DNA of 38,173 nucleotides, from positions 1 to 38,173 of the forward strand of contig CATLHE010000014.1 in the NCBI GenBank assembly GCA_949948895.1, given 5' to 3'. The notes beneath the pieces are model-generated. The model made no database searches, was not told where the DNA came from, and was given only the letters and a program-made list of their open reading frames with translations. Positions within the stretch are counted from its first letter, which is position 1; every line of letters starts with the position of its first letter. Made by a program: the position numbers and the translations under genes. Positions 1-38,173 of this stretch are shown here, piece by piece. Source of the DNA: an uncultured Christensenella sp. Its GTDB lineage: Bacteria; Bacillota; Clostridia; Christensenellales; Pumilibacteraceae.

Positions 1-497
1 CCGGTGGCACCCGTAACGCCTTGTATACCCTGTATGCCTTGAGGTCCCGTTGCGCCCGTTGCACCCGTTGCGCCTGTCGCTCCCGTGGCACCTACTGCGC
101 CCACGGCGCCGGTGGCACCCGTAACGCCCTGTATACCCTGTATGCCTTGAGGTCCCGTCGCGCCCGTTGCACCGCGTTCACCCTGCATGCCTTGCAAGCC
201 TTGAACGCCCTGCGGACCCGTCGCGCCCGTCGCGCCTTGCGCGCCCATTGCTCCCGGGAAACCGCGAGGACCTATAGGACCGGTTGCGCCCGTTGCGCCG
301 CGCTCTCCGGGACAGCCGCGGGGACCAATCGGTCCGGGCGCGCCCGTAGGTCCCGTAGGTCCTACCTTGCACGGCGGCGGGCACGGCATAGGCGGTCTTT
401 CGGGGCGGCACTCGCAAGCCTCGCACTCACAGCGCTCGCCGTCGTCTTCACGGCAGTCGCAATCGCAACCGCATCTGTTGAAAAGATTAAAAAACAT
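1..497 (-). CDS. Collagen-like Gly-X-Thr repeat protein, probably spore-surface (3' end beyond window)
   Basis: Reading leftwards from ATG 497-495, the frame is open to the window edge (165 codons), so the C-terminus is missing. A strong AAGGAGG site at 503-510 precedes the ATG. The first ~50 residues are Cys- and acid-rich ([15 protein letters not shown]) and end in a Pro-rich PPMPCPPPC stretch. From about residue 52 on, every third residue is Gly, with [17 protein letters not shown] and GIQGIQG blocks, a bacterial collagen-like triple helix. Proteins of this shape in Bacilli and Clostridia are exosporium or spore-coat filaments such as BclA; the Cys-rich head may cross-link or bind metal, which is inference. 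The yyaC gene in the same window supports a spore former. The long plus-strand frame over this region is only the antisense of the repeats. Confidence 0.85.
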
Positions 498-536
498 ATT
501 TTGCCTCCTTTGGTTGATTACTTAATAACGTTTTAG

Positions 537-814
537 GCAGGCGGGATTCGAACTCCGTGAGCCGTAGCGGGCTGATTTTGCCCGTTTCGTCGTCAGCCTT
601 CGCTTATTGTACTATCAAGTACGACTCCGCTCGCCTTCCTTGAACCGAGCTAAAATCGGTCCGCTGCGGCGCTTTGCGGTTTTGGCGGCATAAAAGCAAA
701 TAATAGCGGTGAAAGACGCGATGGGCGTAGCCTATGCGCTACGTTCGAGCGGCTTTCGCCGCTAGTATGCCGTTTATATGCCGCCAAAACCTCGCGGGTC
801 CGAGTTCCGCCTGC
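537..814. repeat. Hairpin element A: 278-bp imperfect palindrome
   Basis: The ends are inverted copies of each other: 537-561 matches the reverse complement of 790-814 at 20 of 25 positions. Nested inside is a perfect 14-bp inverted pair, GTTTTGGCGGCATA (679-692) and its complement (777-790), plus small hairpins such as GTAGC...GCTAC at 728-743. It fills the gap between the collagen-like gene and the glycosyltransferase, ending 6 bp from the latter's stop codon. The interior TACGACTCCGCTCGCCTTCC and AGACGCG blocks recur at the same offsets in element B (32788-33072). No ORF, and no target-site duplication seen. It may act as a terminator, a structured RNA or a mobile hairpin; I cannot tell which. 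Confidence 0.7.
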
Positions 815-820
815 AAACGA

Positions 821-1894
821 TCAAAACCCCAAGCCTTCGAAATATTTTTGATTCGCCAATACCGACGGATGATCGGGTCGAAGTTTTTTGGCGCGACAGT
901 GATAGAAATATGCCGTGCGCGTTTTGCCAAGCTTGTCATAACATACCGACAACCATACGTACGGCAAAAAGCCGTAATAGTCCACGTCCACGAACGCGCC
1001 CGAATTAAGGTCGGGTTTTGCCGCCGCCGCGCGCTCGAACCAGTACGCGGCAAGCTCGTATCTGCCGTCGGCAAAGTACAAGAGCGCGAGCTCGCACGCC
1101 GCTTCGCCGCACGGCACGCCGAACATGAAACTGTTGTACAGCGAAAAGTACGCGCCCTTGCGGTCGCCCGCTTTTTCTCTGCACCGCGACAGCATGACGC
1201 ACGCGTCTATCTTGTTGACGTAATAACCGTCGGGGTCGTCTATGAACTTTTCAAACTCGCGCGAAGCAGTCTCTAGTTCGCCGTTATAATAAAGTTCGCG
1301 CGCGTAGTAGTATCGCTCGCGCGGCGAAAACACCCGACCTTTAGCCATCAGTTTTCGATAAATGTCGAGGTTGCGCGAGCCCGAACTTCTGCCGCTCGGT
1401 TTGGCGTGGTGTATCGCTATCTGCTTTTTAAGCACCACGCCGTCGAGCGCGACCGCCTCGTGCACGGCGCCGCAAAAAACGAGACCTTCGCGTTTTTTGA
1501 GTATGCGTTCGCGATAATACGAAAACTTGGGCTTGCCGCTGTTTTCTACTTCCAATACGTACGGCAGCATGACGATATCGACGGCGGGATCGAGCTTTTT
1601 CATCAGCCGCGCTATCGCACGCGCGGAAGTCAACGGCACGATATCGTCGGCGTCCAGCCACATACGGTAATCCATAGTAGCCTTTGAAAACGCGAAATTA
1701 CGCGCTGCCGAAAAATCGTCGTTCCACTCGTAATCGTACACTTTGTCAGCAAGCTCGCGCGCGATCTGTTTTGTTCCGTCCGTCGATCCCGTATCCACAA
1801 CTATGATCTCGTCGGCAAAGACGCGCGCATTGGATAACGCTCTTGCGAGTACCGACTCCTCGTTTTTTACGATCATGCAAAGGCTAAGCGTCAT
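821..1894 (-). CDS. Family 2 glycosyltransferase with TPR-like C-terminal half
   Basis: This 357-residue protein begins MTLSLCMIVKNEE, the first strand of GT-A fold family 2 transferases. VVDTGSTDGT (about 33-42) is the nucleotide-sugar loop, and WLDADD (about 92-97) supplies the metal-binding DxD-type aspartates. The second half (about 190-345) is helical with TPR-like spacing (ARELYYNGELETA, ACVMLSRCREKAGD). This architecture is common in Firmicutes enzymes that glycosylate proteins or surface polymers; the substrate cannot be read from sequence. ATG 1894 has GAGGAA just upstream. No hydrophobic segment, so probably cytoplasmic. It could modify the neighbouring collagen-like protein, whose many Thr residues are typical glycan acceptors, but that rests only on adjacency. 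Confidence 0.85.
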   Translation of the reverse strand: MTLSLCMIVKNEESVLARALSNARVFADEIIVVDTGSTDGTKQIARELADKVYDYEWNDDFSAARNFAFSKATMDYRMWLDADDIVPLTSARAIARLMKKLDPAVDIVMLPYVLEVENSGKPKFSYYRERILKKREGLVFCGAVHEAVALDGVVLKKQIAIHHAKPSGRSSGSRNLDIYRKLMAKGRVFSPRERYYYARELYYNGELETASREFEKFIDDPDGYYVNKIDACVMLSRCREKAGDRKGAYFSLYNSFMFGVPCGEAACELALLYFADGRYELAAYWFERAAAAKPDLNSGAFVDVDYYGFLPYVWLSVCYDKLGKTRTAYFYHCRAKKLRPDHPSVLANQKYFEGLGF

Positions 1895-1998
1895 ATCCGT
1901 TCCTCATCTATTCCATAATATGCGTTCAAGCCCGATACCGTGCCAAGCTCATGCGCGGACAAACGGTCATATCCGTCAGTTCGCTTGGAATTTCCCTA

Positions 1999-2027
1999 TT
2001 GACAACACCTGACGAATATTATATAAT
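1999..2027 (+). promoter_or_regulatory. Consensus promoter of the hypB operon
   Basis: A perfect -35 TTGACA (1999-2004) and -10 TATAAT (2022-2027) are separated by 17 bp. Transcription would begin near 2034, about 25 nt before the GTG start of hypB. No operator or riboswitch is visible. Confidence 0.85.
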
Positions 2028-2058
2028 AAGGTAAATATAATTAAAATGGAGAAAAATC

Positions 2059-2733
2059 GTGAGCGAAGTCAAGATCATAGAAGTTAAGCGCAGCATGCTC
2101 GACGACAATGACAAGGACGCGGACGCTTTGCGCAAAGAATTGCGCGAGCGCGGCGTTTTCCTTTTGAACCTTATGTCGTCGCCGGGCAGCGGCAAGACCA
2201 CTACTCTCATACGCACCATCAACGCGCTTAAAGACAAGATCAAGATAGCGGTCATGGAAGCGGATATCGATTCCGACGTGGACGCGAAGAAGATCGCAAA
2301 AGAAACGGGCGTGCATTCCATACAGCTCCATACGGGCGGCATGTGCCACCTCGACGCGGAAATGACGCGCCAGGGCATAAAGGCGCTCGGCGGCGACGCG
2401 GAGCTCGTCATACTCGAAAACGTGGGCAATCTCGTATGCCCCGCCGAGTTCGATACGGGTGCGAGCAAAAACTGCATGATACTCTCTGTGCCCGAGGGCG
2501 ACGACAAACCGCTCAAATATCCGCTGATGTTTTCGGTATGCGATCTCGTTCTCGTCAATAAGATAGACGTCGCGCCGTACTTCGACTTCGATATGGAAGC
2601 GTGCGAACGCAACGTAAAGTCGCGCAACAAAAATGCGAAAGTCATTCCCATATGCGCCAAGACCGGCGACGGGATAGACAAATTCGCGCAATGGATATTA
2701 TCCGAAATACAAGCATGGAAGGAGAATAAATAA
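2059..2733 (+). CDS. hypB: HypB, nickel-incorporation GTPase
   Basis: HypB is a SIMIBI-class GTPase that works with HypA to load nickel into [NiFe]-hydrogenase and sometimes urease. In this 224-residue protein the P-loop SSPGSGKTT lies at about 40-48. The family motif CHLDA (about 96-100) carries the Cys-His of the metal site at the dimer interface. ENVGNLVCP and NKID are the G3 and G4 regions. The N-terminal His-rich or CxxCGC metal-storage segment of some HypBs is absent. GTG 2059 is chosen because GGAG lies 8 nt upstream; the ATG at 2046 is out of frame. The stop overlaps the next start as TAATG, so translation is probably coupled to the oxidoreductase gene. No hydrogenase subunit lies in the window. 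Confidence 0.95.
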   Translation: MSEVKIIEVKRSMLDDNDKDADALRKELRERGVFLLNLMSSPGSGKTTTLIRTINALKDKIKIAVMEADIDSDVDAKKIAKETGVHSIQLHTGGMCHLDAEMTRQGIKALGGDAELVILENVGNLVCPAEFDTGASKNCMILSVPEGDDKPLKYPLMFSVCDLVLVNKIDVAPYFDFDMEACERNVKSRNKNAKVIPICAKTGDGIDKFAQWILSEIQAWKENK

Positions 2734-5648
2734 TGCCCGAAATGAGCAGTAAGTATGTGCCCGCGCACATGCACGACAAGGCGCCCAACGAAAAACTCTT
2801 GAAATTCGTAAGACGCGTGACCGACAGACTTCCCGGCAAGATAAAAGGCATCAAGTCCGAAGATCCCGAGTATTGGGGATTTGCCTGCATATTCGAGGAC
2901 GAGATGACGGAGGAAGAACGCGAGAACTCGCTCGATCTTTTGCTTAAAATGAAAACGCGGCAAAAGTATCCTTACGCCGAGCTTCTCAAAATGTCCAAGC
3001 TCGATACCGAAGTATTCGACGCAACGATCGATAAGCTTTCATTCCTCGGAATGCTCGAATACGATTACGGCGACAAGTACACCAAGGACGGACCGATGGA
3101 GGGAACTACATACGAGCGCGGCGACAGGCATTATTGGGTGCCACTGTTCGTTCCCGGCTCCGCCGAGTACACCAATATGAACACCAAGCTCATGGATAAA
3201 CATCCCGAGCTCGCCATGTTTTTCGAGCGCATGACCTTTCTTCCGCTCGAGCACGTCACGGCAATGGTCCCGCCGGGCGGCGCAGGCATAGGCATGCACG
3301 TCATACCCGTCGAGAAAGCCATTCCCATGGAAAACACGACCATGGATATAGAGCACATATCATATTGGCTCAAACGTTACGAGGGGCATATTGGCGCGTC
3401 AATATGCTCATGCCGTTACGGCAGAAAACTGCTCGACGAGGGTTGCGCGGACGATTACCGCGATTGGTGTATCGCCGTCGGAGATATGGCGGACTACTGC
3501 CGCGAAACGGGCAGAGGCAGAGACATAACTTACGAAGAGGCGATGGAAATATTAAAACGCGCCGAGGATAACGGGTTCGTTCACCAAGTGACCAATATCG
3601 ACGGAGAGAACAAGATATTCGCCATTTGCAACTGCAACGTCAAGATATGCAACGCGCTTCGCACTTCTCAGCTGTTCAATACGCCCAACATGTCGGCGTC
3701 GGCGTACCGCGCGCACGTAGATAAGAGCAAGTGCGTGGCGTGCGGCGCGTGCGTAGAGTACTGCCCTGCGGGCGCGCTCAAACTCGGGCAAAAACTGTGC
3801 AAAAAAGACGGCAGCGAGGTGCATTATCCCAAGCAACCGCTCCCCGACAAGATCAAATGGGGCAAACACATGTGGGACGAGGACTATCGCGACAAGAACC
3901 GTATCAACTGCCATGACAGCGGGACTTCGCCGTGCAAGACAGCCTGCCCCGCGCATATAGCCGTTCAGGGCTATCTCAAAAAAGCGGCGCAAGGCAAATA
4001 CCGCGAAGCGCTCGCTATAATCAAAAAGGAAAACCCTTTCCCCGCGGTGTGCGGCAGGATATGCAACCGCCGTTGCGAAGACGCATGCACGCGCGGCACG
4101 ATAGACGGCGCGGTGTCCATTGACGCCGTCAAAAAGTTCATAGCCGAACAGGATCTCAAAGCGGAACACCGCTACGTGCCCGATATAGTCGTAGCGTCCA
4201 ATATGGGCAGGTGGCAGGAAAAAATCGCTATCATAGGCGGCGGACCGGCGGGACTGTCGTGCGCGTACTATCTGGCGCAAATGGGTTACTACCCCACCGT
4301 GTTCGAAAAGAACGAACGCGCGGGCGGCATGCTCACTTACGGCATTCCGAGCTACAAACTCGAAAAAGACGTCATCGACGCCGAAATAGAGATCATGAAG
4401 GAAATGGGCGTCGAGATCAAGCTTGGCGTGGAAGTGGGAAAAGATATTACTCTCGACGAACTGCGCAAGCAGGGCTATAAGGCGTTTTATATAGCGATCG
4501 GCTGTCAGGGCGGCAAGCTTCCCAATATTCCCAACGAGACAGCAAAAGGCGTTACCACCGCGGTCGAATATCTAAAATCGGCAAACACGGGCAAGACGCG
4601 CGAGAGCGGCAATATCGTCGTGGTAGGCGGCGGCAACGTCGCTATAGACGCGGCGCGCGTGGCTTCGAGGAGCGGCGCGAAAAAAGTTACCATGCTGTGC
4701 TTGGAGACCGAAGATATCATGCCCGCGAGCAAACAGGAAATATGGGAAGCGCGCGAGGACGGCGTGGAGATAGTATGCGGCAGAGGCCCCAAAGAAGTCG
4801 TCGCAGATAACGGCAAAGCCACCGCGATCAAGTTTAAAAAATGCACGCGCGTATACGACGAGAACGGCAGGTTCTCGCCCGAATACGACGAGGACGACGT
4901 TATAGAACTCGCCGCCGACAAGATAGTATTCGCTATCGGTCAGACGATAGTATGGGGCGACCTTCTAAGCGGCAGTAAGGTCGAGCTCGGACGCGGGAAC
5001 GGTCCGCAAGCCGACTCGCTCACGTACCAGACCGCCGAAGAAGATATATTCGTGGGCGGCGACGTGTACACCGGTCCCAAGTTCGCCATAGACGCTATCG
5101 CGCAGGGGCACGAAGCGGCGGAAAGCTTGCACAGATACGTTCAGCACGGACACATGACAATAGGCAGGAATCGAAGACAGTTCGTTCAGCTCGACACCGA
5201 CGATATAAGCGTGGAGAGCTACGACACCGCGGGACGGCAGGAAGCTTCGGACGGAAACGACAAGTCGTTTAAAGACACGCACGGAACGCTCACCGAAGAA
5301 CAGGTCAGGACGGAAACGGCGCGCTGTCTCGGGTGCGGCACTACCGTAGTCGATCAGAACAGATGTATCGGCTGCGGGCTGTGCACGACAAAATGCAAGT
5401 TCGACGCTATCACCTTGCACCGCGACCACCCCGAAGCGAGCAGAATGGTCGTATCGGAAGACAAGTTCAAGCATATACTTCCGTATGCGGCAAAGCGTGG
5501 CGTAAAGATACTCTTCGGCAAAAAGAGCAAAGCCGATAAAGCGTTTGTAAAAGCGAGAAAGAAACAAGCGGAAGAAGCCGAAAAAGCCAAGGCAAAAGAA
5601 AAAGCGCAAAGCAAAAAAGACGGCGCGGGCACCGATAAGGGCGAATAA
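2733..5648 (+). CDS. Fe-S flavin oxidoreductase with GltD-like NAD(P) core, between hypB and hypA
   Basis: This 971-residue protein has several modules. Residues ~1-330 hold a winged-helix-like stretch and Cys clusters (CSCRYGRKLLDEGC, CNCNVKIC). A ferredoxin motif CVACGACVEYC follows (about 334-344). An N-terminal GltD/DPD-type Fe-S segment with CPAHIAVQGYL and CGRICNRRCEDAC spans ~400-460. IAIIGGGPAGLSCA (about 498) binds FAD and IVVVGGGNVAIDAA (about 628) binds NAD(P)H. A late CIGCGLCTTKC (about 878-888) and a Lys/Glu/Ala-rich tail end the protein. Related proteins move electrons between NAD(P)H and ferredoxin-like partners; the acceptor is unknown. The overlaps with hypB and hypA (TAATG on both sides) show one operon and suggest a role with a nickel enzyme. 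AAGGAG precedes ATG 2733. Confidence 0.88.
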   Translation: MPEMSSKYVPAHMHDKAPNEKLLKFVRRVTDRLPGKIKGIKSEDPEYWGFACIFEDEMTEEERENSLDLLLKMKTRQKYPYAELLKMSKLDTEVFDATIDKLSFLGMLEYDYGDKYTKDGPMEGTTYERGDRHYWVPLFVPGSAEYTNMNTKLMDKHPELAMFFERMTFLPLEHVTAMVPPGGAGIGMHVIPVEKAIPMENTTMDIEHISYWLKRYEGHIGASICSCRYGRKLLDEGCADDYRDWCIAVGDMADYCRETGRGRDITYEEAMEILKRAEDNGFVHQVTNIDGENKIFAICNCNVKICNALRTSQLFNTPNMSASAYRAHVDKSKCVACGACVEYCPAGALKLGQKLCKKDGSEVHYPKQPLPDKIKWGKHMWDEDYRDKNRINCHDSGTSPCKTACPAHIAVQGYLKKAAQGKYREALAIIKKENPFPAVCGRICNRRCEDACTRGTIDGAVSIDAVKKFIAEQDLKAEHRYVPDIVVASNMGRWQEKIAIIGGGPAGLSCAYYLAQMGYYPTVFEKNERAGGMLTYGIPSYKLEKDVIDAEIEIMKEMGVEIKLGVEVGKDITLDELRKQGYKAFYIAIGCQGGKLPNIPNETAKGVTTAVEYLKSANTGKTRESGNIVVVGGGNVAIDAARVASRSGAKKVTMLCLETEDIMPASKQEIWEAREDGVEIVCGRGPKEVVADNGKATAIKFKKCTRVYDENGRFSPEYDEDDVIELAADKIVFAIGQTIVWGDLLSGSKVELGRGNGPQADSLTYQTAEEDIFVGGDVYTGPKFAIDAIAQGHEAAESLHRYVQHGHMTIGRNRRQFVQLDTDDISVESYDTAGRQEASDGNDKSFKDTHGTLTEEQVRTETARCLGCGTTVVDQNRCIGCGLCTTKCKFDAITLHRDHPEASRMVVSEDKFKHILPYAAKRGVKILFGKKSKADKAFVKARKKQAEEAEKAKAKEKAQSKKDGAGTDKGE

Positions 5649-5992
5649 TGCACGAGCTCGGCATAGTTTTTCACTGTATCAAACAGGTCAACGAGATAGC
5701 CGCGGAAAACAACGTCACGCGCGTCAATTCCGTCACCGTCGAGATCGGCGAAGTTTCCACCGTCATACCGTACTATTTCGAGGACTGTTGGAATTGGGCG
5801 GTCAAAAAGGAAACGGTGCTCAAAGACGCTAAGATCGTGATCGAACAGATCAAAGCGGTGACGCACTGCGAAGACTGCGGCAAAGACTACCCCACCGTCG
5901 AGCACGGCAAGACCTGCCCGCACTGCGGCAGCGGCAATACATACTTGCTTACAGGCAACGAGATACTCATAAAACAGATAGAAGCATACTGA
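5648..5992 (+). CDS. hypA: HypA, hydrogenase nickel metallochaperone
   Basis: This 114-residue protein begins MHEL, whose Met-His-Glu binds nickel in HypA. Two paired cysteine knuckles, CEDCG and CPHCG (about 76-97), form the structural zinc site. Length is standard for HypA/HybF. HypA receives nickel and, with HypB, inserts it into a hydrogenase large subunit (or urease in some bacteria). Its ATG overlaps the stop of the oxidoreductase gene (TAATG), so it is the last gene of the hypB operon, followed by a terminator at about 5999-6037. HypC-F and structural hydrogenase genes are not in this window and may lie elsewhere. Confidence 0.95.
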   Translation: MHELGIVFHCIKQVNEIAAENNVTRVNSVTVEIGEVSTVIPYYFEDCWNWAVKKETVLKDAKIVIEQIKAVTHCEDCGKDYPTVEHGKTCPHCGSGNTYLLTGNEILIKQIEAY

Positions 5993-5998
5993 CATTAT

Positions 5999-6037
5999 AA
6001 AAACCTCCCGCTATGCAAAAGTATGGCGGGAGGTTTT
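5999..6037. terminator. Bidirectional terminator between hypA and the radical SAM gene
   Basis: AAAACCTCCCGC pairs with GCGGGAGGTTTT around a ~13-nt loop, with A- and T-tracts on the two sides, so it can end transcription from both the hypB operon and the converging peptide operon. Confidence 0.9.
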
Positions 6038-6067
6038 ATGTTGAAGCTTACATCGGTACTTATCCTT

Positions 6068-7171
6068 CTACTTCTTATTTAATATCTTTGCCGCATATTT
6101 GTTTATTGCCGACGGATCGACGTCTTTTAATAGTTCTTTTATAAACTCGAATATGTTTTGGGTAAAATAACATTCGAACTCGGAGACACGACTCATATCT
6201 CCGCCGAGAGCTGCGGCGGCGTTGCAACCCGCATGACAAAGTTGAAACCATTTGCAGTCTTTGCAACCGTTTACTCGCTTTTTATTCGCGTTTAACAATT
6301 CGGCGTATTTATCGCTCAAAAACGATTGTCGTATGTCGGCTATGCAGTGCACGTCGGCAAGTTTGAAACCGTCGTCTATAAGCCTTCCGCACGGATATAT
6401 GTTTCCGTATGCGTCAACACCCAAAAACTTAAACATACACGTACCGTTTACGCACCCGCTATGAAAATGCCCGAGGTATTTGGCGAGCATGTCCGTACAA
6501 GACGACACACGAATATTACACTCTCTGTCGTAAAGCCATATTTTAAACAGTTCGGTAAACGCTTTCGTCCACTGCTCGGCGGTAATAATATGTTCTACGT
6601 TTTCTCTTGCCGAGCCATCCAAGAATATCGGATTGAATTTAACGTCGACGCCGAGTTCTTTAAAATATTCGTAAAGCTCGACAAAGTGTTCTACGCTTAC
6701 TGCGGAAATCGTCGATAAACACGAAAACTTTACGCCCTTGTTTTTGAGCGTTTTTATGACCTCTTCCACTCTTTTTGTATCGCTTCTCAATACATCGTTA
6801 AACGGACCGTCGTACGAGATCGAAATGTGCGTATCGTTCTTCACGAAAATATCAATCATACGCTCGTCGAGGAGCATGCCGTTGGTTTGAAGCCCGAATT
6901 CGAATTTCACGCCGTACTTAGCGGAATAATAATCAATCCTTTCGTACGCGTGCTCGAAAAATTCACAGCCCATCAATAGAGGTTCGCCGCCGTGCCATAT
7001 TATCTTTACATATTTATAGTACGGAGAAGTTACTGCCAAAAATCTTTCAAGCGTGTCCGCCGACATTTCCTTCCCGTCGAAATCGGTTTTGGCGTGATAA
7101 CAGTGTCGACAGCGCAGATTGCAAGCTCCGGTCGGCTCTAAAAGAACGGTCAATCGATCTATATCGAACAT
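6068..7171 (-). CDS. Radical SAM/SPASM peptide-modifying enzyme
   Basis: This 367-residue protein has the radical SAM cluster CNLRCRHC (about 17-24; CxxxCxxC), which binds the [4Fe-4S] that cleaves S-adenosylmethionine, and a GGEP motif (about 61-64). The C-terminal third carries a SPASM/twitch cysteine array: GCVNGTC, YPCGR, CKDCKWFQLCHAGC and a late C near 340, for auxiliary Fe-S clusters. Such enzymes install thioether, C-C or cyclophane links in ribosomal peptides, or mature sulfatases. No sulfatase is present, but a 49-residue peptide gene ends 1 nt before this ATG, so a peptide maturase is much the likelier reading. There is no good Shine-Dalgarno, consistent with translational coupling to the peptide gene. 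It is the last gene of the operon starting at 9779. Confidence 0.88.
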   Translation of the reverse strand: MFDIDRLTVLLEPTGACNLRCRHCYHAKTDFDGKEMSADTLERFLAVTSPYYKYVKIIWHGGEPLLMGCEFFEHAYERIDYYSAKYGVKFEFGLQTNGMLLDERMIDIFVKNDTHISISYDGPFNDVLRSDTKRVEEVIKTLKNKGVKFSCLSTISAVSVEHFVELYEYFKELGVDVKFNPIFLDGSARENVEHIITAEQWTKAFTELFKIWLYDRECNIRVSSCTDMLAKYLGHFHSGCVNGTCMFKFLGVDAYGNIYPCGRLIDDGFKLADVHCIADIRQSFLSDKYAELLNANKKRVNGCKDCKWFQLCHAGCNAAAALGGDMSRVSEFECYFTQNIFEFIKELLKDVDPSAINKYAAKILNKK

Positions 7172-7172
7172 A

Positions 7173-7322
7173 CTAATCGCTGTCCGAGTAATCGGAATAA
7201 TCGTAATACTCGCTGAAGTATTTGACTGTCAGATGCGTTATACCCGCACCGTTTGTCTCCTCGAATAACCGAGCGTACTCGTCGTAGCATTCGGTCAATA
7301 GTTCCAATATAGTTTTACCCAT
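7173..7322 (-). CDS. Candidate 49-residue RiPP precursor peptide with Tyr-x-Asp triplet tail
   Basis: A short frame of 49 codons opens at ATG 7322-7320 with a strong AAAGGAG site ~9 nt upstream and ends at TAG 7175-7173. The peptide starts MGKTILELLTECYDEY, a leader-like amphipathic helix. It ends YFSEYYDYSDYSDSD, which contains three consecutive Y-x-D triplets (YYD, YSD, YSD) followed by Ser-Asp at the C-terminus. The start codon overlaps the stop of the preceding gene (TAATG), and the radical SAM/SPASM gene begins 1 nt after its stop. Leader plus repetitive aromatic/acidic core next to such an enzyme is the standard layout of a RiPP precursor. Core boundaries, modification and any cleavage site are inference. 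Confidence 0.72.
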   Translation of the reverse strand: MGKTILELLTECYDEYARLFEETNGAGITHLTVKYFSEYYDYSDYSDSD

Positions 7323-8902
7323 TATCTTTGCTCCTTTCTTTCAGGTTCGTCGAATTTTTTGAATAGTTTTGCATCCGAATATAAATATACGAGAAACGGG
7401 TGCACATATAGTCCCGACTCACCCTGCTTCTTAAAAATCGCGTCTGTGTACGATAAACAATCCACTACGGCTTGCACTAACGCTTTTCTGTCGACATTCT
7501 TATACGAATTACAGAATTTGGCTAATCTGTTTTTGAGGTGTTTGGAGAAAGTATGCGCATCGAGTTCAGAAAACCAAAAGCTATCTAGAGAGGATCTTTT
7601 CTCCAATCTGTTGCCAATCTTTTTGCAAATATCAATTAAATACGATTCTACAGCCGATATTAATTCCTCTTTTAGTTTGATAACGTCACGATAATTCAGT
7701 CCACCCTGAAATAAATTTCCCAAACAAAATACGAGCGGATTTAAAAAGTCGGCTAATATATGTTGATCGCGTTTCTTATCTTCATCGTTTCTCAGAGTAA
7801 AATAATCTTTGACTCTGCCGTCTATATTATCGGATGACGAAGTTGTCCTGCACGACGTTCCACCGTATAAAGTAAACTCAAGAGGTTCGGTGATAAAGCT
7901 GGAATTAAAGTCGCAACACGTAACGAACGTTTTAAGCTTTTCTTTTACGTCTTGCTCCACGTCATCTGACTGCGCGCATATACAAAACCTGCATTTTTTG
8001 CCGTCTACGTCTCCGCAAGAAAAACTCATTTCACCTATGTCTATGCTGTTTTTATCCCAAGAGTCGAAAGCTATTTTAAAAAACGCGTCTTCGAATACCC
8101 TGCTGTGCCCGACATAGAGTTCAGGCAAATTCAATACGCAGTCTCTCATAAAGACACGTAAATCTTTGATATAATACACATTATTTTTATCTACATCACA
8201 AATTTCGTTAAGCCACGACGTAACGCTCGCTACGCATATAATATGGTTATCTCTATCACAATTTATCTCTACTATCGCCCTCAGCCACGCTTTTCTCAAT
8301 TCGTAAATAGGTCTTATATTCTTTTCCGCGTTAAATCGGGCGATTTGCAGTAGAGCGCCGTCAAGATCATCCATCAATATCAAGCTTGCCTGTTCATCAT
8401 TGGCATACGATACCATAAGCTGTTTTATTTTATCTACTATATTATCCGCATGACCTTTTTTGATACTATCGTACAACTCCAACAAATCGTCGTAGTATTT
8501 TCCGCTGTATTTTTGATCTTCATTATATTGGATAGACGGGTCGCTGAATCGAATATGTAGTAATTCTCCGCAAGTCCATTTCTTTTCGATATAACTAAAA
8601 ACGGACGACATACCCATATGCGGCAACGATGCTTTTATAAACATTATAAAAGACGGCTGTTTATCATCGGGATTCCATTTCCGACACATTCTGTTTATTT
8701 GAATATTCTCTTCTAACAATGCACCGATTATACCGTTTTTTCTTTTTTTAGCGTTTTGGAATTGTTTGTTATGATTAAAACTGTAACATTTGAGCATACA
8801 GTCGTTTTTGACTTGCTGACTTTTCGCACTATTATCAGAACAATAATGCTTTACGCCACCGTCATTAATCGTATTTCGTCTGGCTTCATCAACAACACTC
8901 AT
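7322..8902 (-). CDS. Unknown protein resembling a P-loop NTPase with degenerate Walker A
   Basis: I do not recognise the family of this 526-residue, mostly soluble and helical protein. Residues ~85-107 (FIMFIKASLPHMGMSSVFSY) have the strand-loop-helix shape of a P-loop, but the invariant GKS/T appears as GMS, so the catalytic lysine is a methionine. LILMDDLDG (about 174-182) looks like a Walker B strand, and IICVASVTSWL (about 221-231) resembles a sensor strand of STAND or KAP-type NTPases. Cys residues are frequent (CRFCIC near 310), which could bind metal. It starts 1 nt after the membrane-protein gene and overlaps the peptide gene by 1 nt, so it belongs to the peptide operon. Base use is AT-richer than the flanks, hinting at acquisition. 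Function unknown. Confidence 0.6.
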   Translation of the reverse strand: MSVVDEARRNTINDGGVKHYCSDNSAKSQQVKNDCMLKCYSFNHNKQFQNAKKRKNGIIGALLEENIQINRMCRKWNPDDKQPSFIMFIKASLPHMGMSSVFSYIEKKWTCGELLHIRFSDPSIQYNEDQKYSGKYYDDLLELYDSIKKGHADNIVDKIKQLMVSYANDEQASLILMDDLDGALLQIARFNAEKNIRPIYELRKAWLRAIVEINCDRDNHIICVASVTSWLNEICDVDKNNVYYIKDLRVFMRDCVLNLPELYVGHSRVFEDAFFKIAFDSWDKNSIDIGEMSFSCGDVDGKKCRFCICAQSDDVEQDVKEKLKTFVTCCDFNSSFITEPLEFTLYGGTSCRTTSSSDNIDGRVKDYFTLRNDEDKKRDQHILADFLNPLVFCLGNLFQGGLNYRDVIKLKEELISAVESYLIDICKKIGNRLEKRSSLDSFWFSELDAHTFSKHLKNRLAKFCNSYKNVDRKALVQAVVDCLSYTDAIFKKQGESGLYVHPFLVYLYSDAKLFKKFDEPERKEQR

Positions 8903-8903
8903 T

Positions 8904-9779
8904 CTATTCTGCCCCCGTAAACACCTTTTTCAATTTTTTTATATTGGAAATAAATCTATTATAAAGCATAAACACAAGTATCCTCTCGTATTTATCGTTG
9001 TTACATTCGTTCATGTCCTTGGCTATAGTGTAAGTATCTTGCAAAAGTCCGAAAATTTCGTAATTGCCTCTATCGCTATCGTCCTTTTTACGGAAGAACT
9101 TGATAAACTTACTTACATCGCCGAGAAACCCATGCGGCAACTCGATAAATATATAACTTTTGTCGGAATTTACTATATCGTTTAATAGCGGGGTGCTCAC
9201 AACTTCGGAATCTTTCACCCATTCGAATCCGATTTTTTCCGCGAGGTCGGGTTCTTCCGATTGTTTATCCGGTTTCGGGTACATCGAATTGAATACAGTA
9301 ATATCGTAACCTTTCACACGACGTGCGCGACTCACTTTATCATGACATTCCGAAAAACTTATGTTTTCCGAAATCGTTATATCTTGAATATTTAATTTAT
9401 CGTCATCCGCATTTTCATTGAGTATTTCCAAATATTTTTCGATTCCTGTTTTACAATAGTCTAATAGACCGTTATTTATATACTCGTCGAAAGTTTTAGT
9501 CAAAACGCCTGCGAGCGCGGTATATTTATTAATGACTTTCCACTGTCTGAGTAATCCGCCTTCTATTAACAGACCTATCGCCACCCCGAACAGACCGCCC
9601 AAAAATCCAACGACTATGTCTATATCTTTCCAACTGCCATCCGAGCTCCAACCTATTTTTGTAAACGCTATACATATACCGCCTATGATCCACGGAACAA
9701 CAAACGCACATACCGCAAAAACTGCCGTCATTTTCAATAGTAAATACAATTTATGAGTTTTTGTATTATAATACTTCAT
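8904..9779 (-). CDS. Two-TM membrane protein of the peptide operon, function unknown
   Basis: This 291-residue protein has two hydrophobic segments near the N-terminus (about 15-40 and 54-75) and a long polar, probably cytoplasmic C-terminal part rich in Asp, Glu and Lys. No catalytic motif is recognised. It is the first gene of the four-gene minus-strand operon with the NTPase-like protein, the peptide and the radical SAM enzyme, and it has the same AT-rich character. ATG 9779 has no Shine-Dalgarno, and a promoter-like TTGATT/TAATAT pair ends only 9 nt upstream, so the mRNA may be leaderless; the next Met (codon 17) has no better site. It may anchor, sense or export on behalf of the peptide, but nothing in the sequence decides this. 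Confidence 0.65.
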   Translation of the reverse strand: MKYYNTKTHKLYLLLKMTAVFAVCAFVVPWIIGGICIAFTKIGWSSDGSWKDIDIVVGFLGGLFGVAIGLLIEGGLLRQWKVINKYTALAGVLTKTFDEYINNGLLDYCKTGIEKYLEILNENADDDKLNIQDITISENISFSECHDKVSRARRVKGYDITVFNSMYPKPDKQSEEPDLAEKIGFEWVKDSEVVSTPLLNDIVNSDKSYIFIELPHGFLGDVSKFIKFFRKKDDSDRGNYEIFGLLQDTYTIAKDMNECNNDKYERILVFMLYNRFISNIKKLKKVFTGAE

Positions 9780-9788
9780 ATCGATAAT

Positions 9789-9817
9789 ATATTAACATAT
9801 ACTTATAATAAAATCAA
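9789..9817 (-). promoter_or_regulatory. Putative promoter of the peptide operon
   Basis: On the minus strand, TTGATT (9817-9812) and TAATAT (9794-9789) are 17 bp apart in a very AT-rich stretch. The -10 ends 9 nt before ATG 9779, which would give an almost leaderless transcript. Confidence 0.5.
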
Positions 9818-9840
9818 TATGTTTTTTAAATTTAAACAAT

Positions 9841-9880
9841 AAAAATGCCCGCATTCCTGTAAAAGCTCGGAACGCGGGCA
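9841..9880 (-). terminator. Terminator after the CvpA-like gene
   Basis: Minus-strand stem TGCCCGC...GCGGGCA, with a second short TTCC/GGAA stem toward the loop, followed by TTTTT. It separates the CvpA-like gene from the peptide operon downstream. Confidence 0.9.
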
Positions 9881-9894
9881 GTATTATTGCTGTA

Positions 9895-11181
9895 TTATTG
9901 TACTGAAAACACGAACTTTTCGGGCAGGGGGTCTGGAAGCGCGAAGGCGCCTACGCCGTCTGCCGCTTTTATGTTCTCGAGCGAGTTGTATTTTGTCACG
10001 AGCGTTTCGAGCGCGCTTATTATTGCGTCGTAATAACCGCTAAGCGTTGCGTTGTACTCGGCGATCACTTCGTCGTCGGCATTTTCGTAATTGTCGGCTT
10101 CGTTGATTTTGTTGCCGTAGTTTTTGAGCGTCGTCACGAGATTGACCTCGTCGCCGTACATGACGTCGTATATCCCGTCGATCACTTCCGCATAGCCGTC
10201 AAGCTCGGCAGCCGTCATACTGTCGATGGCGCCGCTTCTGATAGCGTCTACCATGCTTTCGTTGTATTCCGTAATCGCGCGCACCGCTTCGTCAAACCCC
10301 GAGGCGGTATAGTCCTGCGCGTCGAGCGGCTTTGCGCCGTCGTTTGTAATGACCTGACCGGTCAGGGGGTCGTATGACACGAACCCGCTCTCGTAATTGA
10401 GGTTCATGATCGAGGAGCACAGGTCGTTGCGTTTTTCTTTTACGGGGTCTTCTTCCTCGTCGCCGGGTTTGACCGCAAACCCCGACGCCGTTACTATACG
10501 CGAGAACATGTCGGTATCGGGCAGGATCGCTGCGTTCCTGAAGTCGTAAGAAAACTGCAAGAACGGCTTGCCTACTACCGATTTTTCAAACTCGCTTTCC
10601 GCTTTGTCAAGCCCCGACGTAAACGTGAGCCCGCCGAGCGAGGAGAACACTACGCAAAGAGCAAATGCCCACACCGCACCGCGCACGACGCCTACAAGCG
10701 CGCCGAACGCTCTGTTGCCTGCGGATTTCTTTCTGGGAATGTACGATTTGATTATCATGGTGACGATGCACAGTATCAGCCTTGCCACTATGAAAAGCCC
10801 GACGCCTACGATAGCCGCGAACACGACGAACGACGTGTACAGCGCTACGGGGTCGAAGCCGGTCATGTCGCCTTTATACGCGGCGATGACCGACGCTATC
10901 GGATTGAAGTAGTTTTTGACGATAAACTCGGACGCGCCGTCCGAATTGAGTCCGCTCTTGATCCATGTGTACAGCGAGAAGCCGTCGCCGTCCATGACGA
11001 ACCGTCTCACTGCTTCCACGTTGAGCAAGGCTTCCGCAACGACGTTCGATAAAAACAACGCTATCAAAAACGCCACTATAAACGCGCCGAGCGAAAGCGC
11101 GGATTTTTGCACGCCTTTCAGCACGCCTATCACCGCGAACAACGCCACCAGCGCAAGTATGACTATATCTGCCCAAGACAT
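9895..11181 (-). CDS. CvpA-family membrane protein with long helical C-terminal extension
   Basis: Residues 1-185 hold about four membrane segments (near 4-24, 29-52, 114-146, 160-184). NRAFGALVGVVRGAVWAFAL contains the GallGxxrG signature of the CvpA/colicin V production family. CvpA proteins are small inner-membrane proteins linked to envelope stress tolerance and, in Firmicutes, often found near recombination or division genes; the molecular role is unclear. At 428 residues it is more than twice the usual length. The extra ~240 residues are polar and helical (repeated YNESM-, YNATL-like stretches) and probably extracytoplasmic or coiled; I know no function for them. ATG 11181 has GGAGG 9 nt upstream. 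It is transcribed alone, divergently from yyaC. Confidence 0.82.
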   Translation of the reverse strand: MSWADIVILALVALFAVIGVLKGVQKSALSLGAFIVAFLIALFLSNVVAEALLNVEAVRRFVMDGDGFSLYTWIKSGLNSDGASEFIVKNYFNPIASVIAAYKGDMTGFDPVALYTSFVVFAAIVGVGLFIVARLILCIVTMIIKSYIPRKKSAGNRAFGALVGVVRGAVWAFALCVVFSSLGGLTFTSGLDKAESEFEKSVVGKPFLQFSYDFRNAAILPDTDMFSRIVTASGFAVKPGDEEEDPVKEKRNDLCSSIMNLNYESGFVSYDPLTGQVITNDGAKPLDAQDYTASGFDEAVRAITEYNESMVDAIRSGAIDSMTAAELDGYAEVIDGIYDVMYGDEVNLVTTLKNYGNKINEADNYENADDEVIAEYNATLSGYYDAIISALETLVTKYNSLENIKAADGVGAFALPDPLPEKFVFSVQ

Positions 11182-11279
11182 TTTCGATTATCCTCCAATC
11201 CGATTATATAACCGAGTTATGTGATTTTATACGCCCTAAATTAGGTATATCGCGTTTGCGATCGGTCAAAAATCGGCGT

Positions 11280-11774
11280 ATGATGATTGACGTTTTACCC
11301 AAAATCTATGACGATTTCGAGTCGGGCTGCGCTTTGCTGTCGCTCGGCAAGAGACCCGTGATACTCTGTATCGGCTCCGACCGCGTTACAGGCGATGCGC
11401 TCGGTCCGATAGTCGGACAACTGCTCATCGAACGCAACGTCGACGCGTTCGTTTACGGCACGCTCAACAGACCGGTGACGGCGCTTAATCTTAAAGAGAA
11501 CGTTCGCCATATCAAGTCCGCGCACGGCGATAAGAAGATTCTCGCCGTTGACTCGTCGGTCGGTAAGCTTTCGGACGTCGGTAAGATACGTATCGCGTTC
11601 GGCGCGATAGCGCCCGGCAGCGCAGACGGTAAGGTGTTGCCCAAAGTGGGCGACGTTTCCATTACCGCGACGGTGACCGATATCAACAAGACGCCGCTCT
11701 CTGCCGTTCGGCTCGGTACGGTCTACTCGCTCGCGCTTTCTATCGCAGACAGCATTACGCGATATATCAAGTAA
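11280..11774 (+). CDS. yyaC: YyaC-like sporulation protein (DUF1256 family)
   Basis: CIGSDRVTGDALGPIVG and VYGTLNRPV match the conserved core of YyaC, a family related in fold to the Gpr germination protease and found almost only in spore formers. Asp residues in GSDR and AVDSSVGK fit the putative active site. The ~164-residue length is slightly short for the family. The start is uncertain: ATG 11280, ATG 11283 or an in-frame TTG at 11256 are possible and none has a clear Shine-Dalgarno; I prefer 11280 because the homologous region begins shortly after it. The gene stands alone, divergent from the CvpA-like gene, and no terminator follows directly. It is the clearest sporulation marker here. 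In Bacillus, yyaC is under the forespore sigma factor G; I cannot confirm such a promoter. Confidence 0.88.
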   Translation: MMIDVLPKIYDDFESGCALLSLGKRPVILCIGSDRVTGDALGPIVGQLLIERNVDAFVYGTLNRPVTALNLKENVRHIKSAHGDKKILAVDSSVGKLSDVGKIRIAFGAIAPGSADGKVLPKVGDVSITATVTDINKTPLSAVRLGTVYSLALSIADSITRYIK

Positions 11775-11900
11775 GCTGTTTACCGCTTACGTCATTATAT
11801 CCACGCTCTTTAACAATGTCATTACAAAAACATTAAAATTTCATTAGATTTTTATTTTTACTTGCCGTATATGGGCGGACGTTATTCGTTTTAGGATGCA

Positions 11901-12041
11901 CTCGGCTAATGGCTATATCATTTAAAAATATCTTTATCGCCATTCTTTTTAACTGCCGTAATATGTATTGGCAATATTAATTTATTGCTACTCTCAGCGA
12001 ATAGCTATCTCATTTAAAAATATCTTTATTTCCGCTTTTAA
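11901..12041. repeat. Pair of ~50-bp imperfect direct repeats
   Basis: CTCgGCtAAT / CTCaGCgAAT heads are followed in both by GCTAT(a/c)TCATTTAAAAAT and ATCTTTAT. Copies lie at 11901-11952 and 11993-12041, 92 bp apart. Function unknown. Confidence 0.75.
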
Positions 12042-12066
12042 CGCCGTGCGTCAAGTCGGCGTTTTT
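12040..12066 (+). terminator. Terminator-like hairpin before galE's 3' end
   Basis: AACGCCG and CGGCGTT pair around a ~10-nt loop and are followed by TTTTCTT on the plus strand. It could end read-through from yyaC, although 265 bp away; on the minus strand there is no good T-tract. Confidence 0.55.
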
Positions 12067-12092
12067 CTTATCCGCTTTTTACCTTTTATCTC

Positions 12093-13118
12093 TTACTTAT
12101 TACTTTTATTATATCCGTCGGGGTTTTTGAGATTGAACTCGTACACCGATCCGCACATTTCGTCGAGCGAATACTTCGCTTCCCAATCGAGCTCGCGCTT
12201 CGCCTTTTTCGCGTCGGCGTAGTATGCCGGCAGATCGCCGTCGCGGCGCGGAGATATCTTGTACGGGACTTTTTTGCCGCTCGCGCGCTCGAAGGCATGC
12301 ACTACGTCCAACACGCTCGAGCTTTTGCCCGTGCCGAGGTTATACACGCATACGCCTTTTTGCACTGCCTTTTTGACTGCGGCTACGTGTCCGCGCGCAA
12401 GGTCCACCACGTGGATATAATCGCGCTCGCACGTTCCGTCAGTGGTGTCGTAGTCGTCGCCGAACACGCTCAGTTCTTTCAGTTTGCCCGTCAGCACTCT
12501 GCCTATAAACGGCGTGAGATTGTTGGGAATGCCTTGCGGGTCCTCGCCTATAAGTCCGCTCTCGTGCGCGCCTACGGGATTGAAGTACCGCAACAGTACC
12601 GCCGTAAAATCCTTATCTGCGGCGCACACGTCGCGGAGTATCCGCTCCTGAAAATATTTCGTCGTGCCGTAAGGGTTGGTCGTGTTGCCTACGGGGTGAT
12701 CTTCGTCGTACGGCAGATATACGGGATCGCCGTACACCGTCGCGGACGAACTGAATATTATGCGCTTGACGCCGTGCGCTTTCATCGCTTCCAATAACAC
12801 GAGCGTGCCCACGATATTATTGTCGTAATATGCGAGCGGGTCTTTACAACTCTCGCCTACGGCTTTGAGCCCCGCAAAATGTATTACGCAGTCTATACCG
12901 CTCTCTTTATCGAATATCCGAGACAGCGCGTCGTGATCGCGTATATCCGCCTCGTAGACTTTTATTTTTTTGCCTACTATGCGCTCGACGCGCTTAACGG
13001 CTTCCGGGAACGAATTGCAGTAGTTGTCCACTACGATCGGTTCGTATCCTTCCTTAACAAGTTCTACAAGCGTATGCGAGCCTATATATCCCGCGCCGCC
13101 GGTAACAAGAATTTTCAT
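12093..13118 (-). CDS. galE: UDP-glucose 4-epimerase GalE
   Basis: GalE interconverts UDP-glucose and UDP-galactose in the Leloir pathway. The 341-residue length is standard. VTGGAGYIGS (about 5-14) is the NAD-binding Rossmann loop. FAGLKAVGES is the family-typical second strand. SSSATVYG (about 124-131) provides the catalytic Ser/Thr, and YGTTK (about 150-154) is the YxxxK pair. NPVGAH and the C-terminal CERDYIHVVDLA follow as in bacterial GalE. ATG 13118 has AAAGGAG upstream and a promoter TTGATT/TATACT at 13164-13192. GalT lies 3 kb upstream on the same strand, separated by the lipoprotein gene, which has its own promoter and terminator. Confidence is high that it acts on UDP-Glc/Gal; UDP-GlcNAc use cannot be excluded. 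Confidence 0.95.
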   Translation of the reverse strand: MKILVTGGAGYIGSHTLVELVKEGYEPIVVDNYCNSFPEAVKRVERIVGKKIKVYEADIRDHDALSRIFDKESGIDCVIHFAGLKAVGESCKDPLAYYDNNIVGTLVLLEAMKAHGVKRIIFSSSATVYGDPVYLPYDEDHPVGNTTNPYGTTKYFQERILRDVCAADKDFTAVLLRYFNPVGAHESGLIGEDPQGIPNNLTPFIGRVLTGKLKELSVFGDDYDTTDGTCERDYIHVVDLARGHVAAVKKAVQKGVCVYNLGTGKSSSVLDVVHAFERASGKKVPYKISPRRDGDLPAYYADAKKAKRELDWEAKYSLDEMCGSVYEFNLKNPDGYNKSNK

Positions 13119-13163
13119 GTTTTCTCCTTTGCCCCAAAAACGTTATTAACGCTTTGTTTATCA

Positions 13164-13192
13164 AGTATACCATGCGCGTTTTATAAAATCAA
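13164..13192 (-). promoter_or_regulatory. galE promoter
   Basis: Minus-strand TTGATT (13192-13187) and TATACT (13169-13164) with 17-bp spacing; leader about 40 nt. Confidence 0.7.
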
Positions 13193-13201
13193 GCCTTTAA
13201 C

Positions 13202-13230
13202 AAAAAGCCCCGAGTTTTCGGGGCTTTTTG
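13202..13230. terminator. Terminator after the BspA-like lipoprotein gene
   Basis: AAAAAGCCCCGA and TCGGGGCTTTTT pair around a 4-nt loop; strong on both strands, and it isolates galE from the gene upstream. Confidence 0.95.
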
Positions 13231-13249
13231 TCTGTTGTCTATTGATCTC

Positions 13250-16096
13250 TTACCAAAGCTCGGGTCTGCCGTCCGCGCCGTAGTGCCATTTATCGGCTTC
13301 AGATGCCTGCGAGTAAAAGTATTTTGTAACGGAGTGTATCTTGTCGGACGAGGAACCGCTTTTGGATATAGCGTTCCAACCGTCGCTACCGCCTTCGTAA
13401 TAGACTTTAAGGTTTGTACCGCAATTTGCGAAAATGCTGTGTTCTATTTGTGTCACGTTTGAACCGATTACCGCCGTTTCGAGTTTCTCGCAATTATCGA
13501 ACATTTGATATTCTATAACGGAGAGCGAGCTCGATAGCTTAACGTAAGTCATCGCGCTGCACCTCATGAACGCCGAAGCGCCGACGGTCTCTACGCTATC
13601 CGGAACTATTATCTCCTTAAGCTTGGTGCATGAGCCGAACGCGCTGTCGCCTATACTCAAAAGCCCGTCATTAAGCGTCACTGTTTCCAAAGCGCTACAA
13701 TTATAAAACGCGGACGCGCCTATATATTTCAGCTCACCGCCTGTGACTACCGACTTTATTTTACGCTTTGCACTGATTTCCGTATTGGTCCCGAACGCGC
13801 CGTTGCTCACGCCTACGGTGCCTTCGTCCAAAACCAAGTCAACTCCGTCGACTTCGTTCGAGGCGCCGCCGTAATAAAACTCTATCGCCCATTTATCCAC
13901 GTAACGCACGCCGTTAGCCGCCGTACGGATCAATCCGTCGCACCCGATAAAGGCTCCGCTTTCCACGACCGTAACGCTGTCGGGAATACGGAAAGACTCG
14001 CCCGTTACCGTCTTGTTATGGCAGAACACGTTGCTTCCTATCGTCGTTACGCTCCCGTCCGCGGGGATGACCGACGTCTTACAGCCGAGCACGAATTTCT
14101 TATCCGCTTTTGAGATCAAGCAGTTATTGCTCGCCGTATATACAGAGTTTCCTCCGTCCACCGTGATCGCCGTCACGTTGTCGCTTCCGTAAAGTATGTC
14201 GCTTCCGATCGCCGTCACCTGCGCGGAAAGTCCGATACTCTTCACTTTGCTATTGCACGCGAACGCGTAATCGAATATTTTGTAATCGTTTCCGTCATAG
14301 CTTGCGGGCAATACAAGGTTTTCGGCGTTGCCCGAATAATCGAGGAGATAATAATTTGTCACACTGCCCGTGATTTCGTTTTTTGTCAATGCTATAAACG
14401 AATATCCGTCGGGAGTCGTCTTGATAATGCTCTGCTCGGACAGATCGGTATGCACTACGCAATAGGGCGAAGAGCTGTGACCGTAGAGCGCATTCAAGCC
14501 GAGATAGTCGAGATCGAGAGTGAGTTCGGAAAGATTGTACACCTCGACAAGTCTTTCGCAGCCGCTGAAAATATCGCTTTCCACATGATCGACGGTCTCG
14601 GGTATGGTAAAGTCGAGAAGCGACAGACAGCCTTCAAACGCGTTATATCCGATCTTTTGCGCCGCATTGAGCTCGACGCTGCGAAGCGCGATACAGTTTC
14701 TGAAAGCATACGGCTCTATATCCGTGACGCCGCCGCCGATGTCCACGCTTTTCAGTCGCGCGCAATCGGAAAACGCCGAACTTCCGAGCGTAGCGACCGT
14801 GCTCGGCAATTCCACTGCGGTAAGCGCGGTGCCGCTAAACGCGCCCGATGATATCTCACGCGTCTCCGAGCCGATAATAAGGTCTTCGAGCGCCGAGCAA
14901 TCGGCAAACGCGCTCGTGCCTATCACATCGCAATGCAATTCCGCTTTGACGAGCGCCGTGCAGTTTTTAAAAACGTTGATCCCCAATCTCTCGCACGTTT
15001 TGGGAACGGTTATTTCCGTCAAGGTCTCGCAACCGTAAAAAGCCTCTTGCGGAAGATTCGTCACTTTCGTCGGAATGACTACCTCGCCGAGCGACGCGCA
15101 ATCTTTAAAAGCAGCAATGCCGATGGTATCGACGTTTGCGCCGAATATAACTTCTTCGAGCGCCGAGCAACCCTCAAACGCATAATTGCTTATCTCGGTC
15201 ACGCCCGCGGGCAGTTCTATACTTGCGAGTTTCGCACAGTTTCTAAACGCGCTTATTCCTATCTCGGTAAGCCCCGTCGAAAGATCGACCGTTTCGAGCG
15301 ACGCGCAGTCCATAAAAGCAAAGTCGCCTATCTCGGTCAACGTTTCGGGAAGCGAGACCGAGCTAAGATTCACGCAGTCTTGAAAAGCTCTCTCGCCTAT
15401 GGATCTTGCAACGGACGGCACGGTCAAATGCACTGCGGACTCTTTGTCCTTAACGCCCGTTATCTCCACGCCGCCGCCGACAAGTTCTTTGTAAGTAAAC
15501 GGCTCGAGCTCGGCGGCTAACTCGTCGGACATTTTCCAGCTAGCCGTAAGCGTGATATTTCCCGTAACAACGTCCGTATCGAAATTCCAAGGAAAATACC
15601 CGTTGTTCCAGCCCGCGAGCGTTTGATTTTCGTCGGGCGGAACGATCGTTGCGGGCGCAGTCACCTTGCTTCCGTATGCTACCTTTATCTCGTAAGTGTC
15701 CTTATCTCCGTCGAACTTGCCGCCGTTGGCGTCGAACGTTACGGTACACGCCCACGTCCAAACCGCGTGCAGCGTCATGTCTTCGTTTACGACGTCGCTG
15801 TCGAACTTCCACATCGCGTCGTTCTCGCTGCCCGTAACGTTCCATCCGACAAGTATAAAATCGTCGTTTTCGGGCTGAGATTGGGGTTCGGCAACGGTAG
15901 AGCCCTTCTCGACTTTGGCATTATAAAACCTGTCACCGAGCACGGTGCCTCTTCCCGCGTCGAAAGTGACGGTGCACTTCTCTCCGCCGCCTTCGCCGTT
16001 ATCGTTTTTGTCGCCGCACGCGACAAAAACAAACGGAGCGCTCAAACACGTAAGAGCAAGCGCCGCAGACCATAGTTTTTTGCCGATATTTTTCAT
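13250..16096 (-). CDS. Surface lipoprotein with InlB-type repeats and BspA-like leucine-rich repeats
   Basis: The N-terminus MKNIGKKLWSAALAL...FVACG is a lipoprotein signal peptide with modified Cys at about 27. Two Listeria-Bacteroides (Flg_new) repeats follow (about 40-195), each starting TVTFDA and ending LHAVW or LTASW. From about 205 to 880 there are many BspA-type ~23-residue leucine-rich repeats of the form IGxxAFxxCxxLxxVxLP. Such proteins sit on the outer face of the membrane and mediate adhesion or glycan/host contact in gut and oral bacteria. The start is ATG 16096 rather than the upstream GTG 16105, because AGAGGTG lies at the right distance only for the ATG. Consensus promoter at 16140-16169, terminator at 13202-13230: a single-gene unit of 948 residues. 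Confidence 0.92.
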   Translation of the reverse strand: MKNIGKKLWSAALALTCLSAPFVFVACGDKNDNGEGGGEKCTVTFDAGRGTVLGDRFYNAKVEKGSTVAEPQSQPENDDFILVGWNVTGSENDAMWKFDSDVVNEDMTLHAVWTWACTVTFDANGGKFDGDKDTYEIKVAYGSKVTAPATIVPPDENQTLAGWNNGYFPWNFDTDVVTGNITLTASWKMSDELAAELEPFTYKELVGGGVEITGVKDKESAVHLTVPSVARSIGERAFQDCVNLSSVSLPETLTEIGDFAFMDCASLETVDLSTGLTEIGISAFRNCAKLASIELPAGVTEISNYAFEGCSALEEVIFGANVDTIGIAAFKDCASLGEVVIPTKVTNLPQEAFYGCETLTEITVPKTCERLGINVFKNCTALVKAELHCDVIGTSAFADCSALEDLIIGSETREISSGAFSGTALTAVELPSTVATLGSSAFSDCARLKSVDIGGGVTDIEPYAFRNCIALRSVELNAAQKIGYNAFEGCLSLLDFTIPETVDHVESDIFSGCERLVEVYNLSELTLDLDYLGLNALYGHSSSPYCVVHTDLSEQSIIKTTPDGYSFIALTKNEITGSVTNYYLLDYSGNAENLVLPASYDGNDYKIFDYAFACNSKVKSIGLSAQVTAIGSDILYGSDNVTAITVDGGNSVYTASNNCLISKADKKFVLGCKTSVIPADGSVTTIGSNVFCHNKTVTGESFRIPDSVTVVESGAFIGCDGLIRTAANGVRYVDKWAIEFYYGGASNEVDGVDLVLDEGTVGVSNGAFGTNTEISAKRKIKSVVTGGELKYIGASAFYNCSALETVTLNDGLLSIGDSAFGSCTKLKEIIVPDSVETVGASAFMRCSAMTYVKLSSSLSVIEYQMFDNCEKLETAVIGSNVTQIEHSIFANCGTNLKVYYEGGSDGWNAISKSGSSSDKIHSVTKYFYSQASEADKWHYGADGRPELW

Positions 16097-16139
16097 TTTA
16101 TGCACCTCTTTGAGACTTTTGTCATCATAATATACACAT

Positions 16140-16169
16140 ATTATAGTACTCGCCGACTACGCTTGTCAA
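16140..16169 (-). promoter_or_regulatory. Promoter of the BspA-like lipoprotein gene
   Basis: Minus-strand TTGACA (16169-16164) and TATAAT (16145-16140), both perfect, 18 bp apart. Confidence 0.85.
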
Positions 16170-16200
16170 ATATTTTAACGCTTTTATGCTTTATGACACA

Positions 16201-16237
16201 AAAAAACGGAGAGAACCGACTGGCAATCTCCGTTTTC
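16201..16237. terminator. Terminator after galT
   Basis: AAAACGGAGA and TCTCCGTTTT pair around a ~14-nt loop, flanked by A- and T-tracts. Confidence 0.9.
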
Positions 16238-16263
16238 CGTATTACCGTATTTCGATAAAACAG

Positions 16264-17772
16264 TTAGACCTTTTTATAGCCCAAGCTCTCGACAAACGCC
16301 GTAAGCGCGTCCGACGACTCGAACACTGCGGCGCTTTGAAGTATCTTTTTACACGTATCCAACAAAACATAGCGCATGCAATGATCGAGAGTTTGTTTGG
16401 AAAAACCGCCGACGGGCTCGCGCTGTTTACATTCTTCGTAGAACGCCGTAAAATCTTTCAGCGTATCGGGAAGCTTGCCGCGCGCCATCAGCGTTTGACC
16501 TATTTCGGTCAGTTCTCCATAAAGCCTTGCGGGAAGCACAAAGTACCCTTGAGTCTCCAAAAGCCCGAGCGACTCTTTTTTTATCGCGCTATGCTCGGGA
16601 CGGGCGCAAAACACGCCGTTCGGGAACTCGTCGCTCGTTATGTTCGAGCGCAGTATCACGGTCATCACGTACGCGCCGTTAGCAAGATACACCGTCGGGC
16701 TCACCGCATTGTGCCTGCCGTTTTTATCGACGGCAATAAGTCCGCGCGCGGGGTCGGAATACTCTTCCCACGCGACGCGTATCTCCTCGCATGCGTCCGC
16801 CAAAGCGTTTACGTCGTCTGAAACGACGCGAAGCGCGGAGCAATGCCAATCGACGATATCGACGCGCACTTTGCCGTTTTTGCGGTTAAGCGTGCAATGC
16901 GCGCGCGCGCCGTGGAGCGGCAGAGTGAACTCCCCGCCTTGATAATGATCGTGACTGAGCACGCTCCCGCCCACGCCCGGGAGCGCGGCGTTACTGCCTA
17001 TAAAAAAGCTCGGGAACTGCCGAACGAAATCGCATAGCTTGACGAACGTTTCGCGCTCTATCGTCATAGGCGTATGTTCGGCGTTTACCGCTACGCCGTG
17101 CTTGCGGAAATACCCGTACGGCGAGTACTGCCAAAAATATCTATGCCCCGCAAGCTCTATATCGACCGTTCTGAGCGCGCGCTTGTTCTTGCCCGCATAC
17201 CCCTCGTTTTCCGCACAAAGATCGCATGCGGGATAAGACGATACCGCGACTTGCTTTTTCAAAGACGCGCCGAGCGTTTCGGGGCGCGCGAGATTGATGC
17301 TCGCGACAAGGTTTATCTTATCAAACTCTATCTTGGGATTTAAGTCGAGCTTGCTCTTTTTTACGTAATCGCTCGCCACGGCGTAGCCGTACAGCCAATC
17401 CATGGCATACTTGGCGTCAGCTCGTTTAAACGCGTCGAACTTGGCGTTTACTGCCGACGGCGGGAGCATGACCGCGTCCATGACCGCGTCGCGTATCGAT
17501 GCCGCGTCGCGACCTTTAAGCAGCCCCGCATTTTCGATAGCCGTTATAAATGCGTCAAGACAAGCGTCGGGCGACGGATACTCCGCGATAGTTACATACT
17601 GCGCGGCATTCTCTTCGGATTCCGTTTTTTTATACGACGAAACGCCCGCGATTTCGAGCACGCGATTTCTCGCATACGCCGCGTCGCGCGGGTCGAGTTT
17701 TAGTTGCCGCACGGCAAACTCTATCACTCCGTCCGCCGCCGCATATATCCCGTCGTATAAATTTCCGTCCAT
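16264..17772 (-). CDS. galT: Class 2 (Firmicutes-type) galactose-1-phosphate uridylyltransferase
   Basis: GalT moves UMP from UDP-glucose to galactose-1-phosphate, feeding GalE downstream. The 502-residue length fits the Firmicutes GalT class rather than the ~350-residue E. coli type. The active-site histidine motif is LSHDHYQGG (about 272-280). FFIGSNAALPGVGGS just before it and LYGYAVASDYV (about 127-137) are also typical of the class. ATG 17772 has AAGAGGG 4-5 nt upstream. A short tandem duplication in the leader (two TTTATTCTATGCTATA-like units, 17783-17816) lies between this gene and leuS. No galK is in the window. Confidence 0.92.
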   Translation of the reverse strand: MDGNLYDGIYAAADGVIEFAVRQLKLDPRDAAYARNRVLEIAGVSSYKKTESEENAAQYVTIAEYPSPDACLDAFITAIENAGLLKGRDAASIRDAVMDAVMLPPSAVNAKFDAFKRADAKYAMDWLYGYAVASDYVKKSKLDLNPKIEFDKINLVASINLARPETLGASLKKQVAVSSYPACDLCAENEGYAGKNKRALRTVDIELAGHRYFWQYSPYGYFRKHGVAVNAEHTPMTIERETFVKLCDFVRQFPSFFIGSNAALPGVGGSVLSHDHYQGGEFTLPLHGARAHCTLNRKNGKVRVDIVDWHCSALRVVSDDVNALADACEEIRVAWEEYSDPARGLIAVDKNGRHNAVSPTVYLANGAYVMTVILRSNITSDEFPNGVFCARPEHSAIKKESLGLLETQGYFVLPARLYGELTEIGQTLMARGKLPDTLKDFTAFYEECKQREPVGGFSKQTLDHCMRYVLLDTCKKILQSAAVFESSDALTAFVESLGYKKV

Positions 17773-17782
17773 GATCCCTCTT

Positions 17783-17816
17783 ATTTATTCTATGCTATAA
17801 ATTTATTCTATGCTAT
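17783..17816. repeat. Short tandem duplication in the galT leader
   Basis: TTTATTCTATGCTATA occurs twice, 18 bp apart, just upstream of the galT ribosome binding site. Role unknown; it may be chance slippage. Confidence 0.6.
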
Positions 17817-17848
17817 GATCTCGCCAACGTTATCGAATTCTAGCCGTA

Positions 17849-20266
17849 TCACAAAACGATATTTATGAGCCGCTCGGGGATTACTATTATCTTTTTGGGC
17901 GTCGCTCCGCCTATAAGCTCTTTTACTTCGGCGTTTTCGAGCGCGAGCTTTTGAACGTCCGCCGCGGCAAGACCTTGCGGCAACACCACTTTGCACTTGA
18001 CGCGCGAGTTGATCTGAACGGCGTACTCCGTTTCGGCGCGGACGAGTTTACGCTCGTCGCATACGGGATAGCTTTGATCGAACAGCGACGCTTTGCCGCC
18101 CAATCTCTCGTTGAGCTCCTCGCAAAAATGCGGTGCGAGCGGCGCCATGACCTTGACCAAAACGCCGAGCACGTGTTTGAGATACGGAAGCGAGCACTCT
18201 TTTCCCGCGCGGTACTTGTACATTGCATTCACGAGTTCCATGCACCTTGCGACCGCCGTATTGAATCCGAACGCGGGGATATCCGCCGACACTTGCTTTA
18301 TGCAGTAATTGAGTTCGTAGTCGAGCGCGTCGTCCGCCGTAGCGTCCGCTTTCACGTTTGTCACGTCGTCAGCTATGCGCTCTATCCTGTCCATGAACCG
18401 CGCGCACGACTGTATGCCGCCGTCCGACCACGGTCCGCCCTCGGTATAATCGAACCCGAACATCATGTACAGTCTCAGAGCGTCCGAACCGTATTTTTGA
18501 ACGATGGGGTCGGGCGATATCACGTTGCCCCTCGACTTACTCATGCGATAGCCGTCGGGACCGAGTATCACGCCCTGATGCACTAGGCGCTTGAACGGCT
18601 CGTCAAAATCCAAATACCCGAGGTCGTGCAAGACCTTGGTTATAAACCTCGAATACAACAAATGTCCGCACGCGTGTTCCGCGCCGCCGACATAGCAATC
18701 GACGGGAAGCAAAGCGTTGACTCTTTTTTTATCGAACGGCGCTTTGTCGTTGTGCGCGTCGGGATAGCGCAAATAGTACCACGACGAGCAAACGAAAGTA
18801 TCCAAAGTATCCGTCTCGCGTCTTGCGGGTTTTCCGCATATCGGGCAAACGGTGTTTACGAACTTTTCGGAGCGCGCGAGCGGCGACTTGCCGTCGGGCG
18901 TGAAATTGACGTCGTACGGCAATTCCACGGGAAGATCTTTTTCGGGTACGGGAACGGTGCCGCAATGCTCGCAGTAAATTACGGGAATGGGCGCGCCCCA
19001 ATATCTTTGACGGGAAACCGACCAGTCGCGCATGCGATAGTTTGTTTTTTTACCGCCGTGACCGAGTTTTTCGAGTTCTTCGAGCACAGCCGCTTTACCC
19101 TCTTCGCTCGTAAGCCCGTCGAACTTGCCGCTGTTCGTCATAACGCCGTATTCGGTAAACGGCAGTTCGCCCTCGCCGTCCGCGGGTCTTATCACGCGCA
19201 CGATCTCGAGTCCGTTCTTTTTTGCAAACGCATAGTCGCGCGTATCGTGCGCGGCGACGCCCATGACCGCGCCCGTGCCGTAGGTGGAAAGGCAGTAGTC
19301 GGCGACGAACACCGGTACTTTTTTGCCGTTTAACGGGTTTATGCAATAGCTGCCCGTAAACACGCCCGTTTTATCCTTGGACGTGGAAGTGCGTTCTATC
19401 TCGCTGCGCTTCGCCGCTTCCGCTACGTATTTCTCGACAGCTTTTTTCTGTTTAGGCACGGTGAGCACAGGCACTAACGCATGCTCGGGCGCAATGACTA
19501 CGTACGTCACGCCCAAAAGCGTATCGGCGCGCGTGGTGAATACTCTTATGGCGTTGGCGTCCGCCGTCGGTTTTTCGAGGTCGAACACGACCTCGCCGCC
19601 CACCGACTTGCCTATCCAATTCCTCTGCATGGTCTTTGTCTTTTCGGGCCAATCGAGCCCGTCCAAGCCCTGTAATAACCGCTCGGCATAGTCGGTTATC
19701 TTAAAGAACCACTGCGTCATTTCTTTGCGCACGACTTCGGTCTTGCAACGCTCGCACTTGCCGTCCACCACCTGCTCGTTGGCAATTACCGTCTGGCAGG
19801 ACGGGCAGTAATTGACAGGCGCTTTCTTTTGATAGCACAGACCGTTTTTATAGAGCTGTAAAAACAACCACTGCGTCCACTTATAATAATCGGGCGCGCA
19901 CGTGTAAAACTCATGCGACCAATCGAACATAATGCCCATGTCGCGAAGCTGGCGCTCCATCGTCGCTATGTTCGCGTCGGTCGAATCCTTGGGGTGGATA
20001 CCCGTTTTTATGGCGTAGTTCTCGGCGGGAAGCCCGAACGCATCGAAGCCCATGGGCTGAAACACGTTCTTACCGTTCATGCGCATGAACCGCGCGTAGC
20101 TGTCCGTCAAGCCGTAGTTGTACCAATGCCCGACGTGGAGTTTTGCGCCCGAAGGATACGGCAGCATTTCCAATACGTAATGCTTATCGCCGCCTTCGTG
20201 AAAGGTATTGACGCCGTCTTTTTCCCAGCGTTCCCGCCATTTTTTTTCTATCTCGATATGATCCAT
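17849..20266 (-). CDS. leuS: Leucyl-tRNA synthetase
   Basis: This class I synthetase of 805 residues charges tRNA-Leu. HVGH (about 44-47) is the HIGH signature, and RMSKS (about 574-578) is KMSKS. A zinc knuckle CPSCQ...CERC is near 154-176. The large insert after it is the CP1 editing domain, with a TTRADTL motif near 245. The C-terminal anticodon domain and end (KKIIVIPERLINIVL) are complete. ATG 20266 follows a consensus promoter whose -10 ends 10 nt before it, with no Shine-Dalgarno, so the mRNA is probably nearly leaderless. No T-box is possible in so short a leader. galT starts 76 bp beyond its stop. Confidence 0.97.
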   Translation of the reverse strand: MDHIEIEKKWRERWEKDGVNTFHEGGDKHYVLEMLPYPSGAKLHVGHWYNYGLTDSYARFMRMNGKNVFQPMGFDAFGLPAENYAIKTGIHPKDSTDANIATMERQLRDMGIMFDWSHEFYTCAPDYYKWTQWLFLQLYKNGLCYQKKAPVNYCPSCQTVIANEQVVDGKCERCKTEVVRKEMTQWFFKITDYAERLLQGLDGLDWPEKTKTMQRNWIGKSVGGEVVFDLEKPTADANAIRVFTTRADTLLGVTYVVIAPEHALVPVLTVPKQKKAVEKYVAEAAKRSEIERTSTSKDKTGVFTGSYCINPLNGKKVPVFVADYCLSTYGTGAVMGVAAHDTRDYAFAKKNGLEIVRVIRPADGEGELPFTEYGVMTNSGKFDGLTSEEGKAAVLEELEKLGHGGKKTNYRMRDWSVSRQRYWGAPIPVIYCEHCGTVPVPEKDLPVELPYDVNFTPDGKSPLARSEKFVNTVCPICGKPARRETDTLDTFVCSSWYYLRYPDAHNDKAPFDKKRVNALLPVDCYVGGAEHACGHLLYSRFITKVLHDLGYLDFDEPFKRLVHQGVILGPDGYRMSKSRGNVISPDPIVQKYGSDALRLYMMFGFDYTEGGPWSDGGIQSCARFMDRIERIADDVTNVKADATADDALDYELNYCIKQVSADIPAFGFNTAVARCMELVNAMYKYRAGKECSLPYLKHVLGVLVKVMAPLAPHFCEELNERLGGKASLFDQSYPVCDERKLVRAETEYAVQINSRVKCKVVLPQGLAAADVQKLALENAEVKELIGGATPKKIIVIPERLINIVL

Positions 20267-20276
20267 AATTGCTATG

Positions 20277-20306
20277 ATTATACCATATCCCCGCGCCTCT
20301 CGTCAA
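20277..20306 (-). promoter_or_regulatory. leuS promoter, start codon within ~10 nt of the -10 box
   Basis: Minus-strand TTGACG (20306-20301), 18-bp spacer, perfect TATAAT (20282-20277). Transcription should begin about 3-4 nt before ATG 20266. Confidence 0.8.
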
Positions 20307-20416
20307 CGCTTTTTTCATGCGTGATCGCATCGCGGAAAATCGTTTCGAGACGACGGTACGCGCCGTTTATGCATAACTGTTAAATCGGCATATCCGCATC
20401 TCGAACAATTCAACTT

Positions 20417-20623
20417 TTACATTATAGTCTTACCGAGCAGGTAATCCACGCTCACATTGAAATAATCGGACAGCTTGACAAGGTTAGGAGCGGTCGGCTC
20501 GCTTCTGTCCGTTTCCCAATAACACACCACCGCAGGACTTACCTCGATAAGCGCTGCGAGCTTGCTCTGACTTATGCCCTTTTCGTTCCTCAGGTCTTTT
20601 AATCTCTCCGCAAAAATCTTCAT
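20417..20623 (-). CDS. XRE/Cro-family repressor
   Basis: This 68-residue protein consists of one helix-turn-helix domain: RLKDLRNEKGISQSKLAALI with SQSKLAALIEVSPAVVCYWE forming helices 2-3, and the typical ending YFNVSVDYLLG. It should bind DNA as a dimer. It is divergent from the zinc-ribbon membrane protein gene at 20730, and the gap holds a perfect palindrome plus an extra half-site that overlap promoters for both genes. Repression of the neighbour and of itself is therefore likely (inference). No clear Shine-Dalgarno is seen before ATG 20623. Confidence 0.88.
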   Translation of the reverse strand: MKIFAERLKDLRNEKGISQSKLAALIEVSPAVVCYWETDRSEPTAPNLVKLSDYFNVSVDYLLGKTIM

Positions 20624-20643
20624 GAATATATCTTATTAAATTT

Positions 20644-20686
20644 ATTGAGTAAATACTTGACTACTCAATATATTGAGTGATATAAT
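20644..20686 (+). promoter_or_regulatory. Promoter with XRE operator in its spacer (20730 gene)
   Basis: -35 TTGACT (20657-20662) and -10 TATAAT (20681-20686) are 18 bp apart, and the spacer contains the perfect 16-bp palindrome ACTCAATATATTGAGT (20663-20678). A further half-site ATTGAGT lies at 20644-20650. Binding would block RNA polymerase directly. Confidence 0.8.
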
Positions 20687-20729
20687 CAAATAAAATACCG
20701 ACATGTCGGGCTGACAAAAGGAGAACAAA

Positions 20730-21323
20730 ATGAAAGAAACCAAGATAGTGCAATCGTATCCAAGCGACTCCGCAATACAAGACGCCATCGAGGAATGGCA
20801 GGCATTCGGCTGGGAACTGGTGAGCAATCAGAAATTTTCCGACTCGCAAGACCTGTGGTCTCCCGTCGGAACGACCGTCAGAACAACGACCTACAACAAG
20901 CTAACGTTTTCGCGCGAAAAGAACAGCCGCTGGTATGGCGAAATAACCGCCATCGAGCAAGAGTATTTGAAGCTCGAAAACGATATATACGATTTGAGAT
21001 CGTGTAAGCCCGAAAAGAAAACGGGGTGTCTCGACATTGCATTGGCTTGTCTGCCGCCGATTTATTTAATTTTCTGGATAGTCAAAAAAGTCAAATACAA
21101 AAAGGCGCTCAATTATTACGAAACAAGCATAATGAGCGAAATACGAAAGCTCGAAGCACAAGGCAAGAGTTTACGGAACAAAGCGGCTGCAGTTATCGAA
21201 AAATACGAGACCGCGCAGAGCGCGCAATATTCGCCCTCGGCGGGCAAGCGATTCTGCCCCTCCTGCGGTGCGGAAAATTCGTCTGAAGGTAAGTTCTGCG
21301 CCCGTTGCGGAAACGAGCTTTGA
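20730..21323 (+). CDS. Membrane protein with coiled coils and C-terminal zinc ribbon
   Basis: No family name is recognised for this 197-residue protein. The N-terminal ~70 residues form a small mixed domain (AIQDAIEEWQAFGWELVS, like short DUF4177-type domains that bind nothing known). Helical, coiled-coil-prone stretches (about 72-90 and 122-160) surround one membrane segment (about 99-118). The C-terminus has a zinc ribbon, CPSCG...CARCG (about 176-193). AGGAGA lies 8 nt before ATG 20730. The promoter is controlled by the divergent XRE protein's operator. It may be a small regulated membrane sensor; function unknown. Confidence 0.75.
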   Translation: MKETKIVQSYPSDSAIQDAIEEWQAFGWELVSNQKFSDSQDLWSPVGTTVRTTTYNKLTFSREKNSRWYGEITAIEQEYLKLENDIYDLRSCKPEKKTGCLDIALACLPPIYLIFWIVKKVKYKKALNYYETSIMSEIRKLEAQGKSLRNKAAAVIEKYETAQSAQYSPSAGKRFCPSCGAENSSEGKFCARCGNEL

Positions 21324-21340
21324 TCAATAAACTACATTGC

Positions 21341-21381
21341 AAAAAACCGATACGGCGTCATATAGTCGTATCGGTTTTTTT
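21341..21381. terminator. Bidirectional terminator between the 20730 gene and metG
   Basis: AAAAAACCGATACG and CGTATCGGTTTTTT pair around a ~13-nt loop, with A/T tracts on both sides; it serves both converging genes. Confidence 0.95.
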
Positions 21382-21436
21382 TACATTATAAATTTACTTT
21401 CGATTGTACCGTGACCCGTACAGTCATGGCAAACCG

Positions 21437-23398
21437 TCAACTATTATACTGCCACGACGGGCGAGTGAAAAAGTCGGTTTTGGGCTGTAAAAATTTCAAC
21501 TCGTGCCCGTCATCCGTAAGCTCGCCTACCGATTTGAATATATTATCCCAAGAATACAACTGCTCCGCCGAAAGCCCCAAATACTCGCGCACCTTTTCGG
21601 TAGAGCTCGGCGCGATCGGGTGCGACAGCGCGGTTGCCGTCTTTACGAGATGAAGCCCGTCGATCACCGCTTGCTTAAACTCCGCCTCGTCAAACGCCTT
21701 TTGCAATGCGCCCATGCGGTCTGACAGCGTTCTGTTTACGTACTTGAAAAATTCCTCGAGCTGTATCATAAGATCGGCAAACTCGAACTTATACATTCTG
21801 TTTTCGTACTCGATTATCTGACGCTCGCAGTAATCGACGGTCTCTTTCGACACGGGCAGGCTCGGCAAGACTTGCACGCCGTTATTGTATTTTTGGAACG
21901 AATAGAACAGCGTGCGCACCGCGCGGTTTAAAAAGTTGGTAAACATCGACCATTCTTTATAGACCGGGTCGCCCTGATTGGTCTGAACGGGATTGTACGG
22001 CTTGGGTTGGAACGGCACGCTCGCACTGCCGAGCCCCAGCCCGAAAAAGTGCGCGCGAAGCTGCTCCGCCGAATAGTGTTTTAAAAGTTCCTGCGCCATG
22101 GGCGGTTTTATCTTGCCGCTGCTGCTCGCCTTGGCGTTGAAAAACAGTATATGCTTATTGGGCACGATGGTCGGCATTTTCAAGTTTTGCTCTCCGCCGA
22201 CGTTTAGCGCCTCGAACAAAGCGCCCTCCGCCAAAGCGTAAAAATAAATATTGTCCTCGCCGATAAACTGATAGACTTTGGCGCTATCGTCGCACCACCA
22301 TTTGCGCCACTCGTCCTCCGTTTTTCCGATACTCTTTAAATACGCCCGAGTAAACGATATGGGCGCCCACAGCGATTCCGGCCATACCCAGAACGTTAGG
22401 TCGACCATGCCGTCGGTATCGGGCACGGGCACGCCCCACTCGATATTGCCCGAAATGCGAAAAGGCACAAGCGTTTTGCCCGTGCGGAAGCGTATTCCGT
22501 TTTGAGCTAGCAATGCGCACGCCGCCTCGCGGTCGGATAATTTTTCAAATTCGATCTTGCAGTTATTTTTATTGCTGTCCGCTTCGCAAACGTATTTAAG
22601 CCCCGATCCCGACAGCGCCGAGACCAAAGCGGCTTGGTTTTCAATCTTGGTGTACAGCGCGGGGGCTTTGAGCGATTCGTTGCAAACGTTGGTCAGGAAC
22701 GCGCGCGCTTGGGGATCGCCCTCCCATTTCTTGACGATCTCCCTAAGGTGCGGCGCAAATTTTTCTATATCCAAATACCAATTCTTGACCTCTTTGAGCA
22801 CGGGCGGCTTATTGCTGAGCGTGCTCACGGGCGCAATGAGTTCTTCGGGAAAATACTGATGCCCGAGCGAGCACTCGTCGGCGTACGCCTGTTCGGACTT
22901 ACAGCCGTTTATGGGACACCTGCCAACGACCTGTCTGCCGTTGAGGAAGGTTTTTTGTTCCTCGTCGTAAAACTGCTTGGTGGACAGCACAGAGAGCGCG
23001 CCGCTCGCCAAAAGCTTTTCAAACACTTCTTTCGAGAATTTGGCGTGAGCCTCCCCGCCTATGCCGAACGCCGACGCGCCGAAGAGCGACAGATCGATAA
23101 GGTAGTTATCGAGCGTTTCGCGCTGACTGTCATGATTGCCTTTGACAAAATCGATAATCGTGCCGTCGAACTCGCCGCTGTCCTTGAGCGTGCGGTACTT
23201 TTCAACTATCGGCGAGCCGTAGCAATCGGTGCCCGAAACGAAAATGACGTTTTTCTCGCCAATCCTGTCTTTCATGAACCGCGCAAAAACGTCGGCATGT
23301 ACGAACACTCCGCCGATATGTCCGAAGTGCAATTCCTTACTGCCGTACGGCATTCCCGCCGTCACGACCACACGTTTGGGAAACTTGGGTCTTTCCAT
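21437..23398 (-). CDS. metG: Methionyl-tRNA synthetase-like protein with divergent KMSKS loop
   Basis: This 653-residue protein has the class I start VVVTAGMPYG and HFGH (about 24-27) for HIGH. A zinc knob CPINGC...CSLGH lies near 164-185, and VPVPDTDGMVDLTFWVWPES is the conserved active-site strand. The C-terminal helical anticodon domain is complete. The KMSKS loop reads KASSSGK (about 420), so the second lysine is replaced. A related MetG-like class I ligase family exists in Clostridia, so this may be that paralogue rather than the only MetRS. ATG 23398 is preferred over ATG 23437 (13 codons upstream) because AAAGGCGAG fits only the former. A GC-rich hairpin sits in the leader. No editing domain is expected. 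Confidence 0.85.
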   Translation of the reverse strand: MERPKFPKRVVVTAGMPYGSKELHFGHIGGVFVHADVFARFMKDRIGEKNVIFVSGTDCYGSPIVEKYRTLKDSGEFDGTIIDFVKGNHDSQRETLDNYLIDLSLFGASAFGIGGEAHAKFSKEVFEKLLASGALSVLSTKQFYDEEQKTFLNGRQVVGRCPINGCKSEQAYADECSLGHQYFPEELIAPVSTLSNKPPVLKEVKNWYLDIEKFAPHLREIVKKWEGDPQARAFLTNVCNESLKAPALYTKIENQAALVSALSGSGLKYVCEADSNKNNCKIEFEKLSDREAACALLAQNGIRFRTGKTLVPFRISGNIEWGVPVPDTDGMVDLTFWVWPESLWAPISFTRAYLKSIGKTEDEWRKWWCDDSAKVYQFIGEDNIYFYALAEGALFEALNVGGEQNLKMPTIVPNKHILFFNAKASSSGKIKPPMAQELLKHYSAEQLRAHFFGLGLGSASVPFQPKPYNPVQTNQGDPVYKEWSMFTNFLNRAVRTLFYSFQKYNNGVQVLPSLPVSKETVDYCERQIIEYENRMYKFEFADLMIQLEEFFKYVNRTLSDRMGALQKAFDEAEFKQAVIDGLHLVKTATALSHPIAPSSTEKVREYLGLSAEQLYSWDNIFKSVGELTDDGHELKFLQPKTDFFTRPSWQYNS

Positions 23399-23420
23399 GA
23401 TCTCGCCTTTGTATAAATAT

Positions 23421-23450
23421 CGTTGCGTCGCGCCCATTACGGGCGCAACG
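23421..23450 (-). promoter_or_regulatory. GC-rich hairpin in the metG leader
   Basis: CGTTGCG (23421-23427) and CGCAACG (23444-23450) pair, with an inner CCC/GGG pair, just before the metG ribosome binding site. There is no T-tract and no T-box signature. It might tune translation; it could also be a fragment of the intergenic repeats. Confidence 0.4.
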
Positions 23451-23454
23451 TAGT

Positions 23455-23856
23455 GTTATCGATTAAGCATATAAGCGACTTGAATTATGCTCTTATTCGG
23501 GTGCGACCTCGAATCATCGATTACGCATACACACGACAGTCGTCAAACATTTGGTTGGAGGCGTGCCGAGTCGTCACGCCCTACGATTGAATGTCTTGAA
23601 TTACGCTCTTATTCGGGTGCGACCTCGAATCACCGATTACGTAAACACACGACTGTCATCAAACATTCGGTTGGCGGAGCGCAGTGGTCTGCGCCCCCTA
23701 CGAATGGTTCAAGCATGACCGCAATTATTCGGGCGATACGCAAAACCATCACAAGAAGTCCACACACGACATACGTCCAACATTTGGTTGGCGACATTCG
23801 TCCAACATTTGATTGGCACACGACAAAATCGATCTGTGATCGCAAGCTATGCTTGG
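23455..23856. repeat. Mosaic repeat cluster I, between metG and alaS
   Basis: No gene. It contains two 79-nt near-identical direct copies (23480-23558, 23596-23674), each running from TTGAATTA through TATTCGGGTGCGACCTC and ACACACGAC to CATTTGGTTGG-type hairpin ends. Each is followed by a variable GC-rich hairpin and CCTACGA. A third partial unit (about 23724-23807) and two CAACATTTG(G/A)TTGG hairpins follow. The cluster ends in a GCAAGCTATGCTTGG hairpin that abuts the alaS stop codon. The same modules in the opposite orientation form clusters II and III. Confidence 0.8.
23480..23674. repeat. Two 79-nt direct repeat copies inside cluster I
   Basis: Copies at 23480-23558 and 23596-23674 differ at only a few positions, e.g. 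TTATGC/TTACGC, CATCGA/CACCGA and CATTTGG/CATTCGG. The start-to-start distance is 116 bp. Confidence 0.85.
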
Positions 23857-25635
23857 TTATTCGAGGACGGCTTTTATCCTGCGCACGCCCGCCGAGCTCG
23901 ACTGTTCTTTGACGATACGGAAGTGCCCGAGCTCGCCCGTGCGCGCCGCGTGCGGTCCGCCGCAGATCTCTTTGCTGTACTCGCCCATGGTGTACACCTT
24001 GACTTTTTCGCCGTACTTGGACGCGAACAGCCCGACCGCGCCCGCGGCTTTGGCTTCGTCCACCGTCATCTCTTCGCAGGTAACGGGCACGTCCGCCGCG
24101 ATCGCTGCGTTCACTTTGTCCTCGACCGCTTTGATCTCTTCGGGCGTCATTGCGCGCCCGAACGAAAAGTCGAACCGCAACCGCTCGGGCGTTATGTTGG
24201 AGCCGCGCTGATTGACGCTGTCGTCGTTGAGCACCTGTTTGAGCGCGCGGTGCATGAGATGCGTCGCGGTATGGAGCCTTGCGGTAAGCTCGCCTGTATC
24301 GGCAAGCCCGCCCTTGAACCGCTGTTCCGCGCCCGCGTGCGAGAGGTTTTTATGCTCCTCGAACCGCGCGTTGAACCCGTCGATATCGACTTTGAACCCG
24401 CGCTCTTTGGCGAGCTCGACCGTCATTTCCAGCGGGAAGCCGTACGTATCGTACAAGCGGAACGCGGACTTACCGGGGATAATATCCGACTGCAAGAACT
24501 TGCACAGTTTTTCAAACTCTTTCATGCCGTTTTCGAGCGTGCGCGAAAACCGATCGTACTCCTCGTCTATCTCGGCTACGATCTTGGCTCTAGCCGCGTC
24601 GAGCTCGGGGTACACATCTTTATACTTATCTACGACCACCGCGGCGACCGCCGAATAGTCGCGACTTTTAAGTCCTATCGCGCCGCCGAACCGTATAGCT
24701 CTGCGCAACAGCCTCCGCAGTATATAGCCCTGATCGACATTGGACGGCGTCACGCCGCGCTCGTCGCCTATGATAAAAGTCGCGGTGCGGATATGGTCGG
24801 CTACAACGCGCACCGCGCGCAGCGCTTCCGCGTCGGACGTGTCCGCGCCGGAGAGCTCTTTTATCTTTTCCACGATCGGCATGAACACGTCGGTATCGTA
24901 TACCGATTTCAAGCCCTGCATGTTCATGAGCGCGCGCTCCAAGCCCATGCCCGTATCGACATTCTTTTGTTTGAGCGGCTCGAACGTGCCGCTTGCCGTC
25001 TTATTGAACTGCATGAATACGTCGTTCCAGACCTCGACGTACTTGCCGCAGTCGCACGCCGGCGAGCAGTCCTTGCCGCACTTGGGCTTGCCCGTATCGA
25101 AAAACATTTCGGTGTCCGGTCCGCACGGTCCGGTCTGCCCCGCGGGACCCCACCAGTTATGCTTTTTGCCGAGGTAGAATATATTCTCTTTTTTTATGCC
25201 GCATTTCTCCCACAGCGCCGCGGTCTCCTCGTCGCGCGGGCAGTCGCTGTCGCCCTCGAACACGGTGACGGCGAGCCTGTCGGGATCGAGCCCGAGCTCT
25301 TGGGTCAGGAACTCATAGCTCCAGGGCACCATTTCGGTCTTGAAATAATCGCCTAGGCTCCAATTCCCGAGCATCTCGAAAAACGTGCAGTGCGTCGCGT
25401 CGCCCACTTCGTCTATATCGCCCGTGCGCACGCATTTCTGCGCGTCGCAAAGCCTTTTGCCTGCGGGGTGCGGCTGACCCAAGAGGTACGGCACGAGCGG
25501 GTGCATGCCCGCCGTGGTAAACAGTACCGTCGGGTCGTTCTCGGGAATAAGCGACGCCGACGATATCGGCGTATGCCCGCGTTTTTTAAAGAACTCTATC
25601 CATTTTTTTCTCAGTTCGTCGCCTGTGATCTTCAT
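23857..25635 (-). CDS. alaS: Alanyl-tRNA synthetase, short form lacking the C-Ala domain
   Basis: This class II synthetase charges tRNA-Ala. The 592-residue protein has the catalytic core (KKRGHTPISSASLIPENDPT near 17-36, WWGPAGQTGPCGPDTEMF near 180) and the editing domain with zinc ligands HTATH (about 446-450) and CGGPH (about 555-559). It ends at GVRRIKAVLE, the usual end of the editing domain, so the ~250-residue C-Ala dimerisation/tRNA-elbow domain of standard AlaRS is absent. Short AlaRS forms do exist in some Firmicutes, but the stop codon directly abuts repeat cluster I, so truncation by a repeat is also possible. GAGGTG lies 7 nt before ATG 25635. The epimerase gene is 54 bp upstream on the same strand. 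Confidence 0.92.
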   Translation of the reverse strand: MKITGDELRKKWIEFFKKRGHTPISSASLIPENDPTVLFTTAGMHPLVPYLLGQPHPAGKRLCDAQKCVRTGDIDEVGDATHCTFFEMLGNWSLGDYFKTEMVPWSYEFLTQELGLDPDRLAVTVFEGDSDCPRDEETAALWEKCGIKKENIFYLGKKHNWWGPAGQTGPCGPDTEMFFDTGKPKCGKDCSPACDCGKYVEVWNDVFMQFNKTASGTFEPLKQKNVDTGMGLERALMNMQGLKSVYDTDVFMPIVEKIKELSGADTSDAEALRAVRVVADHIRTATFIIGDERGVTPSNVDQGYILRRLLRRAIRFGGAIGLKSRDYSAVAAVVVDKYKDVYPELDAARAKIVAEIDEEYDRFSRTLENGMKEFEKLCKFLQSDIIPGKSAFRLYDTYGFPLEMTVELAKERGFKVDIDGFNARFEEHKNLSHAGAEQRFKGGLADTGELTARLHTATHLMHRALKQVLNDDSVNQRGSNITPERLRFDFSFGRAMTPEEIKAVEDKVNAAIAADVPVTCEEMTVDEAKAAGAVGLFASKYGEKVKVYTMGEYSKEICGGPHAARTGELGHFRIVKEQSSSAGVRRIKAVLE

Positions 25636-25689
25636 GTTTTCACCTCGGTGTTATGTCTCGGTTTGATTTATTGCAGTAGCCCGCGTATC

Positions 25690-26571
25690 TCAGAGCGTTT
25701 CGTCGTCCTCGGCGACGGGCGTCGCGCCGCCGCGCTTACCCTGTCGCATCGATTCGTACAGTTTTTTTACGCCCGATTTGAACGTTGTGTACTTGAACGG
25801 GAGCACGGACTCGAGTTTATTATTGACTGCCGTGTATTCGAGATCGCGTTCCGTGCTGCCTAGCTTGATAACGGGGTCGAACCCGTCGCGCTTTGCCATG
25901 CGCTTTACTTGCTTGGCGATATCGAGATAGCTTATCTTTTCGCCCGATACGAGGTTGTAGTCGCCCTTGGGGTAGTTGCCGCGCAAGAACGCCGCTATTA
26001 TCTTGATCGCGTCGTCGACGTATATGCCGCTCACGGTGCGGTCGCGCTCCACCTTTATCTGTTTTCTGCCCTTGGCTGCCGCCGCGACTATCTTGTTGAT
26101 AGCGGTGTTGTTCCCGCCCTCGCCGTAGATATCGAATACGCGCAGGTTGGTCGTGATCTTGTCCTTTGCCGCGAGCACGCTTATAAGGTACCGTGCCACG
26201 CCGTAACCGTCGGTCGGGATCGCCGCGCCGAGCATGTCTTCCGAAAAGTCCACGATCGGTAAGCGCCTGTCCGTTTCCGCGCCCTCGCCCACGATTATCA
26301 GTTTTTTGACGCCGTGGAATATCGACATGTATTGGATATTCTTGAACATGATAAGGTTGTCGGCTTCGATAGCGCGCCCGCCGCGCTCGGACGTTCCGGC
26401 AAGGTGCAATACCGCGTCGAACTTGTGCTTGGCGAACAGCGCGTCGATAGCGCGCGCGTCGGTAAGGTCCATTTGCGCGTGCGTCGGCGCGACTATGTCA
26501 AACGTTTTGCGGTACTGCTTGATGAATGCTTTGCCTATAAAGCCGCTCCCGCCCGTTATCAATATCTTCAT
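25690..26571 (-). CDS. NAD-dependent epimerase/dehydratase (extended SDR)
   Basis: ITGGSGFIGKAF (about 4-15) is the Rossmann NAD(P) loop and LHLAGTSERG (about 56-65) the second conserved strand. DLVLTDAR-like acidic residues near 38 suggest NAD binding. The usual YxxxK appears as YGVAR (about 143-147), with Arg in place of Lys. In shape it is nearest to sugar-nucleotide reductases such as GDP-fucose synthase or RmlD-like SDRs, but the substrate is unknown. At 293 residues it is complete, with a charged C-terminal tail (GKRGGATPVAEDDETL). AAAGGAGAG precedes ATG 26571. It lies just upstream of alaS and may be cotranscribed with it. Confidence 0.82.
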   Translation of the reverse strand: MKILITGGSGFIGKAFIKQYRKTFDIVAPTHAQMDLTDARAIDALFAKHKFDAVLHLAGTSERGGRAIEADNLIMFKNIQYMSIFHGVKKLIIVGEGAETDRRLPIVDFSEDMLGAAIPTDGYGVARYLISVLAAKDKITTNLRVFDIYGEGGNNTAINKIVAAAAKGRKQIKVERDRTVSGIYVDDAIKIIAAFLRGNYPKGDYNLVSGEKISYLDIAKQVKRMAKRDGFDPVIKLGSTERDLEYTAVNNKLESVLPFKYTTFKSGVKKLYESMRQGKRGGATPVAEDDETL

Positions 26572-26589
26572 ACCCTCTCCTTTCTTTTT

Positions 26590-27180
26590 AACAATCGTGT
26601 TTTTACCAATCGTGTGTTTGCTTTACTAATATTAGCGTTACACCCGAGGAAGTCGTTATCGGTGGTAATATCTTTATCGCCACACTTTCCATAATGTCGT
26701 AGGAACATGAAACATTTTGGTGTCGCCCGAGGAAGTCGTTATCGGTGGTAATATCTTTATCGCCACCAAGCACAGCTTGGATTTTTGTCGTGTGTTTGCG
26801 TAAGTGTTTTATTTTTTGTATCACCCGAATATGAGTGGTGCATATTTTCTTTTGTCATTCTGAACACAGTGAAGAATCTAGGCGAACCGCCGCAGAACGG
26901 CAACGCTCTACTAATCGCAACCCATTCGTAGGGAGCGCAGACCCTTGCGCTCCGCCAAGCACAGCTTGGATGTTTGTCGTGTGTTTGCGTAGGTGATTGG
27001 TTTTACCTCACACCCGACCAAGCACAGCTTGCGATCACAGATCGATTTTGTCGTGTATTGGCGTGGGTGATTTGCTTTACATTACACCCGACCAAGCGCT
27101 GCTTGGATGTTTGTCGTGTGTTTGCTTTACCAATGTTATTGCGTTACACCCGACCAAGCACTTAACGATTTACGTGCGGG
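26590..27180. repeat. Mosaic repeat cluster II, between the epimerase and fhs
   Basis: No gene. It holds two identical 41-nt copies starting CCCGAGGAAGTCGTTATC (26643-26683, 26726-26766). It also has a GTCATTCTGAACACAG module (26854-26891), a GTAGGGAGCGCAGACCC hairpin module (about 26928-26955), and three tandem units of about 60-70 bp (about 26955-27165). Each unit is CCAAGCACAGCTTGG-type hairpin, TGTCGTGTGTTTGC, GTGATT.G.TTTAC and ACACCCGACC. Confidence 0.8.
26643..26766. repeat. Two identical 41-nt direct repeats in cluster II
   Basis: Copies 26643-26683 and 26726-26766. Each contains GGTGG...CCAC(C) inverted arms around TAATATCTTTATCG, so each can form a small hairpin. The AATATCTTTATCGCCA core is also at 11927-11942. 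Confidence 0.85.
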
Positions 27181-27182
27181 GT

Positions 27183-28775
27183 CTAGAACAGTCCGCTTAT
27201 CTTGCCGTCTTTTATGGTCATATTGACGGCGTTGGGGACTTTGGGAAGTCCCGGCATGAGCAGTATGTCGCCGGCGACGGCTACTACAAACCCTGCGCCC
27301 GCGCGGTACTGAACGTCGCGCACCGTTATGTTAAAGCCCGACGGTCTGCCCGTCTTTTTGGGATCGTCGGACAGCGAGTACTGCGTTTTGGCTATGCACA
27401 CGGGCAGTTTGTCAACGCCCAGTGGCAGCATTTTCGCGAGGCTTTTTTTAGCTTTCGCCGTCCACACGACGCCCGCCGCGCCGTAAACGCGCTTGGATAT
27501 TTTTTCTACTTTCTCGGTTATCGTGTCGCCGTCGGAGTATGCGAAAGTCAGTTTGCTTTTTTCCTGCGTTGCTTTCGCCACCGCTTCGGCAAGCTCGGTC
27601 GCGCCCGCGCCGCCCTTTGCCCAGCACTCGCACAAAACCGCCTGCGCGCCGTGCGACGCGACGGTGGACTTGACGAGCTCGATATCCGCTTCGGTATCGT
27701 CGGTAAAGCGGTTTATCGCGACTACTACGTTCTGACCGAATACGCCCGTGAGGTTTTCCACGTGCTTGACAAGGTTGCCCATGCCCGCGGCGAGATCACC
27801 GTCGCCGCCGTAGCGGAGCGCGCGCACCGTTGCGACGAGCACCGTGCAAGACGGCGCGATGCCTGCCGTGCGGCACTTGATATCGAAGAATTTTTCCGCG
27901 CCGAGGTCTGCGCCGAAGCCCGCTTCCGTGACTACGTAATCGGCGTAGCTCGCCGCGGTCTTGGTCGCTATGACCGAGTTGCAGCCGTGCGCTATATTGG
28001 CGAAAGGTCCGCCGTGCACGAACGCGGGCGTGCCTTCCAAGGTCTGTACGAGGTTGGGCTTTGCCGCGTCTTTCAGCAATACCGCCATCGCCTCGACTGC
28101 GCCGAGGTCTTTTGCCGTGACGGGCGCGCCGTCGTAGTCGTAGCCGATTATTATTCTGCCAAGCCGTACCTTGAGGTCGTCGAAGTCGGACGCCAAGCAC
28201 AGCGTCGCCATTACTTCGCTCGCGGCGGTTATGTTGAACGCGTCATCGCGGGTGTTGTCGCCCACCGCCACCACTATGCGGCGGAGCGCGCGGTCGTTGC
28301 AGTCCATGCAACGGTTAAACGTTACTTTCGCTATCTTGAGCGGATTGCCGAAGTAGATCGAGTTGTCTATCATCGCGCAAAGGAGATTGTTTGCCGAAGT
28401 TATCGCGTGCAAATCGCCCGTGAAATGCAGGTTGATATCGTCCATCGGCAGTATCTGCGCCATGCCGCCGCCCGTCGCGCCGCCTTTCATTCCGAACACC
28501 GGACCGAGCGACGGCTCGCGGAGCGCGAGCGCCGTTTTCTTGCCGATACGGTTGAGTCCGTCGGCAAGACCTATGGAGACCGTGGACTTGCCCTCGCCTG
28601 CGGGCGTGGGATTGATAGCCGTCACAAGTATGATCTTCGCTTTGGGCTTATCCGCGGGCTTTACCTTGGCGCAGTAATCGCCGTAGCGGTAAACGTTTTT
28701 TATGCCGAGCTTTGCGGCGATCTCTTCGATGGGACGCGGCTTTGCCTCGTATGCGATTTCGATATCGGTCTTCAT
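27183..28775 (-). CDS. fhs: Formate-tetrahydrofolate ligase
   Basis: Fhs makes 10-formyl-THF from formate, THF and ATP, for purine and fMet synthesis and the Wood-Ljungdahl methyl branch. The ATP loop PTPAGEGKST (about 58-67) is intact, as are GGGMAQILPMDDINLHFTGD and the GFGADLGAEKFFDIKCR motif. The 530-residue protein is slightly short of the usual ~555 but complete at both ends. AAGGAG lies 5-6 nt before ATG 28775. No other acetyl-CoA pathway gene is present, so acetogenesis cannot be claimed. Repeat cluster II begins right after the stop. The 616-codon plus-strand frame over it is an antisense shadow. Confidence 0.96.
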   Translation of the reverse strand: MKTDIEIAYEAKPRPIEEIAAKLGIKNVYRYGDYCAKVKPADKPKAKIILVTAINPTPAGEGKSTVSIGLADGLNRIGKKTALALREPSLGPVFGMKGGATGGGMAQILPMDDINLHFTGDLHAITSANNLLCAMIDNSIYFGNPLKIAKVTFNRCMDCNDRALRRIVVAVGDNTRDDAFNITAASEVMATLCLASDFDDLKVRLGRIIIGYDYDGAPVTAKDLGAVEAMAVLLKDAAKPNLVQTLEGTPAFVHGGPFANIAHGCNSVIATKTAASYADYVVTEAGFGADLGAEKFFDIKCRTAGIAPSCTVLVATVRALRYGGDGDLAAGMGNLVKHVENLTGVFGQNVVVAINRFTDDTEADIELVKSTVASHGAQAVLCECWAKGGAGATELAEAVAKATQEKSKLTFAYSDGDTITEKVEKISKRVYGAAGVVWTAKAKKSLAKMLPLGVDKLPVCIAKTQYSLSDDPKKTGRPSGFNITVRDVQYRAGAGFVVAVAGDILLMPGLPKVPNAVNMTIKDGKISGLF

Positions 28776-28877
28776 ATGTCTCCTTATTGCCTGTCGTTCG
28801 TTTATATTCCGTTCATAACGTTACGCCCGACTGTGTTTTTCTCTTGATCTTCCGCGTTTAAACGCGTATTTGACTTT

Positions 28878-30215
28878 TTACTGCTCGCCGTCGCGCTCGG
28901 CGGTGGACGGGATATCGCCCGCGCCGAAGCGCACCGCGTCCGATTCTTTGAGCTCGTACGAAAGCTCGCCCACGTCCTCGGCGCGCGCTACGCGCTTGGT
29001 GGAAACGGCAAAGCCGACAATGGCGAACACGACCGCCGCCGCCGCGGCGTACGTAAAAGCGTACGCGTCGTGCATTAGCGTCAGGACCGCCGCGGACGCG
29101 ACGCCAACCGCTACCGCTATCGCGACCGCCGCGTGCAAAGTCAGTTCGTACAGCACGAACACCGTGCCGCTCGTGACGCGCGATTTGATAGTCAAAAACC
29201 TCAGACGCATTTGTCTCAGCGCGACCGCGCCGCCGCCGCCGATGAGCGCCGCGGCAATTACCGTACAAGCGGTTATGAGGTTTTCTTGCATGCCCGCAAG
29301 CGCGCTCGCCATAAATAGCGCGGACGCGGCGAGCACGCATACGAGGTTGATGACAGACGGCAGCCACGTTCTGCGTTTCATGAACTCGGCGCACACAAAG
29401 CCTATGACAAAGAATACTGCGCACGTTACCGCCGCAACGGTAAGAGCAAGCGTGCTCGGAGAGGACACCTCAGAAGTATAGCATAACAGCGTTTCTATAA
29501 CGGCAAGCGTCGCGAACGCCGCTACGTAAAACAGCGACGAGAAATACGTGCGTTTTTTGAGCCCGCCGAAAAACGTGCGGAATACCGATTTGACCGATTG
29601 CACGCGCCTGCCGCCGAGCTTGGGAATGTTATAAAACGAAGTAAGGTACTGAACGAGCGCGAGGATGACGCACACCGACGCCAAGACGTACGCGCCGTTG
29701 AGTAGCGCGGTCTCGGGATCGTACGCATAAAACCCGTAGACCACGCCGACTGCCGCCGCCGCGCCAAAAAGCGCAAAAGCGCACGACGCTATCGACGGCT
29801 TGTATACGCTGTCTCCGACCAGTCGCGCCCGCACCGAGAACGAGCAGTACCTGTATACTATCGAGGTTAGTATCTGCACGACCGAGCAGAAGAACACCAG
29901 ACACGCGCCGCCTGCGCCCGCGTCCGCGCCGAAAAACAATACGAAAAACACCGCCGACAAAAATGCCGACAGAGGCATGAACAAGTGATACCGCCCGAAC
30001 AGCAATAAGTCGAAGCGGTGGACCGCGGTATACACGAGCGGCATGACCGCGAGCGGGATAAGGCACGCGAGCGGCAAGAACCCCGCCGCTATCACCTGAT
30101 CGGCGGTAACGACGTAAGGCAGTAAGAACAGCAAGAGCATGACGCTATAACCCGTCGTGAACATGTCGCACGACAGTATTATCCTTTGCACTCGGTTTTC
30201 GTACTTGCTGTCCAA
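28878..30215 (-). CDS. Multi-spanning membrane protein of unknown function
   Basis: About ten to twelve hydrophobic segments spread over 445 residues, with a GLKKRTYF-like basic loop in the middle, give a two-half layout like MFS carriers; no signature motif is seen, so transport is only a guess. The C-terminus is a ~35-residue acidic cytoplasmic tail. The start is TTG 30215, with GGAG 6 nt upstream. The longer ATG frame (from 30254) must be wrong because that ATG lies inside the spacer of a perfect TTGACA-17-TATAAT promoter and would not be transcribed. Flanked by fhs and another membrane protein on the same strand but independently promoted. Confidence 0.75.
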   Translation of the reverse strand: MDSKYENRVQRIILSCDMFTTGYSVMLLLFLLPYVVTADQVIAAGFLPLACLIPLAVMPLVYTAVHRFDLLLFGRYHLFMPLSAFLSAVFFVLFFGADAGAGGACLVFFCSVVQILTSIVYRYCSFSVRARLVGDSVYKPSIASCAFALFGAAAAVGVVYGFYAYDPETALLNGAYVLASVCVILALVQYLTSFYNIPKLGGRRVQSVKSVFRTFFGGLKKRTYFSSLFYVAAFATLAVIETLLCYTSEVSSPSTLALTVAAVTCAVFFVIGFVCAEFMKRRTWLPSVINLVCVLAASALFMASALAGMQENLITACTVIAAALIGGGGAVALRQMRLRFLTIKSRVTSGTVFVLYELTLHAAVAIAVAVGVASAAVLTLMHDAYAFTYAAAAAVVFAIVGFAVSTKRVARAEDVGELSYELKESDAVRFGAGDIPSTAERDGEQ

Positions 30216-30242
30216 ATTCCGCTCCGTAAATTCGATATCTCG

Positions 30243-30271
30243 ATTATATATCATACTCGAAAAAATGTCAA
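30243..30271 (-). promoter_or_regulatory. Perfect consensus promoter over the apparent start of the 28878 gene
   Basis: Minus-strand TTGACA (30271-30266), 17-bp spacer, TATAAT (30248-30243). It fixes the true start downstream at TTG 30215. Confidence 0.88.
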
Positions 30272-30326
30272 TGTATTTAAAGCCGATTTATGATACGCGC
30301 GGCGCGTTTCCGCGTATTGCGGCACG

Positions 30327-30350
30327 AAAAAAGGCGCGGAGAGCGCCTTT
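30327..30350 (-). terminator. Terminator after the 30360 membrane-protein gene
   Basis: Minus-strand AAAGGCGC tctcc GCGCCTTT followed by further T residues; a compact strong hairpin. Confidence 0.9.
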
Positions 30351-30359
30351 ACGTCTCGG

Positions 30360-31319
30360 TTATTTATGGATTATCGTTTCGCCCGACGGTTCGTCCGTAT
30401 CGGCGGGGCTCGCAGGCACGGCGTTGTCGGCATTAACGGACGGCTCGGGCTTTTGCTCGGCAGTAGTCATTGCCGCGGCTTTTTTTATTAGCTCGTCTTT
30501 GACTGCGTCGCTCGGCGCGGAAAAATCGTCAAGCGCGATCGCGGCGTCGGGCATGCCGAACGGCGTGCCTGCTATCGCCACCGCTACCAGCTTTCGCGCC
30601 GACGCGGTATCGGTCTCCGCGCGGGTGTACTCGGTCGGATCGGAAAACTGCGATTCGCCTTTTATTATTTGCGCCGCGCCGCTTTCCACTACTATCCTCA
30701 GTCTTTCGAGCGCTTCTCCGCCGCCGTACTTCCACAGCGCGCGGAACGCGGTTTCGGTTACTTTTGCGTTTATGAGCACGTGCGCCGCCGTGAATACGCG
30801 GTCGTCGAAAAAGCATGATGCGGTGAGCAAATACCCGCGCTTGTGCGATTCGCAGCGCGCCGCCGAGTCGTCCTCGTCGTCCGCCGCGAGCCATTTGACG
30901 AACCCGTAGCCTATGAGCGCGGCGAGCACGAACGTTAGGATTATGTCCGCGAGCACGCGCACGGCGATTATTTCTATGACGTCGCGGACGAGAAAGTCGA
31001 ACAGGAACCCGAGCATGCCCGCGGTGACCGCGCCTGCTACCACTGCCGTTACGCCTTTCGCGCCGAGGTCTTTTACGAGACCTTTAAACGTCGACGCGAC
31101 CGACGAGAACAGGCGATAAAACGGTTTTGCCGACAGCCCGAGTATAGCCGCCAACACCGCCGACGATACGACTATGACGCCTACCGCAAACTCGCGGCGC
31201 ATTACGTCGGGATAGTATTCGAAGTACTGCCACATTGCAGTACCGCCAAGCACCCCGCCTATGACTATGAGCGCCGCGCGCAGGATTATGAGCTTTTTCT
31301 TATCGTACATGTTGGTCAT
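30360..31319 (-). CDS. Four-TM membrane protein, weakly YacL-like
   Basis: Membrane segments lie near residues 9-30, 44-62, 88-108 and 118-140 of 319. The following soluble part (LLTASCFFDDRVFTAAHVL, then EALERLRIVVESG) is faintly similar to the PIN domain start of YacL (DTSVIIDGRI, GLDIL), but most acidic catalytic residues are missing, so I call it unknown with a possible degenerate PIN domain. The last ~45 residues are a Pro/Ala/Glu-rich disordered tail. A TTGACG/TAAAAC promoter ends 9 nt before ATG 31319 and there is no Shine-Dalgarno, suggesting a leaderless mRNA; ATG 31310 is a second possible start. Followed by a terminator. Confidence 0.65.
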   Translation of the reverse strand: MTNMYDKKKLIILRAALIVIGGVLGGTAMWQYFEYYPDVMRREFAVGVIVVSSAVLAAILGLSAKPFYRLFSSVASTFKGLVKDLGAKGVTAVVAGAVTAGMLGFLFDFLVRDVIEIIAVRVLADIILTFVLAALIGYGFVKWLAADDEDDSAARCESHKRGYLLTASCFFDDRVFTAAHVLINAKVTETAFRALWKYGGGEALERLRIVVESGAAQIIKGESQFSDPTEYTRAETDTASARKLVAVAIAGTPFGMPDAAIALDDFSAPSDAVKDELIKKAAAMTTAEQKPEPSVNADNAVPASPADTDEPSGETIIHK

Positions 31320-31328
31320 GTCACATCA

Positions 31329-31357
31329 GTTTTATCATATTTATCGACATTCGTCAA
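31329..31357 (-). promoter_or_regulatory. Putative promoter of the 30360 gene
   Basis: Minus-strand TTGACG (31357-31352), 17 bp, TGa-TAAAAC (31334-31329; extended -10 like). The -10 ends 9 nt before ATG 31319. Confidence 0.55.
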
Positions 31358-32130
31358 GCTCAAACCAAATATTTGACGATTGTCGTGTGTTTACGCTTGT
31401 GATTTGTTTTACGTTACACCCGACCAAGCACAGCTTGAATTTCTGTCGTGTGTTTACATGAGCAAGTAGTTTTACGTAACACCCGAAAAAGAGTCGTGCA
31501 TATTTTATGCTGTCATTCTGAGCCGCAGGCGAAGAATCTAGGCGAACCGCCGCAAAGCGCACACGCTAAACAAACGTTACCCCACCTCATGCCCGCACTT
31601 TTTCGGGTGCAACCTCAAATCATCTTCGCGTCCACACACGACATACGTCCAACATTTGGTTGGCGGGCTTGCGCCCTAGATCCTTCGGCTTCGCCTCAGG
31701 ATGACAGGAATAATATCGTGGGATATTCGACTCAATGTCTGTCTTTGTTCAATGCGTTGCATATGGTTTCTTGTCATTCTGAACGCAGTGAAGAATCCAG
31801 GCGAACCGCCAAGCACAGCTTGGATTTCTGTCGTGTGTTTACATTAGCAAGTAGTTTTACGTAACACCCGAAAAAGAGTCGTGCATATTTTATGCTGTCA
31901 TTCTGAGCCGCAGGCGAAGAATCCAGGCGAACCGCCGCAGAACTGAAAAGCCAAACTAATCGTCACCCTTTCGTAGGGAGCGCAGACCCCTGCGCTCCGC
32001 CAAGCACAGCTTGGATTTTTGTCGTGTGTTTGCGTATATGATTTGTTTTACGTTACACCCGACCAAACACGGTTTGGATTTCTGTCGTGTGTTTGCGTAT
32101 TTGTTTATTTGCGGTCACACCCGAATAATT
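31358..32130. repeat. Mosaic repeat cluster III
   Basis: No convincing gene. It includes two 131-nt copies (31424-31554 and 31809-31939) with 3 mismatches, three GTCATTCTGA..GAAGAATC modules (31512, 31773, 31897), and an inverted copy of the same module (about 31673-31701, CCTAGATCCTTCGGCTTCGC). There is also a GTAGGGAGCGCAGACC module (about 31973-32000) and several CCAAGCACAGCTTGG/TGTCGTGTGT/ACACCCGA units. Part of it (31970-32064) is nearly the same as 26925-27020 in cluster II. Confidence 0.82.
31424..31939. repeat. 131-nt direct duplication inside cluster III
   Basis: Copies 31424-31554 and 31809-31939 have equal length and differ at three positions only (GAAT/GGAT, ATGAG/ATTAG, ATCTA/ATCCA), which implies recent duplication or conversion. 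Each spans hairpin, TGTCGTGTGT core, ACACCCGA boundary and GTCATTCTGA module in the same order. Confidence 0.85.
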
Positions 32131-32164
32131 GCGTGTAATATTGACAGTCCCGAACGCGTTGCGA

Positions 32165-32374
32165 TCATATAACGCAAAGTATGTCGTTTGCGTCGAGTTC
32201 CAACACCTTGCACAAGTTCGCAAACGTATCCAGCGCGGGCATTTTATCCCCCTTGACATAGTGAGCAATTCCCGATTGTGATATACCTATCCGCTTTGCA
32301 AGTTCCGTTTGCGATAAACCGCACTGTTTAATCGCATCGATGAGCTTTACCTGTATCATTTCCAAAGTAACCAT
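32165..32374 (-). CDS. XRE/Cro-family repressor, second copy of the arrangement
   Basis: About 69 residues with one helix-turn-helix: LIDAIKQCGLSQTELAKRIG and ISQSGIAHYVKGDKMPALDT, then FANLCKVLELDANDIL. ATG 32374 is preferred over the in-frame GTG 32383 because the latter overlaps the GAGGTGG ribosome binding site. It is divergent from the 98-residue gene at 32510, with palindromic half-sites between them in the same arrangement as at 20623/20730. It lies directly after repeat cluster III. Likely represses the neighbour and itself (inference). Confidence 0.88.
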   Translation of the reverse strand: MVTLEMIQVKLIDAIKQCGLSQTELAKRIGISQSGIAHYVKGDKMPALDTFANLCKVLELDANDILCVI

Positions 32375-32406
32375 AACAACCACCTCGTAAATATTTTATG
32401 ACTTTT

Positions 32407-32449
32407 GGGCATAATTTGCTTGACTTATGCCCGATAGGCATAGTAAGAT
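32407..32449 (+). promoter_or_regulatory. Promoter with XRE operator in its spacer (32510 gene)
   Basis: -35 TTGACT (32420-32425) and -10 TAAGAT (32444-32449) are 18 bp apart. The spacer holds TATGCC CGATA GGCATA (32426-32442), and a third half-site GGGCATAA lies at 32407-32414. A second possible -10, TATAAT at 32480-32485, is nearer the gene. Confidence 0.72.
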
Positions 32450-32509
32450 AATTATTCCCAATAGACATAACGCGGGTACTATAATAAAACTCCAAAGGAC
32501 GGTAATAAC

Positions 32510-32806
32510 ATGGAAAAACGACACAACGACATAAAAGCATATTCGGCAACGACCGCCGAGACTTTCGCTGACATGGTGGACGCTATCGAGAATTACGACG
32601 CAGACAACGTCTACGGCGTACCGCGCGAGCAGTTACAAAATGAGCTTGTTATTTGCCGACGCATTGCCGACACGCTCACCAAGCGCGACTTACTCATGAT
32701 ATACCATATGCGCAATGTCGGCATAGGCAAGCGATTTGCAGACGTTGCAAAACAGTTGTATGACGCGCGTCAAGCGTTTGCCGACCTTACGGGGTGGCGC
32801 CCCTAG
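32510..32806 (+). CDS. 98-residue helical protein of unknown function, XRE-controlled
   Basis: AAAGGA lies upstream of ATG 32510. The protein is helical and charged; the C-terminal half (LTKRDLLMIYHM..., RFADVAKQLYDARQAFADL) has spacing a little like a sigma-region-4 or other HTH, but I would not name a family. The last codons (TGWRP, stop) lie inside the left inverted repeat of hairpin element B, so the C-terminus may have been formed by insertion of that element. The gene, its XRE regulator and the hairpin form a compact unit reminiscent of small phage or conflict modules; function unknown. Confidence 0.62.
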   Translation: MEKRHNDIKAYSATTAETFADMVDAIENYDADNVYGVPREQLQNELVICRRIADTLTKRDLLMIYHMRNVGIGKRFADVAKQLYDARQAFADLTGWRP

Positions 32807-33072
32807 TAGAACACGCCCTAAGCGGCTCTTTTGCGCTTTGTCTGCGTTAAGCTCGCTTGTAGTAGCGCCGAGGCTACGACTTCGCTCGCTTGCCTTGACA
32901 AAAGCAACAAAATAGCTCGCTTAGGGTACATAGTATTTCTACGAGCAAAATCACGAGGATAGACGCGCGAAACGCCGCGAAGTCGTACTCGGTAGTACGG
33001 CGAGCGACGGTTTGCGCGTATAGTCCGCGATTTTGCCGTATAAACGTGTTCTACAGGGGGCGCCACCCCGTA
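32788..33072. repeat. Hairpin element B: 285-bp imperfect palindrome
   Basis: TACGGGGTGGCGCCCC at 32788 begins a 28-bp end that matches the reverse complement of 33045-33072 at 26 of 28 positions. The arms continue imperfectly toward a centre near 32930 (e.g. TACGACTTCG at 32875 against CGAAGTCGTA near 32979). Interior blocks TACGACTTCGCTCGCTTGCC and AGACGCG lie at nearly the same offsets as in element A, although the terminal sequences differ. No ORF inside and no obvious target duplication. The left end overlaps the stop of the 32510 gene. Confidence 0.78.
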
Positions 33073-33168
33073 CCCGAATAAATTTACCCCGCCGATATAA
33101 AACCTTAAGCCCACGTAAAACGCCGCAAAAGCACGCACAAGTTAATACAGCCTTTTTACGCAAAAATG

Positions 33169-33197
33169 AAACTCCCCCGACGAAGCCGAGGGAGTTT
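33169..33197 (-). terminator. Terminator after recD2
   Basis: AAACTCCC...GGGAGTTT stem with GC-rich inner pairing; on the minus strand it is followed by CATTTTT. It ends the metK-recD2 operon. From 33073 to 33168 I see nothing else. Confidence 0.8.
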
Positions 33198-33206
33198 AAT
33201 TTTCGA

Positions 33207-35384
33207 TCATTTTATATCTTCACCGAAGAGTTTTCGCATATCGCTCTTTGCTTCAGCGATAAACTCTTTGAGCGCCGAGTATCGTTCCGCTACGTAGTTA
33301 TTTTCGACCATGCGTTTCACGTTATAATCATCACCGACGAGCACGACGAGTTTTTTCGCGCGCGTTATCGCAGTATACAAAAGATTCCGCGTCATGATGA
33401 CGGGCGCGCCGCCCACTACGGGCATGACCACGGCGTCGAACTCGCAGCCCTGACTTTTATGCACCGTCACGGCGTACGACAGTATGAGTTGCCGCCGCGT
33501 GTCGCCCGTGTACTGCACGCGCCGCATATCTTCGAACTCCACCGTTATCTCGCCCGTCGCGGCTATCTCCGCGACCGTGCCTATATCGCCGTTGAACACG
33601 CCCTTGCCCGTAGTCGAATACCTTGTCCATTCGAGCTCGTAATTGTTGACCGTATGCATTACGCGGTCGCCCACGTAAAACGTGATATCGCCCACTTCGG
33701 CTTTGCGCCCTACTCCCGCGTTAAGCTTTTGTTGAAGCCTCGCGTTGAGGTTGTTCACGCCCGCAACGCCGTTTTTGAGCGCGGCTATCACCTGTATCCT
33801 CGCGGGCTCTATGCCGCAAAACCCAGTTATCCGCGTCGTCGCGAGCTCCACCGTCATGTCGGCAATGCTCGCGGGGTCTTTTATGCGGAAGAAATAAAAA
33901 TCGCCGTCGCGCGCTTTGAGATCGGGCACGCGCCCGTCGTTTATATCGTGCGCGCTCACCGCTATGCGGCTCGTCTGAGACTGACGGTAGATAAAGCTCA
34001 GCCTTGTGACCGGCGCAAGCCCGCTGTCTATGAGATCGCGCAAAACGTTGCCCGCGCCCACCGACGGGAGCTGATCGGCGTCGCCTACGATAACGAGTTT
34101 CGCGTCGGTATTGACGGCGTCCAATAGCATGCGGAAAAGAAAGATATCCACCATCGAGAACTCGTCCACTATGACTGCGTTCTCACCGAACTTTTCGCCG
34201 CGTTCCAAGCCCAAAAGCGCGCGGTGTATGGTGGACGCCTCGCGCCCGCAACCTTCCGTTATGCGTTTTGCCGCGCGTCCCGTCGGCGCGAGAAGCACCG
34301 ACGACAGTCCCAGCGCGTCGAGCACGAAAAGTATGCAGTTTATTATCGTCGTTTTGCCCGTGCCCGGTCCGCCCGTTATTACCGACACGCCCGCGCGTAT
34401 CGCGTTTCTGACAGCGGCGCGCTGCGCGTCGTGGAGCTTGATCGCATTGGACGCTTCGAACCTGTCGATTATACCGTCCACGTCCGCCATGACCTCGCCC
34501 GCGGCGTCCACGCGCTTGACGAGCTTGACCGCCGCCGAACGCTCGGCGCGGTAATACTGCTCGCCCATGACTGCGCCGTCAAACGGGACAACGAGCTTGC
34601 GCTCAAGCCTCAGCGCGTCGATAGCTTCATTTATGCGCTCGTCGCCTACGCCTATGAGTTCCTTTGCTTTCGCGGTGAGAACGTCTCGGGGCAAATAAGT
34701 ATTGCCTTCTTTTTCGCACGCGCTTTTAAGCGCATGCAAAACGCCCGCGCGGACACGGAATGGCGAATCCTCGGCAAGCCCCAGCGAGCGCGCGATACGG
34801 TCGGCGGTAATAAATCCCACGCCGTCCACGTCCTCTACCAATACGTAAGGATTGGTCTTGACGGTAGACACCGTCGAAGCACCGTATATCTCATACAGTT
34901 TGAGCGCGAGATTGACAGTTATGCCGTAGCCCGTCAGAAACACGACCGCGCTTCGCTGTACTTCGAGCGCGGCGTACGACGCGGCTATCTTTTCCGCTTT
35001 CTTGGGGCTTATGCCCTTGACTTCGACCAGTCTCGACGGGTCTTTTTCGAGTACCTCCGCCGTTTTCGCGCCGAACTTTTCCACTATGCGCGTAGCCGTT
35101 TTTTCGCCGCAGCCCTCTATGAGCCCCGACGATAAAAACCTTATCATGCCGAGCGGCGTTGCGGGCGGCTGTACCGACGCGCGCGCCGTTTTGAACTGCG
35201 CGCCGAACTTGGGGTGAATGACAAACTCGCCCTCCAAGCTCAACGTGTCGCCGGGCGTGACCGACGGGAACGCGCCGACCGCCGTTACGGGCTCGCCGTC
35301 CTCCGTCTCCAAAACGAGCACGGTGTACCCGTTCTCATCGTTGCGGAAAATTATTTCATCGACCGCGCCCGTCAGCGTCTGCAA
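33207..35384 (-). CDS. recD2: RecD2-type ATP-dependent DNA helicase
   Basis: RecD2 is a 5'-3' superfamily 1B helicase found in bacteria without or alongside RecBCD/AddAB and linked to repair and fork stability. Helix-hairpin-helix repeats (FLSSGLIEGCGEKTATRIVE, LVEVKGISPKKAEKIA) occupy the N-terminal third. Walker A VITGGPGTGKTT is near 345-356, Walker B IVDEFSMVD near 415, VGDADQLPSVGAGNVL is motif III, and VHKSQGCEFD near 640 is motif V/VI. The start is TTG 35384: GAGGT ends 7 nt before it and metK ends 5 bp before it. A longer frame running back through metK is spurious. With this start it has 725 residues, normal for RecD2. Cotranscribed with metK. Confidence 0.92.
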   Translation of the reverse strand: MQTLTGAVDEIIFRNDENGYTVLVLETEDGEPVTAVGAFPSVTPGDTLSLEGEFVIHPKFGAQFKTARASVQPPATPLGMIRFLSSGLIEGCGEKTATRIVEKFGAKTAEVLEKDPSRLVEVKGISPKKAEKIAASYAALEVQRSAVVFLTGYGITVNLALKLYEIYGASTVSTVKTNPYVLVEDVDGVGFITADRIARSLGLAEDSPFRVRAGVLHALKSACEKEGNTYLPRDVLTAKAKELIGVGDERINEAIDALRLERKLVVPFDGAVMGEQYYRAERSAAVKLVKRVDAAGEVMADVDGIIDRFEASNAIKLHDAQRAAVRNAIRAGVSVITGGPGTGKTTIINCILFVLDALGLSSVLLAPTGRAAKRITEGCGREASTIHRALLGLERGEKFGENAVIVDEFSMVDIFLFRMLLDAVNTDAKLVIVGDADQLPSVGAGNVLRDLIDSGLAPVTRLSFIYRQSQTSRIAVSAHDINDGRVPDLKARDGDFYFFRIKDPASIADMTVELATTRITGFCGIEPARIQVIAALKNGVAGVNNLNARLQQKLNAGVGRKAEVGDITFYVGDRVMHTVNNYELEWTRYSTTGKGVFNGDIGTVAEIAATGEITVEFEDMRRVQYTGDTRRQLILSYAVTVHKSQGCEFDAVVMPVVGGAPVIMTRNLLYTAITRAKKLVVLVGDDYNVKRMVENNYVAERYSALKEFIAEAKSDMRKLFGEDIK

Positions 35385-35389
35385 TATAC

Positions 35390-36547
35390 TTACCTCAAAG
35401 CGTCTACGGCGTCGAGCCTTTCCCAAGGCAGTTCGCTCTTGCCGAAGTGCCCGTAATTGGTCGTGCCGCGGTATATGGGATTTTTCAGTCCGAGTTTTTC
35501 TATTATCGCCGCGGGGCGGAAATCGAACACGCGCTCGATCGCCGCTTTCACCGCTTGGTCGTCGCCCGTGCCGAACGTGTCCACAAAAAGCGATACCGGT
35601 CGCGCCTTGCCTATCGCGTACCCGACCTGCACCATGACTTTGGAACACAGCCCCGCCGCAACCACGTTTTTACACACGTATCTCGCATAGTACGACGCCG
35701 ACCTATCTACCTTGGACGCGTCCTTGCCCGAGAACGCGCCGCCGCCGTGCGGGATCGCGCCGCCGTACGTGTCTACTATTATCTTTCTGCCGGTAACGCC
35801 CGTATCGCCCGCGGGTCCGCCCACTACGAACCTGCCCGTGGGGTTGACCAAAACTTCGGCGCCCTTTAACAGGTTTGCGGGCACGACGCGCTTTATGACG
35901 CAGTCGGTTATACCGTCGCGGATATCTTTATCGGACGCGCGCTCCGAGTGCTGCGCCGATACAACTACCGTGCGCACGCGCGTAGGCGCGCCGTTCTCGT
36001 AATCGAGCGCGACCATCGCTTTCCCGTCGGGTCGCAGGAACGGGAGCTCGCCCGATTTTCTCGCCACCGTCAGGGCTTTGGTCAGTCCGTGCGCGAGCGT
36101 TATCGGCATGGGCATGAGCTCGGGCGTTTCCGAACAGGCATAACCGAACATCATGCCCTGATCGCCCGCGCCCATTCTGTCGAGCTCGGATTCTATTTTT
36201 CCGCCGCGCGCCTCTATCGAGCTGAGTACGCCCTGCGCTATATCGGGCGACTGCCCGTTTATCGCGTTGAGCACGGCGCAGCCCTTATAGTCGAACCCGA
36301 GCTCGGGATCGACGTAGCCCACGTCCTTAATCGCGCCGCGCGCTATTTGCTGTACGTCGATAAAATCCGTCGAAGTATCGAACTCGCCGAGCACCACGCA
36401 GAGCCCCGTCGCGCACGCGACCTCGCAGGCTATGCGGCTGTCGCGGTCTTTTTCGAGCGCCGCGTCGAGTATCGAGTCGGCTATATAATCGCAAACCTTA
36501 TCGGGATGACCTTCCGTCACGCTTTCCGATGATATCGTTCGTAGCAT
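35390..36547 (-). CDS. metK: S-adenosylmethionine synthetase
   Basis: MetK makes SAM from methionine and ATP. SESVTEGHPDKVCDYI (about 7-22) is the methionine/ATP-binding start, GAGDQGMMFGYA (about 115-126) the signature 1 hexapeptide region, and GGGAFSGKDASKVDRSA (about 258-274) signature 2 with the P-loop-like glycines. The 385-residue length is normal. ACGGAGGA lies upstream of ATG 36547. The promoter is at 36583-36611 with a leader of only ~25-30 nt, too short for a SAM riboswitch. recD2 follows after 5 bp, so the two are cotranscribed. SAM from it would also serve the radical SAM enzyme in this window. Confidence 0.97.
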   Translation of the reverse strand: MLRTISSESVTEGHPDKVCDYIADSILDAALEKDRDSRIACEVACATGLCVVLGEFDTSTDFIDVQQIARGAIKDVGYVDPELGFDYKGCAVLNAINGQSPDIAQGVLSSIEARGGKIESELDRMGAGDQGMMFGYACSETPELMPMPITLAHGLTKALTVARKSGELPFLRPDGKAMVALDYENGAPTRVRTVVVSAQHSERASDKDIRDGITDCVIKRVVPANLLKGAEVLVNPTGRFVVGGPAGDTGVTGRKIIVDTYGGAIPHGGGAFSGKDASKVDRSASYYARYVCKNVVAAGLCSKVMVQVGYAIGKARPVSLFVDTFGTGDDQAVKAAIERVFDFRPAAIIEKLGLKNPIYRGTTNYGHFGKSELPWERLDAVDALR

Positions 36548-36582
36548 TGTTTCCTCCGTAGTGCCCTGTATCTTATAATTAA

Positions 36583-36611
36583 AGGATATACCTTTTTTGC
36601 CGTCCTGTCAA
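36583..36611 (-). promoter_or_regulatory. metK-recD2 promoter
   Basis: Minus-strand TTGACA (36611-36606), 17 bp, TATCCT (36588-36583). Confidence 0.7.
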
Positions 36612-36674
36612 CCTTTTCCGATATCGGCGAAAAGGCGCGTGCAAGACAATACGATCGCGCGCGAATTAAATGTA

Positions 36675-36703
36675 TTGACACGTAATAAAAATAGTGGTAT
36701 ACT
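36675..36703 (+). promoter_or_regulatory. Promoter of the 36729 gene
   Basis: TTGACA (36675-36680), 17 bp, TATACT (36698-36703). Start of transcription near 36710, just before the CGGAGG ribosome binding site, which rules out the longer frame from 36597. Confidence 0.85.
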
Positions 36704-36728
36704 AAGAAAAAAGCGATCGGAGGAATAC

Positions 36729-37649
36729 ATGGACAAACTCAACCAATGGGCACTCGACAATCTCGGCGAGTGGGCGGTCAAGTATCCCGCTCTCTATCTC
36801 ATAATCGCCGTAGGTCTCGCGGTACTGCTCATCATGGTATTTTTTATTGTGCTGGTGCGCCATATCAAGATCAAGCAAAAGATCAAAAAGCTCAAAGCCG
36901 AAGCGGCAAACGCAAACGGCGGCGCGCCCGTAGACACAGTGGACGAAGCCGCGCTCCGCGCGGAGATCGAGCAAAGCGTTCGCGCCGAGCTCGCGCAGGA
37001 TCGGCAAGAGCCGACCGAAGCGACGGACGCCGACACGCAGGCGCTACGCGCGCAGGTCGCAGACATGTCTTTGACTATCGACGAGCTTAACGACGGCGTG
37101 CGCGAAAGGCAAAACCGTATCGACGAACTGACCGCCGCGCTGGAATCCGCAAGGAGCGGCAAGACCGACGACAACGCCGACCTCTATCGCACGATAAACG
37201 AGCTCGACCAGCGCGTGAAAGAACAGGAGAACGAGCTCAATCTCCTGCGCGCCGAAAACTCGCAGATAAAAGCGCAAGCAATGCAAAAACAGCTCGCAGA
37301 ACAGAACGCCGCTTCCCGCCCGTCGCGCTCCGCCGCTTCGGAAGCCGCGGAATCCCGACGCGCCGCGCGTGCCGCCGCCAAACAGGACGACGATGACGAT
37401 ACGCCCGACGAGGAAGACGAGTACGACGAATACTACGACGACTACGGCGACGAGTCGTCGGCTGTCAAAGTCACGCTCAAATTCGACAGGGTCAAGAACA
37501 ATTGGATAATCCTGCGTTCGGACACCGACAGGACTTACAGAAGAATGGCTACCAAGCAGGAAGCCTTGGTCGTCGCAAAAGACCTCGCGCGGCGGCTCCA
37601 TGCCCGGCTCGCAGTTCACAAAAAAGACGGCAAGTTCCAAAAGGTATAA
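36729..37649 (+). CDS. Membrane-anchored coiled-coil protein with DUF2188-like C-terminus
   Basis: ATG 36729 follows CGGAGG and a strong promoter. Of 306 residues, one membrane segment lies at about 20-45 with a basic HIKIKQKIKKLK after it (cytoplasmic side). Long coiled coils (about 55-200; LRAEIEQSVRAELAQ, INELDQRVKEQENELNLLR) follow, then an Ala/Ser/Arg-rich hinge and an acidic, Tyr-rich run (DDDDDTPDEEDEYDEYYDDY, about 213-232). The last ~65 residues (VKVTLKFDRVKNNWIILR to KDGKFQKV) resemble DUF2188, a small beta domain of unknown role common in Firmicutes. It looks like a bacterial scaffold between membrane and cytoplasm; function unknown. Confidence 0.8.
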   Translation: MDKLNQWALDNLGEWAVKYPALYLIIAVGLAVLLIMVFFIVLVRHIKIKQKIKKLKAEAANANGGAPVDTVDEAALRAEIEQSVRAELAQDRQEPTEATDADTQALRAQVADMSLTIDELNDGVRERQNRIDELTAALESARSGKTDDNADLYRTINELDQRVKEQENELNLLRAENSQIKAQAMQKQLAEQNAASRPSRSAASEAAESRRAARAAAKQDDDDDTPDEEDEYDEYYDDYGDESSAVKVTLKFDRVKNNWIILRSDTDRTYRRMATKQEALVVAKDLARRLHARLAVHKKDGKFQKV

Positions 37650-37682
37650 ATACTCCGTAAGTAAATAATATCCGATAATATC

Positions 37683-37716
37683 AAAGCTCGAAGACCGTTA
37701 CGATCTTCGAGCTTTT
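37683..37716 (+). terminator. Terminator after the DUF2188-like gene
   Basis: AAAGCTCGAAGA and TCTTCGAGCTTT pair around a ~9-nt loop, followed by TT. Confidence 0.92.
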
Positions 37717-38173
37717 TCCAACCAAATGTTGGACGAATGTCGTGTATTGACGTTTGTGATTCGTTTTGCCAACCGCCCGAATAATTACGGTACAAAATAC
37801 AAAGGCGGGCATGGGTCTGCCCGCCCTACGATTGAACGTATATGATTGTTTTTTGTCATTCCGAGCTCGCGAGGAATCTTTGGCGTAGCCGCATAGCGTA
37901 CCCGCTAAACCAACGACAACTCGTAAACATTATCGCCTTTATTCGGGTGAAACACAAAACAATCGAGAAAGTCGACACACGACAAACATCCAACATTTGG
38001 TTGGTGCGGGCTTACGCCCTAGATCCTTCGGCTTCGCCTCAGGATGACATGTATAAGTACGCGGGATATTCTGTACAATATTGGTCGGGTGTAACTTATT
38101 TTCACCGACCAAGCCCACACACGACAGTCGCCAAGCCTTTGGCTTGCACGACATAAATCCAAGCTGTGCTTGG
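37717..38173. repeat. Mosaic repeat cluster IV, running off the window end
   Basis: No gene. Modules in order: CCAACCAAATGTTGG hairpin with TGTCGTGTATTG, a GGCGGGCATGGGTCTGCCCGCC hairpin unit with CCTACGATTGAA (about 37802-37836), GTCATTCCGAG (37856), TTTATTCGGGTGAAAC with ACACACGACA and CCAACATTTGGTTGG (about 37938-38003), and the inverted CCTAGATCCTTCGGCTTCGC module (about 38018-38048). Then come TCGGGTGTAAC and ACACACGACA, ending in CCAAGCTGTGCTTGG at the window edge. Both orientations of the family occur here. Confidence 0.8.

Follow-up and report, generated by a model that had tools for sequence, protein, structure and literature searches.

A four-gene operon of an uncultured Christensenella sp. 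that probably yields a small, cross-linked peptide along with two proteins responding to it

What does an operon that joins a radical SAM/SPASM enzyme and a short peptide to a membrane protein and an NTPase-like protein produce, and what would its product be for? Such an operon lies on the minus strand of the window, that is, the whole 38,173-nt stretch of DNA from an uncultured Christensenella sp. analysed herein (contig CATLHE010000014.1). As called from the open reading frames, its genes encode, from 5' to 3', a membrane protein of 291 aa (gene 1, 8904..9779), a divergent STAND/AAA-like protein of 526 aa (gene 2, 7322..8902), a 49-aa precursor peptide (gene 3, 7173..7322; MGKTILELLTECYDEYARLFEETNGAGITHLTVKYFSEYYDYSDYSDSD), and a radical SAM/SPASM peptide maturase of 367 aa (gene 4, 6068..7171). 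The coordinates reproduced the spacing given in the initial annotation, with 1-nt gaps between genes 1 and 2 and between genes 3 and 4 and a 1-nt overlap (TAATG) between genes 2 and 3, and inspection of the sequence placed a Shine-Dalgarno-like AAGGAG of the peptide gene at 7331..7336 (minus strand). The GC contents of genes 1 to 4 were 37.3, 37.6, 44.0, and 43.7%, whereas the window as a whole has 52.3% and eight genes around the operon have 52-55%, in agreement with the description of the operon as AT-richer than its surroundings. A strong terminator had also been proposed, and the hairpin with a T run lying 3' of the enzyme gene (6000..6037, minus strand) bore this out as an intrinsic terminator of the operon (-21.3 kcal/mol over a 65-nt stretch, z = -4.37), its stability being equalled by none of 200 shuffles. 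The shared promoter, on the other hand, found no backing, since promoter-like sites in the region were about as frequent as expected by chance (16 vs 12.1 ± 3.7 in shuffles). The four-gene operon is real, and its arrangement is more than chance because the identical gene order occurs in four other genomes.

Close orthologues of the enzyme were found in six genomes, five of which carry all four genes in this order (the window and the loci L006, L007, L011, and L069, the last with its enzyme cut by the contig end); the same check of co-occurrence could have spoken against a RiPP layout, and it did not. In the sixth genome (G437, locus L005) the enzyme occurs without the other three genes: no membrane-protein match was obtained at E ≤ 1, and a motif search in six frames found no peptide. 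At L005 there is also a short overlapping ORF with an FED triplet, considered a possible remnant, which DNA alignment leaves undecided. When the membrane-protein profile was run against an order-wide sample, it matched 2 of 391 genomes, namely the window's and G028; in the enzyme sample, which had been drawn separately, the same two carried the close orthologues. Gene 2 as a single query sequence against 74 genomes of the family matched the window alone, a weak negative because the homologues in G028 and G026, found later, went undetected. Plasmids gave no enzyme match at 1e-30, and no relative was confirmed in viral contigs, which were scanned with the profiles of the enzyme and of gene 1. 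Five records of a phage collection contained distant enzymes with 24-28% identity; three of these are labelled Salmonella, and two of the three are bacterial contigs.

The enzyme possesses the CxxxCxxC radical SAM site at residues 17-24 and the full seven-cysteine SPASM pattern (C245, C261, C303, C306, C312, C316, and C334), and both sets of cysteines were invariant in five aligned enzymes. In the phylogenetic tree, the six orthologues constituted a clade of their own (support 100/99), and three sulfatase-maturase-type comparators, of which one carries the annotation AtsB, another has an arylsulfatase gene next to it, and the third has no annotation, formed a separate group (96/92). The possibility that the enzyme clusters with sulfatase maturases, which would have told against the RiPP reading, was thus not borne out with these three sequences. 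Furthermore, the SPASM cysteine that is followed by Asp (CD) in the three comparators is followed by Gly (CG) in the five orthologues covering the site; we take this Asp to serve as a base in anaerobic sulfatase maturases. Five distant radical SAM relatives (G219, G011, G059, G685, and G663) were rejected as further cases, having no match to the upstream-gene profiles in the fetched stretches and falling outside the 100/99 clade. The G219 enzyme, whose start is overlapped by a 62-aa ORF, branches next to the clade, a placement with modest support (82/84).

Among the best 25 of 71 matching NCBIfam models, the highest score was that of the sulfatase maturase TIGR03942 (169.6 bits vs a cut-off of 349.45), and the top PDB match by score was likewise a sulfatase maturase (4k36). 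The second-best model, covering nearly the full length, was the dynobactin maturase DynA (NF041298; 165.4 bits vs 450), whose peptide and neighbouring genes differ from those of this operon. The same 25 included cyclophane-maturase models, which represent separate subfamilies, and none of their cut-offs was reached (AmcB, 111.1/425; YhhB, 104.2/445; GrrM/OscB, 96.1/310; XyeB, 60.2/450; FxsB (TIGR04269), 59.7/370), and no YxdB model was among these 25 matches listed. As a control, the SCIFF maturase of the same genome passed its own model with 561.2 bits against a cut-off of 425.

All five peptides (window, L006, L007, L011, and L069) consist of an N-terminal leader-like part followed by a run of triads towards the C-terminus, and all five contain tandem aromatic-x-[D/N/R] triads, specifically YxD-[YH]x[DNR]. 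In the window the predicted modified core is YYD-YSD-YSD (residues 39-47; 7182..7208, minus strand), which is acidic, and the window peptide ends in SDSD. The (YxD)x3 arrangement of the window peptide was reached by only 10 of 200,000 residue shuffles. For the tandem triad in each peptide, shuffles gave 0.08-1.4% in the strict form and 1.8-5.7% in the looser form; the tandem triad by itself is not rare in peptides of such composition. When 20 loci, L069 excluded, were scanned for short ORFs combining a ribosome-binding site with a tandem triad, the hits were the peptides from the window, L006, and L007 and two others; that of L011 was missed because its listed ORF begins upstream of the likely start. 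The pairing of peptide and enzyme is well supported, and the motifs suggest a cross-link in the peptide.

The two upstream proteins proved to be conserved but divergent. Gene 1 has hydrophobic stretches at residues 10-44 and 52-77 and none in the remainder, the two hydrophobic regions recur in all five homologues, and the alignment revealed a conserved FLGGxxG motif with invariant F59, L60, G61, G62, G65, and G69. Searches of Pfam, NCBIfam, and PDB gave no match of note for gene 1, including any known receptor domain, with PDB sequence matches at chance level, and its structure model, built from four sequences without L069, was poor (pLDDT 48). Gene 2 had been described as NTPase-like, a label that draws on relatives: an intact Walker A is present in two of five homologues (L011 and L069), and the window copy has no Walker A lysine. 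A degenerate Walker A and a DxxD Walker-B-like strand can be recognized, with G97, S99, D178, and D181 invariant, and the Pfam matches were sub-cut-off, namely ATPase_2 (22.4/33.2 bits) and NB-ARC (18.1/23.5 bits), both weak, for L069 and AAA-type matches for L011. ATPase-type Pfam matches were absent from the gene 2 proteins of L006, L007, and the window, PDB sequence matches were at chance level, and the structure model (again from four sequences, L069 left out) was unusable (pLDDT 32.7). The better name for gene 2 is divergent STAND-like protein, the P-loop of the window copy being degenerate.

The enzymes of L006 and L007 are 86% identical, but their membrane proteins, NTPase-like proteins, and peptides only 35, 28, and 29%, which marks the unit as a fast-changing cassette. 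At the enzyme gene the DNA shows an abrupt boundary. No exporter gene was found inside any of the five units, a screen confined to the units themselves.

The contig of the enzyme also carries a vWA-kinase-PP2C-zincin locus in four of the six genomes: PP2C and zincin genes lie on it in G028, G437, G438, and G439, and vWA, kinase, and PP2C genes were found at L005, L007, L011, and L083. These four cases are not independent, since the L005-L007 enzymes are 82-86% identical. The zincin occurs in 9 of 347 genomes of the order; the locus also exists without the enzyme, and eight other zincin-bearing genomes showed no enzyme orthologue within the fetched 10.7-19.9 kb. The window contains no vWA, kinase, or PP2C genes, and its genome (94.5% complete) gave no PP2C or zincin of these families, so that the linked locus is not required for the persistence of the unit; G026 (80% complete) likewise gave no zincin match. 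The PP2C matches were below the Pfam cut-off in four of five tested proteins, the fifth giving none, and no Pfam family exceeded its cut-off for the zincin, which weakly resembles a domain of a listed toxin (19.6 and 14.2 bits vs 27.4). The linked kinase of L011 has similarity to defence kinases, none of it reaching a cut-off (MAD6, 68.2 of 460 bits; in PADLOC, MkoA 56.5 and mad6 55.6 bits). Directly upstream of the L069 unit lies a TerD domain gene (129.9 bits, cut-off 25.3). TerD is claimed for L069 alone, because the L032/L034 gene suggested by phmmer as a TerD relative is a vWA protein by Pfam.

Known systems share parts of this organization. In triceptide systems (XncB, OscB, MscB, YxdB, and YhhB), too, a SPASM radical SAM enzyme is paired with an adjacent short precursor that bears aromatic-x-acceptor triads. 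YxdB is reported to form a C3(Tyr)-Cbeta(Asp) link (PMC11002830), and Y-x-D of the window equals its motif (a comparison by motif, not by sequence); for XncB and YhhB the reported acceptor is Arg or Asn or the donor is His, His-x-Arg being a YhhB link. The present operon departs from these systems in its tandem contiguous triads, in the separate clade of its enzyme, and in the conserved pair of membrane protein and STAND-like protein. The actinobacterial FxSxx-COOH (VMAP ternary) systems also combine a short peptide with a radical SAM/SPASM enzyme, and their STAND-type ATPase may have its counterpart in gene 2; FxSxx peptides are described together with a zincin, the radical SAM/SPASM enzyme, vWA proteins, and AP-ATPases (eLife 2020, PMC7159879), and zincin and vWA genes accompany the enzyme in some relatives of the window unit. 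The initial annotation had named these systems as the nearest parallel, a good lead in view of the vWA, kinase, PP2C-like, and zincin genes on the enzyme contig of four relatives, yet the unit is an analogue and not a member: none of the five peptides has an FxSxx C-terminus, the FxsB score is far from its cut-off, the Clostridia relatives have kinase-PP2C-vWA in place of MoxR-VMAP, and the window's genome gave no such zincin. Ter-dependent stress systems, reportedly containing vWA-PP2C-kinase triads (Anantharaman, in 2012), resemble the linked locus of the relatives and the TerD gene of L069, but here a zincin and the peptide/enzyme unit are added and none of their genes is in the window. Among the matches listed in the literature searched, no radical SAM/peptide unit with such partners was described.

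Taken together, the RiPP reading is supported, and the products of the four-gene unit are probably a small cross-linked peptide and two proteins responding to it. We give about even chances to a triceptide-like RiPP module whose peptide serves stress or conflict signalling as the ligand of the membrane/STAND-like pair. The enzyme would join the ring of Tyr (or His) to the beta-carbon two residues on, as triceptide enzymes do, to yield two or three small cyclophanes per peptide. Because the operon has no exporter, the modified peptide may act intracellularly or on the inner side of the membrane. The membrane and STAND-like proteins, whose genes lie immediately upstream and vary along with the peptide, would bind it there. 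This pair could be a switch in stress or conflict signalling, since in relatives vWA, Ser/Thr kinase, PP2C, and zincin genes are found on the contig of the enzyme, or a TerD gene adjoins the unit. The zincin, where present, is the likely leader protease, and in the window's genome another protease would be needed.

Other readings were weighed against this one. Defence by membrane damage, in which the membrane protein would be an effector lying dormant, invaders would be sensed by the STAND-like protein, and the cross-linked peptide restrains or triggers the effector, would suit the sporadic distribution, low GC, and divergent partners, the adjacency of a protein with two hydrophobic stretches to a STAND-like one, a weak PADLOC mad8 match of L069 gene 2 (16.6 bits, E = 0.001), and a TIR/LRR protein near the G438 locus (L083). 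We regard it as unlikely, for PADLOC is silent on the window membrane protein and on L011 gene 2 and gives window gene 2 only a 13.4-bit Csx20 match (E = 0.016), the pVip match of the enzyme (49.6 bits) covers part of the radical SAM domain only, and no copy was confirmed in viral contigs or, for the enzyme, in plasmids.

A secreted peptide that kills competitors, with the upstream pair serving export or immunity, seems quite improbable given the missing exporter, the acidic core of the window peptide, and a score far under the DynA cut-off, even though DynA is among the closest models and peptides that vary in step with their partners are what toxin-immunity pairs would show. The joint divergence of peptide and partners beside a conserved enzyme, with the abrupt DNA boundary, would also fit a kin-type pheromone sensed by the membrane protein; little probability attaches to this, as secretion again lacks an exporter and the membrane protein matched no known receptor domain. 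To read the enzyme as an anaerobic sulfatase maturase or as a housekeeping enzyme with a small ORF adjacent by chance is hardly credible: its top matches by score are of that type, but it attains half the curated cut-off, bears Gly for Asp in a separate, supported clade, and belongs to an operon that has no sulfatase and in which the peptide gene adjoins the enzyme in five genomes.

The ligand reading may be extended to a polymorphic recognition cassette, in which one conserved maturase serves fast-diversifying peptide/membrane/STAND-like sets that recognize their own pair and feed a Ter/kinase-type stress or immune circuit, as an independently arisen Clostridia counterpart of FxSxx systems; this we hold to be conceivable but rather doubtful. 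From the neighbouring genes we infer the role of the unit: relatives retain it, for the most part in the vicinity of genes of stress or defence type, and this suggests a signalling or defence system not yet described. Peptide-modifying radical SAM chemistry is thereby placed in a setting that does not appear among the papers listed in the literature searched, with conserved membrane and STAND-like partners and, in relatives, linkage to kinase, phosphatase, vWA, or TerD genes. The five natural peptide variants with their matching partners are a ready-made swap set, and an internal ligand, if true, would open to testing what cyclophane peptides do in cells besides killing competitors.

The gene order of the window operon, membrane protein (gene 1), NTPase-like protein (gene 2), 49-aa peptide (gene 3), and radical SAM/SPASM enzyme (gene 4), was found to recur in four further loci, L006, L007, L011, and L069, with membrane proteins of 215-347 aa, NTPase-like proteins of 543-614 aa, and peptides of 44-57 aa (the L069 enzyme runs past the contig end, and the L011 peptide length was taken from the likely start). 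The co-occurrence expected in the initial annotation was thus borne out in five of the six genomes with a close enzyme orthologue, since these shared the same order and only the genome of L005 had no membrane-protein match. L005, L006, and L007, found by scanning genome contigs with the enzyme, belong to Clostridia MAGs, presumably from rabbit judging by the isolate name 'Lapin', and their enzymes were 50-51% identical to that of the window; whole-genome searches added G028 (locus L011) and G026 (locus L069).

The four-gene unit is rare and scattered. At E ≤ 1e-60, the enzyme was detected in 4 of 396 genomes of an order sample (close in the window's genome and G028, distant in G219 and G011) and in 5 of 74 family genomes (the window's, G028, G026, whose enzyme is cut by the contig end, and the distant G011 and G059). 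A class sample, which like the order and family samples overlaps the others, gave 3 of 391 at 1e-75 (the window and two distant relatives), and the family of G438, the genome holding locus L083, gave G438 itself (1/201 at 1e-90). The membrane-protein profile matched 2 of 391 genomes in the order sample, namely the window's and G028. Besides these, a distant radical SAM relative was paired with a 328-329 aa protein in two family genomes (L013:8751-10889 and L070:8091-10170, alike by eye), possibly another conserved pair.

In the window, the four genes were confirmed on the - strand at 6068-9779, spaced by 1 nt or overlapping by 1 nt, with the claimed strong terminator hairpin 3' of the operon. 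Their AT-richness was also evident, with GC contents of 37.3, 37.6, 44.0, and 43.7% (genes 1-4) versus 52.3% across the window and 52-55% in eight neighboring genes. The shared promoter that had been proposed was not demonstrated, promoter-like sites occurring at about chance level. The L006, L007, and L011 units were likewise AT-richer than their own loci, and the short contig of L069 showed no GC contrast between unit and surroundings. The flanking genes of the operon, encoding CvpA-like and YyaC proteins, lay near each other in all 20 genus genomes, the window's included. Since this pairing is kept in the genus, with genes 1 and 2 found beside CvpA in the window only (tblastn on flanks of ≤1.5 kb, some shorter) and a close enzyme orthologue absent from all other genus members, the operon resembles either an insertion confined to one lineage or a relic retained there. 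Elsewhere in the window, Gly-x-y repeats at 1-536 (- strand) represent a collagen-like protein truncated at the contig end, and direct and inverted repeats of several families are dispersed over 23479-38142, mostly between genes, and probably constitute a repeated extragenic element.

The enzyme carried a CxxxCxxC motif and seven SPASM cysteines, all invariant across five aligned orthologues. Its top curated models were a sulfatase maturase (169.6 bits, cut-off 349.45) and DynA (165.4 bits, cut-off 450), and it was above the cut-off of none among the best 25 of 71 matching models; as a control, the SCIFF maturase of the window's own genome cleared its model. This maturase is paired with a SCIFF peptide at G000:C1:248792-249814 (locus L003), both exceeding the NCBIfam cut-offs (65.4/50 for the peptide and 561.2/425 bits for the maturase). 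As for the clustering with sulfatase maturases considered in the initial annotation, a maximum likelihood tree of 15 rows grouped the six orthologues in a single clade (100/99) and kept three sulfatase-maturase-type sequences separate from them (96/92). The five orthologues covering the site had CG, whereas these three sequences had CD, of which the Asp presumably plays a catalytic role. In G685, a distant enzyme relative is directly followed by a 1577-aa FAD_oxidored protein (L040:3188-7921) that begins with a stretch containing many WDE/YDD-like triplets (WDEWDEVDYGDTWDEYDNYTEWDED...), and this N-terminus may be the substrate of the neighboring enzyme.

The five peptides had little in common except Met1, Y16, F36, Y42, D44, and S46 (window numbering). 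Each nevertheless contained a contiguous pair of triads: YYD-YSD followed by YSD in the window, YDD-YSD in both L069 and L011, YSD-HSR in L006, and YDD-HSN in L007. Residue shuffles reproduced the strict pattern Y-x-D-[YH]-x-[DNR] at 1.36 (window), 0.77 (L069), 1.16 (L011), 0.47 (L006), and 0.08% (L007), and a looser triad pattern at 1.8-5.7%; three YxD in a row arose in 10 of 200,000 shuffles of the window peptide. Because shuffles reach triad patterns at these rates, no one peptide is decisive; it is the agreement of all five peptides at the same place that is decisive. When 20 loci that did not include L069 were screened for short ORFs combining a tandem triad with a ribosome-binding site, the window, L006, and L007 peptides were recovered along with two others (in L007 and locus L041); the L011 peptide was missed because its listed ORF begins upstream of the likely start. 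In a review (PMC11002830), YxdB is described as joining Tyr C3 to Asp C-beta, and YhhB as joining Tyr or His to Arg. By analogy, we infer that the window enzyme would form bonds of the Tyr-x-Asp type; even where Y-x-D is replaced by H-S-R or H-S-N in L006 and L007, the triad still offers an aromatic donor with a plausible acceptor two positions further along.

Comparison of L006 with L007 revealed an identity of 86% for the enzyme versus 35% for the membrane protein, 28% for the NTPase-like protein, and 29% for the peptide. In the DNA, an identity of 91.5% extended over 8002-9070, almost exactly the enzyme gene, with abrupt edges, and beyond that gene only 126 bp in gene 1 aligned at E ≤ 1e-10 between the two 17-kb loci. 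Between L005 and L007, identity was 87.5% in the enzyme gene, whereas 4 kb of the kinase locus described below gave 73.6%. The sequences suggest either that the enzyme gene was exchanged or that the three upstream genes were swapped as a cassette, and under both scenarios the peptide and its partners vary together against a constant enzyme. This joint change favors a ligand-and-receptor reading.

The gene 1 homologues shared an N-terminal part with FLGGxxG, in which hydrophobic stretches occurred at two places (5/5 homologues), and the gene 2 homologues shared a glycine-serine motif and a DxxD strand. The initial designation of gene 2 as NTPase-like held in part: Walker A was intact in L011 (GTPGTGKS) and L069 (GTRGIGKS), but its lysine was lost in the window, L006, and L007. 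Given these motifs and the matches of the L069 protein to ATPase_2 (22.4 bits) and NB-ARC (18.1 bits), both below cut-off, gene 2 may best be named, as a weak assignment, STAND-like with a P-loop degenerate in the window. Neither of the AlphaFold models for genes 1 and 2 was usable.

In some relatives, vWA-kinase-PP2C-zincin genes share the contig with the enzyme. The L011 unit ends a same-strand run encoding an AAA lid protein that is truncated at the contig start, followed by two YbjN-like and two vWA proteins, a kinase, a PP2C-like protein, and a zincin; among these, AAA lid, vWA, and kinase were above the Pfam cut-offs and YbjN was below (20.2 of 22 bits). PP2C scored below cut-off in L005, L083, and L032 and had no match in L011 and L084; three aligned copies kept DGLGGxG, GDSR, SDG, and DDAT, which we take as marks of PP2C, and an invariant HExGH is the basis for the name zincin. 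The same run is present in L005, where the enzyme directly follows the zincin gene; in L007, vWA-vWA-kinase-PP2C-zincin lies just downstream, and in G438 vWA-kinase-PP2C-zincin lies about 8 kb upstream, with a second zincin adjoining the unit. A TerD gene directly precedes the L069 unit (129.9 bits, cut-off 25.3), and profile matches placed kinase- and PP2C-like genes on another small contig of that genome. These PP2C and zincin families were not found genome-wide in the window's genome, nor vWA, kinase, and TerD within the window. The zincin occurred in 9 of 347 order genomes, and among the stretches fetched around it an enzyme orthologue was present in that of G028 only. As those from the other eight lacked one, the kinase locus is the more frequent of the two and the four-gene unit an optional partner. 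In six of these eight, vWA, kinase, and PP2C adjoined the zincin; this locus recurs without a radical SAM orthologue across the order (L029-L034) and appears to form a separate, uncharacterised system. Just beyond the run in G438, a TIR_2 and leucine-rich-repeat protein is encoded on the opposite strand (L083:14932-16590). The vWA proteins at L032:11250-12116 and L034:11598-12470, weakly like TerF vWA (below cut-off), resembled the L069 TerD protein, probably via a common N-terminal domain.

Our best reading, on which our confidence is evenly balanced, is that the peptide would be matured within the cell into a triceptide-like product, which would target the pair formed by the membrane and STAND-like proteins as part of stress or conflict signaling. 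Among described arrangements, the closest is the FxSxx peptide-processing module, which, according to PMC7159879, comprises a small peptide, a zincin, a radical SAM/SPASM enzyme, and AP-ATPase and vWA systems, and whose processed peptide is proposed there to be a toxin or a signal amplifying the core system. The parallel drawn with it in the initial annotation stood in outline, but the window unit failed both defining features tested outright, the peptide end and the FxsB score.
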